Below are positions 1 to 64,000 of a DNA stretch of 64,000 nucleotides, one piece after another; positions within the stretch are counted from its first letter, which is position 1; the number at the start of each line of letters is the position of its first letter. Source of the DNA: a virus; IMG/VR virus record IMGVR_UViG_3300035698_007508, positions 1 through 64,000 of that record, one strand, 5' to 3'. A program made the position numbers and the translations under genes. The notes under the pieces are model-generated. The model saw only the letters and a list, made by a program, of their open reading frames with translations, ran no database searches and was not told the origin of the DNA.

Positions 1-8120: not shown

Positions 8121-8632
8121 GCGAAAAGGGACTGGGCGACAGTCGGAGGAGCGAATTACGCTTGGTCTTGAGCGAGGGTATGGTCAGCCAACTGCTGGCC
8201 GACAATCCTGGCGCCAAGGTCGAGATAACGAACCGGATCATCGACACGACAGCGCAGCGTTTGATCAAGAAGGCGCTGAACGACCGTGACCTGATTGCGG
8301 TGACCCGTACGCGGGTTGAGGAACAGCTCAGGGAGCTGGTCCGTAAGGTCGGTACACACCTGCCGCCAGGATGGGGTGCCAAGAAGGTGCTGTCCAAGAT
8401 TGTCAAGGACGAGATGGAGGCGCTGGTATTGGCCGAGGCTAACGCCCTGGCGAGTAAGGCGCTGAAGGCCATGGGCGACAAGAAGGCTGTGCAAAAGCTG
8501 ATGGATGACGCTGTCAAGGCCAGTCTCGCACGTGGGTTCACGTACGAGACTACACGCAAGCTGATCGGACCGCACCTGGAGAAGCTGGTAAGCGAAGAGC
8601 TGAGCAAACGACTGGGGGTGAAAAGTGACTGA
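8117..8632 (+). CDS. Hypothetical helical Lys/Ala-rich protein, 171 aa
   Basis: SD gaggaggatcttcgg fixes the start at 8117. Nearly all helical and rich in Lys, Leu, Glu and Ala (LVLAEANALASKALKAMGDK); net basic. No Cys cluster or membrane segment. Possibly a nucleic-acid-binding or structural helper protein; not recognised. Overlaps the following GTG start by 8 nt. Confidence 0.68.
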   Translation: MSEKGLGDSRRSELRLVLSEGMVSQLLADNPGAKVEITNRIIDTTAQRLIKKALNDRDLIAVTRTRVEEQLRELVRKVGTHLPPGWGAKKVLSKIVKDEMEALVLAEANALASKALKAMGDKKAVQKLMDDAVKASLARGFTYETTRKLIGPHLEKLVSEELSKRLGVKSD

Positions 8633-9008
8633 GTACGAGCGACTTAAGGCCGAGTATACGCGTCTGCGCGACTTGGTAGAAGAGGTATATACGACCGGCA
8701 TTTGGCGTACTACCACTATCCCCGAGGCGCGCCAGCGTCAGCTGTGGGCACGACTGCGTAACGCGGCTGACATACCGGAGGGCACGGCAACAAGGCTGGG
8801 CCTGGACCAGGCGCCGGCGGGTGATGATCAGGCTGTGCTCGGCGCCATGCGCCAGTGCCGGTCTGTTCTCGAACACCAGATACTGCGCAACGCCAGGCCG
8901 GTGGAGCGTGGTATGCTCAAGGGCTGTACCGATCTTGGTACGGTCGGGCCCGGCACGCTGGACGAGATCCGCGCTGTTGTGGATCTGGCAAACGAGGTGG
9001 ATTCGTGA
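8625..9008 (+). CDS. Hypothetical protein, 127 aa
   Basis: GTG start overlapping the end of the preceding gene, with a plausible SD (tgggggtgaaaa). N-terminal helical part (TEYERLKAEYTRLRDLVEEV) is coiled-coil-like; the rest is mixed. No known domain recognised. Ends in a GTGA overlap with the next small gene. Confidence 0.62.
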   Translation: MTEYERLKAEYTRLRDLVEEVYTTGIWRTTTIPEARQRQLWARLRNAADIPEGTATRLGLDQAPAGDDQAVLGAMRQCRSVLEHQILRNARPVERGMLKGCTDLGTVGPGTLDEIRAVVDLANEVDS

Positions 9009-9133
9009 TTGTACATCACAACAGTAGGCTCGCTGAACGCGTGCTGGACCCGGATCAGTCCGGGCTCCGGCACTACGCGGTGCGGGTGATAGTGGACAGG
9101 CCTCAGCAAATCAATAAGGGAGGTAGCTGGTGA
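9005..9133 (+). CDS. Hypothetical small protein, 42 aa
   Basis: GTG start in GTGA overlap and GTGA overlap again at its end, so it probably is translated by coupling; no own SD. Basic, beta-rich short sequence (HYAVRVIVDRPQQ). The tight fit between two genes is the main support; function unknown. Confidence 0.45.
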   Translation: MIVHHNSRLAERVLDPDQSGLRHYAVRVIVDRPQQINKGGSW

Positions 9134-9465
9134 ATAGACGGACCTTCATCAAGACAACGGCGGCTGCGCTCACGCTCGTGGGTATAGCGCCGGCCATGGT
9201 AGTCAAGCCTGGATTCCCGTGCACCGTGCACTGCCGGTGTATAGAGAGCACTGTGCACGACATGGTGGTACTCAAATACCCTGATGGCTGCCCACACGGG
9301 TTGAAGGCCATACGGGCGGGCAGTACGACGGTACGCCGCTGCGCGCTGTTGGAGTCCTGGTTGCAGAACTGGGACGCTGTAACGCACTGGCCACGACAGC
9401 ATGAGTGGTACGCCCCGGCACGGCATGATCCGATCAACACGGCCCGGTCAAGCGAAGCGGAATGA
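9130..9465 (+). CDS. Putative exported protein with twin-arginine-like signal, 111 aa
   Basis: Preceded by SD gggaggtagctg before a GTG start. The N-terminus reads NRRTFIK followed by a hydrophobic stretch (TTAAALTLVGIAPAMVV), close to the S/T-R-R-x-F-L-K Tat consensus. The mature part is Cys- and His-rich (CTVHCRC, CPHG, RRCALL), which would fit folding or metal loading before export. No lysis or adhesion family recognised. An exported folded phage protein is unusual. Confidence 0.6.
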   Translation: MNRRTFIKTTAAALTLVGIAPAMVVKPGFPCTVHCRCIESTVHDMVVLKYPDGCPHGLKAIRAGSTTVRRCALLESWLQNWDAVTHWPRQHEWYAPARHDPINTARSSEAE

Positions 9466-9694
9466 GGCATACCGTCCACCTCTTGGTTCTGCGTGCCAGC
9501 ACGATTGGACCGTGATCGACCACCGCGTGTACGGGGTGACTGTCTCGTCCCGCCGCAAGTGCCGCCTGTGCGGACTGGAACAGTTCCTGGACCGATGCCA
9601 GGGGCGCACCGGCGGCAACTGGAAAACTGTAACGCAGAACGCTTGGAGTCAGGCGCTCCGGGGAAAGGACGATTGCAATGTCAAAACGCGCTAA
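9401..9694 (+). CDS. Zinc-ribbon protein, 97 aa, start uncertain
   Basis: Overlaps the previous gene by 65 nt if the ATG at 9401 is used; ATG 9425 is an alternative, neither with a good SD. The conserved-looking core is CQHDW followed ~25 residues later by CRLCGLEQF, a typical Cys/His + Cys-x2-Cys zinc ribbon of small phage proteins. C-terminal part basic. Function unknown. Confidence 0.5.
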   Translation: MSGTPRHGMIRSTRPGQAKRNEAYRPPLGSACQHDWTVIDHRVYGVTVSSRRKCRLCGLEQFLDRCQGRTGGNWKTVTQNAWSQALRGKDDCNVKTR

Positions 9695-9881
9695 CCCGGA
9701 GTCGCCTGCACTCCGTTGTTCTGTTTCGGACTTACTCCGACGAGCCACTAACAAGCGAAAACTACTGAAATTGCATCGCATGTCTGACGGCTACGCAAAC
9801 GAAAACATCATAAAACTGCTTGGCGACATGGCATGGGCAATTCGTCATTTGCGAAAACAGAACGGAAAGGGGGTTCTTTGA
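9678..9881 (+). CDS. Small basic protein, 67 aa
   Basis: Start supported by gggaaaggacgattgca before ATG. Very basic (NKRKLLKLHR, RHLRKQNGKG) with a middle helix (NENIIKLLGDMAWAIRHL). Codon use and base composition become more AT-rich here than in the neighbours, continuing into the noncoding stretch that follows, which hints at a separately acquired segment. A DNA- or RNA-binding protein is possible. Confidence 0.55.
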   Translation: MSKRANPESPALRCSVSDLLRRATNKRKLLKLHRMSDGYANENIIKLLGDMAWAIRHLRKQNGKGVL

Positions 9882-10299
9882 ACTGGTGAAGCTGACCGAG
9901 TCGTTAGGGCTGACCAGGCTATGACGTGTAGTCAAGTATAGTAATTTACGTACATTGAGCATTACCTATGTTAGTGATGTCGCAACCTACGTAAAATACG
10001 ACACTTACCGAGTTAGCGCTAGAATCGTCACAGTGCACCTGAGCGCCGGTAGACCATCGTCAGCATGGTGGCCTACCGGTGAATAGGTTAATGACTAGGA
10101 TTGTGATCAGAACTCACCGCTATAAACCATTGTATATCAACGGGTTGTGGCGGATGCGTGTAGTGGACTAAACAGAGGAGCGACTAGAAAGGGTGCCTCG
10201 GCTATAGGGCGGGCAAGTACTGCGATATACGTAGATTGCTAAAGATAAGCCCGTGGACGACGGTATACTCGACTAGAAACGCGCCAGAGAGGGGACCGG
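9882..10299 (+). other. 418-bp stretch without a supported gene
   Basis: No reading frame here has both a start with SD and reasonable length, and stops are frequent in all frames. It is more AT-rich than the surroundings. At 10046-10079 there is a strong interrupted hairpin: CCGGTAG with CTACCGG outside and ACCAT with ATGGT inside. It probably holds promoters or a structured RNA for the genes starting at 10300, but I cannot assign one. Confidence 0.5.
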
Positions 10300-10635
10300 A
10301 TGTTACGCAATGAACCGTATGTGAAACCAGAGAACAGCAAGCCAACCAGGATCGTAGCGGCTGCTGTATTGGTAGACGGGCACTTCTGGACAGGGTGGCG
10401 ACACTATCGGCTGATCTACCAGGTCATCGTCGATATCGCGCAGCCTGTTCACCAGGACCAGCAAGGGTTCTGGACTGACGACAACAGATTTGTGACGAGA
10501 CCGGCCGCCGGCGCATTAGCGCTGCGGTACGGGCAACTGAGTAAGGATTACCCGCATGGTAAGACGCTGCTGAGCGAGTACCTGTGGGACGAGGATGGTA
10601 ACGCTAAGGAGGCTGACGCATGGAAAACAGCGTGA
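10300..10635 (+). CDS. Conserved phage/bacterial protein of unknown function, 111 aa
   Basis: SD gagaggggaccgg. The sequence contains the pattern of a common uncharacterised phage family: an RHYRLIYQV-type helix, then DQQGFWTDDNRFVTRPAA and ALRYGQL, then LLSEYLWDEDG, equivalent to family motifs GRRHhxvI, eqGFvtsxGrFVdReeA, AxxaGQ and LfSEdLw. The biochemical role of this family is not known. First gene after the noncoding stretch. Confidence 0.75.
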   Translation: MLRNEPYVKPENSKPTRIVAAAVLVDGHFWTGWRHYRLIYQVIVDIAQPVHQDQQGFWTDDNRFVTRPAAGALALRYGQLSKDYPHGKTLLSEYLWDEDGNAKEADAWKTA

Positions 10636-11143
10636 ATGTAATGCTACATACCGAGAACGGGCTACTTTACCGCGGTGACGAGCAGCTCGGATCGCCCGAT
10701 GCGGACTACGCGGCTCGGGCACACGGCTTCAAGAACGCTGAACACCTGGTCAAGTACCTGGAAGGCGTGCAGCGCATGAACGCGCCGTGGCTTGAGCGGG
10801 CACGTGACACACACGTGGCACTGACGACATCGAGGTCGACGACAACGCTACGGTCAACATCAACAAGGAAGGCACATGGGTGGCCGCCTGGGTGTGGATA
10901 CCCAAGGAGGACGAGACCGAGTTCGAGCCTGACCCTGAGATGCGTGCTATTATGGAGCATACGGCGAAGCGGGCGGCCAATGGGCACTACTGCGGCGATT
11001 CGTACGAGATGCGGGTGCTGATCCAGCAGGGTCTGATGAAGAGCCTGGGTCGCAAGTCATTCGTACCGGACGAGTACTTCGGCCTCACGGCCGCGGGGCG
11101 CCGGTACTTGCAGGAGCATAAGGAGGATGGGGATGGTGCTTGA
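10620..11143 (+). CDS. Frameshift-split gene (two frames), ~170 aa if joined
   Basis: Translation from ATG 10620 (SD ctaaggaggctgacgc) is protein-like up to about nt 10815 (ENSVNVMLHTENGLLY through LERARDTHVAL) and then turns into Ser/Thr/Arg-rich nonsense ending at 11021. In the -1 frame, coding-like sequence begins at once (DDIEVDDNATVNINKEGTW, near 10823) and runs to 11143. That second part has no own start or SD except a GTG at 10880. The simplest reading is one gene broken by a single-base indel at ~10808-10828, from mutation or sequencing error; no canonical slippery heptamer is visible. Function unknown; the C-terminal part (EYFGLTAAGRRYLQEH) looks like a winged-helix end. Confidence 0.6.
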
Positions 11144-11243
11144 TCAAGACCAACAGATAGCGATAGTCAAAACCCTGGGTAACCTGGCCTCCAAGTTCTA
11201 CACCGAGTCAAAGGAAAGGCGTCGTAATGCGACCGCACACTAG
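11133..11243 (+). CDS. Small protein, 36 aa
   Basis: Very good SD (aaggaggatgggg) directly before the ATG, overlapping the end of the previous frame by 11 nt and the next gene by 17 nt. Product MVLDQDQQIAIVKTLGNLAS followed by a basic end (ESKERRRNATAH). Support is the SD and position; function unknown. Confidence 0.5.
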   Translation: MVLDQDQQIAIVKTLGNLASKFYTESKERRRNATAH

Positions 11244-11472
11244 ACAGCTAGGCGAATGGATCGAGGAAGGTATCCGGATCCAGACTGCGCATCAGTACCA
11301 GAAGACAGGTGCTCACGAGTGCGCGCCGACAGAGTCCTTCAAGCGCGGCGTGCTTAGTCACGTCATGCGTCAGGGCCGCGGCACCTTAGACCCCGAGTGG
11401 GTGAAGAGGATGATTGAACACGATACGGCGGGTGAGTTCTACAGCCACTCACCGGGAACATGTGGAGGATAG
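11227..11472 (+). CDS. Hypothetical protein, 81 aa
   Basis: SD gaaaggcgtcgta. Soluble, His-rich protein (EGIRIQTAHQYQKTGAHEC) with a C-terminal GTCGG; no domain recognised. It abuts the next gene (stop 11470-11472, ATG 11473). Confidence 0.6.
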   Translation: MRPHTRQLGEWIEEGIRIQTAHQYQKTGAHECAPTESFKRGVLSHVMRQGRGTLDPEWVKRMIEHDTAGEFYSHSPGTCGG

Positions 11473-11634
11473 ATGGACGAAGCGACAAAGATACTACGCG
11501 CCGCCAGTCTGAGCGTGGCAGACAAGTCCGAGTTGTATGACCTGTACCGTGAGGACCTGGAGGAATACTCCGAGTCTACGGCGCTGGATAAGCTGCAGTC
11601 AGCGATGAAGGAGGTTGCCGATGTCGATGGCTGA
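11473..11634 (+). CDS. Small acidic helical protein, 53 aa
   Basis: Immediate continuation of the cluster: SD tgtggaggatag ends at the ATG. Helical, Glu/Asp-rich (YREDLEEYSESTALDKLQSA). Overlaps the next gene's start by 14 nt. Function unknown. Confidence 0.55.
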   Translation: MDEATKILRAASLSVADKSELYDLYREDLEEYSESTALDKLQSAMKEVADVDG

Positions 11635-11890
11635 GGTACTGGCTTTACGTAACAGCCCTGAGAACCAACGGGCCAGGCTGATAGCAAAGCTGCTGGATCT
11701 TACGCCCCATGGAGAGGTAGGGGAGCTGGTGCTGGAGCTCAAGCGCGGTGACGATGTGTTCATGTCTGTCCCGCTTACGCACTTCGAGGTGCAGGTCAAC
11801 GTGGTACAAGCACCGGACGAACACGGGATACGGGTTCACCGACCGGGTGACAAGAAGATGCTGGTAGCAATGTGGAAGGAGTCAGAATGA
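11621..11890 (+). CDS. Hypothetical protein, 89 aa
   Basis: Start at 11621 chosen because aaggaggttgccg precedes it; an in-frame TTG at 11615 is less likely. Alpha/beta protein (LVLELKRGDDVFMSVPLTHF, FEVQVNVVQAPDEHGIRVHR), no Cys cluster. Followed by ATGA overlap to the next gene. No family recognised. Confidence 0.62.
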   Translation: MSMAEVLALRNSPENQRARLIAKLLDLTPHGEVGELVLELKRGDDVFMSVPLTHFEVQVNVVQAPDEHGIRVHRPGDKKMLVAMWKESE

Positions 11891-12084
11891 ACGAGACGTT
11901 ACAACGTGTGGCACGGGATTATCTTACGTATAATCTTCCACACCTATCAGTCGGGGCGCAGAACCTGTTCAGGCAGATGTACGCACCCGGCACGGATAAG
12001 CCTATCGCTGAGGTAGTGCGGGACATGCCGGCTGACAAGCTGGACTGGGCGATGACGCAGGTACGCAACACACTAGCCAAATAG
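11887..12084 (+). CDS. Hypothetical protein, 65 aa
   Basis: ATGA overlap with the previous stop; SD tggaaggagtcaga. Helical (TLQRVARDYLTYNLPHLSVG) with a motif DMPADKLDWAMTQVRNTL at the C-terminus that looks like the end of many small phage helical proteins. Function unknown. Confidence 0.6.
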   Translation: MNETLQRVARDYLTYNLPHLSVGAQNLFRQMYAPGTDKPIAEVVRDMPADKLDWAMTQVRNTLAK

Positions 12085-12092
12085 GAGGGTGC

Positions 12093-12701
12093 ATGACAAC
12101 AGCGATCGAGCTATGCATACCGACCAACACTGATGGATGGACAAGTCGTAGCATGCCCAAGAGTCAGTACGACGCTGCGCGACAGGTGTGTGCGCGATGC
12201 CCCGGTTACTGCTGCTACATGTTCTTCATGTCGCTGCCACTCAAGGGTAACGGCCAGATCGACCATGTCGCGTTAGGCGACTTGACCGGATTGGCTGAGG
12301 AGCTGCACGAACAGTGGAAGTACGGCGCAGCGTTCATCAAGGCGCATGTCAGGCGCCGGCGGGGACCCAAGCAGTATCGGGCTACCGCCGTGCAGTGCGA
12401 CGGTTACGACGCGTGCAACAAGACGTGCACGCTGTATGCCGAGCGCCCTTCCTTCTGCTCCAAGTACTTCTGCAGTGCTGCGCTTGAAGGACGTGTACCC
12501 GGCCGTGAGGCCTTCCCGTATCAGATACGGATGATGGTGAGAGCAGGATTGCTCGACCCCAAGAGTGTGCCCAAGACACGTAAGCCGTTGCCTATGAAGG
12601 ACTTACCGTATGACATGGGTGTAGCGGACGACATCGCGTATTGCGGTGACGTCATCGAGGAAGAGATGAAGGAGGAGGTATGCTGTGTCAAATCAGAATG
12701 A
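12093..12701 (+). CDS. YkgJ-like zinc- or iron-binding cysteine cluster protein, 202 aa
   Basis: SD aggagggtgc. Cys-rich pattern CARCPGYCC (C33, C36, C40, C41), then CDGYDACNKTCTLY and ERPSFCSKYFC, matches the YkgJ/UPF0153 family (CxxCxxxCC ... C.ly..RP..C..y.C), which chelates zinc or an iron-sulfur cluster; its biochemical role is not settled. The protein ends with another acidic/Cys segment (EEVCCVKSE). The last 17 nt overlap the next gene. Confidence 0.8.
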   Translation: MTTAIELCIPTNTDGWTSRSMPKSQYDAARQVCARCPGYCCYMFFMSLPLKGNGQIDHVALGDLTGLAEELHEQWKYGAAFIKAHVRRRRGPKQYRATAVQCDGYDACNKTCTLYAERPSFCSKYFCSAALEGRVPGREAFPYQIRMMVRAGLLDPKSVPKTRKPLPMKDLPYDMGVADDIAYCGDVIEEEMKEEVCCVKSE

Positions 12702-12954
12702 TGGAATAGTAACAGGACAGCTGGTGTTCCGCGACAAGGGCGACGCGCCCGACGGTTCGGATCGTAAGCTGTTCATGGTAGTTGGCGTATTGGCCGTGCC
12801 CAGGGATCACTTCATCAAGGGCGAGCACCGGTACGTACTGGATGGTCACGACGAAGACCTTGTGCTGCATCAGGCCAGCGCGAAAGACGTGAGTGCCCGG
12901 ACTATCGGCAACAGCGCCAGCGGTATACTGTGCGCACCGATGTGGCAGATATGA
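12685..12954 (+). CDS. Hypothetical protein, 89 aa
   Basis: GTG start behind a strong SD (gaaggaggaggtatgct). Predicted beta-rich (LFMVVGVLAVPRDHFIKGEH), soluble. No family recognised. Ends in an ATGA overlap with the next gene. Confidence 0.6.
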   Translation: MSNQNDGIVTGQLVFRDKGDAPDGSDRKLFMVVGVLAVPRDHFIKGEHRYVLDGHDEDLVLHQASAKDVSARTIGNSASGILCAPMWQI

Positions 12955-13736
12955 GCACGTCACGCGTAGAGCTCGGTACGATCCTTGCGGTAGCGCGTGG
13001 GGATCGTGTGCGAGTCGGTTACAGCGGGTACAGAGTCAGGGGCCAACGGTTCGCCGGCGGTACCCATACGTTAATGACGCCCGACATGTGGATCAAGATC
13101 ACATGCAGGGTAATAGAGAACCGGGGCCATACGTTCCTGGTGGAAGGGGTAGGACCGATGGAGTTCATGTACACAGCGATGGACCCGAAAGGCACGAAAG
13201 TGTACGGGGTGGTGACAGCTGACGACCAGTCACAGGCTATTGGCAAGATCCAGGTTGATGGTAAGGTCGCGATTAAGGTGGCGAAAATCAAGGAGCGTCC
13301 GTTCAAGGCGTTACCAGCCGATCGTACTGCTCTAATAGTAAGACCGTGGTATAAACGGGTGGCTGGCTGGTTCGAGGGCGTAAAGCCTAAGGGTGTACCG
13401 CGTGATGTGTTTGACTGTACAGGACCACCGATGGTGAACCATACCAGCACGATCGACGTACGGGTAGCTACGCTACAGGAGCGGTATGCTGACGTACGGG
13501 TAGCTACACTACAGGAGCGGTACGATGAACTGCAGGAGCGGTACGCTGAACTGGTTTCGGCTAGCATCGAGCAACATGTGTTACTGCAGCGCGCACGTCA
13601 GCAGCTGCTGGATCTGGCAATAGCGTTCGAACCGGTAGATGACTGGTACGGCCGCGGCACCGAAGGCGATCGTTCGCTTGAGGACGCACTGAAGGATGCG
13701 ATAGCAGACCTACAGACATCGCGGACAGCGCGGTAG
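12951..13736 (+). CDS. Hypothetical protein with tandem coiled-coil repeats, 261 aa
   Basis: Start at the ATG overlapping the preceding stop; a GTG 21 nt upstream is less likely. Residues 1-130 are a beta-rich domain (VEGVGPMEFMYTAMDPKG); residues ~168-205 are a repeat-built coiled coil (VATLQERYADVR then VATLQERYDELQERYAEL) made from a 36-bp tandem duplication. The stop codon is supplied by the first bases of a 63-bp inverted repeat shared with the gene at 24561, so the C-terminus may have been altered by that insertion. Confidence 0.68.
   Translation: MSTSRVELGTILAVARGDRVRVGYSGYRVRGQRFAGGTHTLMTPDMWIKITCRVIENRGHTFLVEGVGPMEFMYTAMDPKGTKVYGVVTADDQSQAIGKIQVDGKVAIKVAKIKERPFKALPADRTALIVRPWYKRVAGWFEGVKPKGVPRDVFDCTGPPMVNHTSTIDVRVATLQERYADVRVATLQERYDELQERYAELVSASIEQHVLLQRARQQLLDLAIAFEPVDDWYGRGTEGDRSLEDALKDAIADLQTSRTAR
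13455..13526 (+). repeat. 36-bp tandem duplication in coding sequence
   Basis: Two copies, 13455-13490 and 13491-13526, differ at three positions; a partial third unit (caggagcggtacg) follows. In frame, they encode repeated VATLQERY coiled-coil heptads. Confidence 0.8.
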
Positions 13737-13793
13737 GCGGTGAAAACGGGTAGACACCTCCGGCCTGGATCATGTTGTGCAACCGCATAGCCG
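13731..13793 (-). repeat. 63-bp inverted repeat, copy A
   Basis: The 63 bp are the exact reverse complement of 24745-24807, with mismatches immediately outside both ends. In this place it is noncoding except that its first six bases give the last codon and stop of the upstream gene. On the minus strand it still encodes the fragment MRLHNMIQAGGVYPFSPP found in the other copy's gene. Confidence 0.95.
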
Positions 13794-13940
13794 GACGCCT
13801 GTAGGATAAAATAATCGGGGTTCAAGTTCTCTGTGCGTTCACCCCAGTCCGCACCATTTTAACCGTTCAAGTCAATAACACCCACAAGGGATAACACCGC
13901 TATGCGGTACAACACGCACTAAGTGCGAGAGGAGAGTGTG

Positions 13941-14123
13941 ATGAGCCACATTAGCGACATGACTGAGTTGCATGCGCAAGCGGTGCGCCTTAAGCAGTTA
14001 ATAGAGGAGCGCGTCTGCGTTGGCTGGTTCAATCTGTCGGCGGAGGAGAAGTTTGACTGGCATAAGAACGTGAATGCTGTGGTGCTGCGCATCCGAGAAT
14101 TATGGCCGCCGGAGGAGGATTAG
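13941..14123 (+). CDS. Hypothetical protein, 60 aa
   Basis: SD gagaggagagtgtg sets the start at 13941. Helical, with conserved-looking EKFDWHKNVNAVVLRIRELW. It shares the word YDWHK/FDWHK with the following gene's product, perhaps coincidence. First gene after the 200-bp gap holding inverted repeat copy A; the rest of that gap shows no gene. Confidence 0.58.
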   Translation: MSHISDMTELHAQAVRLKQLIEERVCVGWFNLSAEEKFDWHKNVNAVVLRIRELWPPEED

Positions 14124-14126
14124 GTA

Positions 14127-14468
14127 GTGTCCATGACTAGGGATCAGGTAATGAAGGCGATAGCTGACGGCGCGGACCCCAGTAGATTGGGCGCGCTGGC
14201 GCATCGCATCAAGGACTACGTGCAAGCAACGGGTCAGCACTGGGTGAAGACGCCACGCTATGACTGGCACAAGGCAACGCCACGTGAGCTGCGCTTAATC
14301 CGAGAGGGTAAAGTGCCGAGCCATCCGCGGCGAGCGTTCAAACCGGAGCCGCCCCTATGGGTGGTACAAGACAAGGACCGGAGCGTACCGATAGGGAGGA
14401 AGAAGCGGAAGAGCAGGAAGAGTTGGAAGTCACGCCGTAACCCGGCACAGATGCAGTTAAAACTGTAA
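14127..14468 (+). CDS. Basic protein, 113 aa
   Basis: GTG 14127 (SD gccggaggaggattag) or ATG 14133. Helical N-terminus (DQVMKAIADGADPSRLGALA), then a strongly basic C-terminus (PIGRKKRKSRKSWKSRRN) expected to bind nucleic acid. No domain recognised. Confidence 0.6.
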   Translation: MSMTRDQVMKAIADGADPSRLGALAHRIKDYVQATGQHWVKTPRYDWHKATPRELRLIREGKVPSHPRRAFKPEPPLWVVQDKDRSVPIGRKKRKSRKSWKSRRNPAQMQLKL

Positions 14469-14486
14469 CAAGCGAAGGAGTATGCT

Positions 14487-15134
14487 ATGCGCATGGATGA
14501 CGGACCTGGCGCGGGAAGCTACAGTATCGACGATACACGTGCTGCGCGTAAGCGGTGCGTGCTTGGTGTATTCTGCGGTAATAATGCTGATGCGCAGCTA
14601 TTGCAGGACCGGTGGGAAGTACTGTTGGGTAATCCCAAATGGGGGACACGGTTTGAGATCTACCGTTACACCACTGTATTAGCGCGTTGTGGTGTGTGCG
14701 GTAAATGGACGCCAATATCGCATCTAACACGTGCTGATGATGGTTTCCACGGTTATGACGGTCGTGATGCCGACGACATCACGGCTATAGACGACGAGTG
14801 GGCGACACCGTTATGCACTAAATGCATAGATGTAGCGCGTAAAGCCTACGAGCGTATCGATGAATTCGCCGAGGCGTGGGGCGTTAATCCACGCAATGGC
14901 GAGTTCGAGTCTGATTGGTACGACGAGGACGAGGACGAGGAGGAGGAGGACGATTGGACTGTTAATTACGGCCCGAAAGAGTTCGAGATGCTGATGCGAG
15001 ATGGATGCGTCGGCACAACAGGAGAGAACCCTGTCGAGACCAAAGCGAACGCATATGTGGATAAGATGCGTGAGTTGATGGCCGCGCTGCCACAAGGTAT
15101 ACGGTATGTAGGGCCAGATCATTACGACTGGTAA
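14487..15134 (+). CDS. Putative zinc-binding protein with acidic stretch, 215 aa
   Basis: SD gcgaaggagtatgct. CGVCGKW (about residue 69) and CTKC (~111) form two Cys-x2-Cys pairs separated by ~40 residues, a probable zinc site. Residues ~148-157 are a run of Asp/Glu (DEDEDEEEEDD). N-terminal ~20 residues are flexible. Function unknown; acidic runs of this kind occur in DNA mimics and in histone-like partner proteins, which is only a suggestion. Confidence 0.65.
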   Translation: MRMDDGPGAGSYSIDDTRAARKRCVLGVFCGNNADAQLLQDRWEVLLGNPKWGTRFEIYRYTTVLARCGVCGKWTPISHLTRADDGFHGYDGRDADDITAIDDEWATPLCTKCIDVARKAYERIDEFAEAWGVNPRNGEFESDWYDEDEDEEEEDDWTVNYGPKEFEMLMRDGCVGTTGENPVETKANAYVDKMRELMAALPQGIRYVGPDHYDW

Positions 15135-15159
15135 TAATGCAATAACACGGAGGAGTTCG

Positions 15160-15786
15160 ATGAAGACGACACTGATAGCACTGATAGCACTGATGGCGGT
15201 CGCGGCAACTGCCGGGACCAATTGTATGACGCGCACCGAGATCTACGCCAGCCTGCAGACCAAGGCTTTGGCACGGGTGCACAGTTCCATCTGCGATGAG
15301 GACGCGAACGCCGCGCTGATTTGGGCATCGACCGTGACGCAGCTCCAAGCTGCTGAGCTGGCCGAGATCATGTTGGTGGCCAAGCGTACCGTGGTTCCGA
15401 ATCCGGAGCTGACGTTTCCCGCCCTCAAGCAGTTGGGTTTGTTCTGGCTCGGCCAGGAGCTGCGTGAGGAAGGCGCGACCGGCGGTAACATAATGAACCT
15501 GATCGAGGCATTCACATCCAGTGGCGTGTCCGCCCAGGTGATACAGGCCACCGTGCAGTCCGCGACGGAAGGATTTGTACAGGCGAGCCAGGCCAAGGCA
15601 CAGTACCAGGCGAAAGCCCGGGCAATGGCTGCGGCGATGGAGACCAAGTACGAGAAAACACGCAAGCGTGGCTACGGTCCCCTCATCCTGGGCGGCGCTG
15701 ACAAGGCGGCGGTCCGAGCCATGATCGAAGAGGGTAACAAGGCCGGGCACCACGTGCCGTACGAGCTGCGTGAACTGGAGGACTAG
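15160..15786 (+). CDS. Putative exported helical protein, 208 aa
   Basis: SD acggaggagttcg. Residues 1-19 (KTTLIALIALMAVAATAG) look like a signal peptide; the DNA there contains a tandem actgatagc repeat. A Cys at position 22 is not in a good lipobox, so cleavage by signal peptidase I is more likely. The mature part is helical and Gln/Ala-rich (ASQAKAQYQAKARAMAAAME), with a basic C-terminal region. A periplasmic or virion protein is possible. Confidence 0.62.
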   Translation: MKTTLIALIALMAVAATAGTNCMTRTEIYASLQTKALARVHSSICDEDANAALIWASTVTQLQAAELAEIMLVAKRTVVPNPELTFPALKQLGLFWLGQELREEGATGGNIMNLIEAFTSSGVSAQVIQATVQSATEGFVQASQAKAQYQAKARAMAAAMETKYEKTRKRGYGPLILGGADKAAVRAMIEEGNKAGHHVPYELRELED

Positions 15787-15821
15787 CGGCGCCGTCCTCT
15801 TAATACGTGTGTGCAACGCGT

Positions 15822-15827
15822 TATAAT
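15822..15827 (+). promoter_or_regulatory. Perfect -10 box (TATAAT), possible promoter
   Basis: TATAAT lies 48 bp before the gene at 15875. No good -35 box or extended -10 TG is present at the usual spacing, so this is a weak candidate for host sigma70 recognition. Confidence 0.3.
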
Positions 15828-15874
15828 ACTTTAGCGAGAGTTCGTATGTATCACCCAAACCAACAGGAGGCAGT

Positions 15875-16156
15875 ATGAAGAAACGGTTTCATAAACCGAG
15901 ACCGTCCGCGATGAGAGCCTGGCGCAAGCCGTCACCGGCAGCCATGGCCCAGTCAGAAGCACAACGACCCGTGATCGTGAACGGTACTGTGTACCCGCGT
16001 GTCGTACCTACCGAGACGATCTTGCACCACGGCGCCAAGCCGGAGGTTGTGTTCGTCACCCAGGCAGGCCCGGCCATCGGTACTACTTGGGATCGTGTTG
16101 AATCCGTGCGCGTAAACTACGGCCCCGGTCGTATCGCAGCACCAGCAGGAGTGTAG
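15875..16156 (+). CDS. Hypothetical basic protein, 93 aa
   Basis: SD caggaggcagt. Basic N-terminus (MKKRFHKPRPSAMRAWRKPS) then a beta-rich part (EVVFVTQAGPAIGTTWDRVE). No domain recognised. Ends two bases before the dCMP deaminase start, so both are probably co-translated. Confidence 0.62.
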   Translation: MKKRFHKPRPSAMRAWRKPSPAAMAQSEAQRPVIVNGTVYPRVVPTETILHHGAKPEVVFVTQAGPAIGTTWDRVESVRVNYGPGRIAAPAGV

Positions 16157-16157
16157 T

Positions 16158-16880
16158 ATGCATCAAGTACCGAATTGGAATCAGTGGTTCGCCACCATGG
16201 CGGACCATGTCAAGACCAAGTCCAAGGACCGCTCTACCCAGGTAGGCGCTGTCATCGTGGGCGAAGGGCATCACGTGTTGAGCGTGGGCTACAACGGATT
16301 CCCCCGTGGGATCGATGACGACATAGAGGAACGCCACGAACGTCCGCTCAAGTACTACCTGGTCAGTCACGCGGAGGAGAACGCTATCCTCCACGCTGCG
16401 CGACACGGTATCAAGGTGCTGGGTGCGGACCTGTACTGCACGACGCCGTTCATCTGCGCCGAGTGTGTCAAGGCTATCATTCAGGCTGGGATCGTGCGTA
16501 CGTTCGCGCCGGACCGGGAGATGCAAGCCTGTGGTGACGATTGGTACCGCTCGTGCGCCATCGGTCGTAACATGCTGCTCGAAGCAGGTGTTGAGGTCTG
16601 GCTCATGGACGACGCGGGCAGACAGGAACGCGTGACTGAACCGGCACGTGTACCGGATGCACCTGTGCCAAGCTTGGAACCGCGTACGGATCAGGACGCT
16701 ACCCAGTGGGATGCACTGGTCGACGCGCTGGAGGTGTACGGCAACAAGGAGGGCACCGAGGGTGAAGCTCAAGCAGTGGTACCGCGATACCATCACAGAT
16801 ATCTCCGGTGTCTGCAGCTCGATCTCCGAAGGCCTGGGGCGTACGACGCTCATGGTCGGCCTGGAGTACCAGGACGCTGA
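16158..16880 (+). CDS. dCMP deaminase family protein, 240 aa
   Basis: Zinc-dependent deaminase that would convert dCMP to dUMP for dTMP synthesis, complementing the reductase. Motifs: GYNGFPRG (44-51) typical of dCMP deaminases, HAEE (H71 zinc ligand, E73 proton shuttle) and CAEC (C100, C103 zinc ligands) followed by VKAIIQAGI. The catalytic domain ends near residue 150-170; the last ~40 residues (from nt ~16762) overlap the next gene in another frame and look noncoding (RYHHRYLRCLQLDLRRPG), so the true end may have been closer to 16765 (see findings). SD caggagtgtagt. Confidence 0.88.
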   Translation: MHQVPNWNQWFATMADHVKTKSKDRSTQVGAVIVGEGHHVLSVGYNGFPRGIDDDIEERHERPLKYYLVSHAEENAILHAARHGIKVLGADLYCTTPFICAECVKAIIQAGIVRTFAPDREMQACGDDWYRSCAIGRNMLLEAGVEVWLMDDAGRQERVTEPARVPDAPVPSLEPRTDQDATQWDALVDALEVYGNKEGTEGEAQAVVPRYHHRYLRCLQLDLRRPGAYDAHGRPGVPGR

Positions 16881-17037
16881 GGGTGATCTGAAGATCGCGC
16901 AATTCGAAGAGCCGCGTCTCCAGCTGATCGCATCGCCGAGGGCGATCAAGCCCGCGGTCGCGAAGCGCATCGCGGCCGGTAAGCCGCATGGCGCTGGTTT
17001 CACGCAACGCGGCGCAAGCACAAGCATGGCTCTGTAA
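16762..17037 (+). CDS. Hypothetical protein, 91 aa
   Basis: GTG start with SD aaggagggcaccgag, 119 nt inside the annotated end of the deaminase frame. Codon pattern and composition are protein-like (LKQWYRDTITDISGVCSSIS, LMVGLEYQDAEGDLKIAQFE). Beta-rich, soluble. No family recognised. The GTGA at its start looks like a stop/start overlap for an upstream gene in a different frame. Confidence 0.6.
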   Translation: MKLKQWYRDTITDISGVCSSISEGLGRTTLMVGLEYQDAEGDLKIAQFEEPRLQLIASPRAIKPAVAKRIAAGKPHGAGFTQRGASTSMAL

Positions 17038-17161
17038 TAAGTGCGCGACAAGACCAGCCATGTTTGATGCATGCGATAAGGGCTATCTGTCATCTCAGTT
17101 ACGGGATGGCTGGTCCAACTGTCGTTCTGCCCGTAGCTGGGCGAACCCTGGGAGTGTAAGC

Positions 17162-17204
17162 GGCGAGTGGCATTCCCTACCCAACAAGGTAGCTCACACT
17201 CGCC
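17162..17204 (+). other. Intergenic two-part hairpin
   Basis: GGCGAGTG (17162-17169) pairs with CACTCGCC (17197-17204) and encloses CTACC/GGTAG. There is no U tract. It lies in the 203-bp stretch 17038-17240, which has no supported gene; a frame starting at 16988 (with LCNKC) has no SD and is doubtful. Possibly an RNA processing or regulatory element. Confidence 0.4.
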
Positions 17205-17240
17205 ACGTTTCAATAACACCCTAACAGAAAGGAATAGGGT

Positions 17241-17528
17241 ATGCGTGGATACGGAGAAAGCAGACGAGGAGCCGGGCGCCGTGGACAGACACAGTTCAAG
17301 AACACGGTGGAGACGCTGAACGCGTCGTTCGCCAGTAAGCTGGTAACGGCGGTTAAGAAGGCCTGTGTCGCAGGTCTGATCGACAGGCCCTACCACAAGG
17401 CGACGATGGCTGACATCGGCCGTGTACCCGCCAAGCGGTGGACGGCACTGCGCGGTGTGGGCGACGCCACGGCAGCCAAGCTGCACAACCATGCCCGCGC
17501 CTTCGGCGTGGAACCGGTGACGGCGTAG
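17241..17528 (+). CDS. Small helix-hairpin-helix-like protein, 95 aa
   Basis: SD agaaaggaatagggt. Arg/Gly-rich N-terminus (RGYGESRRGAGRRGQ) followed by helices; residues ~60-85 (VPAKRWTALRGVGDATAAKL) contain a GVG hairpin flanked by helices, as in helix-hairpin-helix DNA-binding motifs. Likely binds DNA or RNA without sequence specificity. Closed by a terminator. Confidence 0.68.
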   Translation: MRGYGESRRGAGRRGQTQFKNTVETLNASFASKLVTAVKKACVAGLIDRPYHKATMADIGRVPAKRWTALRGVGDATAAKLHNHARAFGVEPVTA

Positions 17529-17538
17529 TTAACCGAGT

Positions 17539-17563
17539 GGGCGGGCCTTCGGGCCCGCCTTGC
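17539..17563 (+). terminator. Rho-independent terminator
   Basis: Stem GGCGGGCC (17540-17547 region) with GGCCCGCC, TTCG tetraloop, followed by a poor T tract (TTGCTC). Same GGGCC-TTCG-GGCCC core as the hairpin at 18219. Confidence 0.65.
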
Positions 17564-17582
17564 TCAACAGATTGGACAACCC

Positions 17583-18182
17583 ATGAGGCAAGAGACAGAC
17601 AACGTTGTACTGGACGAAGTGATCGTCGACCCGGGCCAGGCCGCGAAATACCTGCACACCCACATTATGCAGAAGCAGCCGGAAGGCTATGTCCTGCGCG
17701 CTATGACCAATCAGAGCGATACCCATATCTGGTTCATCGTGTGGGCGAAGGCCAAAGACACGACCGACCTCAAGGTCCGCATACTCCAGCAAGAGGAGCT
17801 GTTGGCGCGCCGGGACCGGCGTATATCCGAGTTGGAGCTACGTATCCACGAGATGACGGAGAAGATGGACAGCGCTGTGGATACCATGCGGGAGCATGCC
17901 GCGATGCTTGAAACCATCGCCAACCTGAGGGATCAACAGGTACACCTGTCAGGATTGCTGGACGCGTACGATCGTGAGCGCAAGGCCTTGGGCCCGTTCG
18001 GCGCCCTTGACATGCGGGCCCAACACCGGGATACTGGTGAGCGGTGCAAGATCGTGGCCCTGGACACCGATGCGGGCACGGTCCGCCTCAGAAGGCCAGG
18101 AGGCTTGCGGGTGAACCAGAAGCTGATCGACACACAGATTACAATCGGGGCGAAAGACACAAATGCCAATCCGGAAGCTTGA
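17583..18182 (+). CDS. Coiled-coil protein, 199 aa
   Basis: First gene after the terminator; weak SD (attggacaaccc). Residues 1-60 form an alpha/beta part (HIWFIVWAKAKDTTDLKVRI), residues ~65-125 a long coiled coil (RRISELELRIHEMTEKMDSA), and the C-terminus a beta-rich part with GERCKIVALDTDAGTVRLRR. Possibly an oligomeric structural or DNA-organising protein; not recognised. Closed by a terminator. Confidence 0.68.
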   Translation: MRQETDNVVLDEVIVDPGQAAKYLHTHIMQKQPEGYVLRAMTNQSDTHIWFIVWAKAKDTTDLKVRILQQEELLARRDRRISELELRIHEMTEKMDSAVDTMREHAAMLETIANLRDQQVHLSGLLDAYDRERKALGPFGALDMRAQHRDTGERCKIVALDTDAGTVRLRRPGGLRVNQKLIDTQITIGAKDTNANPEA

Positions 18183-18218
18183 TATACGGGTGGTATAGTC
18201 TTCAATCCACTGACTGGA

Positions 18219-18250
18219 CGGGCCTTCGGGCCCGCCTGGTCTTTCTCTTA
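18219..18250 (+). terminator. Rho-independent terminator
   Basis: Stem CGGGCC (18219-18224) with GGCCCG (18229-18234), loop TTCG, followed by CCTGGTCTTTCTCTT. Closes the coiled-coil gene and precedes a sigma70-like promoter. Confidence 0.7.
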
Positions 18251-18272
18251 CCTATCAGACGCATATAAACCT

Positions 18273-18301
18273 TTGACAGAACACGCATACTGGTTTACAG
18301 T
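18273..18301 (+). promoter_or_regulatory. Sigma70-like promoter
   Basis: Perfect -35 TTGACA (18273-18278), 17-bp spacer, -10 TACAGT (18296-18301, four of six). It lies right after a terminator and 27 bp before the ATG at 18328, as expected for a host-RNAP promoter. Confidence 0.65.
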
Positions 18302-18327
18302 ATATGTGTTCAATCGGGTTAGGTATT

Positions 18328-18621
18328 ATGAAACACGCGATCCGCAAGATCGAAATAACGGCAACCTTGTTAATTGGTGCACTGGTCACGCTCAGTACGC
18401 TGACCATCCTGACTCGTTTACCCACGCACACTCACTTACGTACCGTTATCCAAGTTGACGCCGCCGCCACGCAGGCACGTATGCGTGCACAGATCAAGAC
18501 ATTTAGACTGATACGCTGCGACCCTGTACTTGACATCCCTACACTGATACGTGTACCCTGGCAAAATCCTGGTATAGTTATAGCGCACGAGGACACGACA
18601 ACAGGAGTGAATGATGAGTGA
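18328..18621 (+). CDS. Single-span membrane protein, 97 aa
   Basis: Start at 18328 rather than 18304 because the promoter -10 box ends at 18301, so 18304 would be upstream of or at the transcript start. Residues ~10-30 (ITATLLIGALVTLSTLTILT) form an N-terminal membrane helix preceded by basic residues (MKHAIRK), so the rest should be periplasmic. Small membrane proteins in phages are often lysis or exclusion factors; none is proven here. Confidence 0.6.
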   Translation: MKHAIRKIEITATLLIGALVTLSTLTILTRLPTHTHLRTVIQVDAAATQARMRAQIKTFRLIRCDPVLDIPTLIRVPWQNPGIVIAHEDTTTGVNDE

Positions 18622-18868
18622 CACACGTATGACGGCACAGGAAGCTGGCGTGGTGAAGGCCGCAGCCGCAGCACGTTACCGCGAACTGGGCATCCGACCA
18701 CAGACTGCCGAGTATCTATTCAAACGTTTTACGGCCAAGCAGGCCAAGCAGGCCAACGTCGACGCCCCGGCCCAAGCACCTGACCCCAAGACCGCCAAGC
18801 TTGCTTCGAGCATCGCTGCCGCGGTTGATGCGGTCAGGGCCAGGGCCGACAAGTCCGACGCCAAGTAG
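18611..18868 (+). CDS. Hypothetical Ala/Lys-rich protein, 85 aa
   Basis: SD acaggagtga before tandem ATG (18611, 18614). Helical with Ala/Lys/Asp repeats (SSIAAAVDAVRARADKSDAK); contains AKQAKQANVDAPAQAP, a linker-like stretch. Probably a small structural or nucleic-acid-binding protein. Function unknown. Confidence 0.6.
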   Translation: MMSDTRMTAQEAGVVKAAAAARYRELGIRPQTAEYLFKRFTAKQAKQANVDAPAQAPDPKTAKLASSIAAAVDAVRARADKSDAK

Positions 18869-18911
18869 CTGACGAACGTCAGTTACCACACGAACAACGA
18901 AGGAGGACGCT

Positions 18912-19850
18912 ATGCGCATCCGCAATACACGACCGTACGACCTTTATTTGCCCTACGCGGGCGACAAGAAGGGTTGGCAGGTCAAGGCTGGTAAACTCAG
19001 TCCAGAGATCCCGGCTAATCGATTCTACGATCCACTGTTACAGCGCGACTGGAAGCGCGGTACGATCGACCTGGTGCTGAATGACCAGGATAAGCTGTTG
19101 CTGGGCCCGGCTGTCGCTGATCTCACACAAAGCACTATCGACGTAGTCGGCGACACCGTGGTGGATGAGGCCCCCTCGAAAGCCACGCCGGTGCCGCCAG
19201 AACCGCCAGAACCGCCAGAACCGCCAGAACCGCCAGAACCGCCACCGCAGGGTATGATGGTTGAGCCGGCTCCGGTAGTGCAGGAACCGGCTCCGGTCGC
19301 GCCAGTACAGCCCGAAGCGCCACAACAGCCACAACAGCTTACGGTGGAACAGGTTACACAGCCCATGCCGTTACCGCAGGACGCGCCCATCGACGGAACC
19401 GTGCATTGTACCGTACCTGGTTGCAAGAACGCGAACGTGTCCGTACAGTTCGAGCCTACGGCCGGTACCTACCTATGTCGTTACCATCGCTCGGCCCACA
19501 AGCGGCACAATAAGCGGCTTGACCCGCAGCCCCTGGAGGAGACTCCGCCAGCCACACCGCAGGCGCAGCTGGCTGAAGAGCCACCACACCCTATCGGACC
19601 CGCCGTCGATCGCGACGCACCTGTAGTAGATCCACAGGTGCCGGGTGTCCCGCACACGGACCCAGCGCCTAACGCGCCGAGTCTGGCCGATTTACAGAAG
19701 CAGAACCAACGCCTGGGCTACAACACGGCATCAGGCCCAGCCGCCCGCGGCCCACAGCCCGGGAACACACCGGGAATCCGGATAGAGACACCGGGCGGTA
19801 GTCCGCTTGGCAGTACGCTTACTAGCGGGGTTCCATCCCGGAGGGCATAA
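18912..19850 (+). CDS. Pro-rich protein with zinc-knuckle, 312 aa
   Basis: SD cgaaggaggacgct. Residues 1-75 are a folded domain (RIRNTRPYDLYLPYAGDKKG) that resembles small phage head-associated domains; residues ~92-112 are PPEPPEPPEPP repeats; then a Pro/Glu/Gln linker; residues ~166-200 have CTVPGC and YLCRYHRSAH, a Cys/His zinc knuckle; the C-terminus is a disordered Pro/Gly tail. Likely a modular virion or assembly protein, since the next genes lead into the portal. Confidence 0.6.
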   Translation: MRIRNTRPYDLYLPYAGDKKGWQVKAGKLSPEIPANRFYDPLLQRDWKRGTIDLVLNDQDKLLLGPAVADLTQSTIDVVGDTVVDEAPSKATPVPPEPPEPPEPPEPPEPPPQGMMVEPAPVVQEPAPVAPVQPEAPQQPQQLTVEQVTQPMPLPQDAPIDGTVHCTVPGCKNANVSVQFEPTAGTYLCRYHRSAHKRHNKRLDPQPLEETPPATPQAQLAEEPPHPIGPAVDRDAPVVDPQVPGVPHTDPAPNAPSLADLQKQNQRLGYNTASGPAARGPQPGNTPGIRIETPGGSPLGSTLTSGVPSRRA

Positions 19851-19851
19851 T

Positions 19852-20772
19852 ATGACCACACTAGCGCAGCTGGCTGAACAGCAAGTTCAGGCCGAGCGAA
19901 TGACTGTAGTGCGACCACCAGCGGGTGGTCCGAATACCGCACCCACGGGTGGGCGCGTAGAACGTATTGCACAGGCTACGCAGCCGGCGGCAGTACGTGG
20001 CCCGCGTCCGGCCGCCGGGCTGGTACAGGAAATGGAGGATACTGGCGGTAGAGGTAAGGCCGGTAGTCGGTCAGGCTACGCCGCGGAGAAGTACCCACAC
20101 CTGGTCGACGGCGACGAGGCGGGGGGCAAAGCCGTACCGATTGCCACTGAAACCGGTGCGCAGGCAGGCCGGATTCCGCCGGCCCAGCGTCGTGGTGGCG
20201 CGCATTACGAGGCGGTTACAGCTGAAGAGGCGTCGTCACGGTCCCGTCAACGCGTGGCCGGGACACTCCCACCTGTAACGGGTGGGCTAGACGACCCAGG
20301 CCAGTACGACGACGTACGCATGGAGCGGGATGATGCACCTGATGCGGTAGCACAGCCTGTCGACATGAGTAAGTGGGACAAAACTGCACAGCACGCAGAG
20401 AACCCGCAGCTTGAGCGCATGGTACGCGCCGTACTGTCGTTGACAACGCCGCATGTCGATGTACCTGCCGGCCCGACAGACGTAGCACTTACACCCGTGC
20501 AGTCCTACCTCGACGGGCGCGGGCGCGTGAACTTCGAGCTGGAGAACGGAACGTACAGCGTGCCAGCCATCGATGTACAGGCGTCGCCGTTGGGTGTGAT
20601 TATTGTGTTGCCTTACAACGAAGCGGATGCTACCTTCACTCCGAATCCTGGTACTAAGGTACGTGTCGGCTGGGCCGGTAAGGTTTGGGATTGCTATTTC
20701 CCTGGCACGTCGTTCATACTCCAGGAGTTAGGCGTGATGGTAATGACTATGGTACGGAGCGATGAAGGCTGA
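19852..20772 (+). CDS. Putative virion protein, 306 aa
   Basis: SD cggagggcataat. Residues 1-200 are low complexity (Ala, Gly, Pro, Arg); residues ~205-306 form a compact beta-rich domain (LTPVQSYLDGRGRVNFELEN, KVRVGWAGKVWDCYFPGTSF), likely an OB or SH3-like barrel. It lies shortly before the portal gene, so a head-neck or assembly role is inferred, not shown. Confidence 0.6.
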   Translation: MTTLAQLAEQQVQAERMTVVRPPAGGPNTAPTGGRVERIAQATQPAAVRGPRPAAGLVQEMEDTGGRGKAGSRSGYAAEKYPHLVDGDEAGGKAVPIATETGAQAGRIPPAQRRGGAHYEAVTAEEASSRSRQRVAGTLPPVTGGLDDPGQYDDVRMERDDAPDAVAQPVDMSKWDKTAQHAENPQLERMVRAVLSLTTPHVDVPAGPTDVALTPVQSYLDGRGRVNFELENGTYSVPAIDVQASPLGVIIVLPYNEADATFTPNPGTKVRVGWAGKVWDCYFPGTSFILQELGVMVMTMVRSDEG

Positions 20773-21022
20773 CAACCACATACGCAAACTCGCCGAGCTG
20801 CAAGGTTCGGGTGACCTGAGCAGGGCAGACGTGCGGCGTATTCGCTCTGGCCTCGAAACCACTTACCTTAACGACCTGTTGGACGGGCGCCCGCCGTTCA
20901 GCACGAAGGAAGGAGCATTAGATGGAAAAGCGCAATGTTATAGAGGCGGATCGGACACCGAACATGACCAAACAGGCGGATGCCGATCAGACGGAGAAGC
21001 GGGGAGTAGCCCTGTTCGTTAA
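20762..21022 (+). CDS. Hypothetical protein, 86 aa, end uncertain
   Basis: ATG overlaps the previous stop by 11 nt. The first ~50 residues (NHIRKLAELQGSGDLSRADV, GLETTYLNDLLDGRPPFSTK) are protein-like; the last ~33 overlap the next gene in another frame and look like read-through (GGSDTEHDQTGG). Function unknown. Confidence 0.5.
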   Translation: MKADNHIRKLAELQGSGDLSRADVRRIRSGLETTYLNDLLDGRPPFSTKEGALDGKAQCYRGGSDTEHDQTGGCRSDGEAGSSPVR

Positions 21023-21113
21023 ACTGATCCCGGGCGGGCCTACGGGCATGCCCCGCGGCGGTGATATGTTTGTATGCCCTGAGTGCGGTTGCGACCCCTG
21101 TATTGCTAAATAG
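20922..21113 (+). CDS. Zinc-ribbon protein, 63 aa
   Basis: SD gaaggaaggagcattag. Ends with CPECGCDPC, a compact Cys4 cluster typical of small zinc ribbons. Basic/acidic N-terminus (MEKRNVIEADRTP). Immediately precedes the portal gene. Confidence 0.6.
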   Translation: MEKRNVIEADRTPNMTKQADADQTEKRGVALFVKLIPGGPTGMPRGGDMFVCPECGCDPCIAK

Positions 21114-21122
21114 GAGGCCGCT

Positions 21123-23096
21123 ATGCTCGGCAACCCAAGTCAGAATCTACCGTTGCCTTACGGCAACACTGGTGAGTGGTCCGGTATCACGCAAGCGGGG
21201 TCCGGGAAGTTTCCCAACCCCTTCTTTGATATCGCCAGTGAGTACGTCCCCCGTAACCTGCACCAGATCTTCGAATGGGCAGAGTACATCTACCTCACCT
21301 ACGGTACATACCGATCTGCAGCCCGCAAGGTCGTACGCTACTTCCTGACCGAGCTCGTGCTTGATGGCGAGTCCGAGGAGGAACGTGATCAGTACCAGGA
21401 CTTCCTGGACAATAAGATGCACATGCTCACCCAGCTGGCATCTATCGGCGATGATTACATGGTGTATGGCAACGTGTTCGTATCCATCTACTTCCCGTTC
21501 GACCGGTTCCTGATCTGCCCTAATTGCCACACGCATTACCACATCGATACCGTACCCTATAAGTGGAACTTCAAACGATTGGAGTTTCACGGACAGTGCC
21601 AGAAGTGCGGTTGGGAAGGCGCGTACGCGCATGAGGACATCCGGTCCATGGATCATGATCGTGTCCGCATCATCCGCTGGAACCCCAAGCGCATTCGTCT
21701 GCGTGTCCACGATATCTCGGGCGAGATAGAGTACTACTACGAGCCTGATCCCAAGTTCGTACGTAAACTGCGTGAGGGCAACCGCTTCTACCTAAATGAC
21801 ACACCGTGGTCCATCGTCGAGTGCTGTGCCAAGTGCCGCGACAGCGATCAACCGTTGTTCCAGTTCACGGCCGACCAGATCTACCACATGAAGGAAGCGA
21901 CGCTGGCCGGCCTGCCTATCAAGGGCTGGGCTATACCTCCGATTCTGCCTAACTTCAAGCTGGCCTACTACATCCAGGTCCTGCGCCGTTACGACGAGGC
22001 TATTGCCTTGGACTACATCGTGCCGTTCCGTATCCTGTACCCCGAGCAAGGGGCCCCAGGCGGGATGAATACCGATCCCCTGATGTCTCTGTCCATGGAC
22101 GTATTCGTCGCCCACATGAAGGGTATGGTTGCGGCCAAGCGCGCCAACGCCACAGATGTACAGATTGCCCCGTTCAAGATCGGGTACGAAATGCTAGGCG
22201 GCGAGGCCGCGACTCTGGCACCAAAGGACAATATTGCACAGGCGCTGGACGAACTGCTGAACGCCGTTGGTTTCCCGGCCGAGCTCTACAAGGGCAGCCT
22301 GTCAATCCAGGCCTTCCCCGTAGCCTTGCGATTGTTTGAGAAGACGTGGGGATCACTGGTCGAGGGCTACAACGATCTGATTGACTGGGTATTGACCAAG
22401 GTTAGCCGTTACTTCGGTTGGGGCCAGATCAGCGGTGCGCTGCGTAGCGTGACGCTGGCTGACGACATCGAGCGTAAGGCACTGGCACTACAGGCCGCAG
22501 CAGGCATGGATATCTCCAAGGGCACGGCGTACAAGCCGCTCGGCATCGACTACCTGGAAGAACAGGAGAAGGTCGTCGAGGAGCAGAAAGAGATCCAGGT
22601 GTTGCAGCAGGAAGCCATGGAAGAGCAGGAAGCTGCGCAGTTCGGCGGCCAAGGTGGCGGCCAAGGTGGTGGACAGGTAGGTACCGGCGGACAGCCAGGC
22701 GCGACGCCGGGTGACGTACATGCCCAGGCTAAGGAGCTGGCGTACACGATGGTCACACAGACGCCTGAGACCCAGCGTCGCTCCGAGCTGATCAAGATCA
22801 AGCACAGCAACCCAACGCTGCACGCGCTGGTCATCCAGGAGATGGACGCGCTGCGTCAGGAACTGTCACGACAGGGTCAGCAGATGATGCTCAGTCAGAT
22901 GAAGCAGGCCGATGATCGCGGTGTACACGTGGCCGGGGCCGGGCTGTTGCCCAGCCCGCTGGCACTTGGACTCTTGATCTCGGGCCAGGTCATGGACTAT
23001 ACTCGGGCTGATATGCGGAAATTGGCCATGGACATCAAGATACCCGGCGTGCGAGGTGCATTCCGGTTTGTGCGTGATAAATTACGAGGACTGTGA
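21123..23096 (+). CDS. Portal protein with embedded zinc ribbon, 657 aa
   Basis: Forms the dodecameric ring at one capsid vertex through which DNA enters and leaves. Evidence: length, position at the head of the virion cassette, an N-terminal region with NPFFDIASEYVPRNLHQIFE-type helices, a crown-like C-terminal part rich in Gln (EEQEAAQFGGQGGG) and a helical wing region (SKGTAYKPLGIDYLEEQ). An unusual insertion at residues ~132-162 has CPNC and CQKC (C132/C135, C159/C162), a Cys4 zinc ribbon. SD taggaggccgct. The large terminase is not in this window. Confidence 0.75.
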   Translation: MLGNPSQNLPLPYGNTGEWSGITQAGSGKFPNPFFDIASEYVPRNLHQIFEWAEYIYLTYGTYRSAARKVVRYFLTELVLDGESEEERDQYQDFLDNKMHMLTQLASIGDDYMVYGNVFVSIYFPFDRFLICPNCHTHYHIDTVPYKWNFKRLEFHGQCQKCGWEGAYAHEDIRSMDHDRVRIIRWNPKRIRLRVHDISGEIEYYYEPDPKFVRKLREGNRFYLNDTPWSIVECCAKCRDSDQPLFQFTADQIYHMKEATLAGLPIKGWAIPPILPNFKLAYYIQVLRRYDEAIALDYIVPFRILYPEQGAPGGMNTDPLMSLSMDVFVAHMKGMVAAKRANATDVQIAPFKIGYEMLGGEAATLAPKDNIAQALDELLNAVGFPAELYKGSLSIQAFPVALRLFEKTWGSLVEGYNDLIDWVLTKVSRYFGWGQISGALRSVTLADDIERKALALQAAAGMDISKGTAYKPLGIDYLEEQEKVVEEQKEIQVLQQEAMEEQEAAQFGGQGGGQGGGQVGTGGQPGATPGDVHAQAKELAYTMVTQTPETQRRSELIKIKHSNPTLHALVIQEMDALRQELSRQGQQMMLSQMKQADDRGVHVAGAGLLPSPLALGLLISGQVMDYTRADMRKLAMDIKIPGVRGAFRFVRDKLRGL

Positions 23097-23461
23097 TGAA
23101 CAAGATAGCTTACCTATGCGGATACCTACAGGCCATCAAAGTAGCACAGGCCGGTCCTGGCGCGATGGCGCGTGCGGGTACGAAGATGTCCGAGCCACCC
23201 AAGACGTTACAAATGCCCAGCGGTGGTAGAGTTACGCTCCCCGAGGCTGACGCGGCCAAGGTGCAAGGTAGGGCGCCTCAGACTACGCCGGATCAGGCGG
23301 CGACACGTGCGCGTACTACGGTCAATGCTGCGAGCCGCAGCTCTTACGCCCGTAAATCAACCGCCATGCACGATGCTGCTCGGAAGCGCATGGGCTCGCT
23401 ATTGCGACCCGGCCACATGTCCGGTATGCAGGGTGGTGGCAATATCAGGAGAATACGATGA
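23096..23461 (+). CDS. Hypothetical small virion-cassette protein, 121 aa
   Basis: SD cgaggact before GTG 23093 / ATG 23096. N-terminus MNKIAYLCGYLQAIKVAQ resembles the N-terminal motif of the internal start at 26855 (YLAGMLMAVKDASG), then a low-complexity basic body and a Gly/Arg tail (GGGNIRRIR). Overlaps the following lipoprotein start by ATGA. Possibly a minor virion protein. Confidence 0.58.
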   Translation: MNKIAYLCGYLQAIKVAQAGPGAMARAGTKMSEPPKTLQMPSGGRVTLPEADAAKVQGRAPQTTPDQAATRARTTVNAASRSSYARKSTAMHDAARKRMGSLLRPGHMSGMQGGGNIRRIR

Positions 23462-24048
23462 ACTGGTTTAGGGATCTGTTTAATAAGGTCGGTACGTGTG
23501 CCACGTTGGCAGTGGGTTGCAGTTTTTCAATTGTATTGCTGTTGACGGCCACACTCGCAGGTTGTAGTTCACCCAAGTGCGACTGCCCGCTGGCGCCGGC
23601 CGCTGCAGTAGGTCCGAGCCACGTCACGTTTACGCGACACCTGGCCGCGCCGTCCCTGCGTATAGGGATCAATCCGTCCAATTCAATAGTTGTTACGGAG
23701 ACCGGTGACGTACATCTGCCGCCAGGCGGGGACATTATATGCAATACAGATGCGGGTCCGGTATCCATTCGCGCATTACTAATGCGTGAAGTGTCGATAC
23801 GCGGTGGTACGACGCCGGGTGTTATCATCGTAGGTGGGACTGTCACGCAGGGCGTACAGGTCGTTAACGGCATTACGTTGGTAGGTACGGGTACCACCGT
23901 GGATATTGATCACAGCGGGGTCGTGACGATCCCGGCGAGTGGCGATATTCTCATACCTGTCGCGGGTCCAGCTACATTAGCTGCGCCACCGCCCGGATAC
24001 ATGTCTGTACGCCAGCTGATGCGGCGCACACAATCAGAACAGGAGTAG
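23458..24048 (+). CDS. Putative lipoprotein with beta-rich body, 196 aa
   Basis: Residues ~14-34 are a hydrophobic signal sequence ending LAGCSS, a clear lipobox, so Cys36 would be lipidated. The mature domain is beta-rich and Gly/Thr-rich with repeat-like segments (VIIVGGTVTQGVQVVNGITL, GTTVDIDHSGVVTIPASGDI), compatible with a beta-helix or Ig-like fold. Head-decorating or tail-associated lipoproteins are known in some phages; the role here is unknown. Confidence 0.62.
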   Translation: MNWFRDLFNKVGTCATLAVGCSFSIVLLLTATLAGCSSPKCDCPLAPAAAVGPSHVTFTRHLAAPSLRIGINPSNSIVVTETGDVHLPPGGDIICNTDAGPVSIRALLMREVSIRGGTTPGVIIVGGTVTQGVQVVNGITLVGTGTTVDIDHSGVVTIPASGDILIPVAGPATLAAPPPGYMSVRQLMRRTQSEQE

Positions 24049-24051
24049 ATA

Positions 24052-24540
24052 ATGGAAGCTATTACGACACGCACGACGGCACGTAAGCCGCTCAATATCA
24101 CGGTACAGACTACCAGCACGATGATTTTGCCGCCACTGGCCGGCACGCTGGACAACACGGCAGTGGATGAGTTCGAAGCAGCCGCGGCCTACGTCTATGG
24201 CGACGTCGTACGCGCCGGCACACGTTACTACTGGTGCATCACGACGGCTGGCGGCAACGCTGGCGCCACGACGCCGGTACACACCGACGGGGACGCATCA
24301 GACGGCACACTGGTCTGGCGGCACATCCCATGGGGCCGTCCCACACTCTCGATAGTCAATACTGGTACCAAAACGGTGGGCATCGCACGCGGGTTCGCGG
24401 CCGAAGCCGGTAAGGGAATCGTCCTCAATACCAACGGTGCGCACAACGAGGGTTACGAGAGTGGGCCGCGGCCTTACGAGGGCGCCTGGTACGCGATAGC
24501 GTCCGGCGGGACAACTACGCTGGCGCTGGCTGAAGGATAA
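24052..24540 (+). CDS. Probable carbohydrate-binding-like virion protein, 162 aa
   Basis: Beta-rich; the stretch AAAYVYGDVVRAGTRYYWCI, AGGNAGATTP and DGTLVWRHI matches a common phage domain (y..GdvV...gryYwC..AGTSG..eP...DGtv.W) resembling chitin/carbohydrate-binding modules, usually part of fibre or decoration proteins. SD caggagtagata. A surface role on the virion is inferred. Confidence 0.65.
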   Translation: MEAITTRTTARKPLNITVQTTSTMILPPLAGTLDNTAVDEFEAAAAYVYGDVVRAGTRYYWCITTAGGNAGATTPVHTDGDASDGTLVWRHIPWGRPTLSIVNTGTKTVGIARGFAAEAGKGIVLNTNGAHNEGYESGPRPYEGAWYAIASGGTTTLALAEG

Positions 24541-24560
24541 CGTGTAACAAGAGGAGTGTT

Positions 24561-25034
24561 ATGATACTACTGATAGGTAAGAATCCGATGGGTAACGTCT
24601 TGCACGTGATCCAGGGTCCCGAATCGACGTTCTGGCATGAACTACACGGTTCGGCCGCTATCGATATTACACCTGTACTCAACCAGATGGATTCCGAGCA
24701 GCCGGTTTACTTACATATCTCGCAGTGCGAGTCAGAGCAGGATACGGCTATGCGGTTGCACAACATGATCCAGGCCGGAGGTGTCTACCCGTTTTCACCG
24801 CCTACCGGGGTGTTCGCGCCCAAGACGGTAATGGATACGCAGAACCCGATGGTGCCCGGCGCGGCTCCGGCTCAGGCCAAGCCAGCGACTAAGCACGCGG
24901 CGGCGCAGAAGTGCTCACGCTGTCTGTCTGACAAGAATCCGCTGGTGCCTAACCTGAAGCCCCCGATCTGCTACGATTGTGTCAAGATCGATCTACATAT
25001 CGCGGCGACCAAGAAAGCAGAGGACAAGGACTGA
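24561..25034 (+). CDS. Hypothetical protein with zinc-ribbon end, 157 aa
   Basis: SD caagaggagtgtt. N-terminal alpha/beta part (LLIGKNPMGNVLHVIQGPES), middle linker, and C-terminal CSRC ... CYDC, a probable zinc ribbon. Residues ~62-82 (MRLHNMIQAGGVYPFSPPTG) are encoded by the 63-bp segment that recurs inverted at 13731. Ends in a TGATG overlap with the next gene. Confidence 0.65.
   Translation: MILLIGKNPMGNVLHVIQGPESTFWHELHGSAAIDITPVLNQMDSEQPVYLHISQCESEQDTAMRLHNMIQAGGVYPFSPPTGVFAPKTVMDTQNPMVPGAAPAQAKPATKHAAAQKCSRCLSDKNPLVPNLKPPICYDCVKIDLHIAATKKAEDKD
24745..24807 (+). repeat. 63-bp inverted repeat, copy B
   Basis: Exact reverse complement of 13731-13793; here it is in frame within the gene at 24561. 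The reading frame is used only in this copy, so this is likely the source. Confidence 0.95.
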
Positions 25035-26155
25035 TGGACCCTTACGATTGGCCTTACGCCGCAGCTGCCGCCCCCTACTGGCAGCCTGTGAATACATCTG
25101 CGTACGCACGGCGCATGTACGGATACCCGTCCACGCGTCAGTTTTCGCCTATATCCATGCCCCGGGGTGTTGCCAAGAACCCGTTGACGGCTGGATTGCA
25201 GATGGGGCTGATCGGAGCCGCGGTAGGTCTGTCTCCTACCGTGGTCCAGGCGATGTCAGGCCGGAAGCGCACCGGTGGGCAGACGGCCAAGGACATCCTG
25301 ATAGGTGCATTCATTGGCAGTGGGTTGGGCGCGCTGTCCAGCCTGCACCAACAGCGTGCGAACAAGGGGCCACAGATTACATCCTACTCCGACATGGAAG
25401 ACTACATGCAGAAGGAGTTCAGCGCGTTCGAGAAGGAAGCGCGCAGCGTACTGGAAAAAGAAGGAGTCGTGATATCTGGGACCGTGGCCGCATTAGGGGC
25501 GGCGGCATGGCTGGCGGCCCAACTCGGTGGACTGGCTTGGACAGGTTACGACACGGTGGCGTCTGGCAGGCGTGCAAAACGTTACACGGCTGCGGGTATG
25601 CATGACGCTGCGCGTAGGGCGCGCATAGCGCAGGCGGGTAATGCAGGTCTGTTCGCGGCTGACCTGGCGTCGTTTGGCGCTCCTGCCGGTATGGCCGTCA
25701 AACTGACGTCTAAACTACCGTTGTTGGCCAAAATTCCCGGTATGGCACGGTTAGTGGCTAAGGGCAACAAAGCGCGTCAGGCCGTCCAAGGGTTATCGCG
25801 TGGGCAGCGTATAGCGCGTGGCGTAGGTAGGACGGCCGTGCACGGCGCGGTAGGCACGGTTCCGGTAGGTGCACTCGCCGTAGGGCGTGCACAAGAGTTC
25901 GTGCCCGGTGTACAGAGTGAACTACGTAGACGTGAGTTGTTGACACAACTGGCTAACGAGGGGTACGATACTGACAGTTTGGTCAATCCGAAGCCCGGCG
26001 TCATCAGCCCGCAGGTCCGCGACAACATGGTCGCGACGCCTCCGAAACCAGTCACACCGAAGAAGCCGTTCACCATATCTGGCGTGCTACGCCGATATGG
26101 CGCCAAACCTATGGTCCCGCAATTTCAGATAGGAGACACGAGTTGGGCACGTTAA
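25034..26155 (+). CDS. Putative internal/membrane-interacting virion protein, 373 aa
   Basis: Start at 25034 (TGATG). Residues ~50-110 contain two Gly/Ala hydrophobic segments (GLQMGLIGAAVGLSP, ILIGAFIGSGLGALSS), and residues ~145-170 a third (SGTVAALGAAAWLAAQLGGL); together a glycine-zipper pattern. The middle and end are basic. Overlaps the next gene (13 nt). First of several glycine-zipper proteins in a row; by analogy with internal head proteins that are ejected into the cell envelope it might help DNA entry, but this is inference. Confidence 0.62.
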   Translation: MDPYDWPYAAAAAPYWQPVNTSAYARRMYGYPSTRQFSPISMPRGVAKNPLTAGLQMGLIGAAVGLSPTVVQAMSGRKRTGGQTAKDILIGAFIGSGLGALSSLHQQRANKGPQITSYSDMEDYMQKEFSAFEKEARSVLEKEGVVISGTVAALGAAAWLAAQLGGLAWTGYDTVASGRRAKRYTAAGMHDAARRARIAQAGNAGLFAADLASFGAPAGMAVKLTSKLPLLAKIPGMARLVAKGNKARQAVQGLSRGQRIARGVGRTAVHGAVGTVPVGALAVGRAQEFVPGVQSELRRRELLTQLANEGYDTDSLVNPKPGVISPQVRDNMVATPPKPVTPKKPFTISGVLRRYGAKPMVPQFQIGDTSWAR

Positions 26156-26499
26156 AGACAGCGCAGTACTCGTCGTTCTCGGATGGGCTGCAAGGCCGAT
26201 CGCTGCACGATTTGTTCCGTGAGATCCGGAAAGATACGTCGTTGAGCCTGTACGAGCAGGAACGTACGATCAATCAGGTAGAGGGTGTAACACGTGGTGT
26301 GTCACCCGCGACACCGTTGAGTGCCACCATGTCTAGGGGCCTGGGCGGCGTCATTGGTTTTCTGATCGCCAAGTATTTTGATATGAGTCCGATCGCCAAG
26401 TTGGTCAGCACGGCTGCCGGTTTTGGGCTTGGCAAGGTGGTGCACGATCAGTTCAATCGGCCGCCGAACACAGATCCGCCCGGTTGGCGGATCATGTAA
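26143..26499 (+). CDS. Putative virion protein with glycine-zipper segments, 118 aa
   Basis: TTG start with SD taggagacacgag. N-terminal half helical and charged (DGLQGRSLHDLFREIRKDTS), C-terminal half with hydrophobic Gly-rich segments (GGVIGFLIAKYFD, STAAGFGLGKVVH). End contains an inverted repeat (26473-26493). Part of the membrane-like virion series. Confidence 0.58.
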   Translation: MGTLKTAQYSSFSDGLQGRSLHDLFREIRKDTSLSLYEQERTINQVEGVTRGVSPATPLSATMSRGLGGVIGFLIAKYFDMSPIAKLVSTAAGFGLGKVVHDQFNRPPNTDPPGWRIM

Positions 26500-26528
26500 T
26501 TGACATCAGCATGGCACAGAGCTACGCT
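26473..26528 (+). promoter_or_regulatory. Inverted repeat plus promoter-like sequence
   Basis: GATCCGCC (26473-26480) and GGCGGATC (26486-26493) form a perfect 8-bp stem with 5-nt loop at the end of the preceding gene. Directly after it is TTGACA (26500-26505), a 17-bp spacer and TACGCT (26523-26528), a sigma70-like promoter with a weak -10, before the gene at 26555. Confidence 0.4.
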
Positions 26529-26554
26529 ACACAGACTGAGACAGAGGAGACACT

Positions 26555-27220
26555 ATGAGTAAACAGGCAGGGTTTCGTAACGCAGGTTTAGGTGCGATGG
26601 CAGGTGCACTTGGCGGTGGCGCGCTTGGGGGCGTCGCAGGTCTTGCGGTATCACCACTCATGGCACTTAACGCGGCGACACAGAAACGGGAAGAGGGCGG
26701 TGAGCGCAAGAGTCGCGTAGCCGCCGCGCTCAAGGCACTCATTGCTTCGCCGCTGATGGGTGCCGCCGGTGGCGCAGCCGTCGGTTTAGGTATGGGCGGC
26801 ACTGGCGGGTTACTGTACCCGGATAAACAGGCTAACGCACACAAGGAGTCCACCATGAAGAGAGCAAATTATCTGGCTGGCATGCTCATGGCAGTCAAAG
26901 ACGCATCGGGCGCCCTGGCTGTACGTCCACCCGATCTGGACAAGGCCACAGCACCGGCAACCAAACCCCGTGAAGACCAGGCCGATCAGGGTCGGACGAC
27001 CCCGGCGCCGAAGCCCGAGCCCGACATCAAGCCCGAACAGAGCGCCCAGGCGCAGACCGTAGCCAAGCAGGCATGGGCCGATCTCGACGTGGGCGAACGA
27101 CAGTACATCAAAGGTATCGTCAAGGCGTGTCAGGACAACAACGTGAATCCCGTTACGCTGGTACCGGTTGAGTTTGCGAAGGGCGCGTCTACTGAATTGA
27201 AACAGGAACGAGGGGCGTAA
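26555..27220 (+). CDS. Glycine-zipper virion protein with internal start, 221 aa
   Basis: SD cagaggagacact. Residues 1-95 contain two Gly/Ala membrane-like segments (LGAMAGALGGGALGGVAGLA, AAGGAAVGLGMGGTGGLLY). At nt 26855 an in-frame ATG has its own strong SD (caaggagtccacc) and would give a 121-aa protein starting MKRANYLAGMLMAVKDASG, with a Pro/Lys linker and a soluble domain (DVGERQYIKGIVKACQDNNV). So two products from one frame are likely, or two once-separate genes have fused. Overlaps the next start. Confidence 0.65.
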   Translation: MSKQAGFRNAGLGAMAGALGGGALGGVAGLAVSPLMALNAATQKREEGGERKSRVAAALKALIASPLMGAAGGAAVGLGMGGTGGLLYPDKQANAHKESTMKRANYLAGMLMAVKDASGALAVRPPDLDKATAPATKPREDQADQGRTTPAPKPEPDIKPEQSAQAQTVAKQAWADLDVGERQYIKGIVKACQDNNVNPVTLVPVEFAKGASTELKQERGA

Positions 27221-27561
27221 TGCGACCAGAGTACACGCAGATTTTGACGCCGGCCGAGCGCGCAGCTGCGATGAAGCTGGGTATGGCTACGGCCGCCACG
27301 CGTAGTCGCATGCCACTCAAGATGGCCATCGACAATCCGTTTACATTCAGTGGTATGTTCGCCAACGTCACGGGCGGGGCGCGCAGTACTGCGGCGGCGA
27401 TGGCTGCCGTGTCATTACTTGCCGGTGCCCCACTTGGTGCTGCAGCACACGTTTTAGGCCGTAAGATCAAAGGTAACCAGAAAAGCGAGAAGGAACGTCT
27501 GGACCGAATACAGTATTACCGCGACATCACGCGACAGCTCGAAACCGGGCTAGCCCGGTAA
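27220..27561 (+). CDS. Putative membrane-interacting virion protein, 113 aa
   Basis: TAATG overlap with the previous gene. Helical; residues ~55-75 (AAAMAAVSLLAGAPLGAAAH) hydrophobic. The C-terminal part is basic and charged (KIKGNQKSEKERLDRIQYYR). Probably a small virion or assembly protein of the same series. Confidence 0.6.
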   Translation: MRPEYTQILTPAERAAAMKLGMATAATRSRMPLKMAIDNPFTFSGMFANVTGGARSTAAAMAAVSLLAGAPLGAAAHVLGRKIKGNQKSEKERLDRIQYYRDITRQLETGLAR

Positions 27562-27571
27562 GGGAGGCCAT

Positions 27572-27985
27572 ATGCTTGCGGGACTGCAAGACGAAATGAC
27601 CGGGCAACCAGTTGGTCCCGGCAATGTCGATTTCACAGTCGGGGAATCGATGTTCGAAACGTTGGGAAACACGCGGGGCTTGCGCCCCGATGCAGACGTC
27701 ATGGCGCAAGCCATGGATCGCCTGTTGATAGACCGTAAGGTCGAGGTCAAAGAGTTTGTAGCCAGAACGTACGATCTGAACGACGAGACACAGCGTAATC
27801 AGTACCAGTACGATATGGAGATGATCTTCTTCGGCCTGCAGTTGCGAACGCATGCGATCATTCATCGTGCGCCGCTACAATTTGTGAACGACGAGCAAGG
27901 ACCGCGGTACATCGCGCATTTGCAGTGGATTGAATTCACGCTACTGCAAAAACCGGTACCGACTGTCGGATCTAAAAAGGAGTAG
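27572..27985 (+). CDS. Hypothetical protein, 137 aa
   Basis: SD taagggaggccat. Soluble, acidic, alpha/beta (DAVMAQAMDRLLIDRKVEVKE is typical; the written motif there is MAQAMDRLLIDRKVEV). No Cys cluster or membrane span. Lies between membrane-like virion proteins and upstream of the polymerase. Function unknown. Confidence 0.6.
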   Translation: MLAGLQDEMTGQPVGPGNVDFTVGESMFETLGNTRGLRPDADVMAQAMDRLLIDRKVEVKEFVARTYDLNDETQRNQYQYDMEMIFFGLQLRTHAIIHRAPLQFVNDEQGPRYIAHLQWIEFTLLQKPVPTVGSKKE

Positions 27986-27989
27986 GATC

Positions 27990-29705
27990 ATGAAACAGAC
28001 TAGTCAAGGGCTTATGCAGAATCGGGCCGTGCGCGTAGGCTTGGGCGGCGCTGCCGGTGGGGCTGGTCTCGCCGCCGTACTCAACCTCATGCACGAACTG
28101 CAGTTGGAGAAGAAACGCCGTGCCATGGCCAAGGATATCGGACGTACCGACGAGAACACGATTGTACTGACCCTGCCCAATAAGCAGGGCGAGGTACAGG
28201 CCAGCGAGGGCGAGCCCACGACTGTAAAGACTGTACAGCGCGCCAGTTCGTCTACTACTGCGGTCCCGGCCAAGACTTACCGTGTGGGACATTATGGCAC
28301 ACAGCAGATGAAGGTAGCTACGCCATGGCCATTGAACACCAGCTGGATGCAGTGGGCGCTGGGTGCGCTGGGCGTGGCGGGCGGTGGCGTTGCCGGGTAT
28401 ACCGCGATGGACGCGCTATATCAGGCCCGGCTCAAGCGCAAACTGCAGGGCGAGGAAGATAATGCACGGCAGGAAATGCTGGACATGCTCCAGAATCCAG
28501 GACTCAAGACCGGCGGCTGGCTGGATGAGATCATTGACGTACCTGGCATCGCTGCAATCAGCGCCGATAAGACGGCCGCTGTTAAATCCGCGGTGCCTTA
28601 TATAGACCCAGTGCTTGGCAGTTTAGTCGCGTTGACCCTGCTCGGGACTGGCGGTACGGCCTACCTGACCAAGCGGCTACTGGACGCCAAGCAGGACGAG
28701 CATGATCAGGAAGGGCGCGTTACACCCAAGGTACGGCGTATCGTTTTCCGGTCTTCACCGCAAGTGGCGGACCCAGCACTCAAGCAGGCCAGTGCCGAAG
28801 ACCTGGGCATTCTACAGGCATCCCTCGTCATTATGATGGACAAGATGAGCGGCGAAACACGCGTGCTCGATCATCCTGAAATGGTACCCATCTTGAAGGA
28901 AGCTGGTATTACCGTATCCGGGCTGTTCAAGATGGCGGATAGCGCGACAGATCTTATAGGTTACTTGTATTCCAATCCGGATATGTGGCGGAAGGCCAAG
29001 AATCTCGGCATCCAACAGCGTCCGGGATTACGTACTGTTGGCTGGGGCGAGCACAAGTTCGAGATACCAGCCGGTGCGGCCAATACCATGGCTAATTTAC
29101 CCGGCGTACGCGGGTATACCGATAATCTGATGCGCACCAAGCTGGAAACCATGCTCCGCGGCTCGTCTGGGCAACGCTGGACGCCGTCACCTGACCAAGC
29201 CAGTACGATGTCCGGTCAGGAACTCCGTAATATCCGTAGAGGTAACGATGCTCGCCGTATGCGCTTGGCGTCTGGTATGGCGCAACCCAAGCCAGGTGAA
29301 CAAGGCTACGGCGGGTTAGATCTTAAGCAATTATTGGGCAAAGTATGGGGCAACGTCTCGAACTTTGCCAAGGGTATCGGCCCGCGCTTCGTCCAGGGCT
29401 GGGAAGGCTTTTCCGCACCCCAGACACCCAGCCAGACACCCAACCAGGCCGCTAACGCCGTGAAGTACTCCAACGCGGTCATGCCTATCCTCAGCAGCTT
29501 CGTTGGTAGTTCGCTCGCACGCGGACGAGATAACGAGCCAGAACCACAGACGTGGGAAGCGTTGCCCGAGCGTACCGATGTCAACCGCGTCCTACGCAAC
29601 ATCAAGCTGGACGCGGAAGACCCCGAAGCCGAGCGATACCTACAGGCCAAACGCGCACGTATCCGCGCCATTCTAGGTCAGCTCGTGGCAGAGGGTAAAT
29701 TATAA
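27990..29705 (+). CDS. Large membrane-associated virion protein, 571 aa
   Basis: Start at 27990 because of aaaaaggagtaggatc. Glycine-rich hydrophobic segments at residues ~15-35 (GLGGAAGGAGLAAVLNLM), ~115-135 (WALGALGVAGGGVAGYTAM) and ~210-230 (LGSLVALTLLGTGGTAYL), with charged stretches between; a Gln/Pro/Thr linker (SAPQTPSQTPNQAANA) precedes the C-terminus. Directly before the RNA polymerase gene. Candidate internal protein that acts during genome entry; not recognised by family. Confidence 0.6.
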   Translation: MKQTSQGLMQNRAVRVGLGGAAGGAGLAAVLNLMHELQLEKKRRAMAKDIGRTDENTIVLTLPNKQGEVQASEGEPTTVKTVQRASSSTTAVPAKTYRVGHYGTQQMKVATPWPLNTSWMQWALGALGVAGGGVAGYTAMDALYQARLKRKLQGEEDNARQEMLDMLQNPGLKTGGWLDEIIDVPGIAAISADKTAAVKSAVPYIDPVLGSLVALTLLGTGGTAYLTKRLLDAKQDEHDQEGRVTPKVRRIVFRSSPQVADPALKQASAEDLGILQASLVIMMDKMSGETRVLDHPEMVPILKEAGITVSGLFKMADSATDLIGYLYSNPDMWRKAKNLGIQQRPGLRTVGWGEHKFEIPAGAANTMANLPGVRGYTDNLMRTKLETMLRGSSGQRWTPSPDQASTMSGQELRNIRRGNDARRMRLASGMAQPKPGEQGYGGLDLKQLLGKVWGNVSNFAKGIGPRFVQGWEGFSAPQTPSQTPNQAANAVKYSNAVMPILSSFVGSSLARGRDNEPEPQTWEALPERTDVNRVLRNIKLDAEDPEAERYLQAKRARIRAILGQLVAEGKL

Positions 29706-29714
29706 GGATAACTC

Positions 29715-32700
29715 ATGGCATTACCAGACCACCTGAGGGCGTTTGACGATACTCAGACCGCCCGGGATTGGTTACATACGGGTGCCGTCGAAGCGCTTCA
29801 GAACAGATTCCCGATCGAGGATCAGGATTACAAGCTGGAGCTCGACGACGTACGCATCCAGGGTCCAACCCATTTCGGATTAGAACGTCAGAAGCAAGCA
29901 TTGATGAAGGACGAGCAACTGCGCGTCCCCATCAAGGGTCGCTGGCGTTTGACACACAAGCAGTCCGGAGAAGTATTGGACGAGCGTGAAGATACGGTGA
30001 TGCACTTGCCGTATCTGACTGATCGCGGTACTATGATCTACCGTGGTAATGAGTACAGTACGGTCAGTCAGTCCCGCCTCAAGGCCGGCGTTTATGCACG
30101 TCGCAAAAAGAGTGGTGAAATTGAGTCATTCTTCAATGTCAAGCCTGGCACTGGCCGGTCTTTCCGTGTCTGGCTTGAACCACAGACTGGTGTGTTTAAG
30201 GTCAATGTCGGCCAGTCGAACATTCCGCTATACCCGATGCTTTCTGCCCTGGGCGTGAAAGATGCCGATCTGATGAAATCGTGGGGTCCGGATATCTTGG
30301 ACGCTAACCGCAAGGCCCGCGCCGCCCAAGCCATCGACAAGTTGTATCAACGCTTTACTGGTAAGGCCCCGAGTACCGAGATCAGTGAGCAGGCGCGCCG
30401 TGAGGTTCTGGCCGAGGCACTGAACAAGGCAGAAATGGATCCGACCGTTATCGCACGTACGTTGGGCATCCAAGGCGATGGCCGGGTTTCGCCAGCCATA
30501 CTCATGCGCTCGACACAGAAGCTACTGGGCATCAGTCGCGGTGAGGACAAACCGGACGATCGTGACGCGCCTATGTACAGTCGCGTGCTATCGATCGAGG
30601 ACTTCATCAAGGAACGCATCGACAACGACAGCGGCAAGCTGGCGCGATCGCTGCTGTTCAAGGCACGCCGTGATCGTAACCTGCGCCGTGTGCGGGTGGG
30701 TGCGCTTAACGGTTATTCCACCGGCTTTCTACTGGGCAGCCGCCTGACCATGCCGCTGGAAGAGACCAATCCCCTTTCCCTATTGGAGCAGATGAACCGG
30801 GTCACCAAACTGGGTGCCGGTGGTATCTCTGATGCCGACGCGATCACGGACGAAGCCCGTAACGTGAATATCGGGCAATTGGGGTTCATCGATCCCGTGA
30901 CAGGGCCGGAAGATATCAAGATCGGTATCGACACACGCCTGGCATACAGAACTTTCAAGGGCCGCGATCAGCAGATGTATGGTGAGTTTCGGGACGCCCG
31001 GTCCGGAAAGATGGCTTACCTACGTCCGGAAGATCTCGACGGGAAGGTGGTCGCCTTTCCCGGTGAGATGGCTGGCAAAGGGAAGACTGCGACGGCAGCC
31101 GTGGATGGGACGATTCGTGAAGTCCTTAAGAGCAAGGTGGATATCGAAGTACCGTCCATGGCTCACATGCTGTCGTCGCACGTCAACCTCAACCCCATGC
31201 CTACCGCTGTACAGCCCGCTCGGCAGTTCTACGGTGCCAAGTTCTGGTCCCAGTACCTGCCGCAGGTAGAGGGCGAAGCGCCGCTCGTGGATACCGCTAT
31301 GCCTGAGGGTGATCAATCGTTCACCCAGCATTTTGGTAAGCGCGTGGGCACGCTCATGGCGCAGAAGCCTGCCACTGTTACACGTGTCACCGACAGCAAG
31401 GTGTTTCTGCGGGACGTGGACGGTGAGAAGCAGGAGATCGACCTGGTGCAGAACTTCCCGTTCAACCGTATCACCGGCGTCAGTTACCGCCCGGCCGTCA
31501 AGGCCGGTGATGCTGTCGAGGCCGGCGATGTACTGGCGCGCTCCAATTTCGTTGACGATAACAACGCACTGACATTGGGCCGGAATCTCTCCGTAGCTGT
31601 CATCCCCTATCGCGGTAATAGCTACGAAGATGGGATAGTCATTTCGGAGGATGCGGCCAAGAAATTAACAACTAGCCGGCTGTACGGTTTCGATGCCGAG
31701 GTCAAGCACGACGTACAGCTGGGTAAGAATCGGTACGCCAGTCTATTCCCTGCACGATTCTCGAAGAAGCAGCTCGAAGCGCTGGACGACGAGGGTATCG
31801 CCAAGCCGGGCACGGTATTGCAGAAGGGTGATCCGATCATCTTATCTGTTGGTCCGAAGTTGCTCACTGCCGAGGACGTACAGTTAGGGCGCCTGCACAA
31901 GGCGTTACGCCAGGCGCATACGGACAAGGCTGTAGTGTGGGACCACGACTATGAGGGTGTGATCACGGACGCCGTACGCACGCGTAGCGGCGCCAAGGTC
32001 AACGCCAAGGCCAGTGTACCGGTCCAGGTGGGCGACAAGCTGTCACCGCGCTGGGGATTGAAGGGTGTTGTGGCCAAGATCATACCTATGGATCAGATGC
32101 CGCGGCACGCCGGTACCAATGCGCCGTACGATCTGCTACTCAACCCCATGACCATTCTATCACGCGTTGCAGCGGGAGCCCTTGTCGAAATGCAGCTTGG
32201 TAAGCTGGCCAAGCTGCGCGGCAAGGGCTTCAAACTCCCGCAGATGCCGCCGGAAGAGGGCTGGTCCGCCTGGGCGCAACGTCAGCTACTTGAGGCAGGC
32301 GTGGACGAGAAGGATCAGATATTCGATCCCGAGCTGGGTCGAGCACTGAACAAGCCCGTCGCTACCGGCAACATGTACTGGATGGCGTTCCATCACCTTT
32401 CTGAGAAGAAGCTGAGTGAGCGTGGCTCGTCCGGCCTGGGCTACACACAGGATGAACTGCCGGCCCGCGGTGGGTCTGAGACGCAACAGGCCAAGAAGAT
32501 GAGTCAGATGGACATCACGCAGCTTCTGGCGCACGGTGCTACCGACGTGGTCAAGGATGGGCAGATCATCCGCGGCGCCCGGAACGAAGACTACTGGAAG
32601 GCGCTCAAGCTGGGCCGCCCGCTACCGACTCCCGACGTACCGTTTGTGTACAAGAAGTTCCTGAACCTGTTGAACGCCAGCGGCATCAACATCGAGCAGA

Positions 32701-34106
32701 AGGGCGATACGTTGCGGTTGCTGCCTATGCTTGACGAGGACGTTGATCAATTGAGCCACGGTGCAATCACGACCAGCGCGAGGGTGGACGACAAGATGGA
32801 GCCCATCAAGGGTGGGCTGTTTGATCCCGGGCGTACGGGCGGTGCAATGGGTAAGTTCTGGTCGCACATTGACCTGGTCGAGCCAATGCCCAACCCTGTC
32901 TTCGAAGAGCCGATCCGGCGCCTGTTAGGCCTGCGCAAGCAGGACTTCACCGATATCCTGGCCGGGCGTCAGGAACTCAACGGCCAATCAGGCGGCAAGG
33001 CTATACGTGATGCACTAGCCGGTATCGATATCGACGCGCAGATCAAGGAGCACCGGGGTAACATCCGTAAGTACCGCGGCGCCAACCGGGACAACTCGAT
33101 CAAGATCCTGGGATACCTGGACGCCGCCAAGAAGCAGGCCATCCACCCATCCAAGTGGATGTTGACCAAGCTTCCGGTACTGCCGCCCGTGTTCCGCCCT
33201 GTATCCCGTCTGGGCGATATCACGATCGAAGCTGACCTGAACGAGCTGTATCGCGATGCGATCGAGGTCAACAACGCTATCGGCACATTGCGTAAGGATC
33301 TACCCGAGTCGGAACTACAGGACGAGAAGGAAGCGCTGTACCGTGCAGTGAAGGCCGTGACAGGGCTTGGCGATCCAATCACACCCGAGGGACGGTCCCG
33401 CCGCCTTAAGGGCGCGCTCAAGAACGTCATCGGTGATTCACCAAAAAGCGGATTTTTTCAAAGTAGAGTTATCTCCAAGCCTGTTGACCTGGTTGGGCGT
33501 GCAGTCGTAACGCCGGATCCGACGTTGGACATGGATAGTGTAGGATTGCCCGAAGACTCTGCCTGGGACCTGTATCACGACTTTGTCGTCCGGCGGCTGG
33601 TGCGCCAGAACGTACCGTCGCACCGCGCACTCAAGATGATTGAGGATCGTGAGGCCCCAGCCAAGGATGCATTGAACCTGGAAATGCAGTCACGGCCTAT
33701 CATCATGGACCGTGCGCCGACCTGGCATCGATTCAATCTACTGGCGTTCCGGCCACATCTGGTCGAGGGTAAGACCATGCACGTGAGCCCGTTGATCACC
33801 AAGGGCTTCAACATGGATTTTGACGGTGACGCCGTGAACTTCCATGTACCGGTGTCAGACAAGGCTGTGGAGCAGACATACAGCAAAATGCTACCGAGCA
33901 AGAACCTGTTCAGTCTGACCGACTTGAAGTCGCCCCGCCACACCCCGCAGCAGGAAATGGCGCTTGGCCTGTACCTGCTGACCCGTGCCAAGACCGCTCG
34001 GGAGTCCAAGACTTTCGCTACGGTAGCCCAGGCGCGCCGGGCGTATAGGGCCGGAGAGATTGGCGCCAACGATCCGATCAACATATTGGAGTTGAAAGAT
34101 GCCTAA
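29715..34106 (+). CDS. RNA polymerase beta / N-terminal beta-prime fusion, 1463 aa
   Basis: DNA-directed RNA synthesis. Beta part (1 to ~1015): GTMIYRGNEYSTVSQSR (~100-118, the GxFIxNGxExVxxxQ motif), NSYEDGIVIS (~635), KGVVAKIIPMDQMPR (~783) followed by YDLLLNPMTILSR and GALVEMQLGKLA. Beta-prime part: GGLFDPGRTGG (~1034), LPVLPPVFRPVSRLG (~1156), DLNELYRDAIEVNN, SRVISKPVDLVGRAVV (~1251, lid/rudder region) and the catalytic NMDFDGDAVNFHVP with D1368, D1370, D1372 holding Mg. The beta-prime N-terminal zinc site is missing its Cys residues. It stops ~95 residues after the catalytic triad; the remainder is the gene at 36283. SD aaggataactc. Lies amid virion genes. Confidence 0.93.
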   Translation: MALPDHLRAFDDTQTARDWLHTGAVEALQNRFPIEDQDYKLELDDVRIQGPTHFGLERQKQALMKDEQLRVPIKGRWRLTHKQSGEVLDEREDTVMHLPYLTDRGTMIYRGNEYSTVSQSRLKAGVYARRKKSGEIESFFNVKPGTGRSFRVWLEPQTGVFKVNVGQSNIPLYPMLSALGVKDADLMKSWGPDILDANRKARAAQAIDKLYQRFTGKAPSTEISEQARREVLAEALNKAEMDPTVIARTLGIQGDGRVSPAILMRSTQKLLGISRGEDKPDDRDAPMYSRVLSIEDFIKERIDNDSGKLARSLLFKARRDRNLRRVRVGALNGYSTGFLLGSRLTMPLEETNPLSLLEQMNRVTKLGAGGISDADAITDEARNVNIGQLGFIDPVTGPEDIKIGIDTRLAYRTFKGRDQQMYGEFRDARSGKMAYLRPEDLDGKVVAFPGEMAGKGKTATAAVDGTIREVLKSKVDIEVPSMAHMLSSHVNLNPMPTAVQPARQFYGAKFWSQYLPQVEGEAPLVDTAMPEGDQSFTQHFGKRVGTLMAQKPATVTRVTDSKVFLRDVDGEKQEIDLVQNFPFNRITGVSYRPAVKAGDAVEAGDVLARSNFVDDNNALTLGRNLSVAVIPYRGNSYEDGIVISEDAAKKLTTSRLYGFDAEVKHDVQLGKNRYASLFPARFSKKQLEALDDEGIAKPGTVLQKGDPIILSVGPKLLTAEDVQLGRLHKALRQAHTDKAVVWDHDYEGVITDAVRTRSGAKVNAKASVPVQVGDKLSPRWGLKGVVAKIIPMDQMPRHAGTNAPYDLLLNPMTILSRVAAGALVEMQLGKLAKLRGKGFKLPQMPPEEGWSAWAQRQLLEAGVDEKDQIFDPELGRALNKPVATGNMYWMAFHHLSEKKLSERGSSGLGYTQDELPARGGSETQQAKKMSQMDITQLLAHGATDVVKDGQIIRGARNEDYWKALKLGRPLPTPDVPFVYKKFLNLLNASGINIEQKGDTLRLLPMLDEDVDQLSHGAITTSARVDDKMEPIKGGLFDPGRTGGAMGKFWSHIDLVEPMPNPVFEEPIRRLLGLRKQDFTDILAGRQELNGQSGGKAIRDALAGIDIDAQIKEHRGNIRKYRGANRDNSIKILGYLDAAKKQAIHPSKWMLTKLPVLPPVFRPVSRLGDITIEADLNELYRDAIEVNNAIGTLRKDLPESELQDEKEALYRAVKAVTGLGDPITPEGRSRRLKGALKNVIGDSPKSGFFQSRVISKPVDLVGRAVVTPDPTLDMDSVGLPEDSAWDLYHDFVVRRLVRQNVPSHRALKMIEDREAPAKDALNLEMQSRPIIMDRAPTWHRFNLLAFRPHLVEGKTMHVSPLITKGFNMDFDGDAVNFHVPVSDKAVEQTYSKMLPSKNLFSLTDLKSPRHTPQQEMALGLYLLTRAKTARESKTFATVAQARRAYRAGEIGANDPINILELKDA

Positions 34107-34923
34107 GCTGTGGGCGTGCAAAGATGGGTCCGTACTGATTGGTAGTGTCGAGGCGCAGGCCGCCGGCGGGCTCAGCTATGTACCGGATAGTTGCGCCACA
34201 GTTAACGTGTACGTACAGGCGTTTTACGACGACTACAGACACACGCATAGGTGTGACGATGCTTGCTTCGGCATTTATCTGCACACAGATAGGACAGTGC
34301 GGTTCCTAGGCTACGCGCAGTTGGATAACTGGATCGATGGCGGCTCCCGCTATAGTCCGTGGTGGTACATCGACTGGTCTACGGTTGACTACAACTGTCC
34401 GTGTGTCCAGTTCGAGGCACGCTGTGCAGAGAATGATCCTATAGACGATTGCGGCGGTGTACACGGTACCGGCAGTATTAGACCCGCAACGGAGTGTCAT
34501 GACGGTGTTGTCACCCTGTGCGTACGTAGCACAGCGGGCCCTAACTGTACCGCTTTGGGGTGCAATGTGATCATAGCCAATACGTGGTATCACATATGGG
34601 ACATCGCGGCCTTGACGCCGTGTGTTGGCGGCGCGTCGGTGGCCGCAATCGGACCTGCACGCGTGGAGCCTGCTGATCTACTGTGGGATGCTGCTCATCT
34701 GGCGCACGGGTTCGAATTGCGCGGTACAGATGGCGAAGCGTGGCTGCTGGCGGCCACCGACACTGACATAGAACGTGAAGCGCGCAGGGCGCACGCGGAT
34801 GAACGCGTGGCAATCTGTAAAGAGTGTCCACATTTCACGTCGGATTCCTGCGGTATCTGGAATGCGGACATGGCCGCGATACGCTATGGGCTAGATATAT
34901 GTCCGTTACGTAAATGGTGGTAA
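34099..34923 (+). CDS. Cys-rich protein between polymerase halves, 274 aa
   Basis: Starts 8 nt before the polymerase gene's end. Unusually rich in Cys (about twenty) and Asp/Tyr (HRCDDACFGIYL, DYNCPCVQFEARC, NCTALGCNV). The C-terminal 35 residues have CKECPHF, CGIW and CPLRKWW, a zinc-ribbon-like end. Residues ~60-165 appear beta-rich. No signal peptide. Either a zinc-dependent partner of the polymerase or an unrelated virion/host-interaction protein; position between the two polymerase genes is suggestive only. Confidence 0.62.
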   Translation: MPKLWACKDGSVLIGSVEAQAAGGLSYVPDSCATVNVYVQAFYDDYRHTHRCDDACFGIYLHTDRTVRFLGYAQLDNWIDGGSRYSPWWYIDWSTVDYNCPCVQFEARCAENDPIDDCGGVHGTGSIRPATECHDGVVTLCVRSTAGPNCTALGCNVIIANTWYHIWDIAALTPCVGGASVAAIGPARVEPADLLWDAAHLAHGFELRGTDGEAWLLAATDTDIEREARRAHADERVAICKECPHFTSDSCGIWNADMAAIRYGLDICPLRKWW

Positions 34924-34986
34924 AATGAGTTGCATACATCGTGGCGACTGTAGTACCGTAATATGCACATCTTGGAAGGAGACAAC

Positions 34987-35607
34987 ATGACACAGAGACT
35001 TGACTACGTGAAGTTACAGGCCGTTATGGACGGTTTTCAGAAGAAGGCGTTCGTCGCTATGCCCGGCGGGGCCGATCCAGCCGCAGGCGGGATGCAGTCA
35101 CAAGCACAGGCCGCACCACCCGGTGGCGCACCTATGGACCCGGCCGCGATGGGCGGAATGCCGATGGACCCGATGGCGGGCGGCGGTATGCCGATGGACC
35201 CGGCGGCAATGGGCATGGGCCCAATGCCCGGCTCGGTTACGATGTCCATCCCTGAACTCATTGAGTTCATTGCCGTCGTGAAGGGTGACGGAGCTGCGGC
35301 TGCGGGCGAGAAGCCTAAGAAGAAGGACGACGAAGCAGCACCGGCGGCCGGCGCACCGGCCGAGGCCGATCCGATGGCGTCGCTGAACCAGAAACTTGAC
35401 CAGCTCTTGGCGGCCGCCGGCGGCGGTATGCCGATGGACCCGATGGCAGGCGGTGGCGGTATGCCACCAATGGCCGACGGCGGTGGTATGCCGATGGACC
35501 CGATGGCGGGCGGCGGTATGCCAGCTGATCCGATGGCGGGCGGCGGTATGCCAGCTGATCCGATGGCTGGCGGAGCGCCGATGGGCGGAGCGCCGCCACC
35601 TATGTAA
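34987..35607 (+). CDS. GGGMPMDP-repeat protein, 206 aa
   Basis: SD ttggaaggagacaac sets the start at 34987. After a short helical N-terminus (RLDYVKLQAVMDGFQKKAFV) come repeats of GGGMPMDPMAGG and relatives; a folded middle part (SIPELIEFIAVVKG, KPKKKDDEAAPAAG, LNQKLDQLLAA) separates two repeat blocks. Low-complexity Met/Pro/Gly repeats suggest a flexible, perhaps phase-separating or spacer protein. Similar Gly/Met/Glu stretches are in the scaffold candidate at 47723. Role unknown. Confidence 0.62.
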   Translation: MTQRLDYVKLQAVMDGFQKKAFVAMPGGADPAAGGMQSQAQAAPPGGAPMDPAAMGGMPMDPMAGGGMPMDPAAMGMGPMPGSVTMSIPELIEFIAVVKGDGAAAAGEKPKKKDDEAAPAAGAPAEADPMASLNQKLDQLLAAAGGGMPMDPMAGGGGMPPMADGGGMPMDPMAGGGMPADPMAGGGMPADPMAGGAPMGGAPPPM

Positions 35608-35615
35608 GGACTAAC

Positions 35616-35873
35616 ATGGCAAATGGACGACCTGGACGGGTACGCGTGTTGCAGGGGGTCAAGCAGGTTCTGCTGGACACGCACGAAGCTACCGTCATCG
35701 AATTCCGGGACCAGTTTGGGGATCTGAACGCGTTGATCTCACGTCATTTCAACGATGACATGTGGATCTTCACGACCAAGGCCGATCCGGACTGGCACAC
35801 GCACTTGGTGCGGTTGGGCTATGCGCCAGCTGATATGAACGTACATCAACTCGTACAGAACTTGAAAGGCTGA
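35616..35873 (+). CDS. Hypothetical protein, 85 aa
   Basis: SD taaggactaac. Compact alpha/beta protein (KQVLLDTHEATVIEFRDQFG, MWIFTTKADPDWHTHLVRLG) with no Cys. Second of the small genes between the two polymerase halves. Not recognised. Confidence 0.6.
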   Translation: MANGRPGRVRVLQGVKQVLLDTHEATVIEFRDQFGDLNALISRHFNDDMWIFTTKADPDWHTHLVRLGYAPADMNVHQLVQNLKG

Positions 35874-35874
35874 C

Positions 35875-36279
35875 ATGAATGATACACCCGCATTGAGCTA
35901 CGTTCCGCCTTGGGTCCGCGACCTAATGGTAGGCCTTTGTACCGCCGCCGTACTCGCATCCGTAACCCTAGTCTTACGCCTGGACAAGACCGTCGCTACG
36001 TTTGTCGAGTCGCACGTGGAGACGCATAGGCAGCTGGACAGGATGATTACGGAGTTGAAGAACAATACCGTTCAGACCGCCCGCGAAGTCAACCTACTGC
36101 ACGACGATTTCCTTGAGTTCTCGGCCGGCACTACTGCTAACCGTTACACCATCTACAACGCGTTTACGGATCAGAAGAAGAGTGCCGAGGAGCTCAGGGA
36201 AGTATGGAACGCTATTCACGAGATCAAGTTGGACGTGGTCAAAATACAGAGCGATAGCGAGCGCATTACGCACGAGTGA
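35875..36279 (+). CDS. Membrane-anchored coiled-coil protein, 134 aa
   Basis: ATG one base after the previous stop. Residues ~18-36 (LMVGLCTAAVLASVTLVLRL) form a transmembrane helix; the rest is a long amphipathic helix/coiled coil (HRQLDRMITELKNNTVQTAR). Could be holin-like, or an anchor holding a virion component at the membrane. Immediately upstream of the beta-prime C-terminal gene. Confidence 0.6.
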   Translation: MNDTPALSYVPPWVRDLMVGLCTAAVLASVTLVLRLDKTVATFVESHVETHRQLDRMITELKNNTVQTAREVNLLHDDFLEFSAGTTANRYTIYNAFTDQKKSAEELREVWNAIHEIKLDVVKIQSDSERITHE

Positions 36280-36282
36280 CGT

Positions 36283-39243
36283 ATGCAGACAACCATCGGA
36301 CAGGTACTTGTAAACGACGCGCTTCCCGAGGAAATGCGGAATTACGGTCGGATATTGACCAGCAACGAAGCTGATGACTTGTTGGGCGCGGTTGCGCGTG
36401 ACCACCCCGAGGACTACCGTGATATCTCCCATGCACTGGTACAATTGGGCCGCAACGCCGCGTTCGAAGAGTCAGCAACGCTGTCCCTGTCTGACATGCA
36501 GGTCCCGTTTGACCGTAAAGAGCTGTTCGATCATGTACGCACTCAGACCCGTAAGATCATGGCGTCCAAGGATATGACTGACGATCAGAAACAGCAAGCG
36601 CTGGTTAGCGTATACGGGCAAGTCCAGAAATTCTTCGTCGATAACACGTACAAGGATATGGCGGCCAAGGACAACCCATTCGCGCTACAGGTACTGTCTA
36701 AGGCCCGCGGTAACCCGTCCCAGCTTGCAGCACTCATGACTACGCCTGGTACGTATACCGATGCATATGGCAACGTGATTCCCGTTTTCGTCCGCCATTC
36801 CTACGCCGAGGGCCTGAGCCCTCACGAGTACTGGGCGGGTACGTACGGCGCTAGGCAGGGTGTGATATGTTTGCATCCCGATACGGAGGTATTATTAGCC
36901 GATTTTACGGTCAGGAGGTTATCCGAGATCCGCGTTGGCGACACAGTATTAACAGATACTAATGAAGGCTTGGTACCTACTGCAGTACGTGCTGTGCACA
37001 ATAACGGGCTACAGCCTATGTATGAATTTACGTTCCGTAAGAATGCGAGCCAGTCTTACGTGCATGTCACGTGTACTGACCAACACAAATTCAAGGCGCG
37101 TTTGTGGAAGTCGGGCGCACGAGGCACGCCGCGAAAACTGCTTGAACCGCAGCTACGTCCTTTGTCAGACGCACGGTACCAGCGCAGGAAATGGAATAAT
37201 AATTACGTGGCAGTGCCAGCTGGAGGCGCGTGCGTTGGAGGTAAGCACGAACCGTTGGCATTACTATTGGGTTTGATGCTGGGTGACGGGTGTACAACCA
37301 AGTCTACACGTGGGCGATATAGTATCAGCTGCGCTGATCAGATTCTGATACGCGATGTACACGATTATATGGCAGAGCACGGTGTAGAACTGGTTAAAGT
37401 CGGTGGTGACAATTATAACTGGGTATTGAAACAGGCTTCAGCTGTATTCAATACCACACATACCAGCTTGACGAGCTATATGGGCGGAAAGTATGCACAC
37501 CAGAAAACATTACCGGTAGATATATATACGTGGGATACACACAGTATAGGCGCATTGGTAGGCGGATTGATAAGCGCTGACGGTAGCTTTACGCGCAGCG
37601 AAACAAGTAAGTGGATGTGTATACAGTGCACATCCAGAGATATGATCGCAGAACTGCATCGCGTACTGGAACTCAGACTAGGCGTATGGTGTAACCCTAT
37701 TTACCGTGTGGATAAAGCTGACAAACAGCACGCAGTACACGATCAATACGGTTTCACGATCACGCACCCCGATTCACTATGCAAACTTAGAGCGTGTATC
37801 ACGCTTGTAGGTATAAAGCGTGAACAGTTTGCAGCGTGGGATCTCAAGCCAGGTACGCGCTATAGTCCGCACGGTTTTCGTATACAGGGGCGTAGACTTG
37901 TCGGTATGCAGCCTGCACTAGATCTAGAAGTTGAGCACGTTTCTCATACATTTGTACTGGCGAACGGACTTATATCGTCTAATAGTACGAAATTTGCCAC
38001 CCGTGACGCTGGCGATCTAGGTAAGCAGTTCAACCAGGCGGCCATGCGTATGGTCGTGACCGCGAATGACTGCGACACGGCGAGCGGTATACCGGTCTCC
38101 ACCGACGACAAGGATACGATTGGTGGGGTACTGGCGCGTAAGGCCGGCAAGTACCCACCCGGCACCGTAGTTTCCAAAGAGGTACTTGAGGATCTGCAGG
38201 ACCTGGACAGTATCGTGGTGCGGTCTCCGCTCACCTGCGGCTTGTCCCAGGGCGTGTGCAAGCAGTGCGTCGGGCTCCGTGAGAATGGGGCCTTCCCGAA
38301 CACGGGCGATCATGTAGGTATCAACGCGGCCAGTGCGCTGGCCGAACGTATCGCCCAAGGAAGCTTAAATGTGAAACATTCTGGCGGCATGTCCAAGGGC
38401 GATACGGGCGAGAAAGTTTACGCTGGCTTCGATGTGATCAATCAGCTGTTCCAGGCACCCAAGACGTTTCCGAACCGCGCCGCCATCGCCACGATGGACG
38501 GCCGTGTTGATCGTATCGAGCCCGCCGCACAGGGCGGTCAGAACATCTATATCGACGACGAGCTCCATTACGCGTTGCCTGACGCCAAGGTAACCGTGCA
38601 GGTAGGGGACCGGGTCGAGGCTGGTGACCAGCTGTCCAGCGGTATTCTTAATCCCCGAGAGGTCGTGCAGTATAAAGGTATCGGCGAGGGCCGGCGTTAC
38701 TTCACGGAACGGGCGGCCCAGGCATTCCGTGAGAGCGGGTACAGCATCAATCGCCGCAATCTCGAAATCCTGGTTCGCGGTATGATGGATCACGCGGTGG
38801 TAGATGATCCCGACGGTTCTGGCGATTACCTACCAGGCGACATCGTGTCCTACAACGCTCTGGCCCGCGGGTACCGGCCACGCAAGGACGCGCAGCAGTT
38901 GGACACGGACAAGGCTATCGGACAGTACCTGGAACAGCCGATCCTGCACCACACGATCGGGACGCGCATCACCCGCGCTATGGCCAAGCAGTTACGTGAC
39001 TTCGGACACACACGTGTACTGGCGCACCCGTCGGTACCATCGTTTTCCCCGACGATGGTAGGCCTGCGTGCCGTACCGCAGCAGGAGTCAGACTGGATGG
39101 CACAGATGGGCTCCAGCCATTTGCAGAAGAATTTGCTCAAGAACGTACAGCGTAATGCTGAGTCTCAGACGCACGGCCTACACCCGGTACCGGCGTTGGC
39201 TAAAGGTGTGGACTTCGGAGATACAGAGGAGGTCGGGTACTGA
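36283..39243 (+). CDS. RNA polymerase beta-prime C-terminal part, intein-containing, 986 aa
   Basis: Completes the beta-prime subunit. Residues 1-195: TTIGQVLVNDALPEEMRNYG, a SLSDMQVP segment, bridge helix (131-152, NPFALQVLSKARGNPSQLAA) and trigger-loop start (SPHEYWAGTYGARQGVI). An intein occupies residues 196-567. From 568: STKFATRDAGDLGKQF (trigger helix), the second beta-prime zinc site (C597, C652, C659, C662; last two spacings match C888/C895/C898 of E. coli) and GDHVGINAASALAERIAQGS (degenerate GExVGxIAAQSIGEPG), then HSGG. Spliced length is about 614 residues. Without excision the active centre could not close. Confidence 0.92.
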   Translation: MQTTIGQVLVNDALPEEMRNYGRILTSNEADDLLGAVARDHPEDYRDISHALVQLGRNAAFEESATLSLSDMQVPFDRKELFDHVRTQTRKIMASKDMTDDQKQQALVSVYGQVQKFFVDNTYKDMAAKDNPFALQVLSKARGNPSQLAALMTTPGTYTDAYGNVIPVFVRHSYAEGLSPHEYWAGTYGARQGVICLHPDTEVLLADFTVRRLSEIRVGDTVLTDTNEGLVPTAVRAVHNNGLQPMYEFTFRKNASQSYVHVTCTDQHKFKARLWKSGARGTPRKLLEPQLRPLSDARYQRRKWNNNYVAVPAGGACVGGKHEPLALLLGLMLGDGCTTKSTRGRYSISCADQILIRDVHDYMAEHGVELVKVGGDNYNWVLKQASAVFNTTHTSLTSYMGGKYAHQKTLPVDIYTWDTHSIGALVGGLISADGSFTRSETSKWMCIQCTSRDMIAELHRVLELRLGVWCNPIYRVDKADKQHAVHDQYGFTITHPDSLCKLRACITLVGIKREQFAAWDLKPGTRYSPHGFRIQGRRLVGMQPALDLEVEHVSHTFVLANGLISSNSTKFATRDAGDLGKQFNQAAMRMVVTANDCDTASGIPVSTDDKDTIGGVLARKAGKYPPGTVVSKEVLEDLQDLDSIVVRSPLTCGLSQGVCKQCVGLRENGAFPNTGDHVGINAASALAERIAQGSLNVKHSGGMSKGDTGEKVYAGFDVINQLFQAPKTFPNRAAIATMDGRVDRIEPAAQGGQNIYIDDELHYALPDAKVTVQVGDRVEAGDQLSSGILNPREVVQYKGIGEGRRYFTERAAQAFRESGYSINRRNLEILVRGMMDHAVVDDPDGSGDYLPGDIVSYNALARGYRPRKDAQQLDTDKAIGQYLEQPILHHTIGTRITRAMAKQLRDFGHTRVLAHPSVPSFSPTMVGLRAVPQQESDWMAQMGSSHLQKNLLKNVQRNAESQTHGLHPVPALAKGVDFGDTEEVGY
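36868..37983 (+). mobile_element. Intein with LAGLIDADG homing endonuclease, 372 aa
   Basis: Self-splicing protein element in the beta-prime trigger loop. N-terminus C196 begins block A (CLHPDTEVLLADFTVRRLSE); block B is HVTCTDQHKF; LAGLIDADG-type motifs are LLLGLMLGDG (~325) and ALVGGLISADGSF (~423); C-terminal blocks F/G are ALDLEVEHVSHTFVLANGL then ISSN with N567, followed by Ser568 as the +1 nucleophile. The penultimate residue is Ser instead of the usual His. The segment is visibly more AT-rich (TTA, ATA codons) than its host gene, a sign of separate acquisition. Confidence 0.93.
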
Positions 39244-39413
39244 TGGGTACGCTATCCAAACATTATGGGACTGGTGCAGCCACGGGGTTGACAGGTTACT
39301 TATTGACCCGTATGCTCTTACCACGGTCTGAACAGCCCGAGAACCGTTCGTTGAGTGAGGCAGATCAATTTTACGAAGTGGAGGCCGACGCAGGTTGTTG
39401 GCGTCCGCTATAG
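39243..39413 (+). CDS. Small protein, 56 aa
   Basis: ATG overlaps the polymerase stop (TGATG). Product MGTLSKHYGTGAATGLTGYL then LLTRMLLP and an acidic tail (EADQFYEVEADAGC). The short Gly/Leu-rich first half could insert in a membrane. Followed by 82 bp with a promoter-like sequence. Support is overlap and codon use; function unknown. Confidence 0.48.
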   Translation: MGTLSKHYGTGAATGLTGYLLTRMLLPRSEQPENRSLSEADQFYEVEADAGCWRPL

Positions 39414-39440
39414 CGGTTCGCGTAAGCGTGTAGAAAATAC

Positions 39441-39469
39441 TTGTCTACTGCGACAGAATGACCCATACT
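39441..39469 (+). promoter_or_regulatory. Possible promoter
   Basis: TTGTCT (39441-39446), 17-bp spacer and CATACT (39464-39469), four of six matches in each box, 27 bp before the ATG at 39496. It sits in one of the few intergenic gaps of the virion cassette. Confidence 0.35.
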
Positions 39470-39495
39470 GTGCGGCATAAATCGAGGAGAGTATC

Positions 39496-42348
39496 ATGAA
39501 GTTGGCTGACGTTCTGGCGACCCCGCCAAATAGCTTGATCAAGGACGCGGATATCGAGAGTCCCGACGAGGCGCAACTGGAGCGGGACTTTGCGAGCATG
39601 GCGTTCGTGTTCTTGCGTGACCGAGCCCCGGCGCTTATGCCCTATCTATTAGGGTTCGAGGTCGTAGACCGCGAAGAAGACGGTTCCCGCGCTATCGGTA
39701 TCTTTGGATTCAAGATCTCCGGCGAATACTACTACGTCCCCGCGTTCTTCGTGAACCAGCAGGTCAAAGGTATGGACCTGTTGTTCGCCAAGAAGACCAA
39801 CAGTTTCATGCCGCTGCGTGAGACCTGGATCAATCATTTGCTCGACAAGTCCACGTTACAGCTCGGCGAAGGCCGTAACGACAAGAAGCTGCGCGAAGAC
39901 TTCGAGAACCCCAATTTCGACTTCATCTCGTCACCGCCTGGTACGACCAAGCTGGCCAACGCCGGACTCGGTTACCTGTTCACAGCAGAGGAACTGGCTA
40001 AGTTGGGTCAGATTGTCACACCGGCACAGACGTCGGGTATCCCGCGTCCCCTGATGATGGCACAGCAGGCACAACCGGGCGCACAGCCGCAGCAGGACCC
40101 GAACGCCAGCGGCGCAGCTGTACAGCCACCACCAGCGTCCGGCGTCGTGCCGGTAGGTAACGTGGCCACACTTCAACAGGCTGGTCAGGTACTACCCGGG
40201 AACGTCACCGGTCAGACACCGCAGTTCCCCGGTAAGGCTGCAGGCGTTAGCGCACGCGGTAAGCGAGACGGTAGCGGTCCATACGGTGCTAGTGCGCAGC
40301 GTTCGTTGACCGGTGATAAGGGCGTACGTCAACTTGCTGGCGAAGAATGTCCGATGGCGGCCGGCGGCACCAAGGCCGATTCAGAACTCACACCGGCGGA
40401 AGCCAAGGCGCGTAAAGCGTGGAAGTCTAGCCAAAAACAGGCCGGGTGGCACGTTGGCCAGTGTCACGAAGCATGGAACGATATACAGGGCGCCGTCGCG
40501 GAAAGCATGGCCAAGGATGCCGCTTTTCAGATGGACTGGGCCGGGTTCGTCGCAGCTCTCAACAAGCAGACCCTTGACGATTGGCACAAAACGGCTGACG
40601 GTAGCCCTCTTCTTTCATACATCGCGCACCACGGTGGTCCACGGGCTGCACGTGCGCTGATGACGTCGCTGGGTAACGTGAAGTTCGCCAACGCGGCCCT
40701 TCTTTTTTACCCATCAGTCGAGTCCCTGTACGTGCACGAGTTCGACGCCAGCCTACAGCCCGAGAAGCGTGCAGCTACGATCAGCGTGGTCAGTAGCGGC
40801 GAGATGGATGGACCATGTTGCCCTGAAGACGCTTCCGACGCCGAGCGTAAACGTCTGGTACGCGATAGTTTCAGCATCATCGATCGCCGTGACTCCGAGT
40901 CCAAGTCGGAAGTGTTCGACGCTGCGTACGAGAAGCAGTACTCTAATCCGACCGAGAGCGGTACCTACGACTTGTTACTGCCAACCGGTAGTACGGCCGA
41001 GGCCTGGGTTCTACAACAGGCGGGCGGACAACCTGGTAAGGGCCTGGTAGTTGTCGAGCCGTCCAATCGTTTCTTCTTCACTGCCGATCCATCCCGCGTA
41101 TACGTACGCGGGGAACAGCGGGACGGTGATGGCCCGTACGCTAAGGCCAAGTCGCTGGGTAGCATGCAATCGGACGAGCGCTACATCCTGGTCAACGAGC
41201 GCGGCGACGCAAGCGCGCCATTCCGCGTACAAGCCGTGGTGGCCGAGAACGGTGAGCGCGTACGCATCCGTGTGAACTTTGAGACCTGTGTGGATCACGC
41301 GAAGTCACGTGCTGGTACGTTCGACGGTATCAGTGATGGTTACTATGACGATCGCACCAAGTACCTGCAGCTGTCCGACGACTCCAGTCCGAAGCTGCGT
41401 AAGGCCAATGAGAACCTGATTGTGTCCAAGGCATGGAAGGTAGTGAGCCTGGTCGACAAATACGATTACGCTCGCCCACCCAAGGCTATGGACGATCCGG
41501 AAGAGCGTTCCGCCGCACGTTCCGCCGCGGAGAATGCGTACGACGCGTTCTCACCCGGTGACCCTATTGACTTGGAAGAGGCATTCGGCAAGCACGCGAT
41601 CCATCGACTGACTGTTGAGGCTGCGGACCAGGGTAACACCTTCTATAGCTACTTCGACGGTTACACCGACGGTCCGTGGACGCAGAAGCAGGCCATGCTC
41701 AAGCTGGTTACCAAGTACGGCATGAGCGTTGACGACGCCGAGGACACGATGCTGGACGCCGTGGCGAACATGAAATCACGCAAGCTGATCAAACTGGCGC
41801 AGGGTGTCGGTATCGGCATGAACATGCCGCAACCCCCGAGCGCTACCGGCTCTGACCCGAGCACGGGAGTTCCGATCGAGGAACCGTGGACTGGTACCGA
41901 GACCGGCGAAATGCTGGGCGCACCGCCGCTGGCTGATACGATGGAGCCTGGCTACGCTGTCGGCGGGCAGACCGAGAACGAACTGTCCAGCGGTGGGCAG
42001 CAGGACGCGGGTCAGGAAGCTATGGCCCTGTCTGAACAGGCTGCCCAGACCGGTCAGAAGAACGTGTTCGATCACGCGACGATCGGTGGACTGGTACGCC
42101 TGTACGACGCTTCATCTGTGATCGATCAGTACGTACCCGAGCTGATCAAGGCGCTCGACCGCGTCGGTCGTATTCTCTTCATTTTCTACTGGAAGAACGA
42201 GGACTTCGCGGAACGTTACGGCAAGGAAGACCTGGCCGAAATGGAAGACCTGATCCGCGGTGTGTTCAAATCGTTCGGCGACTTGGTGCTCAAGTTGAAG
42301 CAGAAGTCGGTCGGTTCCGACGACAGCAAGGACGTGTTGGCGATATGA
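39496..42348 (+). CDS. Large putative virion structural protein, 950 aa
   Basis: SD atcgaggagagtatc. Residues 1-170 form a folded N-terminal domain (FEVVDREEDGSRAIGIFGFK, YYYVPAFFVNQQVKGMDLLF), residues ~185-290 a Gln/Pro/Gly linker, residues ~300-770 the main body (VVSLVDKYDYARPPKAM etc.), and the C-terminus a Gly/Gln linker plus helical tail (LKQKSVGSDDSKDVLAI). Size and cassette position make it a major virion component, perhaps internal or packaged with the polymerase; no family match seen. Confidence 0.62.
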   Translation: MKLADVLATPPNSLIKDADIESPDEAQLERDFASMAFVFLRDRAPALMPYLLGFEVVDREEDGSRAIGIFGFKISGEYYYVPAFFVNQQVKGMDLLFAKKTNSFMPLRETWINHLLDKSTLQLGEGRNDKKLREDFENPNFDFISSPPGTTKLANAGLGYLFTAEELAKLGQIVTPAQTSGIPRPLMMAQQAQPGAQPQQDPNASGAAVQPPPASGVVPVGNVATLQQAGQVLPGNVTGQTPQFPGKAAGVSARGKRDGSGPYGASAQRSLTGDKGVRQLAGEECPMAAGGTKADSELTPAEAKARKAWKSSQKQAGWHVGQCHEAWNDIQGAVAESMAKDAAFQMDWAGFVAALNKQTLDDWHKTADGSPLLSYIAHHGGPRAARALMTSLGNVKFANAALLFYPSVESLYVHEFDASLQPEKRAATISVVSSGEMDGPCCPEDASDAERKRLVRDSFSIIDRRDSESKSEVFDAAYEKQYSNPTESGTYDLLLPTGSTAEAWVLQQAGGQPGKGLVVVEPSNRFFFTADPSRVYVRGEQRDGDGPYAKAKSLGSMQSDERYILVNERGDASAPFRVQAVVAENGERVRIRVNFETCVDHAKSRAGTFDGISDGYYDDRTKYLQLSDDSSPKLRKANENLIVSKAWKVVSLVDKYDYARPPKAMDDPEERSAARSAAENAYDAFSPGDPIDLEEAFGKHAIHRLTVEAADQGNTFYSYFDGYTDGPWTQKQAMLKLVTKYGMSVDDAEDTMLDAVANMKSRKLIKLAQGVGIGMNMPQPPSATGSDPSTGVPIEEPWTGTETGEMLGAPPLADTMEPGYAVGGQTENELSSGGQQDAGQEAMALSEQAAQTGQKNVFDHATIGGLVRLYDASSVIDQYVPELIKALDRVGRILFIFYWKNEDFAERYGKEDLAEMEDLIRGVFKSFGDLVLKLKQKSVGSDDSKDVLAI

Positions 42349-43364
42349 TCTTGGGCAACCGCGATATCCGGACCCCGTTCATCAGCGAGGGCGATGATCC
42401 GCTGAACGTGGTATGCGACTGGCCGCACCAGGTCGCCGTAGCCATGCGGGATCAGAATATCAAGTATCGTCGGTTACCTAAGGTACTGAGAGACACGCCT
42501 GAGTGTAAGTTGATTTGTACGCATGCCGAGTTCTTGACCGCGTTCGCGCAGTCAGAGGCTGCGGCGCGGAAGAAGTACAACCTACACCACATCGCTGACG
42601 GTTGGTTTACGCGTCGTGGTGAGTCGCTGGGTAGGGATTATGTGGATCCTATGTTGCTCGGCGGCGCGCCTCACGGGGTGACCGCGGCGCTATGCGGGGA
42701 AGAGGTATTGATGCAGAAGTGCCCGATAGAACTGATTGAGATCTATGAGAAGCTGTTCTACCATTGCCGCGCCGCAGACGGCACGATGGTGGCTTCGCCA
42801 ATCCGTAAACGTATCTTGGCACTCAATGGCCAACCTACGTTGACGCCCCGTGCGACAGCGCAGGACAAATGGAAAGCCGTGGCGGCGATTTTCGACTATT
42901 CAACGCTCGTCGAGTACTGGGGCTTCTGGGAGATTGACACGGCCGGCTCGTTACCGGACGCTGTACGGTTCATGCGCCAGAAACGTTATGGACAAGAGCA
43001 TATGTTTGAGCGTATTATGACGGGGCAAATTGATGATGAACAGACACTTGCAATGGTAAGCCAGAGTATGGAGCACGAAAAGCAACAGTTTGAGATGGGC
43101 GCTGGTGCCAGCGAGAACGTGTGGGCACAGCTATTCGGTCGTGTATTGCAACTGGTGGCGCCGGAACTAGCTCCGCTGCCACAGTCCGAAGCGCAGATGC
43201 AGTCCCAGAGTGCTGCACTGACCCGCAAACTGGAGGCGCAGCGCAACGTGCATACCATCGATGTAGAGGACGCTGGTCCTGCTGCTGGCCGTGACGCACG
43301 CAATCAACAGATTCAGCAACACTTAGAGGCTGAAGCAGCAAGACAGGAGGCACCGGTACAATGA
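42345..43364 (+). CDS. Hypothetical virion-cassette protein, 339 aa
   Basis: ATGA overlap upstream and downstream, so co-translated with its neighbours. Mostly helical and charged (EYWGFWEIDTAGSLPDAVRF, SQSMEHEKQQFEMGAGASEN), His/Cys scattered, no clear zinc site, C-terminal Gln-rich tail (ARNQQIQQHLEAEAARQE). Probably a structural or assembly protein. Confidence 0.6.
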   Translation: MILGNRDIRTPFISEGDDPLNVVCDWPHQVAVAMRDQNIKYRRLPKVLRDTPECKLICTHAEFLTAFAQSEAAARKKYNLHHIADGWFTRRGESLGRDYVDPMLLGGAPHGVTAALCGEEVLMQKCPIELIEIYEKLFYHCRAADGTMVASPIRKRILALNGQPTLTPRATAQDKWKAVAAIFDYSTLVEYWGFWEIDTAGSLPDAVRFMRQKRYGQEHMFERIMTGQIDDEQTLAMVSQSMEHEKQQFEMGAGASENVWAQLFGRVLQLVAPELAPLPQSEAQMQSQSAALTRKLEAQRNVHTIDVEDAGPAAGRDARNQQIQQHLEAEAARQEAPVQ

Positions 43365-44839
43365 TCGATCCAGTACTGAAGGATAAGCTGATGGGAGCAC
43401 TCCAAACCAGCGTTGATCATATCAACGGTGGTATGCAGGCTCAGGAAGCGGTGGTTAAGGCAGCCACCGCCGCAGACTTTAACGTCGAACAGTCCCGCCG
43501 GTTGTGCGAGCTGTTCAACACCGCCCGTACCCTATATCATTTCGAGCGGAACCCCGGCCAGAAGGAGGCGTCATTCGAGCTGATCGACGCCGACGCAGTG
43601 CTTGGTGATATCTTCACCGCACCCGGGACCGCGCCGAAGATTGCGCAGGATGCAGTTCCCGACTATACTGAGTACGATAGTCCTGAACTGATGGTACGGG
43701 ACGGCATGGTAGTCGAGGCCGCCGCCGAACTTTGGCCCAAAGCGGCCGAAGCGCTCCCGAGCCTGGATATGCAAGCCCGCCGGGCATATCGCATCATAGA
43801 TACGCAGCGTGGACTGGCCGACCAGACGCAGTCCGAGTGTAGGCAGGCCGAGATTCACATATCGCAGTCATTGAGTAAACTTGCGGCGGCCATCGGGCAA
43901 GACTTCAGCTTGAACGGTCCGGCACGCTATGCGCGATTCCTACGGGCCCGTGACGGCCAGGAGGATCAGCCCGTAGTGGCTAAGCTGGCAGAGTTCCTAC
44001 CGGCCTACGTCAAGGTCAGTGCAGGCGATCTGGCGGCCTGTGGCCGTATCGTCGAGGACCGCGACCTACAGCCGTGGTTCGCACACATCGATTTTGCGCG
44101 TCAGATGGAGCATCAGGCTACTGCCTCGTTGGCCATTGCACGCACTGTGGCGAAGGAAGCACAAGCCTTCGAGGATGCCTTCGTCGGCATGGTCGGCGGA
44201 CAGCGACATGAACCAGATGTAATTGAGACCCTTCTCGCCCCTTTTGTGGAAAAACGTAGCGCCGAAGGCGCCGGCACGTACAGCATACCGACGCTGGACG
44301 TGGGTGCTGCGTTTGGACTGACACCGGAGCGCACGACGCCTGCGAGCCTGCGTGGCGAGGGTAACAAGAACCTCGGTACCCGCACCGTAGAGCGTCAGCC
44401 GGGCTTGGCCGGTAAGCTGCTTGGCGGCACCGGTGGTATCGTCGGCGAGGCCACGAAGGATTACGTGACGTCCGGGATCAAGACGTTGGGACAACGCGGC
44501 GTGGCCGAGAACCGTACGATCACGGACCGGTTAAAGAATCAGCAACGCGAAGTACTGCTACAGGACCTGCTGGCCACCGATCCGTTTATCAGCGAAGCCG
44601 ATCCACAATCTGTGGCTAATGGGTACCTGACGATCATGCAGGTAGCGCCCGAGGTGTCCACCAACAAGGAAGTGGTCCGTGCGGTGTTGCGGCAGCTGAT
44701 ACACACCGGCGCGCTTAGCACGTTCGACGCGTCGTCGCTGGCCGACCTTGAGAAGACTATTCGCGAAACAGCTGGTACACTACCAGTGCGGCAAACTGTG
44801 GGGGCAATTGGCCGGGACCGCAGTAGTAGACGAAGATGA
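43361..44839 (+). CDS. Hypothetical virion-cassette protein, 492 aa
   Basis: ATGA overlaps on both sides. Helical, Ala/Glu/Leu-rich, no Cys cluster. A Gly-rich central segment (GKLLGGTGGIVGEATKDYVT, ~350-375) lies between two helical domains. Likely virion protein; no family recognised. Confidence 0.6.
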   Translation: MIDPVLKDKLMGALQTSVDHINGGMQAQEAVVKAATAADFNVEQSRRLCELFNTARTLYHFERNPGQKEASFELIDADAVLGDIFTAPGTAPKIAQDAVPDYTEYDSPELMVRDGMVVEAAAELWPKAAEALPSLDMQARRAYRIIDTQRGLADQTQSECRQAEIHISQSLSKLAAAIGQDFSLNGPARYARFLRARDGQEDQPVVAKLAEFLPAYVKVSAGDLAACGRIVEDRDLQPWFAHIDFARQMEHQATASLAIARTVAKEAQAFEDAFVGMVGGQRHEPDVIETLLAPFVEKRSAEGAGTYSIPTLDVGAAFGLTPERTTPASLRGEGNKNLGTRTVERQPGLAGKLLGGTGGIVGEATKDYVTSGIKTLGQRGVAENRTITDRLKNQQREVLLQDLLATDPFISEADPQSVANGYLTIMQVAPEVSTNKEVVRAVLRQLIHTGALSTFDASSLADLEKTIRETAGTLPVRQTVGAIGRDRSSRRR

Positions 44840-45189
44840 AGATCCGGACATACAAGAAGTTGGAAGGCGGTATCTACCGCGTATCCATGTACACACAGGA
44901 CTGGTCAGAACTGGATCAACAGCTGATGGCCAAGTTTGACGAGCCTGAGATCGATCTAGGCGGTACGTTTACCGGCGCGCCGTCGCTCGATTTCGACCTG
45001 GACAACGACTTGGTACGGATCATGAGCGAATCACCGTTCTCCGTCGCTTTCGATATCGATGATTACGCGGACGCGCACGACCGCGCCGAACTCTGGGCCG
45101 ATACGATTCAGGCTCGGATCACGAGCGCCGTTTTCGCGCTCCGGTTGAATGCGGACGGATACACCGGCGAAGAGGTCACGGAGGTCTGA
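44836..45189 (+). CDS. Hypothetical protein, 117 aa
   Basis: ATGA overlap with previous stop. Acidic, alpha/beta (EPEIDLGGTFTGAPSLDFDL is close to the written run DEPEIDLGGTFTGAPSLDFD). Short, soluble, ends just before the TGATATG where the next gene begins. Role unknown. Confidence 0.58.
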   Translation: MKIRTYKKLEGGIYRVSMYTQDWSELDQQLMAKFDEPEIDLGGTFTGAPSLDFDLDNDLVRIMSESPFSVAFDIDDYADAHDRAELWADTIQARITSAVFALRLNADGYTGEEVTEV

Positions 45190-45190
45190 T

Positions 45191-46246
45191 ATGGACAAAG
45201 AAGCACAATGGGCACAGAACGCATTGGAAGCCGTACGACGTGCCGGATCGCGTGGAGCTGATGCGGTACGCAGTATTCCACAGGTTCGGCAGTTACAAAG
45301 GTCGTTAAAGGACAATCCGCAGCTCAAACAGATGCTGGTCAACAGTTTGATAGGCGCCGGCGCCGGCGCTGGTACGCTCGGCCTGGCTCGTGCGTTCACA
45401 CCGCATGACGAGGAAGAGGATAAGGGAAAGGGCGTCGTGAGTCAGGCGCTACTCGGGGCGTTACTCGGCGGCACGGCAGGTGCGGGCTTTACCGGTATGA
45501 AGCAGTTGTTCAAGCAGCCACCCGCGCCGCCGCCAGCCGCTGCAAGTATGGGCAAGCGAATAGGTAACGCGGCCAGCAACTCCGGTACTGCCACAATAGG
45601 CGCTGGACTACAAAACCCGGGCGCTATCGCCGGCGGAGCACTGGCAGGCGCGACGCACTTCGGCTTTACTAGCATGATGGGGCAACGTGGTTTCCGTACC
45701 GCGCATCCGGTAGTCGATCGCCTACGTGAACTGCGTGCGTCGTCAATGGCACAGAAAGATATGGCACTAGTGTCGGAGATTGATAATATATTGAATAAGT
45801 TTGACAACACTGTAGCCATGCGTCCTGGTCGCTTTCCCACGTTTCGGAAGGCTGTAGGGCACGGCGGCGGGTTACGCGGTAAATTGAATCGGTTGCGTAA
45901 GCCGGCTCCGGGCGCAGTGACACGTAGGCCCACATTCGTTTCCGTGCCCGGTGTACCTCCGAAGGCACGTGGTTGGTTCGGGCGACTGGGTCAGTCGTCT
46001 ACCGGATCCAAAGCTATACGCGACGTCAAGGGCGCAGTGAGGGGTAGGTCTGTATTGAAGCGTGGATTGCGTCGTAGGTCGTTGACTGGGTTACTCGCCA
46101 GTATGATGGGTGGCGCGTATGTCGGCGACAAGATGCAGGACTACCTGGCAGGTCAGGATCACTATGATCCGAACTGGCGTCCGCCGAGTCATACACAGAA
46201 GATCATCCAGCCGTGGACAGACCTAGCAGCGGGAGCTGACAAATGA
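45191..46246 (+). CDS. Putative glycine-zipper virion protein, 351 aa
   Basis: Start ATG 45191 immediately after the previous stop. Residues ~45-65 (MLVNSLIGAGAGAGTLGLAR), ~83-103 (LLGALLGGTAGAGFTGMKQL) and ~140-160 (GAIAGGALAGATHFGFTSMM) are Gly/Ala hydrophobic segments; between and after them it is strongly basic (RGLRRRSLTGLL-like, GRSVLKRGLRRRS). Like 25034-27561 it looks like an internal protein that can enter a membrane. ATGA overlap to the protease. Confidence 0.6.
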   Translation: MDKEAQWAQNALEAVRRAGSRGADAVRSIPQVRQLQRSLKDNPQLKQMLVNSLIGAGAGAGTLGLARAFTPHDEEEDKGKGVVSQALLGALLGGTAGAGFTGMKQLFKQPPAPPPAAASMGKRIGNAASNSGTATIGAGLQNPGAIAGGALAGATHFGFTSMMGQRGFRTAHPVVDRLRELRASSMAQKDMALVSEIDNILNKFDNTVAMRPGRFPTFRKAVGHGGGLRGKLNRLRKPAPGAVTRRPTFVSVPGVPPKARGWFGRLGQSSTGSKAIRDVKGAVRGRSVLKRGLRRRSLTGLLASMMGGAYVGDKMQDYLAGQDHYDPNWRPPSHTQKIIQPWTDLAAGADK

Positions 46247-47703
46247 TTGATCGACACGAAGAAGAAGGCCTACGTAAACTCACGTTCTCGGATCAGTTCC
46301 GGCCTGAAGTAGAGGTTGGGCTGCAGCTGGTGGAAGATCCCGCTGTGTTCGCCAAGACAGCGAGTGTCACGTTCGACTGCACGGCGGAAGCCCTGAAACC
46401 GGACAAAGATCATGTGGGTATCCACGCTGTGGCGCTGGGCGATTTCGAGCACTACGGTATGAACCGCAACGGTGACGGTTTTCCCAAGAAAGCATGTCAG
46501 ACCCGGCACGAGACGTTTGTTACGCACGGGCACATGTTCATCGGACACAACAACCGGGACCGTGACCAGGCCGTAGGACAGATCGTCAAGTCCGGTTACA
46601 ACGAGCCTATGGGTCGTATCCAGCTCTTCCTACACGCACACAAGGACAAGTCCCAGGCACAACTGCACAAGTTGGCAACGACCGGCGAACACAGTTTCAG
46701 CATGGCCTGCCGTGTACCATTCGACCGTTGCGACATATGCAATACCTTGCGCAAGTCAGCAGCAGACCCTAACCAGTGCGCGCACATCCGCGACAGCTTG
46801 GGCGAGACGTTTGAGGATGGTAAGGTGGCCTGCACGCAGAACGACTTCCCGACCTGGTTCGACATGAGCTGGGTTGACCGACCGGCGGACCGTATCGCCT
46901 GGAACCTCAAGGTCGCCATGGCACATGGCCGGCAGGATGCTGTCAAACAAGCAGAGTCCAGCGGGTTGTGGGTCCCAGACGAGCTGGAGTGCAATGTGCC
47001 CGGTTACCAGCGTAAACTGGCGACGGTACAGAAGCTGGCCACGCTGGAAGAGAAGTATGCGGCCCTGGCCGCTAGTCAGACGCCACCTCGTGGCTATGAC
47101 CGGTACCTTTGGGACTTACGTAAGGCTGCTGCTTTCGACCTGTCGGATGCGCAGTTGGATCGGCTACGGACGTTCAATCCGGAGCAGGTCTTCGCGAAGT
47201 TGGCCGCGGCTGGGGTTGTGTTGAGCGCACCTGCGTTCTTCAAGTTTGCCCTGGGCCTGGGTTACGGCGAGCTGGCATCAGAAATGCCGAGTATACTGGA
47301 CAATGTACGTGTTGGACTGTTCGGTAGACTGTACAAACAAGGTGGATACCAACGGACGTGTCGGAATACGTATTTCGACGTTGACACCCGTGCGCTCGAA
47401 GCGTATGGTTGGGGCCACAATTCAGAACTGACACAGTTTGTCAGCGAGAAAGTGGCAAGTGCCGGCGCTTTTGTCGGCCACAGCGTAGAGGCGCGGATTA
47501 TTGATGCGACGATTTGTGGTAGACAACCGGAAGTAGGTATGCCAATATCTGTGAAAGTTGCTTCGGGGACTACGGTCCACCGCGGCGCTGAAATTTACGC
47601 GGCGTACAAACTGAGCGCATTAAGCGCGATGGAAGTCTGCCATAAGCAGGCAAACGCGGACGCGCTGTTGGCTTTAGCGGCAGTCCAGAACCTGGTGAAG
47701 TGA
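46243..47703 (+). CDS. Prohead maturation protease, 486 aa
   Basis: Serine protease of the herpesvirus/phage prohead type that trims scaffold and head proteins during maturation. Family landmarks in order: HYGMNRNGDGFPKKA (70-84), FIGHNNRDRDQAVGQI (H102 catalytic), MGRIQLFLHAHKD, then HSFSMACRVPFDRCDICN with S153 as candidate nucleophile, followed by a Cys/His cluster (C163-x2-C166, C179, H181) seen in the relatives of large myoviruses. The ~300-residue C-terminal extension is unrecognised and may be removed in maturation. ATGA overlap upstream, scaffold candidate downstream. Confidence 0.82.
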   Translation: MIDRHEEEGLRKLTFSDQFRPEVEVGLQLVEDPAVFAKTASVTFDCTAEALKPDKDHVGIHAVALGDFEHYGMNRNGDGFPKKACQTRHETFVTHGHMFIGHNNRDRDQAVGQIVKSGYNEPMGRIQLFLHAHKDKSQAQLHKLATTGEHSFSMACRVPFDRCDICNTLRKSAADPNQCAHIRDSLGETFEDGKVACTQNDFPTWFDMSWVDRPADRIAWNLKVAMAHGRQDAVKQAESSGLWVPDELECNVPGYQRKLATVQKLATLEEKYAALAASQTPPRGYDRYLWDLRKAAAFDLSDAQLDRLRTFNPEQVFAKLAAAGVVLSAPAFFKFALGLGYGELASEMPSILDNVRVGLFGRLYKQGGYQRTCRNTYFDVDTRALEAYGWGHNSELTQFVSEKVASAGAFVGHSVEARIIDATICGRQPEVGMPISVKVASGTTVHRGAEIYAAYKLSALSAMEVCHKQANADALLALAAVQNLVK

Positions 47704-47722
47704 AACATAAAGGAGAGTAATC

Positions 47723-49075
47723 ATGGCAACGATGGAACAGATCCTTGCTGAGACCACAGCAATCATGCAACAGAAACAGGCGTCCTTTAAGAAGGGTGCT
47801 ATGTCTGGACAGGATCCAAGCTCAATGCCCGGAAGCGACAAGGACAAGCCGATCCCCGAGGGGAGCGAGAAGCCCGACAGCGAAGTGAATGATGGTACCA
47901 TGGGTCCCACCAGCTCACGTTCGACCGAAGGCGCGGGCGACGATAGTCCCGTAACTCGTGGCGACGCCGTTGATTCCGAGCAGTCGGTCAAGGAACCTAC
48001 CAAGAAACCCGCAATCACCGCTGACGCGAATGCCAAGACGGCCGATGAACATTGTGCGAAACTCGCCAATGACCTGATCGGCAGCATTCACGAGTGGCAG
48101 CAACAGAAGCAGGCCGCAGAAGCTGCATCCGCAACCAAGCCAGCAGCCAAGCCGGCCGAGAAGGGCGCTGGAGCAGCACCTGCAGTTAAGCCCGCAGTTA
48201 AGCCCGTAGCCAAGGTTGACGACAGTACGCCCAAGGAAGCGGCCGGATTCAATATGGACCTGACGCAGGACGTACTCGCCAAGATGGCCGCGATCGCGCT
48301 GTCATATGACGAGGGTGTTACGTTTATGGAAGGTATGCTCCAGAAGTATGCCGGTCAGCAGTACGCGCAGCAGGCCATTCAGTTCCTGACAGATCAGAAT
48401 GAGCAGGCCGAGAAGGAAGCAGCAACTGATCAGGGCTACCAGGATGGTATGCGCATGATCCAGAAGCAGTCTTTCCAACGGGGCCAGCAGTCCATCCTCA
48501 CAGCACTCGCTCAGGCCAAGCAGGCCAACGCGAAGGGTGTGAAGGGTGCGGCACCGACGTTCGATCTCGAAGCACTGGCCAAGCTTGGTCAGGCAATGGC
48601 TGACGGTTCCATCGCTGATGTGATGGGTGCAATGCCCGAAGGCGGCGCAGGCATGGGTGGCGACGTCCCCGGTGCTGAAGCGGCTATGGGCGCCATGGGC
48701 GGCGGAATGGGCGGCGAAATGGGCGGCGAAATGGGTGGAGCACCGATGGAAGGCGCACCTGATGGTATGCCAGCCGAAGGTGGCGAAGAAGAGTTCACCG
48801 TCGAAGATCTTGCAGCTGCGCTTGACATTCTCGTATCCCAGGGTGCTATCGGCGAAGAAGAAGCCCAGCAGATCATGGAATACGTAGGCGCATCCGAAGG
48901 CGGCGCTGAAGGCGCGCCAGCCGAGGGTGCGCCGGCAGAGGGCGGCGAAGCGCCGGCAGAGGCCGCACCGGCAGAGGGCGGCGAAGCACCAGCGAAAGCA
49001 CCGGCGAAAGCACCAGCGAAAGCACCACCGGCGAAAGAGGAGCCCCCAGCTGACGGCGGCGAGAAAGTTGAATAA
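47723..49075 (+). CDS. Probable scaffold protein, 450 aa
   Basis: SD aaaggagagtaatc. Acidic and Ala/Glu/Gln/Gly-rich, lying between the prohead protease and the capsid gene, the usual place of the capsid scaffold. Residues ~180-275 are helical (AIQFLTDQNEQAEKEAATDQ); then Gly/Met/Glu-rich (GGGMGGEMGGEMGGAPMEG), a folded segment (EFTVEDLAAALDILVSQGAI) and a C-terminal linker of APAEGGEAPAE and APAKAPAKAPAK repeats. The protease would remove it from mature heads. The end overlaps a 10-bp hairpin. Confidence 0.72.
   Translation: MATMEQILAETTAIMQQKQASFKKGAMSGQDPSSMPGSDKDKPIPEGSEKPDSEVNDGTMGPTSSRSTEGAGDDSPVTRGDAVDSEQSVKEPTKKPAITADANAKTADEHCAKLANDLIGSIHEWQQQKQAAEAASATKPAAKPAEKGAGAAPAVKPAVKPVAKVDDSTPKEAAGFNMDLTQDVLAKMAAIALSYDEGVTFMEGMLQKYAGQQYAQQAIQFLTDQNEQAEKEAATDQGYQDGMRMIQKQSFQRGQQSILTALAQAKQANAKGVKGAAPTFDLEALAKLGQAMADGSIADVMGAMPEGGAGMGGDVPGAEAAMGAMGGGMGGEMGGEMGGAPMEGAPDGMPAEGGEEEFTVEDLAAALDILVSQGAIGEEEAQQIMEYVGASEGGAEGAPAEGAPAEGGEAPAEAAPAEGGEAPAKAPAKAPAKAPPAKEEPPADGGEKVE
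48984..49038 (+). repeat. AKAP-coding repeat array in scaffold gene
   Basis: Repeats of a 12-bp unit (gcaccRgcgaaa) encoding Ala-Pro-Ala-Lys; a 29-nt run is identical to part of the array at 51571-51630. Confidence 0.8.
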
Positions 49076-49088
49076 CAGTCAACTTTCT
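49062..49088 (+). other. Perfect 10-bp hairpin at scaffold gene end
   Basis: AGAAAGTTGA (49062-49071) pairs with TCAACTTTCT (49079-49088), loop of 7, across the stop codon. AT-rich and followed by TGTTG rather than a T run, so attenuation or an RNA-processing site is as likely as termination. Confidence 0.55.
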
Positions 49089-49117
49089 TGTTGCGCCACC
49101 CTATACGGAGGTGTACT

Positions 49118-49540
49118 ATGAAATCTGAGGATAGGAACGTGAAAACCACTGCAGACGCACAGACAGTTAAACTGGCGCATGCTGAGACCCTGCTGAAGCA
49201 AGCGGCTGAGTACGTATCGACAGCACAGCCACAGTTGGACAAGTATGCAGAGTTCACAGATCGCTTCGAGAAGCGCGCCCAGCAGGTTGCTGGCGTCCTT
49301 GTCGATCGCGGGATCATCCCGGCGGCACAGTCGGCCCTCCTGTTGCAGAAGTTTGCAGCAGACCCGACGAAGGCCCTTGACATGATCGCGCAGTTGGCCC
49401 GTCTCGTCGGCCCAGATCAGCTGGGCAAGAGCGCGGGTATCCGAGTACCGCAGGGTCGGAAACTCGGACCGTTCGAGGCGCTTGTCATGAACGGCGATTC
49501 GGCGAACACGCATTTCGAAAGTTCTGCGATGGTGGACTAA
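49118..49540 (+). CDS. Hypothetical head-cassette protein, 140 aa
   Basis: SD tacggaggtgtacta sets ATG 49118. Helical, Lys/Gln/Ala-rich (LAHAETLLKQAAEYVSTAQ, LLLQKFAADPTKALDMIAQL), soluble. Between scaffold and decoration/capsid genes; a head-assembly role is inferred. Confidence 0.62.
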   Translation: MKSEDRNVKTTADAQTVKLAHAETLLKQAAEYVSTAQPQLDKYAEFTDRFEKRAQQVAGVLVDRGIIPAAQSALLLQKFAADPTKALDMIAQLARLVGPDQLGKSAGIRVPQGRKLGPFEALVMNGDSANTHFESSAMVD

Positions 49541-49572
49541 ACTGAAACAAGAAAGAAAATAAGGAGACAACA

Positions 49573-50106
49573 ATGTTGCTCAACGTGAAAAAGGGACCGT
49601 ATCCCTCGCTGACCCAGATGGACAAGGAACTGCTGCTTTCCGCCGATGAAACCGGCACAGTAGAGCGCGGTATCTGCCTCTATCAGGACACGAGTGATGA
49701 ATGGAAGATTGCCGGGGCCGCACAGGCCGGTAACGCGACAACGCCTGGCGCACTGATCTACTTCGCGCTTCAAGCCGAAGATGATCTGACGGCGCAGATG
49801 GCTGGTGGCGTACCTATCAGTGATAGCGTACAGCCAAAGATCGCCGCAATCTCATGCTCGCCTACGATCGAGATCGAGACGGACATGTTTACCGGAGTGC
49901 TCACCAGCGGGCAGAATCTGTCCGTCGGCGCGGATGGTAAGTTGGTCGCACATACGACCAATGCGACGATCATCGCACGAGTGACCAAGGCTGCGTACAC
50001 CCGCTGGGTGAACAACGCTTCGGCTGTGGCTGGCTGGCGCACGGGTAACAACGTGACTGCGATTCGCGCAATCACGATGTATGCACCGCAAGTGGCAACC
50101 GCGTAA
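49573..50106 (+). CDS. Capsid decoration-like protein, 177 aa
   Basis: SD ataaggagacaaca. Beta-rich protein (DEWKIAGAAQAGNATTPGAL, TIIARVTKAAYTRW) of the right size and location (immediately upstream of the capsid gene) for a head decoration/stabilisation protein that trimerises on the capsid surface. No direct family motif visible. Confidence 0.65.
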   Translation: MLLNVKKGPYPSLTQMDKELLLSADETGTVERGICLYQDTSDEWKIAGAAQAGNATTPGALIYFALQAEDDLTAQMAGGVPISDSVQPKIAAISCSPTIEIETDMFTGVLTSGQNLSVGADGKLVAHTTNATIIARVTKAAYTRWVNNASAVAGWRTGNNVTAIRAITMYAPQVATA

Positions 50107-50150
50107 CCTGACTGGAAAGTCTTTCGGACCTCAAACAAGGAGATAAGGCA

Positions 50151-51122
50151 ATGGAAGCTACCGCACAAGACACCACTCAGAATGTACCTACCGACGTAAT
50201 GAATCGTCGCGTCCTGGATTTCCTGGACCGTGGCGAGACCGTTAAGGTCGCGCAGGCTGCATCTGATTACACCCGTATCCAACTCCGTGAAGATTCCTTC
50301 GCTATGAAGATCATCACGCCGGAGAAGGCTACGGACGACATGCTGGACCGAGACCTGGATGAGCGCCTGCGCATCATCGAGGAATTGGAGCCAGATTCAC
50401 CCGCCGCCAAGTGGGTTCCTCTGCAGGACACCCCGGACGGTGAGTACATCTACGGGTCACGGTACGTCGTGCCTTTCGCTCGTATTCTCACGCCTAAGTT
50501 CGTGAAGGATATCGACGAGTTGCGCACATACCGTCAGGACGTTCGCAAGATCCTGACCCAGAACTCCATCAAAGACGGCCTGGCCGAATACGATGGCAAG
50601 TTCATCGAGACCTGCGTGGCGATCGCTGAGGATACCTCTGGCAGCGTCCCGGGTGCACAGTCCTTCACCGGTAAGGTGCAGTGGACCGCGTACTCTGGCG
50701 GCCTGACGAAGAACAACCTCGTCGAAGCGTTCAAGATGCTCCCCCGCGGCAACAGCAACGGCAAGTTCCGCCTTCGCAACTACATCATGCTGATGAACGA
50801 TGTGACGGCCCAGGACTTGAAGAAGCTGGACGTTGGAGAGATCGGTGACGAGAACGTGAGCCGCATGTGGCGTGAAGGTCTGACGACTGACACAACCATG
50901 GGGCTGAAGGCCATCTTCACGATCAAGGACGACCTCGTCCCTGACAACCGTGTATGGTTCTTCCCCGAACCCGGATTCCTGGGCAAGGCGTACTACCTGA
51001 CCGACTGGACCATGTATATGAAGAAGGAAGCGTTCTTTATAGAGATGTTCAGCTACTGGCTGGGCGGCATGGCCATCGGTAACGTAGCCGGTGTCTGCGT
51101 GGCTGACTTCGATTATTCGTAA
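50151..51122 (+). CDS. Major capsid protein, 323 aa
   Basis: HK97-type shell protein by position (after protease, scaffold and decoration; before neck genes), length, strong SD (acaaggagataaggca), strikingly GC-biased optimal codons and a strong terminator right after it. Sequence features: helical N-terminus (DVMNRRVLDFLDRGETVKVA), a spine-helix/P-domain-like region (PKFVKDIDELRTYRQDVRKI), and a C-terminal A-domain-like part (WFFPEPGFLGKAYYLTDWTM, VAGVCVADFDYS). The most highly expressed late gene is expected to be this one. Confidence 0.85.
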   Translation: MEATAQDTTQNVPTDVMNRRVLDFLDRGETVKVAQAASDYTRIQLREDSFAMKIITPEKATDDMLDRDLDERLRIIEELEPDSPAAKWVPLQDTPDGEYIYGSRYVVPFARILTPKFVKDIDELRTYRQDVRKILTQNSIKDGLAEYDGKFIETCVAIAEDTSGSVPGAQSFTGKVQWTAYSGGLTKNNLVEAFKMLPRGNSNGKFRLRNYIMLMNDVTAQDLKKLDVGEIGDENVSRMWREGLTTDTTMGLKAIFTIKDDLVPDNRVWFFPEPGFLGKAYYLTDWTMYMKKEAFFIEMFSYWLGGMAIGNVAGVCVADFDYS

Positions 51123-51146
51123 GTCGGACACTTGGATTGAACTCAG

Positions 51147-51179
51147 AGGGCCGGACTGGCAACGGTCCGGCCCTTTTTC
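51147..51179 (+). terminator. Strong Rho-independent terminator after capsid gene
   Basis: Perfect 10-bp stem AGGGCCGGAC (51147-51156) / GTCCGGCCCT (51165-51174) with loop of 8 and TTTTTC. It separates the capsid transcript from the neck and tail genes and probably sets capsid mRNA level. Confidence 0.9.
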
Positions 51180-51237
51180 TCGTAGAGTTTAATGAGTAAG
51201 TCGCACGGCCTATCGGCCGCAGCATAGGAGAACAATC

Positions 51238-51813
51238 ATGGATAGGTTTTTAGACGGATTCGCGGCCGAGGCCGCGGCGCACGGTATCGCCGCGCATGAC
51301 TTGGAGCAGCTACTCAAGACCGCGGACATCATCGCGATGCGCCTGTCGAGCCCTGACTTTGCTGCTGCCATGGACGCCGAGTTTGCCAAGGCTGGTCAGA
51401 GCGTCAAAAGTGCGCAAAGCGGCGCCGCATTCACAGCGGGGCGGACTATTGCGAATTTACGGGGCACGGTAACAGCGCCATACCAGGCTGTAGGCCGCGG
51501 TTTCGGCGCTTTGCGACGCGCACGTAACAATTTCTTAACGGGTGTGACTGGGTGGGCACCAGCCGGTGCAGCACCAGCGCAAGCACCGGCGAAAGCACCA
51601 GCGAAAGCACCGGCGAAAGCACCGGCGAACACGCCGTTTCAACAGCTCGACCAGGACGCGTACATGCGGTTGCCCCCGGCAGGCCAAGCTGATTACCAGC
51701 GCCGCCTCGCAATTGACCGGGCCGGACGAGCCACGTGGCGCAACATGCATCAGACACCCGGCGCAAGCCGCCACAGCCGTTCGACGTTAGCGTCGTCGGG
51801 ATATGGCTGGTAA
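51238..51813 (+). CDS. Hypothetical protein with AKAP linker, 191 aa
   Basis: SD cataggagaacaatc. N-terminal helical part (FAAEAAAHGIAAHDLEQLLK), Gly/Ala/Arg middle, then APAKAPAKAPAKAPA linker and a short C-terminal domain. Shares the linker DNA with the scaffold gene. Between the capsid terminator and neck genes; minor head protein or connector. Confidence 0.6.
   Translation: MDRFLDGFAAEAAAHGIAAHDLEQLLKTADIIAMRLSSPDFAAAMDAEFAKAGQSVKSAQSGAAFTAGRTIANLRGTVTAPYQAVGRGFGALRRARNNFLTGVTGWAPAGAAPAQAPAKAPAKAPAKAPANTPFQQLDQDAYMRLPPAGQADYQRRLAIDRAGRATWRNMHQTPGASRHSRSTLASSGYGW
51571..51630 (+). repeat. AKAP-coding repeat array, second copy
   Basis: Same 12-bp gcaccRgcgaaa unit as 48984-49038; the 29-nt stretch gcaccggcgaaagcaccagc and following bases is identical in both genes. 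Confidence 0.8.
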
Positions 51814-51827
51814 AGATAGGGGATACC

Positions 51828-52265
51828 ATGCCGGCACCTACTGGCAATACCGGTTTTCTGTCAGAAATGGACATCCGGATCTGGTTACGGGACCATGATC
51901 CGGCGTCCAACCTTCTGATTCAGGACTGGGAGTTTGGACAGGAAGAGATCCGGACTGCTTGTACGCTGGCCGTAGACTACTGGAACGAAGTGTCGCCCAG
52001 CATGGGCCATTACTGGTACACGCTGTACACGTTCCCGTTCCGCTACCATCTGCTGATGGCGACGTGCGCTAACCTACTGTTTATCGCCGCTAACCTGTAC
52101 CGCCGCAATCGCTTGCCCTATCAGATCCCGGGTGGGTCCGTTGACGATCAGGCTAAGGCACCTGACTACGATACCGCTGGCGATAAGCTGTGGCAGCAGT
52201 ACAGGCAGTGGGTGGCGAGTAAGAAACGTGAGTTAAACACCGGGATGGGCTGGGGACGTATATGA
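51828..52265 (+). CDS. Neck/head-completion protein, 145 aa
   Basis: SD ataggggatacc sets ATG 51828. Reads IRIWLRDHDPASNLLIQDWE then ACTLAVDYWNEVSP and FPFRYHLLMATCANLLFIAA, YRRNRLPYQIPGGSVDDQ, the pattern of a conserved virion (neck/connector) protein in many large myoviruses. It probably bridges portal and tail. Overlaps the next gene by ATGA. Confidence 0.75.
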   Translation: MPAPTGNTGFLSEMDIRIWLRDHDPASNLLIQDWEFGQEEIRTACTLAVDYWNEVSPSMGHYWYTLYTFPFRYHLLMATCANLLFIAANLYRRNRLPYQIPGGSVDDQAKAPDYDTAGDKLWQQYRQWVASKKRELNTGMGWGRI

Positions 52266-53041
52266 CCCAGGTGTTTGACACATTCGATGTATTACCGCAT
52301 TATGCTACCGGCTTCGTATTCAGCTGGACCATCAACCCGGCCCTGACCGCGGACCCGCCGTGGGTGTGCGAGGTTCAGCGTGCCGAGACACCGGACGGGC
52401 CCTGGGTGGCCATGTCTCCGGAGATCGAGGATCAGTACCACTGGGCGGCGGACGGTAAGATGGTGGCGCCCAAGGATCCCGTACTGTATTTCCGGGTCCG
52501 GGCTGTGATCGGCGGCACCACCTACTTCTCCCACGTACGCCAGCCCTACGGTGATCTCAATCGCCGTGAATTCTTGATCGTCCAGCATATGCAGCGCCAG
52601 GAGCTACGCCAGATGCAGGGTATGTCCGGTGTTTGTGGACTTATATGGGTCAAATCGATCTTCGGCGCCAAGTGCACAGAGTGTACAGACTTCGTCGGCG
52701 GGAACCCCACCAACTCCAATTGCAGCACTTGCTTCGGCACCGGCCGGGTCCCGGGCTACCACGGCCCGTATCCTACGTGGTTGACATTCAGCCCGGCTCA
52801 ACGCAAGAAGCACCTGCCCAACGATAAGAAGGGCGTGCATGAGGACTACACTTTCACCGTGCGTATGGTCGGCACGCCCCGCGTCAAGAAGGATGATATT
52901 CTGGTGGACATCGCCACGGACAAGCGGTATTATGTCGACACGATCGTGAACGTTGCTGAGATGCGTCGGATTCCGATCGTACAGCAGATAGTGGCGAACG
53001 AGATACCCGTATCCTCGCCACTGTATCGACTAGGAGAGTAG
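52262..53041 (+). CDS. Neck/head-tail protein with zinc finger, 259 aa
   Basis: Beta-rich N-terminal part (CEVQRAETPDGPWVAMSPEI) resembling a fibronectin-III domain, then a zinc-ribbon CTECTDFVGG ... CSTCFGTGRVPGY as in head-closure proteins of related phages, and a C-terminal part (YTFTVRMVGTPRVKKDDI). ATGA overlap upstream; the next gene begins directly after its stop. Role in head-tail joining is inferred from order. Confidence 0.7.
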   Translation: MTQVFDTFDVLPHYATGFVFSWTINPALTADPPWVCEVQRAETPDGPWVAMSPEIEDQYHWAADGKMVAPKDPVLYFRVRAVIGGTTYFSHVRQPYGDLNRREFLIVQHMQRQELRQMQGMSGVCGLIWVKSIFGAKCTECTDFVGGNPTNSNCSTCFGTGRVPGYHGPYPTWLTFSPAQRKKHLPNDKKGVHEDYTFTVRMVGTPRVKKDDILVDIATDKRYYVDTIVNVAEMRRIPIVQQIVANEIPVSSPLYRLGE

Positions 53042-53707
53042 ATGAGCGGCCCCGAGTACACAAAAGGCGTTGACAGATCGGTTATCGGCTGGGAAAGTAC
53101 TATCGGCATGGTACGGAAGAATCCGACTATGCTGTACGGGATCTTCACCGAACTCGTACGTAACATTTTCTCTGACGACATCGTCGGAGCAGCTGCGCCG
53201 CACTGGAATGCGGACAAAGCAAAGACTCAGGTTTGGATCGACCAGGAACAGGTGTGGGAAGATGAGTCCCCCGCTTTCAGGCCGGCGATATACGTCAGCT
53301 TGAGCGCGCTTAAATTCACCACCGACGCTGGTAACGCTCGTGGTCTCCAAGGTCTGGAATTAGCTGAAGCCGAATATGAGTACCAGTTACGCTGCACAGG
53401 GCAAGTTACCTGGCATCACATAGGTAATACGAAAGGCGAAGGATTACTTCTGGCGGAAACGACCTGCGATCTGATAGGCGCATTTGCGGACCCGATACGG
53501 CGTGAATTTTGTTTTGACAAGTTCAACGTAATAGGGTTCAATCCTACAAGCGTAGAGAAAGAAGCCAGAGAAGTCTTCCGAAGCACGGTCACGGCAGCGT
53601 TCGAATTTCAGGAGTGTTGGACACTCAAGTTGGAATCGGCGAAAATCAAACGGATCACGTTTGACGCTGGACAGCGCGTTTTGGATCTGATAGGTTCTGG
53701 AGCATGA
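53042..53707 (+). CDS. Tail-completion/connector protein, 221 aa
   Basis: ATG directly after the upstream stop. Alpha/beta (IYVSLSALKFTTDAGNARGL, ITFDAGQRVLDLIG). Located between neck and sheath, the place of tail terminator/connector proteins; no hallmark motif. Followed by 31 bp and the sheath gene. Confidence 0.62.
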   Translation: MSGPEYTKGVDRSVIGWESTIGMVRKNPTMLYGIFTELVRNIFSDDIVGAAAPHWNADKAKTQVWIDQEQVWEDESPAFRPAIYVSLSALKFTTDAGNARGLQGLELAEAEYEYQLRCTGQVTWHHIGNTKGEGLLLAETTCDLIGAFADPIRREFCFDKFNVIGFNPTSVEKEAREVFRSTVTAAFEFQECWTLKLESAKIKRITFDAGQRVLDLIGSGA

Positions 53708-53738
53708 ACTGGGATAACAGAAAGTAAGGAGTCTGGTA

Positions 53739-56700
53739 ATGGCCTACATTCAACCACAAGTACAGGTGTTTCAAGAGTTTCAGCAGCTTCCACAGAGCGT
53801 GGTAGCCAACCTGAACGCCTTCGTTCACGGCCCGAACTACCGGCTACTGCGCTACGCAGAGGCTAGTGAGAAGGCGCTGATTGGTCTGGGAAGTTATGAT
53901 CCCGACGCCAATGCGACGTTTGCCTTCCCTAACCAGCCCGCTGGTTCGACTGTCGATCTTGATTACGTCAAGCTATACATGGAAGATGTGTGGGCCCGCT
54001 ATGCCACGATCTCCGGTGCTTCGACGACCCGGCTGGCAGCGGTCAGTTCCGCCGCACTGAACAAGTTGCGTGCTATTCCCCGCGTCGAGGACGCTGAGGA
54101 ACCGACCACGACCGACGGTGTGACAATGCAAGCGTCCGGGTATGTTTATGACAGCCCCGCACTCCCCGAAACCTTCTACCTGACCCCATCTGGCGGCGCG
54201 GTAGGTGGTGCCTGGACTCGGCTCAATGCCAGTCCTGTGGCGGTCGCCGTAGCCGACGCGTGGGACGGTGATGACGCTGTATTCGGGTACCGCAGCGAGT
54301 CCGAAGGCCAGGCCGGCACGATTAGTGTACCGACGGCCGATACTCCGCTGGTGAGCGGTGTTAAGGTCCAAGGCCCGTACGGCGTTGTACTGGATATGAA
54401 TCTCGGTGGCCGTCTGGCCGGTCTGATCGCATACACCGGACAGCCCACGAACGCGCAGACCGTTTCGATCGGTGGCGAGACCCTTACCTTTAAGACAGTG
54501 CCTGTGAGCCTGACCAACGACGTCCTGATCGGCGCCGATGCCCAGGCGACATACGACAACCTTAAGACCAAGGTTGAAACACTGGAGCCCACGGGCGTGT
54601 ACGAAGTGGTACATGCATCCGTGGATAGCGACAACGGTAACCTGTGGGTGATTGGCGGCGCTATGCTCGTCATGCCTACGGCTACGGTTGCAAATGCAAC
54701 GGTATACGCCGCATTCGCATTTGCCGGCGTGCGCCAGCCTACAGTACTGACGTTCCGTAATACGCTGGGTACCGCAAGCTTCACCATGACTGTCGATCCG
54801 GACACGCTGGGTGACTCGATTGACCGTGCCATTGATGATGCTACGCCTTTGCGTGTTAACTACACGCTTGGGTCCGACATGGTCGCAGGCCTGAATACGA
54901 CGTCCCGTGTTTGTTCTATCGAGTTCGAGGCCGGCGTGACCACGCTTGGTGAACTTCGCGCAGAGTTGGTCGGCGATTCCGATATCGCCGCTGCTTTTGA
55001 CATCGGTGAACTGGATGCCAACGACACAGACGAAGTCGTGGATCTCGTTATTGACGAGACTGAGGCACCCGTGACCGCCGACATTGACGTAATGATGGTG
55101 CGCGATGCGTACCGTATCAAGGTCTTCCCGAACGAGGTGACGTGGGCTACCGGTAACGGTTACGCACACTCTAATCACTTCAAGAGTCGTGGCGTGCAGG
55201 TCGGTGACCGTCTACGTTACAGTGTGGTTGGTGCAGACAGCGTGACCTATGAAGGCTCAACACAGGTAGCAGCGCTCGAAGCTGATACACTGGCGGCTAA
55301 GATCAACGCACCTACGTTCGACGTGAATAACGGCGCCACGCAGACCGGTACGCAACTGGTTCCGCACACCGGTGCCAACATCATCGTCAAGGGTGCCGAC
55401 AATCAGATCGCCTGCGAAGGTTCCGAGACGCGGGTTTACGCCCTGTCTGACACGAACCTGTATTTTGGCGGTGACTACTCCGGCGGTGTACTGAGTGATA
55501 TCTTCACGATCACGATCACCGCAGCCGGGGCCCCTGGTACCGCACGTTGCACTGTTACGAACCAGAGCGGTACGTACACGCGTACGCTGGTTCCGATCAG
55601 CACGATCAATTGGGATCACGCGGATTCCGCCGCTATGGGTATGGTCGACCTCGGTAATAACCTGTGGGCAGTATTGCATGAGGACGCAGCTTCAGTCGAG
55701 TTCCAGACGGGTGATACCTACACGTTTGACACCGCACTGGCTTCACCCTGGGCAGCAATTTCGTCAGCACGTATCGCGGCCTCCGGCGCCTACACAGGCC
55801 CGGTTGACACGACGTACCTGGTGAAGGTTGTACGCGGTGGTGTATTCGACCGTACTCACAACGTGATCGACGGACTCCACAATCCTAACGCATTGGTCAT
55901 CGATTACGGCGGACACCTACTGTCACGCGCCCAGGACGGCGATACAGTGACGGCCGGTGGGGTTGTTTTCGAGTTTGATGACGACGCTTCCGTGACCGGT
56001 AGTAATACGCGGGTTGATATCAGCGGTTCAAGCGCGATCGACACCGACTGGGCACTCCTGGTCGCGGCCGTGAACGCCAGCGCCGGTGCTGTATACGCCA
56101 GCCAAGACACTACCGCCGACACAGTAACCATCCGCGGTTCCTACAACGCCGTCGATGGTAGCTCTATGAGCGCGCCGGGTGACGCTGGTGTTGAGTATCG
56201 CGTGTACGGACTGCAGCTGGTTTCACAGCTGGACTACGACGCGGGCGAATGGGCACTGGGCGATATCGACGACGAGTACATCCTGCGCTGCACGGCGGCT
56301 GGCACGGTGTTGAACGCGCAGTTCACGCTGGAGTCACTCCAGGGTGACGCGCAGACACTGGTCGAGTTCGCTGGTACTGGTTCGAGCCACGCAGTGACGG
56401 CCGGCACCGCTGGCCTGTCCTTGTATTTCGACAACGAGAGCGAGACCCCGACTGTGAACGTCGGCGATTACTGGGTTGTGCGTGTGAACGCTACCCGCCC
56501 CCGCGTACAGATCACGGATACGGCCGGCGTTGACCAAGGCACCTACAAAGTCGTGGACAACGGTGTTGACTTCGACGTGGGTCTGTGGGGCGTACAGGCG
56601 AGCTTCGCCAGCAATCCGAACACTGAGGGTGGCTTCGCTACCAACGGCGGGCTGGTGACTGGTGACATCTTCTATATCGATGCTGACGCTGCGAGCGACG

Positions 56701-58352
56701 GCCCGATCAAGACTCTGGTACTTGCGGACGATCTGCCTGCGGCAGTGACCACAGGTCTAGCAATTGACGACAGCGGTGCAGTGGCCACGTACTCGGCCAA
56801 TTACTCACCAAGTCTGTTCACGGCTAACCTGTACTTAGTACAGAGTGCCGCCGAGGTCAGCTCTAAGAAGCTGCAGTCGCCACCTAACTACAACTGGGAA
56901 GCAGCACTGACCGGTGTATCCGTCAATCAGGATATCGCCGTGCAGGACGCATCCTGGACGGAACTGGATGGCTCGATGCCTTACCTGCCGGTCTATGCTG
57001 GTAGCATGTACGTGGAATACCGTGCACTGCTGGCCGACTACGCAGACGGCATCTACTCACTCAGCGACATCGGTGACGTTGTTACCGAGCTGGGCGTGGT
57101 CCACCCTGACAACCCGCTGGCACAGGGCGTGTATAATGCGCTGCTGAACTCGGGTGATCAGTCGGTCTACTTCATGGCTACCCCGTCAGACGATCTGGCT
57201 GGTTACAGCGCAGTGCTGGACCAGGCATCCAAGACGGACGTGGTTTACGGTTTCGCGCCGCTGACGCAGGATATGAACATCCTGGCAGCAGTGGAGGCAC
57301 ACATCAACGACCTGTCGGGCGCCGAGAACAAGCGCTGGCGTATCGGCTTTGTCGGTACCGCGCTGCCGGCCGACACCGTGGTCTACGATGCATCGACCTT
57401 CACACCGGCGGGCACCGCATGGCTCGCAACCGTAACGGATAACCCGGCTGTCGCCGGCACGCAGAACACCGTGGTCCAACTGACCAACGGTTCGCCGAAT
57501 TGCGTAGCCGATGTCAAGGCAGGGGACGAGATCCGTGTAAACTTCGCGACCGACGCATGGGGTGACGAGACCTACGAGAGCTACACTGTGGCAAGCGTTG
57601 TCTCCAACACCAAGGTGATCCTGACCTCCGGGCCGGCGGCACCTATCACGATTGCCGCCAAGGTGGAAGTGGTACATCCGAACAGCACAGCGCAGATCGC
57701 TACAGCCGTAGCGGCACGCTCCAGCTACTTCGGTAATCGCCGCATCTACCACGTGTTCCCGAGCGTCGGGTACATGGACGGTGTTATGCAGACTTCCGAA
57801 TTCATGGCCGCAGCGATGGCCGGACTGGTAAGTTCAGTACCGCCGCAGCAGGGCCTGACCAACATCTCGGTCAACGGATTCACCGATCTGCCGTCCGTAT
57901 ACGGTACGTACACTCGTGCACAGCTGAACGAGATGGCTGCTGGTGGTACGTTCATACTGATGCAGGATATGGCCGGTGGTGAAGTCTATGTACGTCACCA
58001 GATCTCTTCCGCTACCACGGACGGGAACCTGTTGACGACTGAGCTCAATGTAACCAAGAATCTCGACTCAATCAGTTACTACTTCGCTGGCGTGCTGCAG
58101 CCGTTTATCGGCCGTTACAACATCACGCCGGAGTTGCTGGTCGTGCTGAGAACGCAGGTGAAAAACGGCTTGAACTACATGGCAAGCGACCAGACAGGCG
58201 CAGGATTGCTCGGCCCGATGATCATCGGTGGCGAGAATACTGCAATCCGCAGTCTCGAACAGCATCCTACGCTGCAAGATCACGTCGTTATCGTCGTCGA
58301 TATACAGCTACCGCTGCCGATGAATGTGATTCAGCTACGCCTGGTTGTGTAA
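53739..58352 (+). CDS. Tail sheath protein, 1537 aa
   Basis: Contracts around the tube to drive it into the host envelope. N-terminus (PQVQVFQEFQQLPQSVVANL, NAFVHGPNYRLLRYAEA) has the sheath family start; the last ~170 residues (MDGVMQTSEFMAAAMAGLVS, VYVRHQISSATTDGN, LDSISYYFAGVLQPFIGRYN, LQDHVVIVVDIQLPLPMNVI) are the conserved sheath core that carries the C-terminal linking arm. Between them ~1000 residues of Asp/Thr/Gly-rich beta-domain-like sequence (many Ig-like candidates) make this sheath two to three times the usual length. SD aaaggagtctggta style before ATG. Confidence 0.85.
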   Translation: MAYIQPQVQVFQEFQQLPQSVVANLNAFVHGPNYRLLRYAEASEKALIGLGSYDPDANATFAFPNQPAGSTVDLDYVKLYMEDVWARYATISGASTTRLAAVSSAALNKLRAIPRVEDAEEPTTTDGVTMQASGYVYDSPALPETFYLTPSGGAVGGAWTRLNASPVAVAVADAWDGDDAVFGYRSESEGQAGTISVPTADTPLVSGVKVQGPYGVVLDMNLGGRLAGLIAYTGQPTNAQTVSIGGETLTFKTVPVSLTNDVLIGADAQATYDNLKTKVETLEPTGVYEVVHASVDSDNGNLWVIGGAMLVMPTATVANATVYAAFAFAGVRQPTVLTFRNTLGTASFTMTVDPDTLGDSIDRAIDDATPLRVNYTLGSDMVAGLNTTSRVCSIEFEAGVTTLGELRAELVGDSDIAAAFDIGELDANDTDEVVDLVIDETEAPVTADIDVMMVRDAYRIKVFPNEVTWATGNGYAHSNHFKSRGVQVGDRLRYSVVGADSVTYEGSTQVAALEADTLAAKINAPTFDVNNGATQTGTQLVPHTGANIIVKGADNQIACEGSETRVYALSDTNLYFGGDYSGGVLSDIFTITITAAGAPGTARCTVTNQSGTYTRTLVPISTINWDHADSAAMGMVDLGNNLWAVLHEDAASVEFQTGDTYTFDTALASPWAAISSARIAASGAYTGPVDTTYLVKVVRGGVFDRTHNVIDGLHNPNALVIDYGGHLLSRAQDGDTVTAGGVVFEFDDDASVTGSNTRVDISGSSAIDTDWALLVAAVNASAGAVYASQDTTADTVTIRGSYNAVDGSSMSAPGDAGVEYRVYGLQLVSQLDYDAGEWALGDIDDEYILRCTAAGTVLNAQFTLESLQGDAQTLVEFAGTGSSHAVTAGTAGLSLYFDNESETPTVNVGDYWVVRVNATRPRVQITDTAGVDQGTYKVVDNGVDFDVGLWGVQASFASNPNTEGGFATNGGLVTGDIFYIDADAASDGPIKTLVLADDLPAAVTTGLAIDDSGAVATYSANYSPSLFTANLYLVQSAAEVSSKKLQSPPNYNWEAALTGVSVNQDIAVQDASWTELDGSMPYLPVYAGSMYVEYRALLADYADGIYSLSDIGDVVTELGVVHPDNPLAQGVYNALLNSGDQSVYFMATPSDDLAGYSAVLDQASKTDVVYGFAPLTQDMNILAAVEAHINDLSGAENKRWRIGFVGTALPADTVVYDASTFTPAGTAWLATVTDNPAVAGTQNTVVQLTNGSPNCVADVKAGDEIRVNFATDAWGDETYESYTVASVVSNTKVILTSGPAAPITIAAKVEVVHPNSTAQIATAVAARSSYFGNRRIYHVFPSVGYMDGVMQTSEFMAAAMAGLVSSVPPQQGLTNISVNGFTDLPSVYGTYTRAQLNEMAAGGTFILMQDMAGGEVYVRHQISSATTDGNLLTTELNVTKNLDSISYYFAGVLQPFIGRYNITPELLVVLRTQVKNGLNYMASDQTGAGLLGPMIIGGENTAIRSLEQHPTLQDHVVIVVDIQLPLPMNVIQLRLVV

Positions 58353-58376
58353 TAGCGGTCAAACAGGAGAAGGACA

Positions 58377-58871
58377 ATGGCAGGAGTCAATGATATATTT
58401 GGGTACAAGCGTAACACAAAGCCCCAATCCGTGTTTTCGACGGAAGAGTCTATGTTGACATTCGGCGGTGTGGATGTTGGCGAGGCCGCAGTAGGATACC
58501 TGGTACAGCAATGGCAGACCAATTACCAGCAGCAGGTGCAGGAGATCTTTGAGATCGGTACAAACGCACTGTACTGGGTGAAGGGTCGTCCGGTTGGGCA
58601 AGGCACGATTGGGCGCATCATAGGTGAACACAGCGCGCAGGCCCCGGGCGGCGGGGGAAAATTCTTCCCTAAAAAAGCATACGACCTTTGCAAGGGCGGT
58701 GCTATGATCGAGATCACGGCGAAATCTGGGATGTGTGATAAAGCCGGAGCGGAACTCCACATCACAATGGACGGTGTGGTCGTGACCAGCATCGGCTTCG
58801 CAATGCGCGTACAGGACGTGATGATTAACGAGAACCTCGGCTGGCGTTTCGCTTCGCTTGAGGTAGGCTAA
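58377..58871 (+). CDS. Tail tube protein, 164 aa
   Basis: Immediately after the sheath, as is usual. SD aaacaggagaaggaca. Residues ~15-75 (LTFGGVDVGEAAVGYLVQQW) and a glycine-rich loop (GGGGKF) precede a beta-rich end (AELHITMDGVVVTSIGFAMR). Would stack as hexamers to form the inner tube. Closed by a terminator. Confidence 0.78.
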   Translation: MAGVNDIFGYKRNTKPQSVFSTEESMLTFGGVDVGEAAVGYLVQQWQTNYQQQVQEIFEIGTNALYWVKGRPVGQGTIGRIIGEHSAQAPGGGGKFFPKKAYDLCKGGAMIEITAKSGMCDKAGAELHITMDGVVVTSIGFAMRVQDVMINENLGWRFASLEVG

Positions 58872-58940
58872 GAGTTACACATACGACGCTGGGGCCGAAC
58901 GCCGAAGGCTGCATTGCAGCCAGTGCTTACACAATCTCTA

Positions 58941-58980
58941 CCCCGGTCTAGGCGGATTACTTCGTCTTGGCCGGGGTTTC
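58941..58980 (+). terminator. Rho-independent terminator after tail tube gene
   Basis: CCCCGGTC (58941-58948) pairs with GGCCGGGG (58969-58976), loop ~20 nt, followed by TTTCGTTTT. Marks a transcript boundary between tube and spike genes. Confidence 0.65.
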
Positions 58981-58996
58981 GTTTTAGGAGCCTATT

Positions 58997-61396
58997 ATGC
59001 CGCAACAGACCGGTCACGAAATGGACACGGTGCTGGGTCTACAGCTACCACCGGGTCAGCGAGGTTACGACGAAACAGCGAATATCGCCGGCCAAGCACA
59101 GAGCCAGGCGCAGAACCCGTACAACACGCAGTTTTTCTCGGGCGTGGTTATCCGCGCCAGCACCGGTGCGTACGATACCATCGTACGCACATCGTTACAC
59201 CCCAAACTACCGTGCCTACAGTGCGCCAGTTCTCTTGGCAGCATGGCCGGCTTCGGCGTAACCGACGACCACCTGATCAGCGAAGGTGAGCAGGTATTGG
59301 TATTCGTGCGCGATCCCCGCTGTAAGTTCGGGATCATCATCTGTGTGATCCCGCCTATGTATATCGGCGGCACCACCGAACGTATGCAGGTAGGCATGCT
59401 GGAGCCAGAATCCGGCGCCGCCCAGTTCACAGAGCAGGCACACATCGAGCCGCACAAGTCCCCGTCCGAGCTGCACACGCTCTCCTCCGGCGGCGGACGC
59501 GCTACAGACGTGTTCCCGGGCAATCAGGCATGGCATAACGAGCTGGGTATCGGTATTGCCATCCGTAACCTGATGGCACATCTGAAGGCATCGGACCGCG
59601 CCAAGATCGAGACGTTCATACTGGACGATCTGGTACGTGTGGTCAGTGGGCAGTATCAGCACTTCCATGCGCTAGGTGCCACGCATATCCACAATTCGAA
59701 AGGTAACTGCACGATGGAGCTGTCGGGCTCGCAGCATCAGTGCGAATTGCAGGGCTACTCCACCTACGACACTCCGTTCACCAAGCGCGTAGATGTCGAC
59801 AATACTGGCGCCAAACAGACCGCGTGGGACCTCAAACAGCCAGATCAGACGATGATACGGCGGCTGTCGTACTTCCTGGGCCATTTGCCCGGTATCCTAC
59901 AATTCTTCATCACAGCCCCGGAACAGGGCTCGCCCATGCGCTACGAGACCAAGGCCAAGGACGCTGGCCTGTTCCACCTGGGCATCGAGGATAATGGCCG
60001 TATGATCGTCCGCAGCGCGTCTGACATTGTACTGGAGCGTACGGACCATATACAGGCACCCAAGAAGCTGCACGAGGCCTGGGACCCCGCAGGGAGCCGG
60101 CATCCGGGGCCTGGGCCGAAGAAGCCGTGGGAATGGGGTGACGAGGACTTGCGTGCGCGTCCGTTACAGCAGCGTGACGCATCCAAGGCGTGGTTGCGGG
60201 CGATGTATGCTGGATTCATGGGTAGTCCCGACGACTGGTACACGCCAGAGGAATCAGAACTTACGCCGTCGCGGAAATACGACCGCGTATCAGGTAGCGA
60301 AGAAGACTACGACCTCAAGGAACACACCCGTAAGACCTGTAGCGTGACGCTGCGTAAAGACGGCGGAATTACCATGCGTGAGCATGCCGGCGCCGAGGTT
60401 TCGCTGATTGATGGCCGCGTAATAATCACCGCCCCCAAGGGCGTGGAGATCCGATCTGGCAAGAGCATCGTCAACCTGGCCCAGGAAGACGTCGTGATCA
60501 AGGGCAAGGATAGCGTCGATATCTCAGCCACCGACCACGACGTACGCATCAAGGCGCAGCGTAATCTACACGCGTGGTCCGGTCAGAACATGCTGCTGGA
60601 GTGCGATGCCGATGGCGAGATGTCTCCGGACGATAAACCGCCGTCCGTGGTCGGCGAAGACTTCCAGGCCCGTGGTCTGGTACTGAAAGCTACCAAGAGT
60701 CGTGTCCTGGCCTGGGGTAAGACGGTGCACCTGGCCGCTATTCGCGATGTGTTTGTCGAGACTATAGAACGGGCTGCGGGTAATATCACCATGGCAACGC
60801 GTTACCTCCAGATGGCGTGTCGAGCGTGTGTTATAGCCAGCAGTCCCGATACCGGATTGGCGTTGACCAAGAATCAGGCATTACTATTTGGTAACACTAC
60901 ATCGCTCGTAGGTAAGTCAAGTGCGAACGTGGTCAGTGGTGACAAGGCTATGGTACCGCTGCACTGGGCTGATATAGGGTTTACGCCACATGCGCAGGTC
61001 GTGCCGACGCTGCAACGCATACAAGACTACCGTACAGATTATAGCTGGCTCGCACCGTTTGAGCCGGAAGTGCGTGATTCATGGATGTTCTCATTCCGTA
61101 ACGCTCGTCAGGCCGGTACCGAGAGTACCGCGCAGGAAGAGTTCCGGGTTTACGAGTCACTGTGGGCGTATCAGTCACGGAATGGCGGTACGGCTGTAAA
61201 ACCGTGGAAAGAAGAGCCAGTCAACGAAACGTTTCCTTGGCCTGCCAAGGAACATTACGAAGGTGAGCCGTACTTTGAGCTCGATGAAGAGCTGAACGTG
61301 GCGGACACGAAAACGGGAATGCCCAAGGCGATGGCGAAGCGCGCAGGTAAAGGCGCTACGATGACGCCCAGGGATTTCCACAAATACATAGGTTAG
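58997..61396 (+). CDS. Baseplate spike/hub-like protein, 799 aa
   Basis: SD taggagcctatt. N-terminal ~110 residues have an OB-like beta part (VGILVFV-type strands, e.g. QVLVFVRDPRCKFGIIICV). Later regions with periodic short beta segments (VSLIDGRVIITAPKGVEIRS, DVVIKGKDSVDISATDHDVR, LLECDADG) look like a triple-stranded beta-helix as in gp5/VgrG-like spikes. Lys/Arg-rich C-terminus (MAKRAGKGATMTPRD). Assigned as tail spike or hub by gene order and repeat character; no lysozyme motif seen. Confidence 0.65.
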   Translation: MPQQTGHEMDTVLGLQLPPGQRGYDETANIAGQAQSQAQNPYNTQFFSGVVIRASTGAYDTIVRTSLHPKLPCLQCASSLGSMAGFGVTDDHLISEGEQVLVFVRDPRCKFGIIICVIPPMYIGGTTERMQVGMLEPESGAAQFTEQAHIEPHKSPSELHTLSSGGGRATDVFPGNQAWHNELGIGIAIRNLMAHLKASDRAKIETFILDDLVRVVSGQYQHFHALGATHIHNSKGNCTMELSGSQHQCELQGYSTYDTPFTKRVDVDNTGAKQTAWDLKQPDQTMIRRLSYFLGHLPGILQFFITAPEQGSPMRYETKAKDAGLFHLGIEDNGRMIVRSASDIVLERTDHIQAPKKLHEAWDPAGSRHPGPGPKKPWEWGDEDLRARPLQQRDASKAWLRAMYAGFMGSPDDWYTPEESELTPSRKYDRVSGSEEDYDLKEHTRKTCSVTLRKDGGITMREHAGAEVSLIDGRVIITAPKGVEIRSGKSIVNLAQEDVVIKGKDSVDISATDHDVRIKAQRNLHAWSGQNMLLECDADGEMSPDDKPPSVVGEDFQARGLVLKATKSRVLAWGKTVHLAAIRDVFVETIERAAGNITMATRYLQMACRACVIASSPDTGLALTKNQALLFGNTTSLVGKSSANVVSGDKAMVPLHWADIGFTPHAQVVPTLQRIQDYRTDYSWLAPFEPEVRDSWMFSFRNARQAGTESTAQEEFRVYESLWAYQSRNGGTAVKPWKEEPVNETFPWPAKEHYEGEPYFELDEELNVADTKTGMPKAMAKRAGKGATMTPRDFHKYIG

Positions 61397-61404
61397 GAGA
61401 CATC

Positions 61405-62205
61405 ATGGACGAACAGAAAAAGACAATCGAACACCCACGCGGGTTGCAGCAGAAGCTGCGGGAACACATGAAGGAGACAGGCCAACTGTCATCGTCTGAC
61501 GTGGCCGCATTCCAGCGTGGTGAGGATTCAGGCGACGAGAAGCCACGTGTACAGGGTGCGATGCAGGAAGCGACTGTGATCACGGAACCGACGGTGGACA
61601 AGACCGACCCGCTTATCAAGGCCGCCGAGGGCGAGACCGATACGGAGCAGGTCGCTAAGGCTGCGGAAGAGACCGCTATCCAAGATCTCAATCCCATGGA
61701 ACGTGTGGCGCAACGTCGGAACAAGATTATCGTCACACCCCAGGACAAGGAGGCATTTATATCAGCCGTGATCAATAACACACGAATGGAGCTGACCTTC
61801 CCGATCTTGGGCGGTAAAGCCGCGGTACGCGTGCGTTCCCGCAAGGTACCCGAGACCCGGGCCATCATAGCCCGTGAGCGTTTTGAGCTGGACACCGGTA
61901 TGATGCAGACCCGTATGGATTACACGTTGCGGCTCCGTTCCATGATTATGGCCGCGCAGATCGCTGAGTTCCGTGGCGAGCAGTATCCAGAGCTGGCTAA
62001 ACCGTTGATGCCCGTAGCGCAGGCCGAGAGTGCGACTACTCCGCCGGGCTGGGTGAACTGGATTGATCATTGGGCAGAAGTGGGCGATGGTACACACGCG
62101 TTACTCTGGAACTGTGTACAGACTTTCGAGGACAAGTATTGGCGCATGGTGGAAGATGCACAAACCGCGGATTTTTGGCTGCCCGCAGCATTTACCTCCG
62201 AGTAG
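61405..62205 (+). CDS. Probable tail assembly chaperone, N-part, 266 aa
   Basis: SD ataggagacatc. Acidic N-terminal half (DEQKKTIEHPRGLQQKLREH), then a helical domain (TRAIIARERFELDTGMMQTR, LRSMIMAAQIAEFRGEQYPE). In many phages the gene before the tape measure is a chaperone that winds on the tape protein, made as a short form and as a longer frameshift product. Here a second frame (-1) overlaps the end and carries on for ~140 codons. Confidence 0.62.
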   Translation: MDEQKKTIEHPRGLQQKLREHMKETGQLSSSDVAAFQRGEDSGDEKPRVQGAMQEATVITEPTVDKTDPLIKAAEGETDTEQVAKAAEETAIQDLNPMERVAQRRNKIIVTPQDKEAFISAVINNTRMELTFPILGGKAAVRVRSRKVPETRAIIARERFELDTGMMQTRMDYTLRLRSMIMAAQIAEFRGEQYPELAKPLMPVAQAESATTPPGWVNWIDHWAEVGDGTHALLWNCVQTFEDKYWRMVEDAQTADFWLPAAFTSE

Positions 62206-62600
62206 CCGAGCTGCTGCGGGCTGCGCATCCGCCAATTGAAATGAATTTGCACCGGCATTCCGGTGTCGCCCTAAGGCTAAGGGCCGATGTACTGGACTCA
62301 ACCACTAGGTTGGGTGCACGTTTGCAGTATATGCAGGCGTGGGCATCAGTACATGCCCACCCGAAGGCTGACATCGAAAGCGCAGGTGACACGCTGCGCT
62401 CAATGTACTATGATGCATTGAATGAGTTACCGTATTTGACCGGCGGTAAGTCGGGCGACGAGGTACAACAGGACGAGCGGATGGCAGCCGTACAGCGATA
62501 TCAAGAGCACCGTGACAGAATAATTCAGCCTGGGAGCAAACCAGCGCCGAAGCTTGAGCGCCCAAAATCGGCCAAGAAACATAGGCAGATACCGGTATGA
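62175..62600 (+). CDS. Downstream frame of probable chaperone pair (frameshift extension)
   Basis: In the -1 frame relative to 61405, coding-like sequence runs from about nt 62169 to 62600 (RSIYLRVAELLRAAHPPIEM, SAGDTLRSMYYDALNELPYL), with no own SD; TTG 62175 and ATG 62241 are the only plausible starts. A slip at the T5 run (gattttt, 62170-62176) would extend the upstream protein by ~140 residues. C-terminal end is basic (KLERPKSAKKHRQIPV). Overlaps the next gene by ATGA. Confidence 0.58.
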   Translation: MAARSIYLRVAELLRAAHPPIEMNLHRHSGVALRLRADVLDSTTRLGARLQYMQAWASVHAHPKADIESAGDTLRSMYYDALNELPYLTGGKSGDEVQQDERMAAVQRYQEHRDRIIQPGSKPAPKLERPKSAKKHRQIPV

Positions 62601-64000
62601 TACCAACAATCTATGGCATGATGGATATGAGCCAGTACACTGACTTAGTGAGCGGCCAGCAAACGCCGTACGCTGGTCCCGCACAAGCCGCGGGAGCGTT
62701 ACCGTCTCCACAGGCATTCAGGGCCATGCAGCAGCCTCCCCAGCCGTTCAACAACCAATGGGGTAATATGTTGTACCAGGCGAGCGCCCCGCTTATCGCA
62801 CACGCACTGGGATACGATAACGCCGTGTTTGCGCCGCAGATGGGCGGCGGTATCAGTGGTTTTAACGCGGAGTATAGCGCTGGCTTCACAACACCGTACA
62901 GGCGGGTCGGCCAGCAGCGTGCAGCGCAGCAGACGGCTATGCAGTTCGGCAATGACTTCGCGGCGGTCGCGAATCGGTTAGGCTTCCGGCCTAAGGATAT
63001 GTCGGCGGGTGAGTTCCAGGAAGCGATCTCTAACTTCGCGGGCGGGACATGGGGACAGGTAGCTGCGGAGTTCGCGGTTCAGTCGCCGATGGTGCAGAGC
63101 CTAATGGGTGGTAATCCCATCGAAGCCTATAACCTAATGGCCCGAGCGGGAGCCGGCGCCATCTCACCCGCGGGCTCTGTACTCGATATCGTGAGCCCTA
63201 CAGGCGAACTCAATGCCGCGTTACCGTTGCAAATGGAAGAACACCGCTGGGAATTGTACAGCAAGCTGTCCGACGCTGTGTACGGCTACGACCAGGCGTA
63301 CGAGGATCCTAAGACTGGCGAGATCAAAACAAGGCGTGCCAAGGGGACGACGCCTAACATGGGGTTCACCAAGGGCTTTCGTACTGAAGACGTGATAGGC
63401 GGCTTGCACGAATACATGACCAAGCGTGATTTCGGGTACATGACCGAAGACGGGCCCAGGATGTACCGCAGTATCAAGCAAGATCCGGACGCGACCCCGG
63501 AGGAGAATAGTGCGCGGTTGGTTGACCAACAGGCCGAGATGACCTCGGAACACCTTGACATGCTAGGCGCGGCCCGAGACGCGTTCGGATCCGAGAGCGT
63601 GGCCCAGCTGACGGCCAACCTTGAAAAGTTCACGCGGGGCGGGGTTAACCGGATTGATCCAAAGCGGCTGAAAGAGACGATCGACAATATGACCGCTACG
63701 GCTATGGCGCTGGGTATCGAGGGTACCACGTTCCTGGAGACCGCACTTGAGGTACAGACTATGTTGAGCGGAAGCGTAGGTCTAGCATTAGGCGGCAGCG
63801 CCGGGGCGATGCGCACAGCGTCCGGGCGGACGATCGGTGGTTGGGGCGCCACAAGCGTAACACAGGGTTTTATGAACCAGGTTGGCGCTATGGCATCGCT
63901 GCGTGGTGACATGACACGCAACGGACTGCTGGATGCTGCGGCTGACCAACAGGCGTTATTTAATCTCGGTATGTCTTCGGTGCAGGGTAAGGATATCCAA
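62597..64000 (+). CDS. Probable tape-measure protein, 3' end beyond window
   Basis: ATGA overlap with the chaperone frame; open to the right edge with no stop in 468 codons. N-terminus MIPTIYGMMDMSQYTDLVSG, a Pro/Gln-rich stretch (PQAFRAMQQPPQPFNNQWG), then long helical and Gly/Ala-rich segments (EVQTMLSGSVGLALGGSAGA). Helical and Gly/Ala segments after the chaperone pair are typical of tape-measure proteins that set tail length and may form a membrane channel. The gene continues beyond the window. Confidence 0.62.
   Translation, partial: MIPTIYGMMDMSQYTDLVSGQQTPYAGPAQAAGALPSPQAFRAMQQPPQPFNNQWGNMLYQASAPLIAHALGYDNAVFAPQMGGGISGFNAEYSAGFTTPYRRVGQQRAAQQTAMQFGNDFAAVANRLGFRPKDMSAGEFQEAISNFAGGTWGQVAAEFAVQSPMVQSLMGGNPIEAYNLMARAGAGAISPAGSVLDIVSPTGELNAALPLQMEEHRWELYSKLSDAVYGYDQAYEDPKTGEIKTRRAKGTTPNMGFTKGFRTEDVIGGLHEYMTKRDFGYMTEDGPRMYRSIKQDPDATPEENSARLVDQQAEMTSEHLDMLGAARDAFGSESVAQLTANLEKFTRGGVNRIDPKRLKETIDNMTATAMALGIEGTTFLETALEVQTMLSGSVGLALGGSAGAMRTASGRTIGGWGATSVTQGFMNQVGAMASLRGDMTRNGLLDAAADQQALFNLGMSSVQGKDIQ

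What the first reader, a model, noticed from the sequence alone, without database searches (positions are those of the whole stretch)
29715..39243. Phage multi-subunit RNA polymerase with a beta/beta-prime fusion and a split beta-prime
Seen: beta motifs and the beta-prime catalytic motif NMDFDGDAVNFHVP share one 1463-residue frame (29715-34106); the rest of beta-prime, with bridge helix, trigger loop and second zinc site, is a separate gene (36283-39243). Known: bacterial beta and beta-prime are separate genes; phiKZ-like phages split both but do not join beta to beta-prime in this way; some lineages carry natural rpoB-rpoC fusions. Inferred: a distinct polymerase architecture, cut just after the catalytic triad.
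Basis: partly seen in the sequence, partly recalled or inferred. Interest (0 to 1): 0.88.

Follow-up and report, generated by a model that had tools for sequence, protein, structure and literature searches.

The report
Fused, re-split, intein-carrying phage RNA polymerase
This uncultured tailed phage carries its own bacterial-type RNA polymerase whose two big subunits were first fused into one protein and later cut again at a new place, and one piece carries a self-removing insert in the middle of the active-site helix; the same layout is found in dozens of other phages, so it is real and apparently undescribed rather than an assembly error.

Summary
Observation confirmed. Window 29715-34106 is one open frame (1463 aa) with bacterial-type beta followed by the first part of beta-prime, including NMDFDGD; 36283-39243 (986 aa) is the rest of beta-prime. 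It is not an assembly error: 33 phage loci, including isolated Salmonella phage Arash and Vibrio phage D69, have the same two-gene layout, and another 33 have all of beta and beta-prime in one ~2000-2100-aa frame. A 64-row tree puts the fused phage polymerases in one clade apart from bacteria, with the two-gene forms one clade (97/94) nested among full fusions. So rpoB and rpoC fused once, and the fusion was later cut once, without loss, in a linker after the catalytic barrel, near the cut of cyanobacteria and phiKZ-type phages. No alpha subunit in 10 records; one polymerase per record; often near the portal gene. Most likely an alpha-less core enzyme that needs protein splicing; virion packaging is possible but untested. 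Nearest published group: 'mReC' phages (2020), whose text does not mention fusion, split or inteins. New variant of a known kind.

The parts
29715..34106 (+). Gene 1: beta fused to beta-prime N-terminal part (1463 aa)
   Evidence: Pfam and NCBIfam matches in order beta, beta-prime; conserved as one frame in relatives
32031..32066 (+). beta barrel motif GDKLSPRWGLKG with the two invariant active-site lysines K775 and K783
   Evidence: invariant in alignments A1 and A4
32745..32865 (+). beta/beta-prime junction; the beta-prime start runs into KGGLFD..TGG..G..WSHI with no cysteines, i.e. no N-terminal zinc ribbon
   Evidence: conserved across family; read directly from sequence
33222..33374 (+). 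clamp helices (N1176, Y1179 invariant), the sigma-region-2 docking site in bacteria
   Evidence: alignment A1; helices 613-632 and 637-655 of the model
33816..33830 (+). catalytic triad DFDGD (D1368, D1370, D1372)
34099..34923 (+). 274-aa ORF between the two polymerase genes, overlaps gene 1 end by 8 bases; no family match
34963..35607 (+). 214-aa Gly/Met/Pro-rich ORF between the two genes
   Evidence: no family match
35875..36279 (+). 134-aa ORF with a membrane-like stretch between the two genes
   Evidence: no family match
36283..39243 (+). Gene 2: beta-prime C-terminal part (986 aa as encoded, 614 aa after splicing)
   Evidence: Pfam Rpb1_5, rpoC_TIGR 207.6 bits
36868..37983 (+). LAGLIDADG intein, residues 196-567 (starts CLHPDTEV, ends NGLISSN, +1 residue S568)
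   Evidence: Pfam LAGLIDADG_3 34.8 bits over cut-off 22.5; Hint match 19.6 bits, below its cut-off; absent with clean junction in 24 relatives
36820..36867 (+). bridge helix, first half (residues 180-195)
   Evidence: aligned to T. thermophilus beta-prime up to ~1081; helix 180-193 in model
37984..38043 (+). bridge helix, second half (STKFATRDAG..., residues 568-587)
38071..38268 (+). second zinc site, C597 ... C652, C659, C662
   Evidence: alignment A3
38332..38412 (+). trigger loop (AERIAQGSLNVKHSGG)
   Evidence: alignment to bacterial EPGTQLTMRTFHTGG
21123..23096 (+). portal protein homologue, upstream of the polymerase on the same strand in 46 of 73 loci
   Evidence: 30% identical to Arash gp204 'portal protein' over 567 aa
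46243..47703 (+). head maturation protease-like gene downstream
   Evidence: PHROG 18299, E 2e-5
53739..58352 (+). tail sheath-like gene (contractile tail)
   Evidence: PHROG 279, E 2.3e-12

Best explanation
The two genes encode the complete catalytic core of a bacterial-type, alpha-less, phage-encoded RNA polymerase. Gene 1 supplies beta plus the clamp and the Mg-binding barrel of beta-prime in one chain, so the two-barrel active site is made within one polypeptide; gene 2 supplies the bridge helix, trigger loop, second zinc site and the rest of beta-prime and joins as a second subunit. The layout arose in two steps: an ancestral phage polymerase in which rpoB and rpoC were fused end to end (with loss of the beta-prime N-terminal zinc ribbon), then a single later cut in the linker just after the catalytic barrel, with no residues lost and no split intein. 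In this phage an intein entered the bridge helix, so gene 2's product must splice itself before the enzyme can add nucleotides. Shown by sequence: homology, motifs, fusion, cut site, insert, phylogeny. Inferred: that the two chains assemble, that splicing occurs, that the enzyme is active without alpha. More weakly inferred (about 0.4): because its genes lie in the head-gene module near the portal and there is one copy per record, it is made late and may be packaged in the virion to start transcription of the next infection; promoter choice would come from a phage factor, a sigma-like protein in some members.
For: Domain matches and order; invariant triad and lysines, conserved trigger loop. 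Same layout in Arash gp206+gp216 and D69 and in 33 loci in all; undivided frame in 33 loci. Careful tree, 64 rows: phage clade 100/100; split forms one clade 97/94, one origin in 98% of bootstraps; nested in full fusions by 100/98 and 97/96. Scarless cut: full fusion L059 reads AEQALEEYKNGKIKPSDLVTIRGLKTTVGKLVVNAVIP, the window ends gene 1 with RAYRAGEIGANDPINILELKDA and starts gene 2 with MQTTIGQVLVNDALP. Intein: clean absence in 24 relatives, LAGLIDADG match, terminal motifs. AlphaFold model of residues 562-1463: pLDDT 86, pTM 0.77, PDB matches to beta-prime/gamma and beta. Alpha (PF01193) in 0 of 10 records while 13 of 14 control genomes are positive. Portal upstream in 46 of 73 loci; one polymerase per record in 15 of 15.
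Against: No experiment. The two chains were not modelled together, and the fused part was modelled only from residue 562. The intein's splicing domain is weakly matched (Hom_end_hint 19.6 bits, below cut-off) and its penultimate residue is Ser, not the usual His, so splicing efficiency is unknown. The outgroup branch is long, so the root within the phage clade is not beyond doubt. The contig is 126.8 kb and near relatives reach ~210 kb, so absence of sigma or alpha may reflect missing sequence. Packaging in the virion rests on gene position alone.
Confidence: 0.82

Rival explanations
1. Assembly or frame error: two ordinary separate genes rpoB and rpoC joined or cut by sequencing mistakes.
For: Metagenomic contig.
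Against: The same 1450-1530-aa frame and the same cut occur in dozens of independent contigs and in isolated phages; alignment runs through the junction with conserved residues.
Confidence: 0.01
2. The split is ancestral (inherited from a cyanobacterial-type or phiKZ-type donor with beta-prime cut after the catalytic barrel) and the full fusions arose later by rejoining.
For: The cut lies within about 60 residues of the cyanobacterial gamma/beta-prime cut, also the phiKZ-type cut (PMC7598289); best PDB fold match is a cyanobacterial gamma chain.
Against: Tree: full fusions are paraphyletic and basal, split forms one nested clade. NCBIfam scores: generic rpoC 221 bits, cyanobacterial gamma 188.
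Confidence: 0.1
3. The two halves are rejoined at protein level by a split intein or at RNA level by a trans intron.
For: The family is rich in inteins and has a group I intron.
Against: No intein half at the end of gene 1 or the start of gene 2; both termini are in the linker that full fusions read straight through. In Arash the genes between the halves lie mostly on the other strand; in L010 the second half lies upstream. No Rfam intron in the window.
Confidence: 0.03
4. It is a middle/late, non-virion polymerase that transcribes structural genes, not a virion enzyme.
For: phiKZ-type phages have such an enzyme (PMC7598289); several relatives carry sigma-like genes.
Against: Only one polymerase per record and its genes lie among head genes near the portal, odd for an enzyme needed before late genes.
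Confidence: 0.45
5. The insert in gene 2 is a regulatory domain (like lineage-specific inserts of bacterial RNAP), not an intein.
For: Splicing-domain profile score is below cut-off.
Against: Position inside the bridge helix is hard to reconcile with function; Cys start, TCTDQH block, two LAGLIDADG motifs, C-terminal SN|S, matches to intein-containing proteins, clean absence in relatives.
Confidence: 0.04

Closest known systems
mReC phages (multimeric RNAP-encoding Caudovirales; Weinheimer and Aylward 2020, PMC7481178)
   Same: Phage RNAP recognisably close to bacteria, forming a deep clade apart from them; same kind of source (IMG/VR, including metagenome 3300017989).
   Different: That paper's text treats beta and beta-prime as two subunits and does not mention fusion in these phages, a split or inteins; its filter required NADxDGD, the window has NMDFDGD. 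Overlap by contig name could not be tested.
phiKZ/AR9-type jumbo phage RNAPs (PMC7598289, PMC7824862)
   Same: No alpha or omega; beta-prime cut after the catalytic barrel.
   Different: They also split beta, do not fuse beta to beta-prime, mostly carry two polymerases, and are far more diverged.
Cyanobacterial/plastid gamma (rpoC1) and beta-prime (rpoC2)
   Same: Nearly the same cut site in beta-prime.
   Different: beta is separate there; here beta is fused to the gamma-like part.
Natural rpoB-rpoC fusions (NCBIfam NF007172 and NF011417; Helicobacter and Wolbachia type, from general knowledge)
   Same: Same order beta then beta-prime; best NCBIfam match of gene 1 (312 bits).
   Different: Those keep all of beta-prime and work with alpha and omega; the score is far below the cut-off 5372.
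Single-chain two-barrel phage RNAPs (crAss-like gp66, YonO, P23-45 gp64/gp96; PMC10770324)
   Same: Both barrels in one polypeptide.
   Different: Those are minimal and hardly similar to cellular enzymes in sequence; here nearly the full bacterial beta and beta-prime plan is kept, with a second subunit.

Membership tests
Bacterial-type multisubunit RNAP core | beta and beta-prime homology incl. DFDGD triad and barrel lysines | tested here: met
Bacterial-type multisubunit RNAP core | bridge helix and trigger loop | tested here: met
   (bridge helix interrupted by the intein)
Bacterial-type multisubunit RNAP core | alpha subunit in the same genome | tested here: not met
   PF01193 in 0 of 10 records; contig incomplete, use of host alpha not testable
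Bacterial-type multisubunit RNAP core | sigma factor | tested here: inconclusive
   Sigma70_r2 in 5 of 10 records, none in the window's contig or its nearest relatives G001, G002, G004
phiKZ-type jumbo phage RNAP | beta split in two or more chains | tested here: not met
   beta is whole within the 1463-aa frame
phiKZ-type jumbo phage RNAP | beta-prime cut after the catalytic barrel | tested here: met
   PMC7598289
phiKZ-type jumbo phage RNAP | two polymerases per genome | tested here: not met
   one per record in 15 of 15; records may be incomplete
mReC phage RNAP | NADxDGD motif | tested here: not met
   window NMDFDGD; many clade members do have NADxDGD
mReC phage RNAP | clade apart from cellular RNAP | tested here: met
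   100/100 against 7 bacterial rows; no archaea or eukaryotes included
mReC phage RNAP | same contigs as the published set | not testable with these tools
   supplement not available; three names use other numbering
rpoB-rpoC fusion proteins (NF007172) | single chain holding all of beta-prime | tested here: not met
   window gene 1 lacks the beta-prime C-terminal part; met in 33 relatives
LAGLIDADG intein | in-frame insert in a conserved site, cleanly absent in relatives | tested here: met
LAGLIDADG intein | homing endonuclease domain | tested here: met
   LAGLIDADG_3 34.8 bits vs cut-off 22.5
LAGLIDADG intein | Hint splicing domain | tested here: inconclusive
   Hom_end_hint 19.6 bits vs cut-off 32.1; model of this part is low confidence
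LAGLIDADG intein | splicing activity | not testable with these tools
   needs expression

The most novel reading that the evidence does not exclude
A whole phage lineage uses a single-chain bacterial-type beta-beta-prime polymerase that was secondarily re-cut to make a new two-subunit architecture, works without alpha, is carried in the virion, and in this phage is switched on only after an intein leaves the bridge helix.
Probability: 0.3. Interest if true: 0.82.

Novelty: new variant of a known kind. Interest (0 to 1): 0.64.

Why it matters
It shows an ordered path of fusion then re-splitting of the two largest subunits of the universal transcription enzyme, with both states alive today, and another arrival at nearly the same cut site in beta-prime as in cyanobacteria and phiKZ-type phages. 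It offers alpha-less enzymes close enough to bacterial RNAP to align residue by residue, in which fusion, cutting and assembly can be tested directly; isolates (Arash, D69) exist. Inteins and introns in the catalytic loop, bridge helix and trigger loop make this family a natural set of splicing-gated polymerases.

Tried and rejected
Search of IMG/VR with gene 2 alone found nothing, partly because patterns fell in the intein; gene 2 partners were found through gene 1 instead. I first placed the intein in the trigger loop by eye; the alignment to T. thermophilus puts it in the bridge helix. Intein sequence against PDB: no match. Literature searches for fused or intein-bearing phage beta/beta-prime found no description; Arash has no paper in the library. 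Several 'phage' records with separate rpoB and rpoC look like bacterial DNA and were used only as outgroups. Trans-splicing and frame error were considered and rejected (see rivals).

Full report
Where the window lies. The window is the first 64 kb of a 126,754-base virus record. It encodes a contractile-tailed phage: tail sheath-like gene (53739-58352), head maturation protease-like protein (46243-47703), ribonucleotide reductase (11-1810), a portal homologue (21123-23096) by similarity to Arash gp204 and one tRNA-Gln.

The observation. The frame 29715-34106 (1463 aa) holds, in order, beta domains (Rpb2_2, Rpb2_3, Rpb2_6) and beta-prime domains (Rpb1_1, Rpb1_2) with NMDFDGD. Phmmer against PDB gives bacterial beta over residues 18-1013 and beta-prime over 1073-1457. 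The junction keeps the start of beta-prime (KGGLFD..TGG..G..WSHI), but the N-terminal zinc ribbon of beta-prime is missing: this stretch has no cysteine (sequence). The frame 36283-39243 (986 aa) holds the rest of beta-prime.

The intein. Residues 196-567 of the second protein are not polymerase. They start with Cys, carry two LAGLIDADG motifs (LALLLGLMLGDG, IGALVGGLISADG; Pfam LAGLIDADG_3 34.8 bits) and end NGLISSN before Ser568. In 24 relatives the two flanks join without a gap. By the alignment to T. thermophilus beta-prime the insert lies at about 1082/1083, in the middle of the bridge helix (helix limits from general knowledge); the model shows helices 180-193 and 561-587 on its two sides. 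An unspliced enzyme could hardly work. Relatives carry other inserts in the same polymerase, several with homing-endonuclease or intein matches: beta near window residues 399, 626, 788 and 930, the junction near 1046, the DFDGD loop, and the trigger loop. Vibrio phage D181 has a group I intron in the same gene (100.7 bits); its relative D69 has the gene uninterrupted.

Relatives and architectures. tblastn finds gene 1 end to end in Salmonella phage Arash (30%) and Vibrio phage D69, with gene 2 homologues 4.7 and 0.6 kb downstream. A profile search of IMG/VR finds 218 related contigs. Mapping six domain profiles on all frames shows two states: the whole of beta and beta-prime in one frame of about 2000-2100 aa, or the window's two-gene state. 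In the tree set these are 33 and 33 loci, with 8 more where gene 2 was not found in the stretch held. In L010 gene 2 lies upstream of gene 1; in Arash most genes between the halves lie on the other strand. So the halves are separate gene products.

History. A careful LG+C20 tree of 64 rows and 1092 columns gives phage polymerases 100/100 against bacterial rpoB/rpoC rows; two-gene forms are one clade (97/94; one change in 98% of bootstraps), nested by 100/98 and 97/96 within full fusions. A larger LG+G4 tree agrees. Hence fusion first, one cut later. The cut is scarless: full fusions read from the end of gene 1 to the start of gene 2 across a short linker. It is close to the cyanobacterial cut and to the phiKZ-type cut, which Sokolova et al. 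note coincides with the cyanobacterial one (PMC7598289).

Function. The triad, the two barrel lysines (K775, K783), clamp helices, trigger loop and, in most rows, the second zinc site are conserved. AlphaFold gives the stretch from the beta barrel to the end of gene 1 as one confident chain (pLDDT 86, pTM 0.77), with PDB matches to beta-prime or gamma and to beta. The extein parts of gene 2 are mostly confident, the intein is not, and the model matches beta-prime. No alpha was found in 10 records; sigma region 2 in 5 of 10, not in the window's contig. Each of 15 records has one polymerase. A portal homologue lies upstream on the same strand in 46 of 73 loci. I infer an alpha-less core, assembled from two chains, made with head proteins; packaging in the virion is a guess at about 0.4.

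What is known. The nearest published group is mReC (PMC7481178); its main text mentions fusion only for crAssphage, and no split or inteins, though its members probably include full fusions. Reviews and papers on other phage polymerases describe other layouts (PMC7598289, PMC7824862, PMC10770324). The library holds only open-licence papers, so an earlier description elsewhere cannot be excluded. I rate it a new variant of a known kind.

Noticed in passing
L008, L061, L064, L068, L074, L110 (beta-prime catalytic loop): In-frame inserts directly after DFDGD or DYDGD, ending ..VVYD|T or ..IVWD|T with Asp where inteins usually have Asn; in L008 and L110 the motif before the insert reads DFDGN.
   Followed up: partly
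L008 9953-17350: The window's nearest relative carries three in-frame inserts in one polymerase frame (2466 aa).
   Followed up: partly
L030 7455-7735 (Vibrio phage D181): Group I intron with homing endonuclease gene inside the beta/beta-prime gene; absent in D69. A second group I intron at L030 3658-3865.
   Followed up: partly
L076 frame 8929-16335, aa 1819-2223: Insert in the trigger loop (QLSMNAFHC...SHN|TGGVVG).
   Followed up: no
L099 11185-11187: In-frame TGA splits an otherwise full fusion frame; sequencing error, recoding or reassigned stop.
   Followed up: no
L121-L129 (mostly Synergistota genomes): Compact, strongly diverged beta-beta-prime-like proteins in single frames of about 1437-1679 aa in bacterial genomes; maybe prophage or plasmid polymerases.
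   Followed up: no
L010 6538-8397 and 9275-15592: Gene 2 lies upstream of gene 1, the reverse of the other loci.
   Followed up: no
L020, L023-L025: Records filed as Acinetobacter, Staphylococcus, Enterococcus or unnamed phages hold separate bacterial-type rpoB and rpoC (L020 with rplK, rplA, rplJ, rplL before them), likely bacterial DNA.
   Followed up: partly
window 34963-35607: Low-complexity ORF of GGMPMDPMAGG-type repeats between the two polymerase genes.
   Followed up: no
L014 16905-20630, L038 17504-21694, L043 14898-18521: Gene 2 frames about twice as long as usual (1208-1397 aa), with long extra C-terminal parts.
   Followed up: no

Follow-up and report, generated by a model that had tools for sequence, protein, structure and literature searches.

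A predicted LAGLIDADG intein in the bridge helix of a phage multisubunit RNA polymerase, and its relatives at neighbouring catalytic-centre sites

Introduction

Inteins near the active site of large RNA polymerase subunits are already known, as the retrieved text of PMC1635734 lists them in the eukaryotic RPA2, RPB2 and RPC2 subunits and in the archaeal rPol A' and A'' subunits. The eukaryotic examples occupy six sites in the second-largest subunit, which is the equivalent of beta, unlike the beta' element that we describe here (PMC1635734, same text). The archaeal rPol A'' sites could fall in the trigger-loop region, and the terms bridge helix and trigger loop are both absent from the retrieved portion of that article. 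Among phages, a heavy intein load in core genes has been described for crAss-like and Jug phages (excerpts of PMC7886860 and PMC12363816), but those inteins reside in TerL, around nrdD and in other genes rather than in a polymerase of the present kind, and crAss-like phages have a different, highly divergent type of RNA polymerase. A closer comparison for the polymerase is offered by the mReC phages, which are Caudovirales with a deep-branching multisubunit RNA polymerase whose beta and beta' are, like those of the phage studied here, recognisably related to the bacterial subunits (excerpts of PMC7481178). Neither "intein" nor "bridge helix" is used in the retrieved main text of that study, and inteins likewise go unmentioned in the retrieved text of a review of jumbo-phage polymerases (PMC7598289). 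More broadly, the open-access literature, as far as it was retrieved, held no recognisable account of inteins in the bridge helix or trigger loop of a phage beta' (PMC12363816, PMC7886860, PMC7824862, PMC5418858, PMC4071816, PMC2776397, PMC2988716, PMC10638138, PMC7412058, PMC12619734 and PMC13282480, all in part).

In architecture, the element resembles PI-SceI, the yeast VMA1 intein, as both combine a Hint splicing domain with a two-motif LAGLIDADG endonuclease. However, the two are only about 19% identical and reside in different host genes, and PI-SceI is the larger (454 residues in the matched chain). Here we examined the window, a stretch of 64,000 nucleotides from the virus record IMGVR_UViG_3300035698_007508, and we estimate a probability of roughly 87% that it carries a selfish class 1 LAGLIDADG intein that entered, by homing, the bridge helix of the multisubunit RNA polymerase encoded by the phage itself.

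Results

Both polymerase genes and the features mapped within them lie on the plus strand of the window. The interrupted gene (36283-39243) is a single continuous frame encoding the C-terminal part of beta', with 986 amino acids as a precursor and 614 without the intein. It matches the Pfam family RNA_pol_Rpb1_5 (E = 2.5e-10) and beta' chains in the PDB (best E = 1.5e-37), and it covers the bacterial beta' from a point ahead of the bridge helix through to the C-terminus. The continuity of this frame ruled out a group I intron as the identity of the insert. An upstream ORF (29715-34106; 1463 aa) encodes beta fused to the N-terminal part of beta' and contains no intein in this phage; its translation includes the metal-binding DFDGD motif of beta' (33816-33830), which aligns with NADFDGD of E. 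coli. The same two-gene layout is found in Salmonella phage Arash, and the split of beta' after the DFDGD domain is shared with other phages and cyanobacteria (PMC7598289, retrieved text). The two polymerase genes are separated by several small ORFs (34099-36282), one of which (34963-35607) encodes 214 amino acids with abundant Gly, Met, Pro and Asp repeats (GGGMPMDPMAGGG). The sole tRNA gene detected in the window is a tRNA-Gln (anticodon TTG; 2290-2363). Nine other window proteins had no family match in Pfam. The Gp23-type capsid family PF07068, associated with mReC phages, had no match in the full 126754-base record, and the control genomes gave no match either.

The insert itself (36868-37983) comprises 372 residues from Cys1 to Asn372, equivalent to residues 196-567 of the precursor. 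An earlier note, made from the sequence alone, had described splicing blocks and two LAGLIDADG motifs here, and all of these are indeed present and conserved in relatives. Block A (CLHPDTEVLL; 36868-36897) begins with the presumptive nucleophile Cys1, which occurs in all 43 inteins that we collected from phage beta' genes, and block B (TDQH; 37075-37086) supplies T70 (42/43) and H73 (43/43). The two LAGLIDADG motifs (37258-37290 and 37549-37584) contain D140 and D238, both of which are invariant in the 12 full-size inteins that were aligned, and the second Asp is found in all 25 collected inteins having a residue at that position. Blocks F and G (ALDLEVEHVSHTFVLANGLISSN; 37915-37983) end in Ser371-Asn372, with the block F Asp conserved in 42 of 43 inteins and the terminal Asn in all 43. 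The C-extein starts with Ser+1 (37984-37986), a residue that is also Ser in 14 of 66 intein-free relatives. Pfam LAGLIDADG_3 matched the insert (E = 2.4e-9) and was recognised in all 12 full-size inteins, whereas a Hint family matched only below the cut-off. A profile built from the 12 full-size relatives found PI-SceI (E = 4.2e-17) as well as DnaE inteins. Likewise, the predicted structure of the insert (mean pLDDT 86.5) aligned with PI-SceI over 337 residues (Z = 27.4, rmsd 3.6), and its two ends aligned as a Hint fold with many solved inteins, including NpuDnaE (Z = 18.3, rmsd 2.1, 133 residues). Thus, the earlier identification of an intein at this position was borne out by motifs, profile and predicted fold, and the spliced product that it anticipated, of about 614 residues, has exactly that size when the insert is subtracted from the ORF.

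Each of the residues expected of a class 1 intein is present, namely Cys1, the block B TxxH, the C-terminal Asn and Ser+1. The evidence against such an assignment is the penultimate residue, which is Ser371 instead of the usual His, although this is common to most of the family (Ser in 37 inteins, His in 3, Lys in 2 and Ala in 1). A penultimate His is usual in class 1 inteins but not obligatory. Since Gly-Asn ends are on record among known inteins (PMC1635734, retrieved text), Ser371 does not bar the insert from class 1. The replaced His and the resulting SSN terminus could also signal an intein in decay that has lost splicing, leaving a phage polymerase that is dead or dispensable. We consider this very unlikely, as the frame and both endonuclease Asp residues are intact, the penultimate Ser is shared by those 37 inteins, and the flanking extein is undamaged and resembles that of intein-free kin such as L088 (about 58-59% identity). 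The base composition of the insert is also distinctive. With a G+C content of 48.4% versus 57.6%, it is the lowest in the window, none of 629 sliding stretches of equal size being as low, and its third-position G+C is 46%, compared with 66-70% in the flanks. This suggests a recent arrival of the intein.

We next turn to the placement of the insert, which the earlier note had assigned to the trigger loop, reading the joined extein GARQGVI-STKFATRDAG as a trigger-loop pattern. Both parts of that assignment have to be revised. In an alignment with E. coli rpoC, GARQGVI^STKF falls on GARKGLA^DTAL (778-784^785), and the motif at the junction is also found in Thermus and other beta' chains of the PDB. 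The fetched E. coli record begins GARKGLADTAL at 778 and TMRTFHIGG at 931; the former is the bridge helix and the latter the trigger loop. The same alignment places the N-terminal half of the bridge helix at 36820-36867 and its C-terminal half at 37984-38040, while the trigger loop (QGSLNVKHSGG) and the trigger-loop helix ending in the His936 equivalent (38314-38379, with this His at 38377-38379) are uninterrupted. A structural model built for L088, an intein-free relative (mean pLDDT 82.2; Z = 32.1, rmsd 5.3 and 543 residues aligned against Thermus beta') agrees with this placement and, together with the rpoC alignment, led us to reject the trigger-loop siting. In the model, a single helix (178-212) corresponds to the bridge helix and contains all five of the bridge-helix insertion sites described below (L088 192-206), whereas the trigger-loop sites fall within or at the end of the helix spanning 306-327. 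Genuine trigger-loop inteins do exist in relatives, including L153, L181, L182, L194 and L028.

The earlier note had also proposed a search for intein-free alleles among relatives, and these proved to be plentiful, with 66 distinct relatives aligning across both the bridge helix and the trigger loop without any insert. In the extein tree, the sister of the window gene is the intein-free L098, whose flank (GTYGARKSVI^STKFATRDAG) is near-identical. Such common intein-free alleles argue against the insert persisting as an additional domain of the mature protein, for which the E. coli beta' itself provides a precedent in the long lineage insertion beside its trigger-loop His. Given that the insert additionally interrupts a helix and that Cys1, the block B His and the Asn are preserved in 43 of 43 inteins, we regard this explanation as extremely improbable.

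In total, we collected 43 inteins from 32 distinct phage beta' genes. They occupy ten sites, of which five belong to the bridge helix and four to the trigger-loop helix, while the last lies just past the trigger loop. We label each site by the window extein position and the E. coli beta' residue preceding the junction. The bridge-helix sites are 194/783 (4 inteins), 195/784 (3 inteins, from the window, L179 and L224), 198/787 (1 intein), 199/788 (6 inteins) and 207/796 (6 inteins), and the trigger-loop sites are 314/923 (3 inteins), 323/932 (10 inteins), 324/933 (3 inteins) and 327/936 (6 inteins, five of them from the window's lineage and one from L028). The remaining site, at approximately 346, has a single intein (L191). 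Endonuclease-size inserts occur in 24 of the 43, while the other 19 are mini-inteins of 126-178 amino acids that retain Cys1, the block B His and the Asn, which is the expected outcome if splicing is still required. Most genes contain one intein (23 genes), but seven have two and two have three. One of the latter (L180, 3147-7085) has inteins at 199, 207 and 323, and the first two, eight residues apart in the same helix, are both mini-inteins. The intein most similar to that of the window among the other 42 is the same-site L179 (40% identity). A different intein of 359 amino acids with a canonical HHN^T end is found in L028 (6385-7461) directly after the trigger-loop His, and its host gene encodes a fully fused beta-beta' polymerase of 2495 amino acids.

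These totals (43 inteins, 32 genes) do not measure prevalence, as the collection was enlarged by two scans aimed at the intein itself. In a scan with the DFDGD region, the best 80 of 555 confirmed stretches were examined; 60 of these 80 loci span the bridge helix to the trigger loop, and 12 of the 60 have an intein there. Counted by distinct fragment, the same best-80 set has an intein in 7 of 51, or in 6 of 50 when the truncated copy L143 is merged. The first intein-directed scan yielded 31 loci, consisting of 30 phage beta' genes and the terminase-like L198. The second yielded 44 loci, of which 16 were inspected closely and the remaining 28 lie on contig names already met in the first. Of the 16, 12 are beta' genes (L208 repeats the L180 contig), L222 and L225 resemble terminases, and L232 and L240 are fragments. 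The inserts of L198, L222 and L225 are distant intein relatives within large-terminase-like genes, and in L222 and L225 the insert comes after SRR or SRRLGK of an apparent ATP-binding motif. A scan with the C-extein alone and a phage-record search with the window intein had no match, a scan with the window intein alone found only an unrelated terminase-like intein (L030), and a scan with the L028 intein found only itself and a DNA polymerase intein (L032). Among cellular rpoC relatives, 40 of 41 loci match E. coli in one piece from the bridge helix to the trigger loop, although two of these (L058 and L064) matched only over the later part of the stretch. The two-piece match of the remaining locus (L054) was dismissed as an intein, being a lineage insertion devoid of intein motifs; this is a Selenomonadales rpoC with an insertion of about 200 amino acids ahead of the zinc-finger cysteines.

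To place these inteins on the phylogeny of their hosts, we used an extein tree of 70 rows, with L177, which is a truncated L140-group copy, left out of the intein-presence counts. Intein presence requires at least 15 changes on this tree, compared with 19.0 for shuffled labels (2 of 200 shuffles as low). In the tree of 33 inteins, which has few well-supported branches, the site label requires 19 changes versus 23.0 when shuffled (again 2 of 200 as low). We read this history as one of probable partial inheritance within a site combined with apparent moves between sites. Near relatives can differ sharply, as the intein-bearing L182 sits among near intein-free kin, and L172 and L195, which are closely related to each other, hold different inteins. 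This patchiness bears upon another explanation, that host state, redox or assembly with the beta-beta'N chain controls splicing and that the intein serves as an on-switch delaying the phage polymerase. A broken bridge helix should indeed leave the precursor inactive, the RNA polymerase genes of some phages in this lineage contain several inteins, and an environment-responsive mycobacterial DnaB intein has been reported (PMC6195587, in excerpt). However, in addition to its patchy presence among close kin, the intein has no sensor-like feature in its sequence, and we judge the on-switch to be unlikely. A regulatory role of splicing is possible but unsupported; a selfish homing element accounts better for the patchy distribution, the foreign base composition and the relatedness of inteins across sites. 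As for the choice of sites, the stretches surrounding the trigger-loop sites are unusually conserved (p = 0.0004), but the five bridge-helix sites do not rank among the best-conserved parts of the protein (p = 0.14). Thus, the usual homing argument suits the trigger-loop sites better than the site in the window.

The family profile run over the best 80 loci also matched beta-beta'N ORFs, so we dropped the idea that the inteins are limited to the bridge helix and trigger loop. Of 68 distinct beta-beta'N ORFs, the 29 with at least 1590 amino acids were mapped and their junctions judged by eye, such that smaller inserts may be missed. This identified 29 inserts in 21 ORFs (excluding the near copy L142), each with a Cys or Ser start and an Asn end followed by Ser, Thr or Cys. 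They follow E. coli beta residues ~513, 538, 546, 565, 682, 685, 762, 812, 1066, 1077, 1270 and 1283 as well as beta' ~67, and their junctions represent other catalytic-centre sites in the same lineage. Three more inserts (L089, L097 and L098) are non-canonical. Two of these are located at the NADFDGD metal motif, with that of L098 beginning with Tyr (DFDGD^Tyr...Asn^TVNF) and that of L097 ending in Asp (DFDG-N-Cys...Asp^TMNF), and the ends of both of these large inserts do not fit class 1 inteins.

Discussion

The splicing and homing of these inteins are inferred from their anatomy. For the window phage, the intein would have inserted at the position equivalent to the junction of Ala784 and Asp785 in E. 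coli beta'. Translation would yield a 986-residue precursor in which the insert folds as an intein and the polymerase is inactive. Splicing would then join Gly-Val-Ile to Ser-Thr-Lys, producing a beta' fragment of 614 residues in which the bridge helix is unbroken. Given the location of the insert in this helix, its self-excision is probably a precondition for enzyme activity. In mixed infections, the endonuclease would cut intein-free alleles and thereby spread the intein. Active-centre sites would be kept, with precise loss as the only tolerated escape, because imprecise deletion would kill the polymerase. It is also conceivable, though improbable in our estimation, that inteins have occupied almost all moving or catalytic parts of the polymerase in this lineage (the bridge helix, the trigger loop, fork loop 2 with the rifampicin region, the beta FED and GDK motifs and the beta' metal motif) and that the splicing of one or more of them serves as a post-translational timer, holding the enzyme inactive until assembly or late infection.

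Taken alone, the window insert is an intein of an ordinary kind. The unusual aspect is how inteins are concentrated in the catalytic centre of a single enzyme throughout a phage lineage, along with neighbouring sites that are one codon apart and inteins stacked in a single helix. In cellular RNA polymerases, nucleotide addition is driven by two mobile elements, and in a widespread phage lineage inteins break both of them, with up to three per gene. These genes provide a natural matched set of polymerases with and without inteins, of endonuclease-bearing and mini-inteins and of sites one codon apart, with which experiments could address what brings inteins to active centres, by what route they pass from one site of a protein to another and whether the timing of a viral enzyme can be set by splicing. 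Annotators should also expect interruptions in phage RNA polymerase genes of this type. Lastly, a second intein of 398 amino acids is present outside of the window in the same virus record, near base 86,400 (L001, 493-1686). It splits a subtilisin-like protease ORF between SGT and SMACP, and its +1 residue would presumably be the catalytic Ser of subtilases.
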